Of a DNA stretch of 33,314 bases, positions 1 to 33,314 are shown in pieces (the first letter of the stretch is position 1; each line of letters opens with the position of its first letter). The notes under the pieces are model-generated. The model had not been told where the DNA came from. It saw only the letters and a program-made list of their open reading frames with translations, and did not search any database. A program made the translations under genes and the position numbers. The DNA is from Syntrophobacterales bacterium (GTDB taxonomy: Bacteria; Desulfobacterota; Syntrophia; Syntrophales; UBA2210): positions 1-33,314 of the forward strand of contig JAHDRK010000063.1 of the NCBI GenBank assembly GCA_018433345.1, read 5' to 3'.

Positions 1-72
1 CCCTTCGTGCTAAGAAAAGCCATCGACACACGGATCAGAAAAGTCTTTGCCGTCAACACCATACGTCGGTAA
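1..72 (+). CDS. 3' end of a truncated gene at the window edge
   Basis: Frame 1 is open from the first base to TAA at 70-72 and reads as the last 23 residues of a protein, rich in basic residues and ending in NTIRR. The gene begins outside the window and the piece is too short to name. The stop codon lies inside the first copy of a short direct repeat (66-88). The only evidence is an open frame of plausible composition. Confidence 0.35.
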   Translation, partial: PFVLRKAIDTRIRKVFAVNTIRR

Positions 73-136
73 CATCTTTTATGAAGCACCGTTACCTCTT
101 CCATGTTCTCTCTCGGTAACATTTATTTATGAAGCA
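66..136. repeat. Two copies of a 23-24 bp direct repeat, 47 bp apart
   Basis: TCGGTAACATcttttATGAAGCA at 66-88 recurs at 113-136 with a one-base length difference in the middle. Both copies contain a CGG-TAA and an ATGAAGCA. The first TAA ends the truncated gene; the second is followed by AGGAGGG at 139-145. It could be a small tandem duplication around a gene end. No known element was recognised. Confidence 0.5.
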
Positions 137-141
137 ATAGG

Positions 142-350
142 AGGGAGCCGATCGACTATGGACCTGTAAAGGTCGGGGGGCAGTCGGTGGCCCTGCCGGA
201 CATGGCGATCGCCAATTTCCCGAAACGCCGTAACTCCGTGGAACCCATCACCGCGTTGCCGGTGAGGAAGACCCTGGTGGGATTCTCGACGGAAAGTATT
301 CTCGACACCCTTGACGGTACCTTCGATCCCATGCTGGGAGCCATGAGCAG
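142..350 (+). pseudogene. Unassigned coding remnant
   Basis: The + frame starting at 142 has a clear coding signature over 70 codons: by hand count GC is about 56, 47 and 77 percent at codon positions 1, 2 and 3. Its product contains VGGQSVALPDMAIANFPKRR and later LVGFSTESILDTLDGTF. There is no convincing start: an AGGAGGG at 139-145 precedes it, but the nearest in-frame initiators are GTG 187 and ATG 202. The frame stays open to 699, but that part lies antisense to the glycosyltransferase and is probably chance. It may be a gene fragment left by a rearrangement. Family not recognised. Confidence 0.3.
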
Positions 351-356
351 GCCCGG

Positions 357-1421
357 CTATGGCCAACAGCCCACCGCCCGCAGGTACACCTGTAGAAGGG
401 CCTTCGCTTCATCTTCGGGGGCGGGGAGGTTACGCGCCTTTTCCCGGCAGCCTTGGGCCAGATGTCCCCGAAGCTCGACGCCGTCGACTAGCATGACCGC
501 CTTTTCAATAAAATCGCAGGGATCCTTGAGATCGAAGAGAAGCCCGCACGGTATCTCCCCGCCCTCTTCGTCGAGGAGTCGTTGGTTCCCGGGAATGCGG
601 GAGACAAGCAGGGGTTTGCCAGAGGCGATCGCTTCGAGTAGGGTGTTGGAGAGTCCTTCCGACAGCGAGCAGTTGAGAACGATGTCCGCCGAGCCGTAAG
701 CAGACTTCATGGCCCCCGGAGGGATCTCTTCGACCCAGCGGGCAAAGTATACGCACCGCTCCACTTCCCTTCGGAATCGATCGGCATAGTCCCCTTCGAG
801 CGGCGGACCGGCGAAGACCACGCGGACCCCGGGCCTTTCGTGGTGCACGCGCTCCATCCATTCGAGACAGGCGAAATTGTTCTTTACCTGCCGGATACCG
901 GCAGGACAGAAAAAGATCACATCGTTGCTTTCCCAATGAAAGACAGACCTGAGATCGAAGGTGTCATTGCCGAACCATTTAAAGGCCTTGGGAACGTGCA
1001 CGATCCGTTCGTGCAGGCCGGGGATCTCGGTATATAAAAGATCACGGAGCCATGGGCTTTGGGTTACTATGAGCCGTGCCGCCTCACATACCTTGAGGGC
1101 TTCCGCGGAAAGCACCCCTTCTCCCCCTTGGCTGTTGATATCGGTGCCTGCGGGCGACACCACCAGGGGAAAAGACCCTACGCGCCGCGCCGCCGGATCT
1201 TCAAGCAACAGCGAGCCCGACTTGATCAGGTGGTGGGCATGTACAAGGCGGGGGCGCTCTTCATCTATGACCCTCGCGAGTTCTTTGGCGGTCAGTCCCG
1301 CCGTTGGTAAAACCCGAACATCGACACCGAGCTCGGTGAGTGAACCCCGCCATCGTTCCGCGGTCACGGCGTTACCTGTCACTGTCGGAAGCGCCGTGGG
1401 GGTCAAGATTAGAACTTTCAT
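357..1421 (-). CDS. Family 4-type (GT-B fold) glycosyltransferase
   Basis: A 354-residue protein with two Rossmann-like halves. The N-terminal acceptor domain starts MKVLILTPTALPTVTGNAVT and the C-terminal donor domain carries FFCPAGIRQVKN (about residues 170-181), VVFAGPP, and the E-x7-E type signature SEGLSNTLLEAIASGKP near residue 258, which in this superfamily contacts the nucleotide-sugar. The enzyme should move a sugar from a nucleotide donor to an unknown acceptor at the cytoplasmic face. The N-terminus (GN-x2-TA-x-RW and a later P-x-GTD) reminded me of the SenB selenosugar synthase branch, but no SenA/SenC-type neighbours are present, so that is weak. Its ATG overlaps the stop of the upstream deacetylase by 4 nt (ATGA), implying translational coupling. 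It is the last gene of the operon; no terminator is seen downstream. Confidence 0.85.
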   Translation of the reverse strand: MKVLILTPTALPTVTGNAVTAERWRGSLTELGVDVRVLPTAGLTAKELARVIDEERPRLVHAHHLIKSGSLLLEDPAARRVGSFPLVVSPAGTDINSQGGEGVLSAEALKVCEAARLIVTQSPWLRDLLYTEIPGLHERIVHVPKAFKWFGNDTFDLRSVFHWESNDVIFFCPAGIRQVKNNFACLEWMERVHHERPGVRVVFAGPPLEGDYADRFRREVERCVYFARWVEEIPPGAMKSAYGSADIVLNCSLSEGLSNTLLEAIASGKPLLVSRIPGNQRLLDEEGGEIPCGLLFDLKDPCDFIEKAVMLVDGVELRGHLAQGCREKARNLPAPEDEAKALLQVYLRAVGCWP

Positions 1422-2287
1422 TCAAGCCCCCCGGTAGTCGCTTCTTTGAAAGAGACGAGCTGAATGTTCAATACCTCCAAGCGGCGGCGGAAGGACTCCG
1501 ATAGAAGCGCCTCGAGTTCCCGCTCGCGATCCTTGGTGCCGAAAGTGCCAAAGGCATCTTGTGACATGGGATGCGAAGCCCTGCCGGGATGGACCATCAA
1601 CTCGGTATGTCCCGAGGGAAGACCTTCCACCGTTGCGAGCAGTGAGTTCTGGTCGATTCTTCCCTTCAGAAAAAGACCCCGGAAATGATCGGTTGTCCGG
1701 ATTCCCGATTCGGCGATAAACCGGCGGGCCCCGAACGCCTGATTCAGGAAAAACATGGCCTCCTCCGCGAGGGGATCTCCCTGTCCGACAAAGAGCGGAG
1801 GATCTTCCAGGGGAAGGCGGACCCAGGTAACGCCGTAACGCTTGGCCGCCCGTAGGGCGCCATGGAGGACAGCCGGAAAGAGATGGACGTGCTGGTGGCC
1901 GTCCAGGTGGGTGACCTCCAGGCCCGCTTCGAGGACCCTTTCCACCTGGGCTTCTATTTCCCTGTCTATTTCTTCTGCGAGTGCCTTTGCAGGGGATTTT
2001 TGAAAAAGCGAGAGGGCTTTCGACTTGCCCCGGAACATTCCGTCGTTGTTCACTAGCAGGCGTAATCCTTTTGCTATCGGTCTCCCCTCGGACAGGTTTA
2101 GATGGATTCCGACGGAAATCCCTGATCCATGGGTGCCGCGAAGGGAGGCCACGGCCTCCTTGAAGTCATTTCCATCGGCCAGGAGACTGACACTCGTTAC
2201 GACCCCTTGCTCTATCGCTTCCATGATGCCCGAGGTTCGGCCTCGGTCCGCTCCAAAATCGTCGGCGTTTATGACGAGTCTTTTCAT
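1418..2287 (-). CDS. ChbG/YdjC-family carbohydrate deacetylase
   Basis: The protein begins MKRLVINADDFG, the family hallmark carrying a metal-binding Asp. It continues with GIHLNLSEG and HLDGHQHVHLFP, supplying the His ligands. Members remove acetyl groups from N-acetylated sugars such as chito-oligosaccharides; the related HpnK acts near hopanoid genes, which are not seen here. I start the 289-residue protein at ATG 2287, not at the longer in-frame start at 2350, because the family motif starts here and the ATG overlaps the upstream stop in a TAATG arrangement (stop 2287-2289). It is coupled to the methyltransferase before it and the glycosyltransferase after it, so the three probably act on one sugar-bearing molecule. 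Substrate unknown. Confidence 0.85.
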   Translation of the reverse strand: MKRLVINADDFGADRGRTSGIMEAIEQGVVTSVSLLADGNDFKEAVASLRGTHGSGISVGIHLNLSEGRPIAKGLRLLVNNDGMFRGKSKALSLFQKSPAKALAEEIDREIEAQVERVLEAGLEVTHLDGHQHVHLFPAVLHGALRAAKRYGVTWVRLPLEDPPLFVGQGDPLAEEAMFFLNQAFGARRFIAESGIRTTDHFRGLFLKGRIDQNSLLATVEGLPSGHTELMVHPGRASHPMSQDAFGTFGTKDRERELEALLSESFRRRLEVLNIQLVSFKEATTGGLE

Positions 2288-3099
2288 TATAACCTGTTGT
2301 TTGCCGCCCGTATGAAGTAATTTCTGAAATGGCAGGTCCCATCGTCGCAAACCTCGAAGGAGGCCTTTCCTTCCCTCCGCAGATTGAGCAGGTAGTTGAA
2401 GAGACCACGGGCCAGTCCTTCGTATTCCTCCCTTGAAAAGAAGCGCTTCGAGGTTTTGAGCAACCTAACATCGCAGAAAAGGTTTCGCAATCTGTTCATA
2501 ACCGCACCGACATCGGCCAGTGAAATGACAAGAAGCCAAAGACGCCCTCCCCCTGGCTCGAGATGATCGCCGGCGCCGTCTATTATGGAGAAAAGATGGT
2601 CCGTTCCGTATCGTCCTCCGTAACGGGGTCCGATATCCGAAAAGGCCGGAGTCTGGGGAGCGACGGCGATAATGACGTCGAAAGGAGCCTGCTCGAGGTC
2701 TGAAACGGCCTCGTACCATGAACCCTCCAAGACGGTGACGACATCCTCCACGCCGTTGGCACGGGCATTGAAAAGGGTCGTTTCCAGGGCGAGGGGATCG
2801 ATATCTACGGCGACCGATTCCCTCGCCCCGAGACGGGCGGCGGCGATTGAAAGGAGTCCGGAGCCGCAACCCAGTTCGAGCACACGCTCGCCGGGTTGAA
2901 CGTCGAGAAGCCCCGCGAGTTCAACCGTCGAGGGGGAAGGTACGTGAACCCCATCCGGCAGGTCGAGCTCGATCCTACCGGAGGGCAGTGCGATGGATTG
3001 TTTCAAGAAAGACATTTCTCCCGGACCTTGAATTGATGGTTTCGCTACAGAAATACCCCCGCCTGTGATATCGTCTGTCGTATCGTCAGTGTCCTCCAT
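2287..3099 (-). CDS. Class I SAM-dependent methyltransferase (L11-methyltransferase/small-MTase like)
   Basis: A 270-residue protein with motif I VLELGCGSGLLSIAAARLGA (about residues 73-92), acidic motif II AVDIDPLALET and DVIIAVAPQTP where many relatives have an N-PP type motif IV; here Asn is replaced by Val, so substrate specificity may differ. The first about 28 residues (DT-rich) may not be translated: a second ATG (3015) starts MSFLKQ and has GGGAG just before it, though very close. No strong Shine-Dalgarno site supports 3099 either. Only 28 bp separate it from the DUF362 gene, so it is probably in the same transcript. The substrate may be a protein, a lipid precursor or the sugar handled by its neighbours. 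Confidence 0.75.
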   Translation of the reverse strand: MEDTDDTTDDITGGGISVAKPSIQGPGEMSFLKQSIALPSGRIELDLPDGVHVPSPSTVELAGLLDVQPGERVLELGCGSGLLSIAAARLGARESVAVDIDPLALETTLFNARANGVEDVVTVLEGSWYEAVSDLEQAPFDVIIAVAPQTPAFSDIGPRYGGRYGTDHLFSIIDGAGDHLEPGGGRLWLLVISLADVGAVMNRLRNLFCDVRLLKTSKRFFSREEYEGLARGLFNYLLNLRREGKASFEVCDDGTCHFRNYFIRAANNRL

Positions 3100-3127
3100 C
3101 CCGCCGGCACTGAGTGGATGCCGCCGT

Positions 3128-4285
3128 TCACCTTATAATGTGTTGGAAGAGACGCCCCGCGGGGGGGTTCCTGGCGGCGAGCGCTCCTTCGGGACATACC
3201 TCGATACAGCAATAGCACCGTATGCACCGGTCGTAGGCAAAAAGGGGCGGTCCGTTGTCCATGCTGATTGCGTCCGCCGGGCAGATTTCCGCGCATTTTG
3301 CGCAGAGGATGCATAGATTCCGGTCCAGGACCGGTCTTTGTAAAAGGTGTTTCCGCAGAAAAGAGTGCAGGCTTTTCGGTCCGTAAATGAGGTTGGCCTC
3401 TTCGGGCAGCTGGAAATCATCAACCAGGGGCAAAGCACCTTCCAGCTCGATTGAAGGGGGGATTAGGCCGAGCTTCCCTGCCGCCCGGTTTGTGGGCAGC
3501 CGGTCCGTGGGAAGCCCCAGGAGGGTGCAGACCGCCATGTCGAGCGCGACGCCGCTTGTGCTTGCCATGAGAAGGCCCAGGTGCCTCGGTGTCCCACCCT
3601 TTCCCGGTCCGTCTCCTTCCAAGGCTAGTATACCGTCCAAAATGTTGATCGCCGGCGCTACGGCTCTGTGTATTTGAACCAGAAGGCGTCCGAAATGGTC
3701 CCGGTCTACACCCGCTTTCATGTGCCATTCCACCTTCCGCAGGCCCACCACGCAGCCGAAGGTGTTTTTCACCGCCAGGGTCAGCAGCATCTGGCTGTGG
3801 GTTTTTAGTTTGGGAAGGTTGACGACGACATCGAAATCGATCAGGTCCTTGGCCATTTCAATGGTTCCAAAGGGTTCCCCGATATCGCGCGCACCCGATT
3901 CCTTGAATTCGCGGATCTCCACGTCCAGCCCGGCGAGAGCGTCGGCGAACCCCCCTATCCTGATAATCCTGCCGAAGGAGCCGGTTCCGGGGCTGTCGGA
4001 TACCACGGGCCGGGCGCCGCGGTCAATGATGTATTCCACCACCGCTTTTACCACCAGGGGATGGGTGAGCACTGCTGATTCCGGAGGGTTTGGTGACAGC
4101 AGGTTGGGCTTGACCAACACCCTCGTGCCCGGTTCGATCCGGTCGGCGCAGAGGTTATCGAGAAAAGAGAAGACCGTCTTCCGGAGGGATTCTCCGTTGT
4201 AGGACGCCTTCCGAACCATGACCCGGCCCACGGAAGGTTCCTCCCCGGCCCACCGGAAGTTCCTCTCCGTCGCAACTTTTTTCAT
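3128..4285 (-). CDS. DUF362 protein with C-terminal 2x[4Fe-4S] ferredoxin domain
   Basis: A 385-residue protein. Residues about 25-300 match the DUF362 pattern (VLVKPNLLSPNPPESAVLTH, VVSDSPGTGSFGR, VVNLPKLKTHSQMLLTLAVK). Residues 325-336 (CILCAKCAEICP) and 354-365 (CIRCYCCIEVCP) are two complete CX2CX2CX3CP ferredoxin motifs. Proteins of this family are common in anaerobes and are thought to be electron carriers or Fe-S-dependent enzymes; the reaction is unknown. The start at 4285 has only a weak purine stretch upstream; an alternative is ATG 4219. It lies 28 bp upstream of the methyltransferase, and 193 bp separate it from the flavoprotein gene, in which I saw no clear promoter. Confidence 0.85.
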   Translation of the reverse strand: MKKVATERNFRWAGEEPSVGRVMVRKASYNGESLRKTVFSFLDNLCADRIEPGTRVLVKPNLLSPNPPESAVLTHPLVVKAVVEYIIDRGARPVVSDSPGTGSFGRIIRIGGFADALAGLDVEIREFKESGARDIGEPFGTIEMAKDLIDFDVVVNLPKLKTHSQMLLTLAVKNTFGCVVGLRKVEWHMKAGVDRDHFGRLLVQIHRAVAPAINILDGILALEGDGPGKGGTPRHLGLLMASTSGVALDMAVCTLLGLPTDRLPTNRAAGKLGLIPPSIELEGALPLVDDFQLPEEANLIYGPKSLHSFLRKHLLQRPVLDRNLCILCAKCAEICPADAISMDNGPPLFAYDRCIRCYCCIEVCPEGALAARNPPAGRLFQHIIR

Positions 4286-4478
4286 GGTTTCTCACAGCCT
4301 TTGTGATTCTTTCGAAGATCCCTCTTGCCTTTCGCAAAAGAAACCTGTCGTCGACCGTCCGTTGTCGTCTTAGCCCACGGCCTTTCGATAAGGGCTGAAG
4401 TGCCATTTCTTAAGGATGAAAACGGGACACGCCTCTGAACGAAGGCACGGCCTTCCCCTTGATTCCCTTGACGCGCCC

Positions 4479-5474
4479 TCAGCCCGTTCCCAGTTTCCCC
4501 CGCACCTCTTCGATTCTTTTTCCAGCCCCGGCCGCCATTCGGTCTAGAAGCTCGGCGCAGGTGGGAATGTCGTGGATAAGGCCGATGGATTGCCCCACGT
4601 AGAGGGGGGCGCTGTCCACGTCGCCCGTCTGCCAGGCGGACAGGTTCTTTTCGCCGCCTATGAGAGGCAGAATATCCTCAAGGCCGCCGCCCCGTTTTTC
4701 CACCTCCAGTACTTCCATGGTATTCCTGTTTTTCAGGGCACGGGCCTGGAGACCGATGGATTTGCAGATCAGCGTGGTGTCGTTCTCCTGCCTCCGGACT
4801 AGTTCCTGTTTTATGTTTTCGTGGACCTCGCATTCTTGCGTCGCGATGAACCGGCTGGCCATCATGACTCCTTCAGCTCCCAGCATCAGCGCCGCCGCCA
4901 TGGTCCTGCCGTCGGCGATGCCGCCCACGGAAACCACGGGGATATGGAGAGATTCCTCCATGCGGGGGGTGAGAACCATTGTTGTGACGTCGTCGTTCAA
5001 AGGATGACCGCCTTCCTCGATTCCCGCGGCGTAGACACCGTCGTAACCGACGGCCTGGGCATGAAGGGCGTGGCGGACGGAGCCCACCTTGTGGAACATC
5101 TTGACGCCCGCCTTCTTCAGCAATTCGATGTATTCCATCCCACAGGCCTTGTCGATGGGGGTGCCGGAGATTTCCACTCCCGCCACCTTTTCCTCGGCGC
5201 AGACCCGCAGCCACATTTTGTAATTTTCCGGCCCGATACGGACGGAGGGTAGGATCGTAACGCCCACCATGAAGGGCTTGTCCGTGAGGTTGCGTGTTTC
5301 AGTGACGGCGGCTCGAAAATCCTCTTCCTTTTCCCATATGGCAGCCGTTATGTTGCCGATGCCGCCTGCATTGGACACGGCGGCGCAAAGCTTCGGCCTG
5401 CACAGCCACATCATGGATCCGCAGATGATGGGGTACTTTACGTCGAACATTTCGGTGACAGCGGTTTTGATCAT
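4479..5474 (-). CDS. Nitronate monooxygenase / NPD-family flavin oxidoreductase
   Basis: A TIM-barrel FMN protein of the 2-nitropropane dioxygenase family: MFDVKYPIICGSMMW at the start, GVYAAGIEEGGHPLNDD (the EGGH loop with the usual catalytic-region His) and VVSVGGIADGRTMAAALMLG (phosphate-binding strand). Family members oxidise alkyl nitronates or act as enoyl reductases or NADH:quinone reductases, so the exact substrate is open. I chose ATG 5474 (332 residues), not the upstream in-frame start at 5513, because AAAGGAG lies 8 nt before it. A run of eight C on the + strand (5513-5520) lies upstream. Downstream of the amidase in the same direction, 56 bp apart, so probably co-transcribed. Confidence 0.85.
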   Translation of the reverse strand: MIKTAVTEMFDVKYPIICGSMMWLCRPKLCAAVSNAGGIGNITAAIWEKEEDFRAAVTETRNLTDKPFMVGVTILPSVRIGPENYKMWLRVCAEEKVAGVEISGTPIDKACGMEYIELLKKAGVKMFHKVGSVRHALHAQAVGYDGVYAAGIEEGGHPLNDDVTTMVLTPRMEESLHIPVVSVGGIADGRTMAAALMLGAEGVMMASRFIATQECEVHENIKQELVRRQENDTTLICKSIGLQARALKNRNTMEVLEVEKRGGGLEDILPLIGGEKNLSAWQTGDVDSAPLYVGQSIGLIHDIPTCAELLDRMAAGAGKRIEEVRGKLGTG

Positions 5475-5530
5475 TGCATTCTCCTTTGAAATATATGTCG
5501 GTGCGCGTGGCACCCCCCCCGTGCGTGTCT

Positions 5531-6940
5531 TCAGTCCACGGGAGGCCTGTTTTTATTCCAGGGGCGGGCCTTTTCGAAGGCCCTGGCCGCTTGAAGGACC
5601 AGATCGTCCCGCAGGTGAGGCGCCACGATCTGCAGCCCCGCCGGCAGGCCGTTTTTCGTAAATCCCACGGGGACCGACGCCGCCGGATGCCCCGAAAGAT
5701 TAAAGGGATAGGTAAATCCCACCACGTCGAGCACGCCGATGGGAGTTCCTTCTATTTCAGAAGGGGGCGGGCCTTCAGCGGCAAAGGCCTCCGAGGGCAT
5801 GGCCGGCGTGAGCAGCAAATCATAGCTGTCGAAAAGCCGCCAAAGCAACTTGTTATGCTCTGTTTTGATCTTTTGAGCTTCCACCAGATCCGGAACCGTG
5901 AGTTTTTCGACCGTCTGCAGCGAAGCCACCAACGTCCGGTTTATCTCCGGGCCGTACTTGTCGAGATGGTCACGCAACATGCCGTATATGTCCAGGCTGA
6001 ACAGGCGATTCCAGGCATCACCCACGTCGGGCATGACCTCGTCCAGGAGTTCCACCCGGTGCCCCATCTCTTCGAAGGCCCGCACCGCATCTTCCACCAG
6101 CGATGAGATATCGGACTGGACTTTAAGACGTCCCAGGTCAGGGCTGAAGGCGATTTTCAACTTTTCGGGCATATTTTCCAACGCGGCAAGATACGTCATG
6201 CCCGGCTCCGGTAGAGATTCAGGATCCGCCGGGTGGTAACCCGCCGCACAGTCCAGGTAAAGGGCGGCGTCGGCCACGGTGCGCGTGATGGGCCCCAAGA
6301 CGGCGATGTCGGTAAAACGAAGGAGGGGTTTGGGTCCATCGGGAATCCTGCCGCAGGATGGTTTCAATCCGAAACATCCACAGTAGCAGGATGGGATTCG
6401 GATGGACCCGCCGCCGTCGGAACCGGTGGCGAGCGGCACCATGCCGGCGGCGATCGCGGCCGCCGATCCCCCGCTGGAACCGCCCGAGGTTCGCTCGAGG
6501 TTCCAGGGATTTCGAGTTACGCCGAAAAGTCGGTTCTTCGTGAATCCCGTGTGGCCGAACTCAGGGGTGTTTGTTTTTCCCACTACGATGGCGCCGGCCT
6601 TACGCAGCCTTTCCACTTGGATGGAGTCGCGGGAGGCTATGTTGTCCTTGAAGGGCACCGACCCGAAGGTGGTGGGCATTCCTTCCACGTCTTCCAAATC
6701 TTTCACGGCCAGGGGTATTCCCGCCAGGGGAGGCGGGTTTTTTCTTGTGGTCAGGGCGTCCGTAAGGGCCCTCGCTTCTTCCAGTGCCCTTTCGGCCCGG
6801 AGCGAAACGAAGGCGTTTATTTTACGATTGATTGTGTCGATACGCTCGAGGGTCGCCTCTATGAGTTCCAGGGGGGTGACTTTCCCTGACCTCACAAGAG
6901 AAGCAGTCTCGATTGCGGATGCAAAGTGGATCGATTCCAT
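5531..6940 (-). CDS. Amidase-signature family amidohydrolase
   Basis: A 469-residue protein, normal size for the family. The Ser-cisSer-Lys triad can be placed: Lys80 in GIPLAVKD, cis-Ser155 in GGSSGGSAAAIAAG and nucleophile Ser179 in GSDGGGSIRIP. It hydrolyses an amide (or the Gln side chain in GatA relatives). The lack of gatB or gatC neighbours and the metabolic setting argue for a catabolic amidase, not a tRNA amidotransferase subunit. GGGAGGG lies 6 nt before the ATG. A plausible promoter is at 6988-7016. The next gene encodes the NPD flavoprotein. Confidence 0.9.
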   Translation of the reverse strand: MESIHFASAIETASLVRSGKVTPLELIEATLERIDTINRKINAFVSLRAERALEEARALTDALTTRKNPPPLAGIPLAVKDLEDVEGMPTTFGSVPFKDNIASRDSIQVERLRKAGAIVVGKTNTPEFGHTGFTKNRLFGVTRNPWNLERTSGGSSGGSAAAIAAGMVPLATGSDGGGSIRIPSCYCGCFGLKPSCGRIPDGPKPLLRFTDIAVLGPITRTVADAALYLDCAAGYHPADPESLPEPGMTYLAALENMPEKLKIAFSPDLGRLKVQSDISSLVEDAVRAFEEMGHRVELLDEVMPDVGDAWNRLFSLDIYGMLRDHLDKYGPEINRTLVASLQTVEKLTVPDLVEAQKIKTEHNKLLWRLFDSYDLLLTPAMPSEAFAAEGPPPSEIEGTPIGVLDVVGFTYPFNLSGHPAASVPVGFTKNGLPAGLQIVAPHLRDDLVLQAARAFEKARPWNKNRPPVD

Positions 6941-6987
6941 GGCATACCCTCCCTATTCTTTTTCGGAACACGACTTGGGTTGATGTC

Positions 6988-7016
6988 AGGGTAGTGCAAA
7001 GGAGGGCGGGGGTCAA
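6988..7016 (-). promoter_or_regulatory. Candidate sigma-70 promoter of the amidase operon
   Basis: On the minus strand TTGACC (7016-7011) is followed after exactly 17 bp by TACCCT (6993-6988). The -35 matches five of six consensus bases; the -10 keeps the most conserved T, A and final T. The leader to the amidase start would be about 40 nt. Confidence 0.45.
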
Positions 7017-7050
7017 GTAATTAGACCATGGGCGGTCCGTCATCTGTTGT

Positions 7051-7671
7051 TCAGGGCATGGCTCCATTGAGTCGAGGGTGGTAATTGTCTTCCCTCAGCG
7101 CCTCCACTAGCTCTTCCTCGTTTCTGATAGGCGCCGAAAAAACGGTGCAGGCCCGCCCCACCGTGAGAACCCCGTGGGCGTCCGAGCCTCCGACGGCCTT
7201 TATGCCGAGCCTCCATGCGGCTTCAATGGCCCGCCGATTTCCATCGTCGGACACGCTTCCGTTGATTCCCTCGAGTGCGAAGAGGTTGGTCAGGGTCATC
7301 ACCCTGTCACCCAGCGAGCCCCCCACCATATCTCCCTGGTAGGGATGGGCCGGCACGGCCACACCACCCTTATCCTGGACCCAATCTATGACCTTCTGCA
7401 TCGGAAGGCCGGGCGTCATGTCCCCCCGGCCGATGGGTACGCCGAAGACCAAAAGGTGTCCCTCGGCCGCGCGGTATTCCATGCCGCGGAAAATGGGGAA
7501 GCCGGTTTTTCGGGATATTTCGACGCAGGGTGCGCTCAATGCGTAAGAATGATGTTCCGTCACGCATACGGCGTCCATGCCCGCAGCGAGTGCATGGACG
7601 ACCATTTCTTCAGGTTCGATAGCCGAATCGCCCCCGAGCACGGTATGGATGTGGAGATCGACGAGAAACAC
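7051..7671 (-). CDS. PHP-domain metal-dependent phosphoesterase
   Basis: A 206-residue protein with the PHP metal-ligand motifs in order: DLHIHT (residues 5-10), TEHHS (about 39-43), AHPYQG (about 109-114) and GGSDAHG (about 166-172). The family covers histidinol-phosphate phosphatases, polymerase-associated PHP domains and nucleotide 3',5'-bisphosphate phosphatases. The short single-domain form here does not allow a substrate call. Translation starts at GTG 7671, the first initiator before the DLHIH motif; the Shine-Dalgarno is weak. It has its own promoter (7713-7741). Confidence 0.8.
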   Translation of the reverse strand: MFLVDLHIHTVLGGDSAIEPEEMVVHALAAGMDAVCVTEHHSYALSAPCVEISRKTGFPIFRGMEYRAAEGHLLVFGVPIGRGDMTPGLPMQKVIDWVQDKGGVAVPAHPYQGDMVGGSLGDRVMTLTNLFALEGINGSVSDDGNRRAIEAAWRLGIKAVGGSDAHGVLTVGRACTVFSAPIRNEEELVEALREDNYHPRLNGAMP

Positions 7672-7712
7672 GGTCTGTTTTTCCGAGGGAACCTCTCAGT
7701 GATTTTGCAGGC

Positions 7713-7741
7713 ACCATAATCCGGCATAGGGGGACTGTCAA
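7713..7741 (-). promoter_or_regulatory. Sigma-70 promoter of the PHP gene
   Basis: On the minus strand a perfect TTGACA (7741-7736) is separated by 17 bp from TATGGT (7718-7713), which matches four of six -10 bases. The expected start site near 7706 gives a leader of about 35 nt to the GTG at 7671. The position between two codirectional genes suggests the PHP gene can be transcribed independently of the amidohydrolase. Confidence 0.65.
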
Positions 7742-7796
7742 GCGTCATTCTACGATGTTTCGCATTAGGGCACGTGGAAAATAGGCACCGGCCGGT

Positions 7797-8732
7797 TCAA
7801 GGAAGAAAGGTGCCAAAGATCCTGACGGCGTTTTCTCCGAGGATAGCCGCGGTCTCCTCCGGCATAAATTTTATGCCATGGGGCGAACGTTCGGTCAGGC
7901 TTTTGACAATCCGCACGTATTCCGCCGAGGAAACAACGGGATCGAGAACGGGACCGTCGGTTCCGAAAAGTACCTTTTCGATACCCACCCGGTCGATTAT
8001 TTCGCGTAGATCCTTGCAGAAGAGGGGGAAACTGCGTTTTGCCAGGATCTGCCATTCCGCCAGGTCTCCGTAGAGGGTGGACTGAACCGAGGCGAGGCCG
8101 GCCCAGTCCCGCCACCATGCCTGGCCCATGTGAGCGGCTATGACGGGCAGGTCGGGAAAGTCTACGGCCAGGTCTTCAAGAAGAAGAGGGTGGGCGTAGG
8201 TAGCTCCACGACCGGGCGGCAGGATCGGTCCGGTGTGAATCAAGACCACTCCCTTTCTTTCCTGGACGATCTCGTAAAGGGCGAAGGATTCGGGGCTCAC
8301 GGGATCATATCCGTGGTCGGGGTGTAGTTTCAACCCCTTCATCCCGAAATCATCGAGACACCGGCGGAGCAGATCGACCGCCTCGGGGCGTCTGGGATCG
8401 ACCCCTGCCAGGGCGACGAACCGGTCGGGATGGCGCAGGGCGACAGCGGCGGCACGCTCGTTGGCTACCCTGGCGGCCTCCAGGGTGCTGCCGGGGATGG
8501 CGTAATTGTCCACCATGCAGAAAACGGTGACATCGATTCCGGCGTCATCCATTCTTTTGAGCAGGTGTTCACCTTCGGGATCGGCGAAGGTCTCCAGGGC
8601 CTCTTGGGTGCATTGCTCCAGGTCGAGATCTAAGCCCACCCGTCTCGCGGCCTCCACGGTGTATTTAGCCATGTGACGGGCCGTGCCACGCCCCAGTGCA
8701 GGCACCAGGTGGTAGTGTACGTCTATTATCAT
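7797..8732 (-). CDS. Amidohydrolase-2 (ACMSD-like) TIM-barrel metal hydrolase
   Basis: A 312-residue protein with the ACMSD/amidohydrolase-2 layout: N-terminal DVHYH (H-x-H, residues 4-8), GLKLHPDHGYDP, VVLIHTGP, VIAAHMG and a late FGTDGPV supplying the catalytic Asp. The family includes metal-dependent decarboxylases and hydrolases of aromatic or amide substrates. ATG 8732 is chosen because AAAGGAGAG lies just upstream and the H-x-H motif normally sits within ten residues of the start; a longer in-frame start at 8831 would overlap the cyclase gene. It is 28 bp downstream of the diguanylate cyclase, so co-transcription is likely. Confidence 0.85.
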   Translation of the reverse strand: MIIDVHYHLVPALGRGTARHMAKYTVEAARRVGLDLDLEQCTQEALETFADPEGEHLLKRMDDAGIDVTVFCMVDNYAIPGSTLEAARVANERAAAVALRHPDRFVALAGVDPRRPEAVDLLRRCLDDFGMKGLKLHPDHGYDPVSPESFALYEIVQERKGVVLIHTGPILPPGRGATYAHPLLLEDLAVDFPDLPVIAAHMGQAWWRDWAGLASVQSTLYGDLAEWQILAKRSFPLFCKDLREIIDRVGIEKVLFGTDGPVLDPVVSSAEYVRIVKSLTERSPHGIKFMPEETAAILGENAVRIFGTFLP

Positions 8733-8760
8733 GAATCTCTCCTTTAAATGGCCGTGCCTG

Positions 8761-9954
8761 TCAATCCATGCAGACCCTGTTCCGTCCCTCCGCCTTGCTT
8801 CTGTAAAGCGCAGCGTCCGCGCGTCGCACAAGGTCGTTGATGGAGCCGTCCTCTTGGTGGAGCTCCGTTACCCCGAAGCTCGCCGTAATGCGGAAAACGA
8901 CATCCCCGGCTTCCACGTCCATTTCGGCTATTCGTTCACGAAGACGATCGGCGACGATGACAGCGCCGGCCGCATCGGTATGCGGTAAAATAAGGATGAA
9001 TTCCTCTCCGCCGAGCCGCCCGACAATGTCGGATTCCCGGAGTTCGGCCCGGCAGGCCGACGCCACTTGTAACAGTGCCACGTCGCCGGAGGCATGGCCG
9101 TATCGATCGTTGATTTCTTTGAAGAGATCAAGGTCGAGCACACAGAGGGCCAGGGGGGTGTTGTGGCGTCTTGCCCGTCCGAATTCTTGCTCGAACAGTT
9201 TTTCATAGGAACGGCGGTTGTAAAGGCCCGTCAGGTGATCTATGCTGGCCTGCACCCTCAGCTCCTCTTCCAATTTGACGCGCCGCTCGATCTCCCGCCG
9301 GAGTTCGGCGTTCGCAGTTTCAGCCTCCAAGAGGGCGGCGAACTCCCGTCTCCAGGTTGTATTCAGGCGATAGGCGGCGATGAAGCCGATTATTGCGGGC
9401 AAGGAAAGAAGGACGACGAACGAGGCAAGATCTCTCGGTCCCACCGGTGTCGTAAGTGCCAAGGCTGTCGTGGTTCCCGCGATTCCGTAAAGCGAGGCGA
9501 CGGAAGCGAGGACAAGCCGGTTGGGTAAAAAAACGAAAAGGGAGATCAGCATCACCAGGGTTACCATGATTATGTATGTGACGGCTTCCGGGGGGTAAAG
9601 AAAATAAAGCGCAAAAAAACAGGTGAACCCGTAGATTACGAGAACAGTCACCGGTATTCCCGAGACGGCGGTCCGGGGACGTCTGCCGAGAACGATCACA
9701 AATACAAAAAGCGGGATGACCACGATCACACGACTGACAAAGGCCTTACGAAATTCCGGCGAATATCCCAGGACGGTGTAATCGTTGAAGGAAAAAAGGA
9801 GGAGCAATAGGGCCCAGACGGCAACCGCGATTTGGAGTTCGCGGGCCGAGCGTTCCATGATCCGTTCACGATACTTGCGTTCCATGGACGGATCCAGGAA
9901 TTCCGCCTTCCAAGGCGAGATCCTGAATTTTTCCTGGGCTAATGATTCCGTCAT
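8761..9954 (-). CDS. Membrane-bound GGDEF diguanylate cyclase
   Basis: Starting at ATG 9954 the protein has 397 residues. The N-terminal half holds about six hydrophobic segments (for example AVWALLLLLFSF, VIVVIPLFVFVIVLG, YIIMVTLVMLISLFVFL, FVVLLSLPAIIGFIAAY), an integral-membrane sensor without a recognised name. A short coiled coil (AELRREIERRVKLEEELR) leads to the catalytic domain with IDHLTGLYNRR, DLDLFKEINDRYGH and GRLGGEEF. RESD lies five residues before GGEEF and matches the RxxD product-inhibition site, so c-di-GMP synthesis is expected to be feedback-controlled. The start is uncertain: no strong Shine-Dalgarno site, and an in-frame ATG exists at 10089. The signal sensed is unknown. 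Confidence 0.85.
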   Translation of the reverse strand: MTESLAQEKFRISPWKAEFLDPSMERKYRERIMERSARELQIAVAVWALLLLLFSFNDYTVLGYSPEFRKAFVSRVIVVIPLFVFVIVLGRRPRTAVSGIPVTVLVIYGFTCFFALYFLYPPEAVTYIIMVTLVMLISLFVFLPNRLVLASVASLYGIAGTTTALALTTPVGPRDLASFVVLLSLPAIIGFIAAYRLNTTWRREFAALLEAETANAELRREIERRVKLEEELRVQASIDHLTGLYNRRSYEKLFEQEFGRARRHNTPLALCVLDLDLFKEINDRYGHASGDVALLQVASACRAELRESDIVGRLGGEEFILILPHTDAAGAVIVADRLRERIAEMDVEAGDVVFRITASFGVTELHQEDGSINDLVRRADAALYRSKAEGRNRVCMD

Positions 9955-10130
9955 CAGACACCCGGCTCGAAAGAAAGGTATTTTTTTGCCCGAGGTTCCA
10001 GGGCTGAAGCCGGTGCCGATGCTGGGGGAAAGTCGATTGCCCTTCCAGGTGGGGAAAATACTGACTGATCGATGTCCGAACCCCGGCATAGCCCCCCATC
10101 TTCTTTATTTTGTTGCACGGATAGAGAATT

Positions 10131-10161
10131 CTGTCAATCCGAAAATCTGAAAAATTGACAG
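10131..10161. promoter_or_regulatory. 8-bp inverted repeat overlapping the SDR promoter
   Basis: CTGTCAAT (10131-10138) and ATTGACAG (10154-10161) are exact inverted copies 15 nt apart. The right arm contains the -35 hexamer of the SDR promoter, and the left arm contains a second, divergent TTGACA facing the cyclase gene, although no good -10 follows in that direction. The symmetry could be an operator or simply two back-to-back -35 elements. Confidence 0.4.
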
Positions 10162-10183
10162 GTTATGGGTCATTGTCTATACT
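10155..10183 (+). promoter_or_regulatory. Near-consensus sigma-70 promoter of the SDR gene
   Basis: Perfect TTGACA (10155-10160), a 17-bp spacer, then TATACT (10178-10183), five of six -10 bases. The expected start near 10190 gives a leader of about 50 nt before the Shine-Dalgarno site of the gene at 10243. Confidence 0.75.
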
Positions 10184-10242
10184 CGGCACTACGCACAGAA
10201 GTGCCTGAGACCTTTTATGACTTCGAACAAGGAGGGATTTTC

Positions 10243-11004
10243 ATGAACGTAACCTATGATCTGACTGGGAAAACGGCGATCGTAACCGGCGGAGGCCGAG
10301 GGATCGGGAGGGCGATCGCCCTGGGTTTGGCGAAGGCCGGGGCCTCGGTGGTTGTCGCGGGAAGAACCACGGAGCAACTGGAAGCAGTGGCCGAGGAGAT
10401 AAGGAAGGAGGAAGGCAAAGCGTTACCGATAACCACAGACCTTACCGTTACGGAACAGATCGAGAACCTGGTCGCCGAAACGAAGGAGGCCTTTGGTTGC
10501 ATAGATATCCTTGTAAACAACGCCGCCCGTAGTTTTTTGAGGAGTCTCATGGACCTCCGTGAAGACGGCTGGGACAAGGTTTTTAACACGAACGTAAAGG
10601 CTGTCTGGCTGCTGAGCCGGGCCGCGGCGGCCGTGATGATGGAGCGGAAGTCCGGAAGAATCATCAATATCACCACGGTGGGAGCGGAGAAGGCCGAGCT
10701 GGGCATGGCCGCCTACGGTTGCAGCAAGGCGGCGTTGAAGATGCTCACCCGTTGCATGGCGCGGGAATGGGCCCCCTTCGGTATCCAGGTCAACGCGGTC
10801 GGTCCCGGCCTTACAAGGACTTCTTTCAGCGAACCGATCTGGAGCAATCCCGACATAGAGAAACACGTGACTTCGATGCTTCCCATGGGTCGAATAGCTG
10901 AACCGGAGGAGATCGTACCCGCCGTGCTTTTCTTGGCTTCCGACGGGGCGAGTTACATTACGGGGCATACTATATACGTGGACGGGGGAGCTCTGACCAC
11001 GTAA
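10243..11004 (+). CDS. Short-chain dehydrogenase/reductase (SDR, FabG-like)
   Basis: A classical 253-residue SDR: TGGGRGIG for dinucleotide binding (about residues 15-22), NNAA (about 93-96), the Y-x3-K pair in AYGCSKAA (about 158-165), and the C-terminal ITGHTIYVDGGALTT. It should oxidise or reduce a hydroxyl/keto group with NAD(H) or NADP(H); the substrate is unknown. The segment that usually reads NISS reads NITTV here, so the catalytic Ser appears to be Thr; this needs an alignment. ATG 10243 is preceded by AAGGAGG at 8-nt spacing. It stands alone behind its own strong promoter. Confidence 0.9.
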   Translation: MNVTYDLTGKTAIVTGGGRGIGRAIALGLAKAGASVVVAGRTTEQLEAVAEEIRKEEGKALPITTDLTVTEQIENLVAETKEAFGCIDILVNNAARSFLRSLMDLREDGWDKVFNTNVKAVWLLSRAAAAVMMERKSGRIINITTVGAEKAELGMAAYGCSKAALKMLTRCMAREWAPFGIQVNAVGPGLTRTSFSEPIWSNPDIEKHVTSMLPMGRIAEPEEIVPAVLFLASDGASYITGHTIYVDGGALTT

Positions 11005-11068
11005 TATCCCGGTCCTCAGACCCGAGGTCAACGGAGCCCATCCCCTCGACCCATGCCGGGAAGGGAAT

Positions 11069-11096
11069 TTGATTTTTTCCGAGGGATGCTTAACTT
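11069..11096 (+). promoter_or_regulatory. Possible promoter upstream of dnaJ
   Basis: TTGATT (11069-11074), 16 bp, TAACTT (11091-11096): an acceptable but not strong sigma-70 match about 80 nt before the dnaJ start. I saw neither a CIRCE operator nor a convincing sigma-32 promoter here. Confidence 0.35.
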
Positions 11097-11121
11097 ACTT
11101 TCGACTGTTGTTTTAAAGAAA

Positions 11122-11144
11122 CGGTCCGCGGGGGAAGCGGGCCG
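11122..11144 (+). other. Stem-loop in the dnaJ leader
   Basis: CGGTCCGC (11122-11129) can pair with GCGGGCCG (11137-11144) over eight pairs, including one G-U, around a GGGGGAA loop. There is no T-run after it, so it is not a terminator. It lies 33 nt before the dnaJ ATG and could affect translation or temperature response; this is only a structural observation. Confidence 0.35.
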
Positions 11145-11177
11145 AATACGCGTGAACGAAGTGAAAGAGCGAGGAAC

Positions 11178-12338
11178 ATGGCGAAAGATTTATATTCCAT
11201 TCTCGGTGTGAGTAAAGACGCGTCCGAGGCGGAGATAAAGAAAGCATACCGCAAGCTGGCCCGGAAATATCATCCCGATGTGAATCCCGGCAATCGGGAA
11301 GCGGAACAGAAGTTCAAAGAGATATCCAGGGCGTATGAAGTCTTGGGAAACAAGGAGAAACGCAGGCTATACGACGAATTCGGCGAGGAGAGCATGCAGC
11401 CGGGATTCGACGCGGAAAAGACCCGTCAATATCGTCAGTGGCAGTCAGCCGCGGGGACGGGCGGTTTCGATTTCGGAGGCGACGCCTTTGGCTTCGGTGG
11501 CTCGGAGTTTGGGCGTTTTCATAGTTACGAGGATATTTTCGGCGATCTTTTCGGTTTCGGGGGTACGGGGCGTTCCAAGGGCAGCCGGGGAACGGCGATG
11601 AAGGGGCAGGACGTGGAATACCACATGTCCATCGATTTTTTGTCCGCCCTGAAGGGAATGAAAACGGACATTTCGCTCCGTCGCCCCCAGTCATGTTCGA
11701 CATGTAACGGATCGGGGACGGAACCGGGGACCACCCTCATGCCCTGCCGGGCCTGCGGGGGTTCCGGTCGGCTCGAAGTGGCGGAAGGCCCCATGCATTT
11801 TACGCAGGTCTGTCCTGAATGCGGAGGGCACGGCCGCGTGGGGAAACCATGTTCCGCCTGTGGAGGGACCGGGTTTGTGGAAGGAACGGAGACGATTCGC
11901 GTCACCATCCCGCCGGGTGTCGATGAGGGATCTCGCGTCAGGGTGGCCGGAAAGGGATCGCCCGGTACGGGAGGTGGACCGCCCGGGGATTTGTACCTTG
12001 TGATTCACGTGAAACCCCATCCCTTCCTTACGCGGAAAGGCGACGATATTTACATGGATCTTCCCGTGACCGTCGGAGAGGTTCTCGCGGGGGCAAAGGT
12101 AGAGGTGCCCACGGTGGATGGGGTTATCAGCCTGAAAATTCCCCCGGGCAGCCAGAACGGCAGGATACTGAGGGTAAAGGGAAAGGGCGTGATGAACCCG
12201 AAGACGAAAAAGAGGGGAGATCTCTTGGTTCGGCTCTCGGTTCGGTTGCCCGAGGGCGACAGCGACGAGCTTCGCAACGCCGCGCAGGTTATGGATAGGT
12301 ACTACAAATATGATCCCAGGAAAGATATCAGGTTGTAA
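11178..12338 (+). CDS. dnaJ: Class A DnaJ (Hsp40) co-chaperone
   Basis: A 386-residue protein with the J domain at 4-70 (HPD at 32-34, which stimulates DnaK ATPase), a Gly/Phe-rich linker ([14 protein letters not shown], about 95-130) and four zinc-finger repeats, [24 protein letters not shown] and CSACGGTG, between about 173 and 232. The C-terminal substrate-binding domain includes [19 protein letters not shown]. The length is normal. The next gene starts 3 bp downstream and encodes a CbpM-like protein; no grpE or dnaK is nearby, so this may be a second, specialised J-protein. Start ATG 11178 with an AGGA Shine-Dalgarno. Confidence 0.93.
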
Positions 12339-12341
12339 GTC

Positions 12342-12647
12342 ATGACCAAAGAATTCTGGACCATTTCCGAGGTGCTCGAAATTTTTGAAATGAGACGTCA
12401 GTTGCTGGCGGCCTTGGAAGAGGAAGATATCGTTACTCCCCGGCGACGGGAGGACGACGGCGAAAGCCTTTACTCCAGGGAGGAAATGGAGATGCTCCGG
12501 GTCGCCAAAATCCTCGCGGATGAGCTGGAAGTAAACCTGGCGGGCGTCGACATTATCCTGAGGATGCGCCGCCAGATGATAGAAATGCGCAAGCAGTTCG
12601 ACGATATATTGGCGGACATCGCGGAGAAGCTCAAGGAACGGCTGTAA
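12342..12647 (+). CDS. MerR-type / CbpM-like modulator of DnaJ
   Basis: 101 residues. The N-terminal part (FWTISEVLEIFEMRRQLLAA) looks like a MerR-type winged helix, followed by EDIVTPRR, LYSREEMEMLRVAKILADEL and a C-terminal amphipathic helix (RMRRQMIEMRKQFDDILADI). This layout is that of CbpM, which binds the J domain of CbpA and inhibits it. It starts 3 bp after the dnaJ stop, so the two are translated together. A heat-shock repressor of the HspR type is an alternative, but no DNA target sites were seen. The partner here is a zinc-finger DnaJ rather than a typical CbpA. Confidence 0.7.
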   Translation: MTKEFWTISEVLEIFEMRRQLLAALEEEDIVTPRRREDDGESLYSREEMEMLRVAKILADELEVNLAGVDIILRMRRQMIEMRKQFDDILADIAEKLKERL

Positions 12648-12722
12648 CACGCACCGGCCGGCGAAGCCCTTCCAGCCGCCCGTGGTTTTGCAGGGGATCG
12701 AGGGAAGATTTCCCCGAAGTCC

Positions 12723-14165
12723 TCACTTGAAAAAAATCCGGTTTTTACCGAGGGTCTTGGCCTCGTACATGTTCATGTCCGCCCGTCTTATAAATTCCGT
12801 AAGGCTTTCACTGAAATCGAACTGGGCGATTCCGATGCTCACCGTTACGAACTTTTCTTCGCCTTCCTGCGGATAAAACCTCTCACGGGCGAATTCGAGC
12901 CTGATTCGGTCGGCGATCTCCTTTGCCGCGATCCCCTCTGTTTCGGGGAGGATCGCGGTGAATTCCTCACCTCCCAAGCGATAGGCCGAATCCGTTTTAC
13001 GCAGACAACGCAAGATAACACCGGCGAGCCTCGCCAGAACCCTGTCGCCTTCCAGATGGCCGTAGGCGTCGTTGTACGCTTTAAAGTCGTCGATATCGAA
13101 AAAAAGAAGCGACAGCGCGTGTCCGTATCGTATGGACCGGTCCATTTCCGCCCTGAGTCGATGATAGAAGTGGCGGCTGTTGAAGAGCTTGGTAAGGCTG
13201 TCCGTGATACTAAGGGTTTTGTATTTTTTTTCGCTTGTTTTCAGGGCCTCTTCCGCGAGGATCCTCGTGGTTATGTCTTCAAGGGTCTCCAGTGCCCCGA
13301 GCGTGTTTCCTTCCTGATCCCGCAGAATCGCCGAGGTAAAACGAATCCATTTGCCCTTTTCTCCCAGAGCGGGGAAAAAACTTGTTCCCTCGAAGGCGTC
13401 TTCTATCAGAGTCGACCTGTTATAATCATTTCCATACCAGAGGGACAATTCGTCGATGCGTCCGTCTATGATAATGTCGGCCATGCAGGGTCGTTCATGG
13501 TCGTAAAAGGCCTTCCACTGGTTTCTCGTCCCCAGCACCTCTTTCGCCTCTATCCCGCTGAGCTCTTCCAGCGCCCTGTTCCAGTGACTTATCCGATGGT
13601 CCGGTCCGATCACGAACGTGGGAATCGGCGATCCCTGTAACACCGATGCGAGGAGGGATTCACTCTTTCTAAGGGCCTCTTCCGTGTGAACCCGGTCGGT
13701 CACGTCTTCCAGGGTTTCAACGGCGCCGAAAACGCCTCCCGCCGAAGTTCTCAGCAGAGAGGCCGTGCACCTCATCCAAATACCAAGGACGGGAAAGAGA
13801 TCCGTCACCTCGTAGGCACACTCGAGCAGGGTCGACTTCTTCCAGCGACCGCGATATATCTCTTCGATTTCTTTTGTTTTTCCCAGGACAAGCAGGTCGG
13901 CGAGACATGGGCGCTTGTCATTGTAGGACATCTTCCACGGCGTCACCTCGGTGGACATGACCTCTCGGGCCGAAAGATTTGAAAGCGCCTCCATGGCCCG
14001 GTTCCAGTAAATGATTTTGTGCCTGCCGTTTATCGCGAAGGTGGGGATCGGTGTGCCCTCCGCTATCATCTTGAGGATACGGTCGCTTTCCCTCCTGTCG
14101 AAGGATCTCCTTCGGCGCTCCACAAGCCCGCCCTCTTCGTAGTCAACCTTCGGTGATTTTTTCAT
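12723..14165 (-). CDS. PAS-PAS-GGDEF diguanylate cyclase
   Basis: A soluble 480-residue sensor. Two PAS domains (about residues 28-160 and 170-290) are internal duplicates: both have GxPIPTF, WNRAxExLS and a WK-x2-Y-x3-RPCxAD segment with a conserved Cys. Each is followed by a PAC-like GA-x-ETLEDxT. The GGDEF domain has ITDSLTKLFNSRHFYHRL, FDIDDFKAYNDAYGHLEGD and YRLGGEEF. RKTD five residues before GGEEF matches the inhibitory RxxD site. No membrane segment is visible. Start: ATGATG at 14168/14165 behind GGAGGGG; I use 14165 for better spacing. The signal is unknown; the paired Cys may bind a ligand or metal (inference). Confidence 0.88.
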   Translation of the reverse strand: MKKSPKVDYEEGGLVERRRRSFDRRESDRILKMIAEGTPIPTFAINGRHKIIYWNRAMEALSNLSAREVMSTEVTPWKMSYNDKRPCLADLLVLGKTKEIEEIYRGRWKKSTLLECAYEVTDLFPVLGIWMRCTASLLRTSAGGVFGAVETLEDVTDRVHTEEALRKSESLLASVLQGSPIPTFVIGPDHRISHWNRALEELSGIEAKEVLGTRNQWKAFYDHERPCMADIIIDGRIDELSLWYGNDYNRSTLIEDAFEGTSFFPALGEKGKWIRFTSAILRDQEGNTLGALETLEDITTRILAEEALKTSEKKYKTLSITDSLTKLFNSRHFYHRLRAEMDRSIRYGHALSLLFFDIDDFKAYNDAYGHLEGDRVLARLAGVILRCLRKTDSAYRLGGEEFTAILPETEGIAAKEIADRIRLEFARERFYPQEGEEKFVTVSIGIAQFDFSESLTEFIRRADMNMYEAKTLGKNRIFFK

Positions 14166-14260
14166 CATACCCCTCCAGGAGTCGGGACATCCCCATATCC
14201 CGTGTGCCGGGCGAATTAACATTCATCGGCACAAATCCTGGAACATTGACCTGATCCCGG

Positions 14261-14282
14261 GAGGGCGGCTTTGAACGCCCTC
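14261..14282 (-). other. Stem-loop between the aminopeptidase and PAS-GGDEF genes
   Basis: GAGGGCG (14261-14267) and CGCCCTC (14276-14282) form a perfect 7-bp stem with an 8-nt loop. No T-run follows on either strand, so it is not a standard terminator. It lies about 100 nt before the PAS-GGDEF start, and no convincing promoter was found in this 276-bp gap (14166-14441). Confidence 0.3.
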
Positions 14283-14441
14283 GCGACAGTCTTTCATATG
14301 AGGTAGCGATTTAGGTGCCTGAGATCTTCGGAAAACGAATCCCCTCAATCCCCCTGTTGCCGGAATTTTAAAGGGCTGCTCCGAACCTGACCCATTGGTA
14401 AAAGTCACAAAATGACCGGTCAGCGCCTCTCATGACTTTCG

Positions 14442-15653
14442 TCAACAGGTGAAGATACCCTTTTCGTAAATAACCACCCGCTTCCCCGAGACGAGGTGGG
14501 CGGTGACGGTCTTGTCTTCCGTGTTGACAAGGTCCCAGTGGAGAGCCGACTCGTTGAACCCGAGAGACTGTTTCATGTCCCGGGTCAGTTCGGCGGGGTT
14601 CCCGTCATAGGTGTCGGAGTAGGATGATCCCAGGGCGAGATGGCAGTTTCCGTGGCGGCCTCCGTAATTTTCGTCGAAAAGGGTGTGGGCCATGAACCGG
14701 TCGATAGGGGAAAAGCGGCGGTCGGTAAGGGAAAATTCACCCACCCTGCGGGCTCCGGCATCAACTCGGATCTGCTTGTTCAGGAATTCCCCGCCCTTTT
14801 CCGCTGTCGCCGTCTTGACAGAGCCGTTGCGGTTGAACTCCAGGCGTGCCCCCTTCACGTAGTTGCCGCTTCGGAAGGACGGCTGATCGGCGAAATAGAC
14901 GCCGCGGGTACCGCGCCAGTCAGGTGACAGGAAAATCTCGAAGCTGGGAATATTGTGTCCCGACACCCCGATCCACTTTCTCCGCTCTCCGGGGGTGATG
15001 ACGAGATCAACGTGGGCCGATTCCACCCGCAGAGAGCTTATGCCCATACCGTTGAGCCACTTTTTGACGGCGGCCGCTTCTTCGAAGACATCTTTCCACC
15101 GACTCAAAGGATCGGGGTCATCGAGGAAACAGGCCCTGATGATTTGTTCGGCGTACCGACGCCTCGACAGGCCAGCCCTCCGTGCCGGTTCCGCCGTGGG
15201 AAAGGCGCAGAGTGTCCAGCCGTAGAGAGCCTGTTCTTCCCGGCGGACGAGAATATCGCGAAGATCCTTGCGCGCCAGCAAGGCCTTTCCTATTCTGCGG
15301 GGATCAACGTCCTGCAAGTGGGTGAGGGATTCCGGCGCGTGCAGGTAAATACTTCCATTCAGGGCTTCCATGAGGGGGGTCTCCCCGGGAGGCACGAAGG
15401 AAAGCTGGCGGTTCCCGGCCTTGTGAAAAAAACTTCTTTCCATACGGGCGGTGGGTATCATTCGGATTAGGGTGTGCATGCCTCGATCCACGAGCTTGTC
15501 GTAAAGAACCTCCGCGAGGGCGAGGGCGGGATGATCGAAACGAACAAGCACCAACTCCCCGCCTTTATATTTCCGTGAACGGGCGGTTTCCATGCCCCAG
15601 ATGAGCACCTCGGCATATTTTTCGAGAATGGACGGCGTCATTTCCGATGCCAT
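14442..15653 (-). CDS. M29-family (thermophilic-type) aminopeptidase
   Basis: A 403-residue protein resembling the AmpS/AmpT/PepS group. The N-terminal domain has AEVLIWGMETARSRKYKGGE and FDHPALALAEVLYDKLVDRG. The C-terminal metal-binding part includes VGEFSLTDRRFSPIDRFMAH, a TLFDENYGGRHGNCHLALG stretch, and HWDLVNTEDKTVTAHLVSGK. These enzymes are dinuclear-metal exopeptidases that release N-terminal residues in the cytoplasm. AAGGAG lies 12 nt before ATG 15653; ATG 15641 (fifth residue) is an alternative. It is 68 bp downstream of peptide deformylase, an appealing pairing because both act on protein N-termini. Confidence 0.85.
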   Translation of the reverse strand: MASEMTPSILEKYAEVLIWGMETARSRKYKGGELVLVRFDHPALALAEVLYDKLVDRGMHTLIRMIPTARMERSFFHKAGNRQLSFVPPGETPLMEALNGSIYLHAPESLTHLQDVDPRRIGKALLARKDLRDILVRREEQALYGWTLCAFPTAEPARRAGLSRRRYAEQIIRACFLDDPDPLSRWKDVFEEAAAVKKWLNGMGISSLRVESAHVDLVITPGERRKWIGVSGHNIPSFEIFLSPDWRGTRGVYFADQPSFRSGNYVKGARLEFNRNGSVKTATAEKGGEFLNKQIRVDAGARRVGEFSLTDRRFSPIDRFMAHTLFDENYGGRHGNCHLALGSSYSDTYDGNPAELTRDMKQSLGFNESALHWDLVNTEDKTVTAHLVSGKRVVIYEKGIFTC

Positions 15654-15721
15654 GCGTTTTTTGATCTCCTTTCCCTTAAGGATCGTTCGAGTAGGTGGCC
15701 CGAAAGGGTGCCATGCCTAAG

Positions 15722-16297
15722 CTATAGCATGCCCCGCCTGAATATGCGGTCGAAAAAGGCCTTCTTTTCCCGGGGATAATAGATGGCCTCTCCCCTGTCC
15801 ACTATAAGGATCCCTTCCAAGTGGTCGATCTCGTGCTGAACGACGCGGGCAAGATAGCCCTGGTAGCGCTTGTTGATTTTATTGCCCAGCCTGTCGAAAC
15901 CCCGCACCTTTATCTCCGTCCACCGTTTCACGTCGGCGGTAATGTAGGGGCATGAAAGGCACCCCTCGCCGTCCTCTACTTCCTGGCCGCGGTACTGGGT
16001 TATCCGGGGATTGACGAGCACCTCGCAGTCGTCGCCGTTTTTCGGGATCGGCTCGTCTCCGGTGAAATTACCGGTCCTGAAAACTATTATGCGCTTGCTC
16101 ATGCCGATCTGGGGTGCGGCCAGCCCCACGGCGTCGTTCCGGCCGAGAAAGGCTTCGACCAGGGTATCCACGTCCCCCTTTGCTTCTTCTGAGAAAGGAA
16201 TGGGGACTTCGTCGGCCTTGCGCCTCAAAAGGCGCACCTGTTCCTCGTCGATAGAGTCCTCGTTCCACAATTTCCAGATTTGTCGATTCTGTTCCAT
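15722..16297 (-). CDS. def: Peptide deformylase
   Basis: All three deformylase motifs are present: GLAAPQIG (residues 58-65), EGCLS (111-115, Cys113 metal ligand) and HEIDH (155-159, two His ligands and the catalytic Glu). The enzyme removes the formyl group from the initiator Met of new proteins. The 192-residue length includes an N-terminal stretch of about 30 residues that differs from the compact housekeeping form; the gene also lacks fmt beside it, so it may be a second copy. ATG 16297 is preceded by AAAGGGA. It has a promoter at 16374-16402 and a 26-bp palindrome just upstream. Confidence 0.92.
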   Translation of the reverse strand: MEQNRQIWKLWNEDSIDEEQVRLLRRKADEVPIPFSEEAKGDVDTLVEAFLGRNDAVGLAAPQIGMSKRIIVFRTGNFTGDEPIPKNGDDCEVLVNPRITQYRGQEVEDGEGCLSCPYITADVKRWTEIKVRGFDRLGNKINKRYQGYLARVVQHEIDHLEGILIVDRGEAIYYPREKKAFFDRIFRRGML

Positions 16298-16373
16298 AAT
16301 CCCTTTATCCCCGGCATTCCCCCACCGGGGAGACATGACGTATTTGGACCTTTCACCAGTCCGTCATTACCGC

Positions 16374-16402
16374 TTTATAACACCTTAACACCGCGAATTC
16401 AA
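16374..16402 (-). promoter_or_regulatory. def: Sigma-70 promoter of the deformylase gene
   Basis: On the minus strand TTGAAT (16402-16397), a 17-bp spacer and TATAAA (16379-16374): four and five consensus bases, respectively, with ideal spacing. The leader to ATG 16297 would be about 70 nt. No other promoter-like match was seen between rmuC and def. Confidence 0.6.
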
Positions 16403-16406
16403 CGGA

Positions 16407-16432
16407 GATTTCTTCAAACGTTCAAAGAAATC
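16407..16432. promoter_or_regulatory. 26-bp near-perfect palindrome next to the def promoter
   Basis: GATTTCTT (16407-16414) and AAGAAATC (16425-16432) are exact inverted copies, and the centre AACGTT (16417-16422) is itself palindromic. Only the two positions between each arm and the core break the symmetry. It ends 4 bp from the -35 hexamer at 16397-16402, the usual place for an activator or repressor site. No T-run follows, so a terminator is unlikely. Confidence 0.5.
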
Positions 16433-16569
16433 ACATAAGATCGTCGTATTTTCCCCTCACTCTCCATTTTATCCGCGTACGGGAGAGGTCCCCAGTCTTC
16501 CTGTACGCTCATTATCGACAGCTCCTTCCCTGATTTCACTTCTTGCCCGCGGCGCGATGGGCGATCTTT

Positions 16570-17964
16570 TCAATCATCTCCGTCCTCCTTCGCCTCCGGC
16601 ACGGCGAGCGCGCGAGGCGTCGTCTCAACAGGTTGCACGAGGGGAACCTCGGCTCCGGTGGCCGCCCCCAGGTCCTTGAACCTCCGCGCTGCGGGCAGGA
16701 CCCTGGCCTCCATGGAACCGACCGCCTTGTTGTAGGCGGCATTGGCCTTTTCCAGGCCTTTACCGATATCCCCGATGTGCTCGGCCAACGTTTTCATTCG
16801 ATCGTACAACTGTTTTCCCAGATCGCTGATCTCCTGGGCGTTCTTGGCGATTTGCTCCTGCCGCCACCCATACGCGACAGCCCTGATCAGGGCGATCAGG
16901 GTCGTCGGGGTCGCCAGCACTACGCCTCGTTCAAGGCCGTACTCGATGAGACCATGGTCCGCGTCAACCGCCGCACCGAAGAAAGACTCACCGGGAATAA
17001 ACATGACTACGAATTCAGGCGCCTTGGGAAACTGCGCCCAGTATTGTTTGTCGGTGAGGGTATTCATGTGTGTGCGGACCTGTGCCGCATGCCGCGACAA
17101 GGCGTCCTTCCGTTCCGCCTCCGATTCCGCGGCGATCGCGTCGAGATAGGCATCCAGGGAGACCTTGGCGTCAACGACAATCTCCCGTCCCGCCGGCAGC
17201 CGAACGATAAGGTCGGGCCGCAGTCGCCTTTCATCGCCATCGGCGGTCACCTGTTCCGCGAAATCGCAATGTTCTGACATCCCCGCCAGTTCGACGACCC
17301 GGCGCAGCGTCATCTCACCCCAACGGCCCCGTACCTGAGGCTTTCGCAGCGCCGTCACGAGGTTCGCCGTCTCTTTTTGCAATTGTTGATGGCTGGTCGT
17401 CAATAGCCGCAGGTGTTCCGTTAGTCCGGAGTAGGCCTCCTGCCTGTCCTTTTCGATCGTGCGTACATGTTCCTCGAACTTTTTGAGCGAGTCCTCCAGG
17501 GGTTTGACCATGCCTTGAATGGCCTCCTGCCTTTTGCCTAGGTCACCACGGGCGTCCGTCAACACCTTGTCGAGCGTTTCCTTGGCCAGCTGGAGGAATG
17601 CCTCAGTGCTGTTGTTGAGAGTATCACCGGCAAGGGCCTTGAAGGTGTCCGTGAGCTTGTTCTTCGCGTCCTCCAGCAGCCTTTTCTCTTCTTCGAGGCG
17701 CCGGACGGTCTCCTCCAGTTGCGTCTCGGCCTTCACCCTGGCATTTGTCTCGTTGGCCAATTGCTCCCGAAGATTCGTCACTTCTTCGAGGCCTTTCTGA
17801 TTCTGCGCGCGAAGTTCCGCGACGGTCGCTTCCAGTCCGGCGGCCCGGCGCTTGGATTCCTCTAATTCGACCGTTAGGGATTTCGTGGCCCGGGCGGAAG
17901 CGAGTATCCACGCCACGACGCCGCCGGTAAACACACCGGCGAAGACACAAATGATATATTCCAT
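16570..17964 (-). CDS. rmuC: RmuC-family DNA recombination protein
   Basis: 464 residues from ATG 17964. An N-terminal transmembrane segment ([20 protein letters not shown]) is followed by a long coiled coil (about 30-190, including [20 protein letters not shown]) and the RmuC domain with [58 protein letters not shown] and [20 protein letters not shown]. RmuC has a PD-(D/E)XK nuclease-like core and limits inversions at short inverted repeats. GGGGAGG lies 10 nt before the chosen ATG. Copy 1 of the 29-bp repeat lies 21 bp upstream of the start, with no recognisable promoter between. Confidence 0.92.
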
Positions 17965-17984
17965 ATTGATCCAACCTCCCCTCA

Positions 17985-18013
17985 TGGGGTCAAATCTTTA
18001 AACTTGACATTTC
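17985..18013 (+). repeat. 29-bp dispersed repeat, copy 1
   Basis: Identical over 29 bp to copies at 22878-22906 and 23910-23938, all in the same orientation. The core GTCAAATCTTTAAACTTGAC is an imperfect palindrome (exact GTCAA/TTGAC arms, TTTAAA inside). After the repeat, copy 1 shares a C-rich ACCGCC-type flank with copy 2. Such repeats in deltaproteobacterial genomes resemble REP-type elements mobilised by Y1 (IS200-like) transposases; no such gene is in the window. Confidence 0.8.
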
Positions 18014-18243
18014 ACCTACCGCCGCCGGGCCAACGTGGCTTATTATTTCATGGCCCGTCTCCAGCTTATGGATCTGTAGCGCGGCGAGCGGCTCTTTTCC
18101 ATAGGCTATCACATTGTGGCGCCCCACTCGTTCCGCTGCGGCGTGACCGAGGGAATCGGTCCGGGATTATTAATGAAAATCAAGGTCCCGCCCTTGTTCA
18201 TGCCTAGGGCTGTTTTCCCGAGAACCACCCCCACGACGGACAT
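17990..18243 (-). pseudogene. Possible frameshifted remnant ending in the repeat
   Basis: On the minus strand, ATG 18243 opens a frame reading MSVVGVVLGKTALGMNKGGT and ILIFINNPGP-like sequence. A second frame takes over near 18165 and reads SLGHAAAERVGRHNVIAYGK, then LAALQIHKLETGHEIISHVG, and ends GEMSSLKI at a stop (17990-17992) inside repeat copy 1. Each part looks protein-like, but neither alone is a gene, so a broken gene is possible. Family not recognised; chance open frames in GC-rich DNA remain a real alternative. Confidence 0.25.
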
Positions 18244-18397
18244 GGTGGGCGGTCTTCAAAATATGTCCGCCGAAGGGCCTTTTTTATTTTTACAAGCTTC
18301 CGATTTATTATTTACTCTATTCGCGAATTCAATGATATAAAAAAGATATTATTGCGAGGCGCCTGCGTCGCGCCCCGTGACCCGGAGGAATGCAGAA
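18014..18397. other. 384-bp region between rmuC and the TiaS-like gene
   Basis: It holds the possible minus-strand remnant, a terminator-like hairpin (18251-18291) and then an AT-rich stretch (18280-18355) just before the TiaS-like gene. TATAAA at 18336-18341 could be a -10 element, but the matching -35 region is poor. ATTCGCGAAT at 18319-18328 is a 10-bp palindrome. No tRNA or other RNA gene was recognised. Confidence 0.4.
18251..18291 (+). terminator. Terminator-like hairpin with T-tract
   Basis: GGTCTTC (18251-18257) can pair with GAAGGGCC (18272-18279) with one bulge and one G-U pair, followed at once by six T, an A and five T. This fits a factor-independent terminator reading rightward. 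No + strand gene precedes it, so it may end a small RNA or act as an attenuator for the gene at 18398. The 14-nt loop and the bulge weaken the call. Confidence 0.35.
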
Positions 18398-19132
18398 GTG
18401 ACTTTGCTTGTGGCGATAGACGACACGGACAATAAAAGCAGTATCGGAACGGGACGGCTCTCTCGGATGCTCGCCGGCGAACTGGTCCGCCGCGGTTTTC
18501 TGAAGGACTGCCGCGTTACCAGGCATCAGTTGCTCATACATCCCGATATTCCTTATACCTCTCATAACAGCAGCGCTTGCATAGAGGCGACGCTTTGCCG
18601 CGGAACCCTCGACGAAGTGTTTCAACTGTCGAGGGCTTTTCTGGGGAATCACTTTCACGAAGGGGCCAATCCGGGGCTCTGCGTAATGGACATGGACGAT
18701 GTTCCAGGGGAACTTTCGGATTTCGGAAAAAGGGCCCAGCATTCGGTCATCCCTCTCGCCGAGGGCAAGGCGTTTGCCCTGTCTCTGGCGAAGGACAAAC
18801 CGACTATATGGTGGGGCGGCGAAACGGGCCGGGGATGTATCGGGGCCTTGGCGGCGGTGGGACTTCGGCGAACCGGTAACGACGGAACCTATATAGACCT
18901 CAAGGGTATCAGGGACGTCACCGGCATGATAACCGTGGAAAGGCTTCTTCGCCGGACCGCGATAGACAGGGTCACCGATCTCCAGGGAAGGGATCTTCAC
19001 CCGGAAGCATTGATTGACTCCCAGGACTGGGTTCGCCCACGTCTAAAAGACCACCTCGTGGTTCTGGAACTCATCCCCGTCGACGGCCACTGGCGGGCGA
19101 CTCACAAAAAGAAGGAGAAAAAGTCACCTTGA
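18398..19132 (+). CDS. TiaS-like DDTD-domain protein (tRNA-Ile2 agmatidine synthase N-domain relative)
   Basis: About 244 residues from GTG 18398, chosen because CGGAGGA (18382-18388) is well spaced before it; a GTG at 18377 is less good. It starts VTLLVAIDDTDN, then GTGRLSRMLAGELVRRGF and HPDIPYTSHNSSACIE, and later GRGCIGALAAVGLRRTGNDG. In archaeal TiaS, the IDDTD-type N-terminal domain belongs to the enzyme that attaches agmatine to C34 of tRNA-Ile2. Here the rest of TiaS (nucleotide-binding OB-fold and zinc ribbon) is absent, so the bacterial protein probably does something else, perhaps another ATP-dependent modification. The role is inference from one motif set. Confidence 0.6.
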   Translation: MTLLVAIDDTDNKSSIGTGRLSRMLAGELVRRGFLKDCRVTRHQLLIHPDIPYTSHNSSACIEATLCRGTLDEVFQLSRAFLGNHFHEGANPGLCVMDMDDVPGELSDFGKRAQHSVIPLAEGKAFALSLAKDKPTIWWGGETGRGCIGALAAVGLRRTGNDGTYIDLKGIRDVTGMITVERLLRRTAIDRVTDLQGRDLHPEALIDSQDWVRPRLKDHLVVLELIPVDGHWRATHKKKEKKSP

Positions 19133-19230
19133 TGGAAAAGATCAAAAAGGGACTGAGGGACTGCTTCACGCAGCGCGAGGGACTTTGGCTTGGATTCCGC
19201 GCCACCTTTCATCGTCATCAACGGGGCTGA
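19132..19230 (+). CDS. 32-codon ORF overlapping the TiaS-like stop
   Basis: ATG 19132 overlaps the preceding TGA in a TGATG, a typical coupling arrangement, with AAGGAG 13 nt upstream of it. The product, MEKIKKGLRDCFTQREGLWL and about twelve more residues, ends at TGA 19228-19230. Another frame over the same DNA reads SAPPFIVINGADLPFKLNIQ and stops near 19291, so this may be the broken start of a longer lost gene. No family recognised. Confidence 0.25.
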   Translation: MEKIKKGLRDCFTQREGLWLGFRATFHRHQRG

Positions 19231-19452
19231 TCTGCCTTTCAAGCTAAATATCCAGGCCACTCCCACTTTCATGAGTCGACGATCTTTCTGAGATCACTAC
19301 TGGGGTAACGTTTAATTTGATGCAATTCGAACATTTAAGTCCGTTGACTAACGTCACGTGCTGTGGAAGTATAAAGTTTCGCTCCACAATATAAAGGGTC
19401 ACTTTCTTATCACTTTACCTCAGCCATCGAGACGGCTTTCATGGAGGAGGCC
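19231..19452. other. Gap before the DUF748 gene
   Basis: TTGACT (19344-19349) is followed by TATAAA only after 20 bp, too long for a standard promoter; with AGTATA as the -10 the spacing is 18 but the match is poor. The palindrome CACGTG (19356-19361) lies between them. The region probably contains the promoter of the DUF748 gene, but I cannot fix it. Nothing else was recognised. Confidence 0.3.
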
Positions 19453-22400
19453 ATGAGAGAGAAGGCAAAAGAACGCGCTCTTTTTTTGTTGAGAAACAAG
19501 GTGACGATTGTTGCCGCCCTGGTGATAATTCTATACACGGCGGCGGGATTTTTCGCCCTTCCCTTCCTTATCGGCCGCTATGCCCCCGGCATACTGGGAG
19601 AACGGCTTCAAAGCGACGTATCGGTCGAAAAGATTTCTATCAATCCTTACAGCCTGGCGTTGGAGATACAGGGGCTCGCTATAAAGGATCCGACGGGCGG
19701 ACCGCTTGTGGGCTTCGAGCGACTTCACGTCAACTTCCAGCTCAGTAGTCTTTTTCGCTGGGCGCTGACATTCAGGGATATTGTCCTGGAGCGGCCCTAT
19801 CTCAATGTCGTGCTCGACGGTGAGGGGAATCTTAACCTGCGGCGTCTGGCCGGTCCGGAGAAGGAAGAAGCTCCGGAGTCCGGGAGCGAAGTCGAGGAGA
19901 ACGTAACGAGTCCCTTGCGCATGGTTCTGTTCAACGTGGAGATAAACGAGGCCCGTATCGATGTGACCGACAAGCGGCAGGATGTTCCCGCAACGACATC
20001 ATTCCACCCCTTGACCGTTCACCTCGCGGACATTTCCACCATTCCCGACCGCGAGGGGGGATATTCACTCACGGCAACCGCCGCTGACGGAGCGACGTTC
20101 GATTGGACCGGCAACCTGATCCTGCATCCCTTCAGATCCGAAGGCGAGCTGGCCTTTAGAAATATTTCCATGGAAACCCCATGGGCCTTTAACCGATCCA
20201 TGCTGAACATTATGCCTCCAGGAGGAGAAGTGAGCCTGGAGACGCACTACAAGGTCGATCTGGGGATGGACGAAACCGTCGCCGTTCTTGACGATCTGCG
20301 CCTTTTCGCGTCGGGACTCGACCTGCAGCTGGAGGAAGCGGACAGGCCGTTTCTGTGGCAGACCGACATCGCGCTGGGCGTGGAAAGGTTCGATGTGACC
20401 GACCGAAAGGTCGAGGGACTGACGCTGGCAATTGAAGGCGGGGCCGTCGAGGTTGTCAGTGATCCCGAAGGGATTTTTAATTTTCAGAAAATTGTCCGCA
20501 CCGACGCGAAAGAAGCGGACACGACTTCCTCCGACAATGACTCCGATCCCGGAGACCCTTGGAATATCGATATTGCCGATGTCGAGTTGGCGGAGATATC
20601 CTTGCTTTTTCGCGATGAGAGCATGATGCCAGCACGAGTTTTTTCAGTGGAGGGAATCAATCTGAATTTCAGTGCCGACGTTGTTGCAACGGTGCCCCTG
20701 CTCGAGGTTTGCGTCAATGATGCGAGCCTCGTCTTGTCGGGGATTGAAGCGGGCTTCGGCAAGGCGGAGCGGCCCACACTGCAGGTGAATTCGATCACCG
20801 CTCAGGGGGGATCGCTTGACCTTGCAAATCGTTCGGCTTTCCTGTCACGTTTGGCAGTGAAAGATGGAACGGTCGACGTGATCCGGCATGATGATGAATC
20901 GCTGAACCTGACTCGCCTTTTCGATACGGCGGGATTCGCGGGAAACGGGCCCCACGGCTCTGTGAGGACGGAAGGAGGCGACCCCTGGAGTCTGTTTCTT
21001 GAAGATCTGGAATTGACGGGTTTTAATGTTCATTTCACCGACGAGACGGTGCGGCGGGGCGCCGCCGTGACGGATCTTGAGGACATCACCCTGAGCATGT
21101 CACGGTTTGACGGCAAATCGCCCTTTCCGTTCGAAGCGTCAATGGAGGTGAAGCAGGGAGGTGTCCTGAAGGTCTCGGGTACGATCGATCCGGCGGTAAC
21201 TTCCGTCGATTCGAGGGTGACACTCGAAAAGCTGGCCCTTGATCCCATTCAACCCTACCTGGCGCGGGTCGCCGACCTGACGCTGAAATCGGGCCGACTG
21301 TCGACGGCGGGATCTTTCGTGGTGAGCGAAAAGAGATCGGTGAACTACCGGGGACAACTGGAAATTATGAACCTGGACGTGGTTGAAAACAGCACGGGAG
21401 AGACGCTGTTGGGGTGGACACGGCTTAGAACCCCCGACCTGCGCTTCGGGTTGAATCCCGACGGTGTCGAGATGGACAGGATGATCCTGTTCGAGCCCAA
21501 GGGCAAGCTGATCATAGCCGAGGACGGCACGGTAAACGTGGTAGAGGCCTTCAGGCGAGAAGACAAGACTGTCGATCCGAAGCCGACGGACAGGACGTCG
21601 GAAAAAGGGAAAGATCCCTTTCCCGTGAAAATCGGTCGAGTAACCCTGGATAAAGGAACTCTTCAGTTTGCCGATTTCAGCCTGACCCCTCGGTTTCACA
21701 CATTGATCCATGAACTCAAGGGAACCGTTGCCGGGATTTCCTCGTTGCCCGGAACCCGCTCCAGGGTTGACCTTGACGGGCGGGTCGACCGTTACGGAAC
21801 GAGCACGATCGGGGGAGAGATCAATTTCTTCGATCCCAGGGAATATATTGATATATCCATGATCTTCAAAAACCTGGAGATGACAAATTTTACGCCCTAT
21901 TCGGGAAAATTTGCCGGAAGGAAGATCAACGCCGGCAGGCTGTCGTTGGACCTTAAATACCTGGTGGAAGACAGCCGCCTTCAGAGCCACAATAAGGTTG
22001 TAATAGAAAAGCTCGTCCTGGGTGACCGGGTTGAAAGTCCCGATGCGGTGAGCCTGCCCCTGGGGCTTGCCGTCGCTCTACTGAAAGACGCCGACGGCGT
22101 CATCAATATCGGGCTTCCCGTCACGGGCAACCTGGATGATCCGGAATTCCATATAGGACAGGTCATATGGCGGGCCTTTGTCAACCTGCTTACCCGAATG
22201 GTGAGTTCCCCCTTTCGGGCGCTTGCTTCGTTGCTTGGCGCGGGCGAAGAAACGCTGAACGAGGTTCTTTTCGATCCCGGTTCCAGCAGCATTCCGCCGG
22301 CCGAGCAGGAAAAACTGGACCTCCTGCTGGAGGGGCTTAAGAAGCGCCCCGAGTTGAAGCTCATTGTCACCGGACGTTGCGATCAAGAGGCCGATGGACG

Positions 22401-22866
22401 GGTTTTGCGGACCCTGCAGGTCAAAAAGTCCATTCTCAAGGCCTCCGGTGTGGAACCGGCGCCCGGAGAGGATCCCGGTCCGGTTGATTTCGGTGATGCG
22501 GCTGTCCGGGAAGTATTGAAGGCCTTGGTCGTCGAACGCTACGGGAATGAAGAATACGAGCGGATTAAGGCTGAGATGGTTTCTTTGCCGGAGAATGGAG
22601 ACGATGAAGCGGAGGAGCGGGAGGAAGTCCAGATCGACCCGGCTGTTTTGGCTCGTGGGCTTTTCGAATTTTTGGTGGAACAGGAGCCGATCGGGCAGGA
22701 AAGACTCTTGACACTGGCCGACGAACGGGCCCGTGCCGTGGCGGCCTACATGACGGGGGATCAGGGACTGGAACCTGAGCGTGTATCGGTGTCGGAGTCC
22801 GTTTACATCGAAAAAGGCGATTCCATTTCGGTGACACTCGATCTAGGCACCATGACCGATGAATGA
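19453..22866 (+). CDS. DUF748 / AsmA-like large envelope protein
   Basis: 1137 residues. A short basic N-terminus and one transmembrane helix (VTIVAALVIILYTAAGFFAL, about 17-40) anchor a long periplasmic part. The first beta-rich unit (SVEKISINPYSLALEIQGLA, FRDIVLERPYLNVVLDGEGN) is the AsmA/DUF748 repeat pattern and recurs several times (for example about 340-380 and 660-700). Near 938-990, LFDPGSSSIPPAEQEKLDLL and LKLIVTGRCDQEADG form an OmpA-like peptidoglycan-binding unit, usual for DUF748 proteins. AsmA-like proteins are thought to bridge the periplasm and carry phospholipids to the outer membrane, implying a diderm cell. ATG 19453 is used because GGAGGAGG lies directly before it; ATG 19441 is in frame. 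Copy 2 of the repeat follows 11 bp after the stop. Confidence 0.88.
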   Translation: MREKAKERALFLLRNKVTIVAALVIILYTAAGFFALPFLIGRYAPGILGERLQSDVSVEKISINPYSLALEIQGLAIKDPTGGPLVGFERLHVNFQLSSLFRWALTFRDIVLERPYLNVVLDGEGNLNLRRLAGPEKEEAPESGSEVEENVTSPLRMVLFNVEINEARIDVTDKRQDVPATTSFHPLTVHLADISTIPDREGGYSLTATAADGATFDWTGNLILHPFRSEGELAFRNISMETPWAFNRSMLNIMPPGGEVSLETHYKVDLGMDETVAVLDDLRLFASGLDLQLEEADRPFLWQTDIALGVERFDVTDRKVEGLTLAIEGGAVEVVSDPEGIFNFQKIVRTDAKEADTTSSDNDSDPGDPWNIDIADVELAEISLLFRDESMMPARVFSVEGINLNFSADVVATVPLLEVCVNDASLVLSGIEAGFGKAERPTLQVNSITAQGGSLDLANRSAFLSRLAVKDGTVDVIRHDDESLNLTRLFDTAGFAGNGPHGSVRTEGGDPWSLFLEDLELTGFNVHFTDETVRRGAAVTDLEDITLSMSRFDGKSPFPFEASMEVKQGGVLKVSGTIDPAVTSVDSRVTLEKLALDPIQPYLARVADLTLKSGRLSTAGSFVVSEKRSVNYRGQLEIMNLDVVENSTGETLLGWTRLRTPDLRFGLNPDGVEMDRMILFEPKGKLIIAEDGTVNVVEAFRREDKTVDPKPTDRTSEKGKDPFPVKIGRVTLDKGTLQFADFSLTPRFHTLIHELKGTVAGISSLPGTRSRVDLDGRVDRYGTSTIGGEINFFDPREYIDISMIFKNLEMTNFTPYSGKFAGRKINAGRLSLDLKYLVEDSRLQSHNKVVIEKLVLGDRVESPDAVSLPLGLAVALLKDADGVINIGLPVTGNLDDPEFHIGQVIWRAFVNLLTRMVSSPFRALASLLGAGEETLNEVLFDPGSSSIPPAEQEKLDLLLEGLKKRPELKLIVTGRCDQEADGRVLRTLQVKKSILKASGVEPAPGEDPGPVDFGDAAVREVLKALVVERYGNEEYERIKAEMVSLPENGDDEAEEREEVQIDPAVLARGLFEFLVEQEPIGQERLLTLADERARAVAAYMTGDQGLEPERVSVSESVYIEKGDSISVTLDLGTMTDE

Positions 22867-22877
22867 CTTTTGTGCTT

Positions 22878-22906
22878 TGGGGTCAAATCTTTAAACTTGA
22901 CATTTC
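22878..22906 (+). repeat. 29-bp dispersed repeat, copy 2
   Basis: Same 29-bp sequence and orientation as the copies at 17985 and 23910, lying 11 bp after the DUF748 stop codon. The following bases (GCCCACCGCC) resemble those after copy 1, so the repeat unit may be slightly longer. Confidence 0.8.
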
Positions 22907-23341
22907 GCCCACCGCCCGCCGCAGGCATAATGCGAAAGCGTCCGGTCCCTGGATCCTTGTTTTATCCCCGTCCTGGGAGGGCGGCAGTTGGTTGGAATGG
23001 AACGGATCGCCCTTTTCGCGCCTTGACAAGCCGGCCCTGTTAGGGTGAGTATTCTGTTTCGGGTCTATCCGGGGCGGAACAACATCCCGAGATCCTCCGC
23101 GACCTGAAAACCAAGGTGATTTCCCAACTGGAGAACCGGGAGAACATAGACATCAAAGGAGGGGGATACCCCGTGGACTGTCGCGCGATACACGATAAAC
23201 AAGGGCGGCGGGGCGCGCGGTCCGTCCGGTCTTCCACCGGGAGGGGATCGAACAGGAAGAACGGTAAAGGGGACTCCGGTGACCTGGACGGGATTTCCGT
23301 GGTCACTCACATAGGGCATCAAATCACAAGATGGAGGAAAC
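22907..23341. other. 435-bp gap with a weak + strand coding signal
   Basis: From about 23073 the + frame (frame of 23116) reads EILRDLKTKVISQLENREN then IDIKGGGYPVDC with GC-rich third positions. It then turns Arg/Gly-rich, and no start codon has a good Shine-Dalgarno site. A minus-strand frame (23065-23436) is also open. I read this as a degraded gene or non-coding DNA, not an intact gene. A TTGACA at 23023-23028 lacks a -10 at proper spacing. Confidence 0.3.
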
Positions 23342-23926
23342 ATGGAAGGAACATCTGAAAGGAAAAAGATTCTCGCCATACTGGGAAGCCCGCGCAAGAA
23401 CGGAAACAGTGCCGTCCTGGCGAAGCACGTTATCACGGGGGCTGAATCAGCAGGGGCTGAGGTTGAATCGGTCTACCTGCATGGCCTCAACATTTCTCCA
23501 TGCCAGGCATGCTTCACCTGTCAAAAGAAGAAAAGCACGGGATGCGCCATCGACGATGACATGCAGTCCATATACCCGGCGCTGATAGAGGCCCGTGCCT
23601 GGATTCTTGCCTGCCCGGTGTACTGGTTCACCATGTCAGCCCAGATGAAGCTTTTCATGGATCGTCTTTTCGGGTTGGTCGCCTACGGACGGGATCCGTT
23701 CCGTGCCAAACGCATAGCCGTCGCCATGAGCTATGGAGACAGGGACCCCTTTGTGTCTGGTTGCGTGAACGCGCTGCGCGCCTTCCAGGACGCCTTTCGA
23801 TTCACCGGCTCCGATCTTGTTGGAATGGTGTACGGCAGCGCCTTAGAACCTGGCGAGATTGAAGCCGACGGAGCCCTTATGCGGAAGGCGGAGGATCTCG
23901 GCAGGAAACTGGGGTCAAATCTTTAA
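23342..23926 (+). CDS. Flavodoxin-fold NAD(P)H-dependent FMN reductase
   Basis: 194 residues: KKILAILGSPRKNGNSAVLA (FMN phosphate loop, about residues 8-27), CQACFTCQKKKSTGCAIDDD, a Cys cluster seen in iron-sulfur flavoprotein-like members of the NADPH-dependent FMN reductase family, and CPVYWFTMSAQMKLFMDRLF (flavin ring contact). It should reduce FMN or a quinone/aromatic acceptor in the cytoplasm. GGAGG sits 4 nt before ATG 23342. The last five residues (LGSNL) and the stop are encoded by repeat copy 3, so the original C-terminus was probably different. Confidence 0.88.
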   Translation: MEGTSERKKILAILGSPRKNGNSAVLAKHVITGAESAGAEVESVYLHGLNISPCQACFTCQKKKSTGCAIDDDMQSIYPALIEARAWILACPVYWFTMSAQMKLFMDRLFGLVAYGRDPFRAKRIAVAMSYGDRDPFVSGCVNALRAFQDAFRFTGSDLVGMVYGSALEPGEIEADGALMRKAEDLGRKLGSNL

Positions 23927-23938
23927 ACTTGACATTTC
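23910..23938 (+). repeat. 29-bp dispersed repeat, copy 3
   Basis: Identical to the copies at 17985 and 22878. It overlaps the 3' end of the FMN reductase gene by 17 bp and supplies its TAA (23924-23926). Placement on a gene end suggests insertion at or near a former stop codon. Confidence 0.8.
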
Positions 23939-24588
23939 GCTGTTCGCCGTTTGTCAATCCGACACTTTACCTTTTATATAACGTGCGTGAGGGCGGCTCG
24001 CAGTCTTCTTTTCTTTTCGGTAATTCATTGTTTGGCGCCATAGTCCAAAAACGTCATGTCCCCTGGTGGGATTATAGCCCTTTGACGGGGCCTTCAGAAC
24101 ATATTGAACATACCGAACTTCCGCGCCAGGGTGATTAAAACCGGCCTTCGCCGGGATGACGAAAATGAGAATTCTCGATTTTTTTACGAGATCGTCGTTT
24201 TTTACTTGACAGGTAATCGTTTCTTCAGTTACTCGAAACCATCGATTTCAATTTCCGGTTCAATTTCCGGTCTTACTTTTTTCCATCATTCTTCATCCGA
24301 CACGGCTTAGCCCCCTAATAAGCGAACAAGCGTAGAAAGTTTTTGTGTTTTTTCTTGTTCGGTTCGCGGCGGCATACCCGGGTCCACTTCTATTTCAGAT
24401 AATCGATTCTTTCCAGACATCAGTATGCTTTGACATTGTTTTGCCTGAAGTCCCCTCAAGGGCTGCGGCGTTGGTCTATTGGTCTGTCACGCACGAGTGC
24501 AACATAGTGATCACCGGCAAAGCCGTATGAAGCATTCGGCGTACCCGCCGCCTTTTAAAAGGAAATTGCGAAAAAGATGGGAGGAGCG
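23939..24588. other. 650-bp AT-richer gap before the giant exported protein
   Basis: No supported gene. It contains a small CCGGC-CTTC-GCCGG hairpin (24141-24154) in a sequence resembling common proteobacterial REP-like repeats, a perfect 12-bp tandem duplication TTCAATTTCCGG (24247-24270), and an inverted repeat (24323-24361). TTGACA at 24206-24211 is followed at 17 bp by TTACTC, a poor -10. The lower GC content and lack of coding signal suit a long regulatory region or decayed DNA. Confidence 0.4.
24323..24361. repeat. 8-bp inverted repeat with T-rich loop
   Basis: CGAACAAG (24323-24330) and CTTGTTCG (24354-24361) are exact inverted copies separated by 23 nt that include T-runs. It could be an operator or a hairpin upstream of the 24589 gene; nothing else supports a specific role. 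Confidence 0.35.
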
Positions 24589-27500
24589 ATGAAAGCGTTC
24601 AGGAAGGCCCTTGTGTTGATCCTTGTTCCGGGGACGCTGTTTTTGCCGGCAACGGCAATCGCTTCGCCGGAGAGGGGAGCTCAATGGCTGGCGGCGCAAC
24701 AGCAGGAAAGCGGCGCAATAGTGTCGGAAGCGACGGCGGCCACGTCATTGCAGTCGACCGCCGAATCGTTGCTTACGTTGACGCTGTTGGAGCGAACCGG
24801 GGATGTCGATCTTCAGTCGACGCTCGATTACATCGGGAACAATCCTGACTACGAAACAGTGGAAAATCTGTGCCGAAGAATTCTCGTACATCTCAGCAAG
24901 GGACTTGCTTTTGACGATTTGCTTGATCAGCTTTTCCTGCACCAGTATCCGGGCGCTGGATACGGTTTTTACCCGGGATACGGCAGCGACGTTCTCAGTA
25001 CGGCCCATGCCCTCCAAGTGCTTTCCCGCGCCGAAATTACCGACCGGCGTGCTTCATCCGCCATCGGATTCCTGTTGCAAAGGCAAAAAGAAGACGGGAG
25101 CTGGTCCCTGCAAGACAACACCCCCAATACCGCGTTGACCGCGCAGGCGATGCTCGCCCTCTGGGAATACAGGAGAATATTCAATGTTCAGGATGCCCTG
25201 GAGATGGCCGGCGACTATCTCTTACGGACACGAAATGTCGACCACCTGTGGGACGACCTGAACACCACTTCGCAGGTTCTGATCGCGCTTTCGAGCTACC
25301 TGGTTGATCGAAGCGGACTGGCGGAAAGTATAGCGGCGCTACAGGATATTCAGTCGCCCCAGGGTGATTTCAACCAGGACACCTACTCGACGGCGCTCGC
25401 AGTGAGGGCGCTTTTCATCGCCGAAACCCCCGCTCCTGACGAAATAACCATTGGGGGAACGTTGATCGACGGCGACAGCGGGATACCGATAGCCGGCGCG
25501 ACGATTGCCGTGACCGGTGAGGCGGAACTTACTGCCCCTTCCTCGATTGACGGGACTTTCCTGATACGGGCTATTCCGCCGGGATCCTATTCGGTGATCA
25601 TTTCAAAAGATGGATACCATCGTCTTTCGTTGAATGCTTCCCTTGGTGTGGGTTCAAAGGCCGACCTGGGAGTGTTGCAGCTTTCGAAATACCAAACGGA
25701 CCCCGATACAGGAATGCCCGTTGCCACGGGAACAGTTAGAGGTGAAGTGTCGGATCGGAGAACCGGCAGGCCTGTTGCGGGTGCAATCGTATCGGTACGG
25801 GGTACGGATCTGTCCGCTGTGACCGGCGCTACAGGAAGCTACCAGTTGAACCATGTTCCTGCCGGGCACGTTATTCTTCAGGTTCAGGCTGGTGGCTACG
25901 GAAGCATTCAGGCATCGGTTGAACTTGCGCGAGGATATACGCTTATATTTTCACCAGCCCTAAGCGCGGCAACTCTTTCAGGGGTTTTGATTGAAGGTGT
26001 TGTAATTGAACGGGACAGCGGGATGCCGCTGCCTGGAGCGTCAATAGAAGTGTATGGGGGCGGGGAAGTAATCGCATCCGCGCAGGCCGATCTAAACGGA
26101 AGGTATGAAATCACGGGCCTCCCTGTGGGAGAATTGACCGTAGCGGCATTTCACGACGGATATCATGCCGTGTCCGTTTCGATTGAGGCGCAGGACGGTG
26201 CGAGGTTCATATATTCCCCCCAGATGGATCCGGTGTCCGGTGATGTACAGTTATCTACGGGTTCTTTTACAGGCATTGTTGTTGATGCCGTAAATGGGCG
26301 CGGACTCTCCGACGTCTCTGTTTCGGTCGAATACCCGGAAGGTGAAATGTATTGTCTTATGACGGGGCCGGATGGTGAAATTGTCACCGGCAATCTCCCT
26401 GTGGGCGATGCATCAGCCACCTTCAATCTTGAAGGTTACGACACCGAAAAAAGGCGGGTTTTTATTCAGGGAGATCTCGAGACTGATATCGGCGAGATTC
26501 CTATGAATCCCGAAGGCGTGGCCGATACTGCAAGGGCATTTGGATGCCTGGTCGACATTCGAAACAGTGTCCCGGTTTCAGGAGGCATTATATCGGCTGA
26601 GAACCTCGATGCTGGCATGTTTTTCGAAACGATCAGTCTTGACGATGGTTCATTTGTTCTTGACGGCCTGATCCCCGGCGAATACCAGGTAACAATCAGT
26701 GCATCGGGGTACAGTGTCGTTACATTCAACATGATTACAACAGAGGGCGAAGGGCTTGATCTGGGCGAAGTGCGGTTGCGTGCCCCCGGTGTGGACGAGC
26801 TTCTGCCGGATCTGTCAATTCTGGCGCTCGACGTGAGTCTCTGGTCATCGGATCCGACAAGCTTTGAACTATCGGGTACGATAGGCGTTACAATTATTAA
26901 CCGCGGCAATGCTGCCGTAAAGTCGCCCTTCCAGGTATATGCCTACGAGGACCTTGCCGGCGAAGGTATGTCCGAAGAGGGTAACAGATTATTTGGTGTG
27001 ATTACTGTCCAGGCATCACCGGAACAGCCTCTTAACGCCGACAGTACTCGCGTTGTCACCATGCCGCTTTCCGGCGTCCAGTCTTTCAGAGATGCCCCGA
27101 TAATCGTTCATATCGATCCAAAAAATATTGTGGCCGAGCTTTCCAAGGAAAACAACAGGGTTAGTACAGCTAGCGCCTGCACGAACGAGACCGAAAAACC
27201 GAATCTTGATCTCTGTCTGTGTATGGATTCATCAGGCAGTATAAGTAATTCGGAGTTTCAACTTCAACTGGAAGGAACGGCAAGGGCCATTGAAGATGAA
27301 AACATTGTTCCACGGGACGGATCGGTCCGCATGTCGGCATTGCAATTTGCCGGCAGCACTTATGATGAACTTAGTCCGACCGTCGTCGAGGAAGGCAATG
27401 TTCACCAAATTGCCGAGACAATAAGGTCTATACGGAAGCGAGGAGGCGGTACCTCTATTCACAGCTGCGTAATCAGGGCGTCCGACGTGCTGTATGCCGT

Positions 27501-30363
27501 TGAACCGGAAAGTGTCTGGAAAGTGATCGATGTATCCACCGACGGTCGTTCAGATTATAACAGTGCCGTCGCTGCGTCGGCCAAGGCCGGAGAAATGGGG
27601 ATCGACGTGATAAACGCCATCGGTGTGGGAACGAACATCGATATTAATTTGCTGAATGCGATCGTATTTCCGCAGCCTCCCGGCGGTGAGCGAGGATTCG
27701 TGGAAGTTATTTCGGGGTACCAGGAATATATTGAGGCCATCGCGGGTAAAATGCAGCGCGAAACGCGTTTGCCCGATCTAACCGTGGGGGGCGCCCGACT
27801 CATAGACAATGGTCTCGGTGAAGCGGGGCAGGTATCCTTTATTTTAGGTAACGCAGGGGCTTCAGCCATTTCAGAAGACGTGATCATGTCTGTTTACGAC
27901 GGAGATCCCGGTGGAAATCGCATCATTGCGGAAAGCGTCTTTACCGAAGGGTTGCCGATCGATTGCTACGAAAAAATAACCCTTGACGGGGTGTATCCCT
28001 CCGATTTCCTGAGTGGGACTCTAGTCGTTGCTGCCGGGATCGATGCGGAATTTACCGAATGTAACCGGGAGAACAACCGCCACTCGATTCCCGTCCATTC
28101 CACGCTGGGAAGTATCAGCCTGACGCTCGACAAGAGCCTTTTCGGACCCGCCGAAACGGTGAGTATGACCGCGAACGTTACAAACGCAGGGTCGCGCTCA
28201 GGCGCCTACAGGGTTGCGCTTGCCATTTATGATCTACAGGGAATCGAAGTGCATCGATTCGATACATTCGAAACCGGAGAGATTCCCTCGTCAGGATCGG
28301 ACGACTATAATCGCCAATGGAACACGGGACATACAGCGGCGGCGTCCTACAACGTCGAGGCACGGCTGTACAGTCTGGGCGGCGGTCTTCTCGACACGTC
28401 CGAAGTTGCCTTTACTATTACTCACCTCGACTCAGACCAGCCTGATCCCGATCCCGATCCGGAACAGGGTATTGCGGCCGCACGTATCAGGGCCACCACG
28501 GACAGGCCCGGCTATCATGTCAATGACACCGTAGTTATCGATGTCCTGGTTCGGAACATTACCACCAATCTTTCCATAGAAAATGCAGTGGCCCATGTGA
28601 CGGTGATCAATCCCGGCGGTAATATCGTTCATGACCAGACCCGCGCCCTTGAAACGTTGGTTCCCGGCCAGACGACGGAATTCAAACAGACACTTGTTCT
28701 TGCGCAGGCTCCCGAGGGCTCCTACCAGCTGGCGGTCCAATTGCGAAGCCGGGATGGAGTGTTGTATGGCGGTGACCGGGGTGGTTTTGTCGTGGCCGAC
28801 GATATTCAAAGAGCCCTTCGTGGTGGCGTGAGAGCGGCGCATCCGATTCTCTACGCCGGTGAAAATCAGACCTGCACTTATACTGTAACCAATTCAGGAA
28901 CAGCTGCGGTCCCGGGGGTGTCGATCGATCAGATGGTTATCTGCCCGGCTGATGAAACCGTAATCGAACAAAAGACGCGGGACATTGATCTTCCGGTGGG
29001 CGCCGTTACGGAAGACAGCATAGTTTTTTCGACATCCGGGTTCCAGCCGGGAACTTACGCCTGTGTGCTGGATACCAATATAAACGGGGAAAAGTTGGAT
29101 TCCTCGTACGCGTTGTTCCGGGTTGAGGCGTCTCCCATCAACATGGATGGAGAGCTGAGTATCGGTTCGCAGGGGCGACTCCTGGTGCTGGTTGATCCGA
29201 TTAAAAAGCAAAAGGAAAACAGGGACGATAGCAGTACTATATATCTGCGCCGGCTTCTCGAGGATGCAGGGTGGTTGGTTACTATCGTAGATACCGGAGC
29301 CGATTTTAAGAGAGAGATGGATACCGGAGGCTACAGCCTGTACGCTCTGTTTAGTGAATCCGTGTATCTCGACAAAGAGACTCAAGAGAAGTTGAATGTC
29401 ATGGCGGCCGGCGGCGACGGATTGCTGGCGGCCGGCGGCCATGATCGCCGCAACGTCTTTATTGAAGAATCTCTGGGTGTATCCCTTCGAGGCAATGTGC
29501 CCCATGCCTGCGGAGTGGCCGTTGATCACAGCGAACTCGGCGATCCTTGGTCTGAGATGTTCTCGTCTTCCACCAAGAGACTTAACTTCGTTACCCAGGG
29601 CGCGGTGGTCATTGGGCGCTATATCGACAATTACAATTTCGGGAATACAGACAGCCGAACGCATCAATCCGTCGGTTGTGACCCAAATCCGTGCGGCGGT
29701 TTCGAAGGTGAGGGGGGCGAAAATGCTATTTCAGTGCATGAATATTTCAATGGGCGTTCCGTTTTTGTCGGGTTTGACCTGCTGTCCGAGGCTGAGCTCT
29801 ATCACAGGCGCAACCAGGATTCCTCCAACAATCCTTTTGCTTCTTTTATGCTGTCCGCCCTTGCCTATATAAATCCCGATCCCTTGGTGCCGCGGCCCGG
29901 AACGGTGGTGCCGGTGATAGTCGATGTTCATAATCTTGGTATGGCCACAGATGGGAAGGTTATGCTGAATTTCTCCGACAATTTGACCGTCGTTGACGGT
30001 GGAGAGCTGACTGTTTGTCTCGACTCAGGCGGCAGGACCTGGGAGTACTCGTTCTTCATGCAAGAAGATGAAAGCTTGAGCATGATGCTATATGTACGAT
30101 TACCGGGCGAGTCGGCCGATTCATCGAGGTGTTGCGCAAGAAGATGTCCGAAAAAGAAAATATGTTTGAACGCTCAAAGATCAATTGGATGCGATTCCCG
30201 ACCCCTTGAGAAAAGGAAACCCCATAATCGTCCGCGATCAAGCGATCCTGACTCCTGCGAAGAAGAGGTCTGGGCGGACTTGTTGATTCAATCCGGTCTC
30301 GAACCCTATCTGACCACGCACGTAGAAAAACGCTATTCCCTCGTTTTGGAACAAGAAAACTAG
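24589..30363 (+). CDS. Giant exported multidomain protein (toroid repeat, Ig-like, CARDB, VWA)
   Basis: 1924 residues from ATG 24589, placed directly after GGGAGGAG; ATG 24577 is also in frame. A signal peptide (ALVLILVPGTLFLPATAIAS) is followed by an alpha/alpha-toroid repeat region like prenyltransferase/squalene-cyclase folds (about 30-280; AIGFLLQRQKEDGSWSL). Five carboxypeptidase-regulatory-like Ig modules begin near 287, 380, 467, 560 and 648 (for example GxVxDxxTGxPVxGAxVxV). A CARDB-like module starts near 738. The VWA domain (about 870-1060) has a full MIDAS: D880-x-S882-x-S884, T955, D985. More CARDB-like and Ig-like modules follow, with a PDPDPDP linker near 1285. A Rossmann-like domain (about 1527-1720; RLLVLVDPIKKQ) precedes the end. 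Residues 1845-1890 are suspiciously Cys/Arg-rich (see findings). Probably a secreted or surface adhesion/scaffold protein working with the next gene. Confidence 0.85.
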   Translation: MKAFRKALVLILVPGTLFLPATAIASPERGAQWLAAQQQESGAIVSEATAATSLQSTAESLLTLTLLERTGDVDLQSTLDYIGNNPDYETVENLCRRILVHLSKGLAFDDLLDQLFLHQYPGAGYGFYPGYGSDVLSTAHALQVLSRAEITDRRASSAIGFLLQRQKEDGSWSLQDNTPNTALTAQAMLALWEYRRIFNVQDALEMAGDYLLRTRNVDHLWDDLNTTSQVLIALSSYLVDRSGLAESIAALQDIQSPQGDFNQDTYSTALAVRALFIAETPAPDEITIGGTLIDGDSGIPIAGATIAVTGEAELTAPSSIDGTFLIRAIPPGSYSVIISKDGYHRLSLNASLGVGSKADLGVLQLSKYQTDPDTGMPVATGTVRGEVSDRRTGRPVAGAIVSVRGTDLSAVTGATGSYQLNHVPAGHVILQVQAGGYGSIQASVELARGYTLIFSPALSAATLSGVLIEGVVIERDSGMPLPGASIEVYGGGEVIASAQADLNGRYEITGLPVGELTVAAFHDGYHAVSVSIEAQDGARFIYSPQMDPVSGDVQLSTGSFTGIVVDAVNGRGLSDVSVSVEYPEGEMYCLMTGPDGEIVTGNLPVGDASATFNLEGYDTEKRRVFIQGDLETDIGEIPMNPEGVADTARAFGCLVDIRNSVPVSGGIISAENLDAGMFFETISLDDGSFVLDGLIPGEYQVTISASGYSVVTFNMITTEGEGLDLGEVRLRAPGVDELLPDLSILALDVSLWSSDPTSFELSGTIGVTIINRGNAAVKSPFQVYAYEDLAGEGMSEEGNRLFGVITVQASPEQPLNADSTRVVTMPLSGVQSFRDAPIIVHIDPKNIVAELSKENNRVSTASACTNETEKPNLDLCLCMDSSGSISNSEFQLQLEGTARAIEDENIVPRDGSVRMSALQFAGSTYDELSPTVVEEGNVHQIAETIRSIRKRGGGTSIHSCVIRASDVLYAVEPESVWKVIDVSTDGRSDYNSAVAASAKAGEMGIDVINAIGVGTNIDINLLNAIVFPQPPGGERGFVEVISGYQEYIEAIAGKMQRETRLPDLTVGGARLIDNGLGEAGQVSFILGNAGASAISEDVIMSVYDGDPGGNRIIAESVFTEGLPIDCYEKITLDGVYPSDFLSGTLVVAAGIDAEFTECNRENNRHSIPVHSTLGSISLTLDKSLFGPAETVSMTANVTNAGSRSGAYRVALAIYDLQGIEVHRFDTFETGEIPSSGSDDYNRQWNTGHTAAASYNVEARLYSLGGGLLDTSEVAFTITHLDSDQPDPDPDPEQGIAAARIRATTDRPGYHVNDTVVIDVLVRNITTNLSIENAVAHVTVINPGGNIVHDQTRALETLVPGQTTEFKQTLVLAQAPEGSYQLAVQLRSRDGVLYGGDRGGFVVADDIQRALRGGVRAAHPILYAGENQTCTYTVTNSGTAAVPGVSIDQMVICPADETVIEQKTRDIDLPVGAVTEDSIVFSTSGFQPGTYACVLDTNINGEKLDSSYALFRVEASPINMDGELSIGSQGRLLVLVDPIKKQKENRDDSSTIYLRRLLEDAGWLVTIVDTGADFKREMDTGGYSLYALFSESVYLDKETQEKLNVMAAGGDGLLAAGGHDRRNVFIEESLGVSLRGNVPHACGVAVDHSELGDPWSEMFSSSTKRLNFVTQGAVVIGRYIDNYNFGNTDSRTHQSVGCDPNPCGGFEGEGGENAISVHEYFNGRSVFVGFDLLSEAELYHRRNQDSSNNPFASFMLSALAYINPDPLVPRPGTVVPVIVDVHNLGMATDGKVMLNFSDNLTVVDGGELTVCLDSGGRTWEYSFFMQEDESLSMMLYVRLPGESADSSRCCARRCPKKKICLNAQRSIGCDSRPLEKRKPHNRPRSSDPDSCEEEVWADLLIQSGLEPYLTTHVEKRYSLVLEQEN

Positions 30364-30369
30364 ACCGTA

Positions 30370-30390
30370 GCCGGCGACGACTTCGCCGGC
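30370..30390 (+). other. Intergenic stem-loop between the two exported-protein genes
   Basis: GCCGGCGA (30370-30377) and TCGCCGGC (30383-30390) form a perfect 8-bp GC-rich stem with a 5-nt loop, just after the stop at 30361-30363. No T-run follows, so it is more likely a processing or mRNA-stability hairpin within an operon than a terminator. Confidence 0.45.
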
Positions 30391-30439
30391 GCTCCTTCAC
30401 GCGAAGTAAGCAGAAAAAACAGCAGAGGAAAGGCAAGCC

Positions 30440-33314
30440 ATGCAGAAAGGATCGCGCGGAATTTCAATACAATCGCTAAGGAAAAGGTCGTTTGCCGGGT
30501 CTGTGGGCGCTCTAACCCTGTTTATCTTTTTCTTTGTATTCTACATAGCCCCTGTCGGCGACTGCTTGGCCGAAGTTGCATCGGACAAAAATCGATCAGG
30601 CATGAGAGTGAAGGCCGCAACGAACAGCACACCGGACGGTAAATTCGGCGATTGCATGGAAAGGTTGCGCGAAGTGGTGGTTTATGAATTGCCCCGAGCC
30701 GTCGAGAAGCGTCGAACCGAACGCCGTTGGCTTGATCGCGCCCGCGAATTGTTTATGGAGCCTGATAATCTTACCAGTGATGAAATCGAAAAACTAAAAG
30801 TCCTGCATGACAACCTTCTCATCTTGCGCAATGAGATCGACCGGGAATTTCAACGTGACAAAGAACGTCTGCGGAATATTGATCTGCCCTCGGAAGTCCG
30901 ACGACTTATGGAGGAGCGTCACAAAGAGGCCCTTGCACGCTTCAAAACCGGACATGAGTTCATGCAGTCTCAACTGCGGAATTTACTTGATGCCAAAGGC
31001 GCAAGGCAATTAGAGGCACTTGAAAACCTAAAATCCGCCCTCGAGCGGGAATCTTTTGGAAGGCGGCACGCTCCCATCGATCCGGAACGGCTGCCCTGGG
31101 GGGTGCCAAGTGAAAAGGTTCGTAAGCCTGTCACCGAACCCGAGGATTTTAAGGACATACTTGGCATAACCATGGCACCGAAACACCCCCTGCTCGCATC
31201 GGCCGAACCATTTCCGGGGATGCTGGCGCAGGGATTTTCTGTAAACGATATTCCGCATGACGCCGACCTCGCCGAAACCCTGGAAATAAAGTTCACCGAC
31301 GATATTATAGAACTTGCCGAAACCCTGAACAACGACCCGATCGAAATCTACACCTGGGTTCGCAACAACGTCCACTTCATTCCCAGTTACGGCTCCATCC
31401 AGGGTGCACAGCATACCCTGGAAACCCGCAGCGGCAACGCTTTGGATACGGCAAGCCTTTTGATCAGTCTCCTTCGCGCCGCCGGCATCCCCGCACGCTA
31501 TGTCTATGGGACGATTGACGTTCCCGTAGAACAGGCCATGAACTGGGTCGGCGGCGTAGAGACGCCCGAAGCCGCGGCGAACTTGATGGGCCAGGGCGGC
31601 ATTCCGGTTCTTCTGATGATGCAGGGGGGCACAGCCACCCATATCCGGATGGAGCACGTCTGGGTCCAAGCCTGGGTCGACTATTTCCCCAGTCGGGGTA
31701 TGAAGCACCGGGAAGGCGATTCCTGGATTCCCCTGGACGCCTCCTTCAAGCAATACGAGTTTACCGAGGGCATGGACCTGCGGGGAAACGTTCCCTTCGA
31801 CGCCGAATCATTGATTGCCCTTATCGAAGACAATGCGATAATCAACGAAGAGGAGGGTTGGATTCAACACATACCCATAGACGACATGGACCAGAAGCTC
31901 GAGCTTTACCAACAGCAGGTAGAAGACTACATCAACCGGCAGAACCCCGAGGCCACCCTGGGCGATGTGCTGGGGATGCAGGACATCAAGGCCATCGTCC
32001 CCCGTCCCCTGGCCGCCGGTCTTCCCTACCGTCATATCGCCACCGCCGAGTCCTTCAGCGAAGTCCCGGACAGCCTCCGCCACCGGTTCAAGTACAAACT
32101 GGCTACCATGATTCATGATGCCCCGGGAGACACCATCATCGCCATTGACGAACCCACGGCAAGCCTGGTCGGCAAGACCCTTGCCATGAGCTTTCGACCG
32201 GCCGCGGAAGAAGACGAAGCAATCATCATGGCGCATCTTCCCCAGCCGGACCCTGAAACGGGTGAAATAGATACTTCCCTGCTGCCCGACAGGCTTCCGG
32301 GGTATCTCATCAACATGACCGCTGAATTCACCATCGACGGCGTTGTGGCGGCAGAAAGTCAAGCGGGGGTGATGGGCGCCGAGCTTCACGAAACCATGGG
32401 GCTATGGAAACCCGGGAATTTGTGGAACACCAGCACTAACTTCCCTGCCGTCGGCGAATACCGTGCCATCGGACTGGACCTGCAGGGGGGCAACCCCGAG
32501 CAGGCGGCCCGTCTCCAGGAAAACATCGAGCGAACCCGCAAGGCGCTCGAGAGCATGGACGAGGCCCGGTTGGCCTCACTGACCCGTCACGACGTTGTGG
32601 GGGACCTGTTTTATGCGACAATCTTCAGCTGGTTTGCCCTCAATAGTGTACAAGACCAGATAGCGGCACGTGCATCGGGGATCGTCACCTACCGTGCGCC
32701 CAGTTACGGACTGTTCGGCACCAGTCTTCAGACGCACTATCTCTATGGTGTTCCGCGATACGTCAAGTTCGGCGGATTGGTCATGGATGTTGATCACATG
32801 TCGAGTCAGGTGGTGAGCACAACCAATGACGACGAACAGCGGACAGCCTTCATTCAGGCCGTCGGCGCGCGGTCATCAGCCATGGAGCCCCTGGTTCCCG
32901 AGATGATGTTCAGTACCGAGGAATCTCCGGGCCACGGCATCAGCGCCGTCAAGGCCCTGGCCCTTGCCGCCGAAGAAGGCCGGCGCATCTGGACTATAAC
33001 GGCGGAGAACCTCGACCTTGCCCTTGAAAATATCGATCTTTCCGCCGATGCGAAGACCGACATCCGAAACGCCGTGCGCACGGGCAAAGTCGTCACCGCC
33101 CACGAGTCGAAACTCAACTTTCATGGCTGGGTCGGCTCGGGCTACATCATCATGGACCCCGAAACCGGCGCCGGAGCATACCTCATCAGCGGGGGGATGA
33201 GTGGGGGGTATTATGTTGGGAAAAACAATGCGGCGATTGGGATTCGCACTTTGCTGGAAAAAGAAGGTTTGTCGGTTGACGGCGGAGACGCGGCAATCGC
33301 TGTTTTAGGTTTAA
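30440..33314 (+). CDS. Exported transglutaminase-like protein, 3' end outside window
   Basis: The frame is open from ATG 30440 (AGAGGAAAGG upstream) to the window end: 958 codons without a stop. A basic n-region and hydrophobic stretch (GALTLFIFFFVFYIAPVGDC) form a signal peptide, probably cut after CLA. Residues about 70-200 are charged and helical. The transglutaminase-like core is at about 290-440: FIPSYGSIQGAQHTLETRSG, SGNALDTASLLISLLRAAGI, EHVWVQAWVDYFPSRG and WIPLDASFKQYEF. His406 and Asp433 fit the catalytic pair, but the expected Cys position is Ala334. The later part (MDPETGAGAYLISGGMSGG) resembles large deltaproteobacterial transglutaminase-like proteins, some continuing into RHS-type repeats. 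It follows the 24589 gene by 76 bp, so both are probably one operon. Confidence 0.85.
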   Translation, partial: MQKGSRGISIQSLRKRSFAGSVGALTLFIFFFVFYIAPVGDCLAEVASDKNRSGMRVKAATNSTPDGKFGDCMERLREVVVYELPRAVEKRRTERRWLDRARELFMEPDNLTSDEIEKLKVLHDNLLILRNEIDREFQRDKERLRNIDLPSEVRRLMEERHKEALARFKTGHEFMQSQLRNLLDAKGARQLEALENLKSALERESFGRRHAPIDPERLPWGVPSEKVRKPVTEPEDFKDILGITMAPKHPLLASAEPFPGMLAQGFSVNDIPHDADLAETLEIKFTDDIIELAETLNNDPIEIYTWVRNNVHFIPSYGSIQGAQHTLETRSGNALDTASLLISLLRAAGIPARYVYGTIDVPVEQAMNWVGGVETPEAAANLMGQGGIPVLLMMQGGTATHIRMEHVWVQAWVDYFPSRGMKHREGDSWIPLDASFKQYEFTEGMDLRGNVPFDAESLIALIEDNAIINEEEGWIQHIPIDDMDQKLELYQQQVEDYINRQNPEATLGDVLGMQDIKAIVPRPLAAGLPYRHIATAESFSEVPDSLRHRFKYKLATMIHDAPGDTIIAIDEPTASLVGKTLAMSFRPAAEEDEAIIMAHLPQPDPETGEIDTSLLPDRLPGYLINMTAEFTIDGVVAAESQAGVMGAELHETMGLWKPGNLWNTSTNFPAVGEYRAIGLDLQGGNPEQAARLQENIERTRKALESMDEARLASLTRHDVVGDLFYATIFSWFALNSVQDQIAARASGIVTYRAPSYGLFGTSLQTHYLYGVPRYVKFGGLVMDVDHMSSQVVSTTNDDEQRTAFIQAVGARSSAMEPLVPEMMFSTEESPGHGISAVKALALAAEEGRRIWTITAENLDLALENIDLSADAKTDIRNAVRTGKVVTAHESKLNFHGWVGSGYIIMDPETGAGAYLISGGMSGGYYVGKNNAAIGIRTLLEKEGLSVDGGDAAIAVLGL

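What the first reader, a model, noticed from the sequence alone, without database searches (positions are those of the whole stretch)
24589..33314. Paired giant secreted proteins: toroid/Ig/VWA scaffold plus pseudo-transglutaminase
Two codirectional genes 76 bp apart both encode exported proteins. The first combines an alpha/alpha-toroid repeat domain, five regulatory-like Ig modules, CARDB-like modules, a VWA with complete MIDAS residues and a late Rossmann-like domain. The second has a transglutaminase-like core and continues past the window. An alpha/alpha toroid with Ig-like modules superficially recalls complement/alpha-2-macroglobulin architecture, but no GCGEQ thioester motif is present. 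A cell-surface adhesion or capture complex is the most reasonable inference; I know of no named system with this exact pair.
Basis: partly seen in the sequence, partly recalled or inferred. Interest (0 to 1): 0.65.

Follow-up and report, generated by a model that had tools for sequence, protein, structure and literature searches.

The report
Polymorphic toxin with giant toroid partner
The second gene is the constant front part of an exported bacterial weapon whose toxic tip is swapped like a drill bit, and the giant first gene is its conserved partner, probably the surface or delivery scaffold, which I found described in no paper available here.

Summary
Gene A (24589-30363) is an exported 1924-aa protein with an alpha/alpha toroid, five CarboxypepD_reg modules, CARDB and VWA; gene B (30440 to the contig end) is an exported pseudo-transglutaminase. 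The pair is real: in 30 genomes, 26 of 31 toroid hits lie within 16 kb of a B-family gene on the same strand (12 of 17 in genomes not used for the profile; about 0.24 expected).

The "adhesion or capture complex" reading misses what B is. B homologues share a conserved trunk ending at a GAGAYxIxGGxNGG-like motif, then a tip that changes completely. Within one genome, trunks 81-97% identical carry unrelated tips (17-31%). Truncated orphan cassettes follow many main genes. Tips include a NucA/NucB DNase beside a SUKH immunity gene, Ntox37 and pretoxin-HINT; most compact tips carry hydrophobic helices and a tightly abutting small downstream ORF. B is therefore a polymorphic-toxin pre-protein. Zhang et al. 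2012 described inactive-transglutaminase polymorphic toxins, RHS-fused. New here: the RHS-less class with tips directly on the trunk, and the conserved toroid partner with exchangeable heads. Both toroid and transglutaminase lack catalytic signatures. The window's own tip is cut by the contig end, so its toxin is unknown.

The parts
24589..30363 (+). Gene A: exported toroid/CarboxypepD_reg/CARDB/VWA/MG2-like giant partner, 1924 aa (alternative start 24577)
   Evidence: ORF; Pfam; homologous partner beside the B gene in most loci
24589..24663 (+). Predicted signal peptide of A (cut after ...ATAIA)
   Evidence: sequence; hydrophobic N-terminus shared by partners
24661..25485 (+). alpha/alpha toroid of A; no DxDD and no GCGEQ
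   Evidence: AlphaFold pLDDT 90; profile match to squalene-hopene cyclases and relatives; Foldseek; motif scan
25450..26800 (+). Five CarboxypepD_reg (prealbumin-like) modules, approximate range
   Evidence: PF13620 7e-55, 5 stretches
26806..27165 (+). CARDB module
   Evidence: PF07705 6e-14
27205..27765 (+). VWA/DUF1194 head with MIDAS residues; replaced by FG-GAP or He_PIG/Big_9 in other partners
   Evidence: PF06707 2e-20, PF00092 3e-11; partners
28492..28737 (+). MG2-like module
   Evidence: PF01835 5e-7, 5e-5 on the sub-segment
29161..30000 (+). Late conserved domain (suspected Rossmann/GATase-like; fold not shown)
   Evidence: conserved in homologues; no Pfam family
30121..30363 (+). C-terminal tail of A, R/K/C-rich, no counterpart in homologues; possible frame disturbance
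30440..33314 (+). Gene B: polymorphic-toxin pre-protein, 958 aa read, cut by the contig end
30488..30574 (+). Hydrophobic export signal of B (approximate)
   Evidence: sequence; same position in homologues
31295..31741 (+). Pseudo-transglutaminase domain
   Evidence: PF01841 7e-18; Foldseek best hit 3isr, prob 1.00
31439..31441 (+). Ala in place of the catalytic Cys (SGNALDTA)
   Evidence: alignment to 3isr; 0 of 43 homologues keep Cys
31655..31657 (+). Retained His (EHVWV)
31736..31738 (+). Retained Asp (WIPLDAS)
31742..33209 (+). Conserved trunk ending at GAGAYLISGGMSGG, the exchange boundary
   Evidence: alignments; identity drop at the boundary
33210..33314 (+). First 35 residues of the variable tip; the rest and any immunity gene lie beyond the contig
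   Evidence: position by alignment; contig end

Best explanation
Genes A and B form a two-gene polymorphic-toxin locus for conflict between bacteria. B is exported through Sec, carries a helical N-terminal segment, a catalytically dead transglutaminase and further trunk domains, and ends in an exchangeable C-terminal toxin tip; the tip is replaced by recombination at the GAGAYxIxGGxNGG boundary with orphan cassettes stored downstream, and an adjacent small gene protects the producer. Many tips have hydrophobic helices, either alone (likely pore-forming) or ahead of a soluble toxin domain (likely helping it cross a membrane). A is the dedicated partner: a signal-peptide protein whose dead cyclase-like toroid plus Ig-type stalk carries an exchangeable adhesive-type head (VWA here). 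I infer that A displays or anchors B at the cell surface, perhaps by docking the pseudo-transglutaminase, and brings it to a target cell. Shown: pairing, export signals, dead catalytic sites, tip exchange, orphan cassettes, toxin and immunity domains in relatives. Inferred: physical A-B binding, surface display, delivery, and that the window's own missing tip is a toxin. The confidence given is for the polymorphic-toxin identity of B with A as its conserved partner; for A being the display or delivery scaffold it is about 0.5.
For: Trunk/tip contrast within one genome: L125's main gene versus the orphan cassettes on L125, L128 and L130 has trunks 87-94% and tips 17-31%; L114 81-93% vs 19-27%; L110's two cassettes 97% vs 26%; L115 92% vs 25%. 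Orphan cassettes on L110, L114, L115, L125, L128, L130-L133; 20 family matches in one genome. Toxin domains: DNase_NucA_NucB 5e-14 with the next gene SUKH-1 6e-9 (L111), DUF6310 1e-13 (L112); Ntox37 8e-20 and PT-HINT 2e-23. 25 of 32 compact tips have at least 2 TM-like segments versus 6 of 223 control C-termini, and 24 of 32 have a same-strand ORF within 200 bp, most of them abutting or overlapping the stop. Pairing: 26/31 toroid hits linked, 12/17 untrained, expected 0.24; across 297 genomes of the window's phylum, strong toroid and B co-occur, Fisher p 1e-14 (8e-10 without the training genomes). Surface clues: choice_anch_A as a separate gene between A and B in L005 and fused to the partner's C-terminus in L120 and L123; IPTL-CTERM sorting signal on L139's toroid partner. 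Exchangeable heads: VWA in the window and L111, FG-GAP in L008, He_PIG/Big_9 in L003. Dead catalytic sites.
Against: The window's tip and any immunity gene are not in the assembly, so its own toxin is inferred from relatives. Nothing shows A and B touch; A and B distances correlate over 18 loci (r 0.57, 0 of 20000 permutations) but only weakly within the compact class (r 0.30, about 2% of permutations), which also fits module reshuffling. Some RHS-fused members (L140-L146) have no adjacent toroid, so the partner is not universal. In a few loci the toroid gene lies downstream of B. Most small downstream ORFs match no immunity family. The tail of the window's gene A has no counterpart in relatives.
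Confidence: 0.85

Rival explanations
1. Polymorphic toxin as above, but A is not the delivery scaffold: it is a separate surface adhesin or matrix protein co-transferred in the same competition island, or a periplasmic folding or storage factor for B.
For: A has adhesin-type modules; RHS-fused B genes can lack it; within the compact class A and B distances correlate weakly, and A's nearest toroid is L111 (35%) while B's nearest is Marinobacter L003 (55%).
Against: Linkage is far above chance across distant groups, and the smallest partners (L138, L139) keep little more than the toroid with an Ig module, pointing to a toroid-specific role.
Confidence: 0.35
2. A cell-surface adhesion or capture complex without toxin function; B's variable hydrophobic C-terminus is a membrane anchor that drifts freely.
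For: Both proteins are exported; A carries VWA, Ig and CARDB modules; many B tips are hydrophobic.
Against: Known nuclease, Ntox37 and HINT tips and a SUKH immunity neighbour; an abrupt identity drop at one boundary between near-identical trunks; orphan cassettes. Anchors do not need these.
Confidence: 0.05
3. B toxins aimed at eukaryotes (host-directed effectors) rather than at bacteria.
For: From general knowledge, RHS and related toxins can act on eukaryotes; some tips lack an obvious immunity gene.
Against: Immunity-like neighbours and orphan cassette arrays are typical of bacterial conflict; carriers found are mostly environmental bacteria such as Undibacterium, Marinobacter and Parabeggiatoa.
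Confidence: 0.04
4. Complement/alpha-2-macroglobulin-like trap: toroid plus MG2-like modules entrap proteases.
For: MG2 match and toroid fold; complement chains appear among profile and fold hits.
Against: No thioester in any partner; terpene cyclases are closer; MG2 is below its curated cut-off.
Confidence: 0.03

Closest known systems
Polymorphic toxins with an N-terminal inactive transglutaminase (Zhang et al. [quoted passage not shown]
   Same: Export signal followed by a transglutaminase domain lacking catalytic residues; variable C-terminal toxins; several homologues here (e.g. L126, L136-L142) have the described RHS-fused architecture
   Different: The window class and its nearest relatives have no RHS; the tip sits directly on a conserved trunk. 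The held text describes them as always followed by RHS repeats and names no toroid, CARDB or VWA partner
CDI and RHS systems with orphan toxin-immunity cassettes
   Same: Constant trunk, exchangeable C-terminal tip, downstream orphan cassettes and small neighbours
   Different: No TPS domain or CdiB found; no RHS in the compact class; the partner is a toroid giant
Class II terpene cyclases (squalene-hopene cyclase, drimenyl diphosphate synthase)
   Same: alpha/alpha toroid fold, the best PDB match by profile and by structure
   Different: DxDD absent from all 28 toroid ORFs; fused to Ig-type stalks and heads; exported
Complement/alpha-2-macroglobulin
   Same: Toroid and MG2-like modules in one secreted protein
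   Different: No thioester, different order, weak MG2
3isr, transglutaminase-like putative cysteine protease
   Same: Fold of B's core (Foldseek prob 1.00, about 20% identity)
   Different: Catalytic Cys replaced by Ala

Membership tests
Polymorphic toxin (B family) | Conserved trunk with abruptly unrelated C-terminal tips | tested here: met
   Same-genome pairs: trunk 81-97%, tip 17-31%. For the window only the first 35 tip residues exist
Polymorphic toxin (B family) | Standalone/orphan tip cassettes nearby | tested here: met
   L110, L114, L115, L125, L128, L130-L133; none found in the window genome
Polymorphic toxin (B family) | Known toxin domains at the tip | tested here: met
   NucA/NucB, DUF6310, Ntox37, PT-HINT
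Polymorphic toxin (B family) | Adjacent immunity gene | tested here: met
   SUKH-1 beside the NucA/NucB tip; same-strand ORF within 200 bp in 24 of 32 compact tips, most without a family match
Polymorphic toxin (B family) | Toxicity and neutralisation | not testable with these tools
   needs experiment
Polymorphic toxin: window gene B itself | Toxin tip and immunity gene present | tested here: inconclusive
   contig ends inside the tip
Inactive-transglutaminase polymorphic toxin (Zhang 2012) | Transglutaminase with one or more of C/H/D lost, behind an export signal | tested here: met
   Ala-His-Asp in the window; 0 of 43 keep Cys; signals
Inactive-transglutaminase polymorphic toxin (Zhang 2012) | Followed by RHS repeats | tested here: not met
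   no RHS in the window gene as far as it goes; the complete compact relatives have none
CDI / two-partner secretion (T5SS) | TPS domain and CdiB-type outer-membrane partner | tested here: not met
   no such domain in A or B or in the upstream DUF748 protein
Active transglutaminase/cysteine protease | Catalytic Cys | tested here: not met
Class II terpene cyclase (toroid of A) | DxDD catalytic acid motif | tested here: not met
Complement/alpha-2-macroglobulin | GCGEQ thioester | tested here: not met

The most novel reading that the evidence does not exclude
A and B are a dedicated two-partner display and delivery platform for polymorphic toxins, unlike the T5SS, T6SS, T7SS, PVC and RHS routes: a dead cyclase toroid on a giant scaffold with exchangeable integrin-like heads (VWA, FG-GAP) holds a dead-transglutaminase trunk that presents swappable, often membrane-active tips, and the pair moves between phyla.
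Probability: 0.4. Interest if true: 0.8.

Novelty: new variant of a known kind. Interest (0 to 1): 0.62.

Why it matters
The role of inactive transglutaminases in polymorphic toxins has been a guess (surface anchoring) since 2012. A conserved toroid partner gives that guess a concrete candidate binding partner and makes it testable. The RHS-less class also puts the toxin tip directly on a sequence-defined trunk, so tips and immunity genes can be harvested systematically; many are hydrophobic and match no catalogued toxin family.

Tried and rejected
Complement/A2M-like trap (no thioester, terpene cyclases closer). Active transglutaminase or terpene cyclase (catalytic residues absent). Recovery of the missing end of B: no other contig shares the contig end and no second B fragment exists in the genome. 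Phages: no match in the phage collection; plasmids carry only distant relatives, mostly annotated as RHS. NCBIfam on tips and neighbours gave nothing useful. Structure search with the B model recovered only the transglutaminase core; the model is moderate (pLDDT 66, pTM 0.50), so its other domains were not interpreted. The late domain of A could not be assigned. Literature searches for polymorphic toxins together with squalene or terpenoid cyclase found no relevant paper, but only open-licence papers are held. Two unlinked toroid hits (G067:C332, G640:C148) and the one strong toroid-positive, B-negative genome in the phylum sample (G709) sit at contig ends, so they are censored rather than counter-examples. 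Three toroid hits (G469, G139, G307:C28) are genuinely unlinked at this distance.

Full report
What is there. The two ORFs are as described. Gene A: Pfam gives five CarboxypepD_reg stretches, CARDB, DUF1194/VWA and a weak MG2. The toroid was weak by sequence but is secure by profile, hitting drimenyl diphosphate synthase and squalene-hopene cyclases at about 1e-32 to 1e-34, and by AlphaFold at mean pLDDT 90, with Foldseek placing class II terpene cyclases first and complement lower. Gene B: Transglut_core at 7e-18; the model's best PDB match is the transglutaminase-like 3isr. The contig ends inside B.

The transglutaminase is dead across the family. The alignment with 3isr puts Ala where the catalytic Cys should be. 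Among 43 family members with a residue at that position, none has Cys (Ala 25, Asp 13, Ser 3, Pro 2), while His and Asp are mostly kept. In A, none of 28 toroid ORFs has DxDD and no partner has GCGEQ. Both signature folds look like binding or structural parts.

The pairing is real. A homologue search gave 12 loci, mostly beta/gamma-proteobacteria, 54-74% identical in the best segment. The family profile hit 26 of 369 genomes of one class (that of the Undibacterium genome) and 18 of 297 of the window's phylum. Annotating the neighbourhoods showed a toroid protein beside the main B gene in most loci. In 30 genomes, 26 of 31 toroid hits lie within 16 kb of a B-family hit on the same strand, 12 of 17 in genomes not used to build the toroid profile, against about 0.24 expected (coordinates; one of the 30 genomes, G113, was included by mistake and has no toroid hit). 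Across 297 genomes of the phylum, strong toroid hits (E up to 1e-23) occur in 11 of 18 B-positive and 1 of 279 B-negative genomes, Fisher p 1e-14, or 8e-10 without the training genomes. The 1e-23 cut was chosen after seeing the list, at the gap between long family toroids and short unrelated ones. The single exception, G709, has its toroid gene ending about 350 bp from the contig end, where B would follow.

B is a polymorphic toxin pre-protein. All homologues share a trunk ending at a GAGAYxIxGGxNGG-like motif, after which sequences are unrelated. Within one genome, trunks that are 81-97% identical over the last 150 residues carry tips at background identity, 17-31%. There are exceptions: some duplicate pairs keep the same tip (for example L131/L132), and the three Undibacterium trunks of G062 are more divergent (54-58%). 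Truncated copies that start mid-trunk and end in new tips follow the main gene in L110, L114, L115 and L125, and one genome has 20 matches. Tips include DNase_NucA_NucB with a SUKH-1 immunity neighbour, DUF6310, Ntox37 and pretoxin-HINT. Of 32 compact tips, 25 have two or more TM-like segments against 6 of 223 control C-termini, and 24 have a same-strand ORF within 200 bp, most abutting or overlapping the stop. In L111 and L112 the hydrophobic segments precede a soluble domain.

The partner. Compact-class partners share toroid, CarboxypepD_reg stalk, CARDB or MG2-like modules and a late conserved domain, but the central head differs: VWA in the window and L111, FG-GAP in L008, He_PIG/Big_9 in L003, where it is on a second gene. 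RHS-class partners can be little more than the toroid and an Ig module (L138, L139). A choice-of-anchor A domain is a separate gene between A and B in L005 and is fused to the partner's C-terminus in L120 and L123; L139's partner ends in an IPTL-CTERM sorting signal. These point to the cell surface but do not prove it.

Movement. In a tree of trunks the window's B groups with Marinobacter (100/99), and a member from the window's phylum (L115) groups with one from the class sampled around Undibacterium (L110), so the system crosses phyla. The four same-genus and fourteen same-family genomes searched have no member of the B family (one weak match in G006 is to a short transglutaminase-like protein). 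A and B distances correlate over all 18 loci but weakly within the compact class, so heads, toroids and trunks have probably partly reassorted.

Comparison with the known. Zhang et al. 2012 (PMC3482391) reported inactive transglutaminases in polymorphic toxins, behind a signal peptide and always followed by RHS, and proposed surface anchoring. The RHS-fused members here are that architecture. The held text (the first 300,000 of 357,715 characters, no figures) contains no toroid, squalene, prenyltransferase, CARDB or VWA, and no paper in the library links polymorphic toxins with cyclase-like toroids in a relevant way. Hence: a new variant of a known kind.

Limits. The window's own tip and immunity gene are unseen. 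No physical A-B interaction, localisation or toxicity is shown. Downstream ORFs were called mechanically. The TM count is a simple hydropathy scan. The chance expectation is a rough estimate from genome sizes. The literature library is partial.

Noticed in passing
window 30121-30363: The last ~80 residues of gene A are R/K/C-rich and have no counterpart in homologues, which instead carry a helical C-terminus; possible frame disturbance or local divergence.
   Followed up: partly
window 19441-22866: 1141-aa DUF748 (AsmA-like) protein with an OmpA-like segment, upstream of gene A, with an FMN-reductase-like ORF at 23342-23926 between them.
   Followed up: no
L125-L132 (one Parabeggiatoa genome, G067): About 20 B-family matches including many orphan tip cassettes on short contigs; a rich store of unclassified hydrophobic tips and small membrane ORFs.
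   Followed up: partly
L149 (G709:C75) 351-18104: 5917-aa protein with the family toroid and the late conserved domain at its C-terminus, ending about 350 bp from the contig end.
   Followed up: partly
L109:11971-14967: Second B gene in tandem whose 240-aa tip matches no Pfam or NCBIfam family; the tail looks ADP-ribosyltransferase-like by eye only.
   Followed up: no
L116:4634-7735: B homologue whose tip weakly matches a transglycosylase SLT domain (0.004, below cut-off), suggesting a cell-wall-degrading tip.
   Followed up: no
contig ends of C102 (window), G709:C75, G067:C332, G067:C173, G640:C148: Assemblies repeatedly break inside or next to these loci, so short-read genomes probably under-report the system.
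   Followed up: partly
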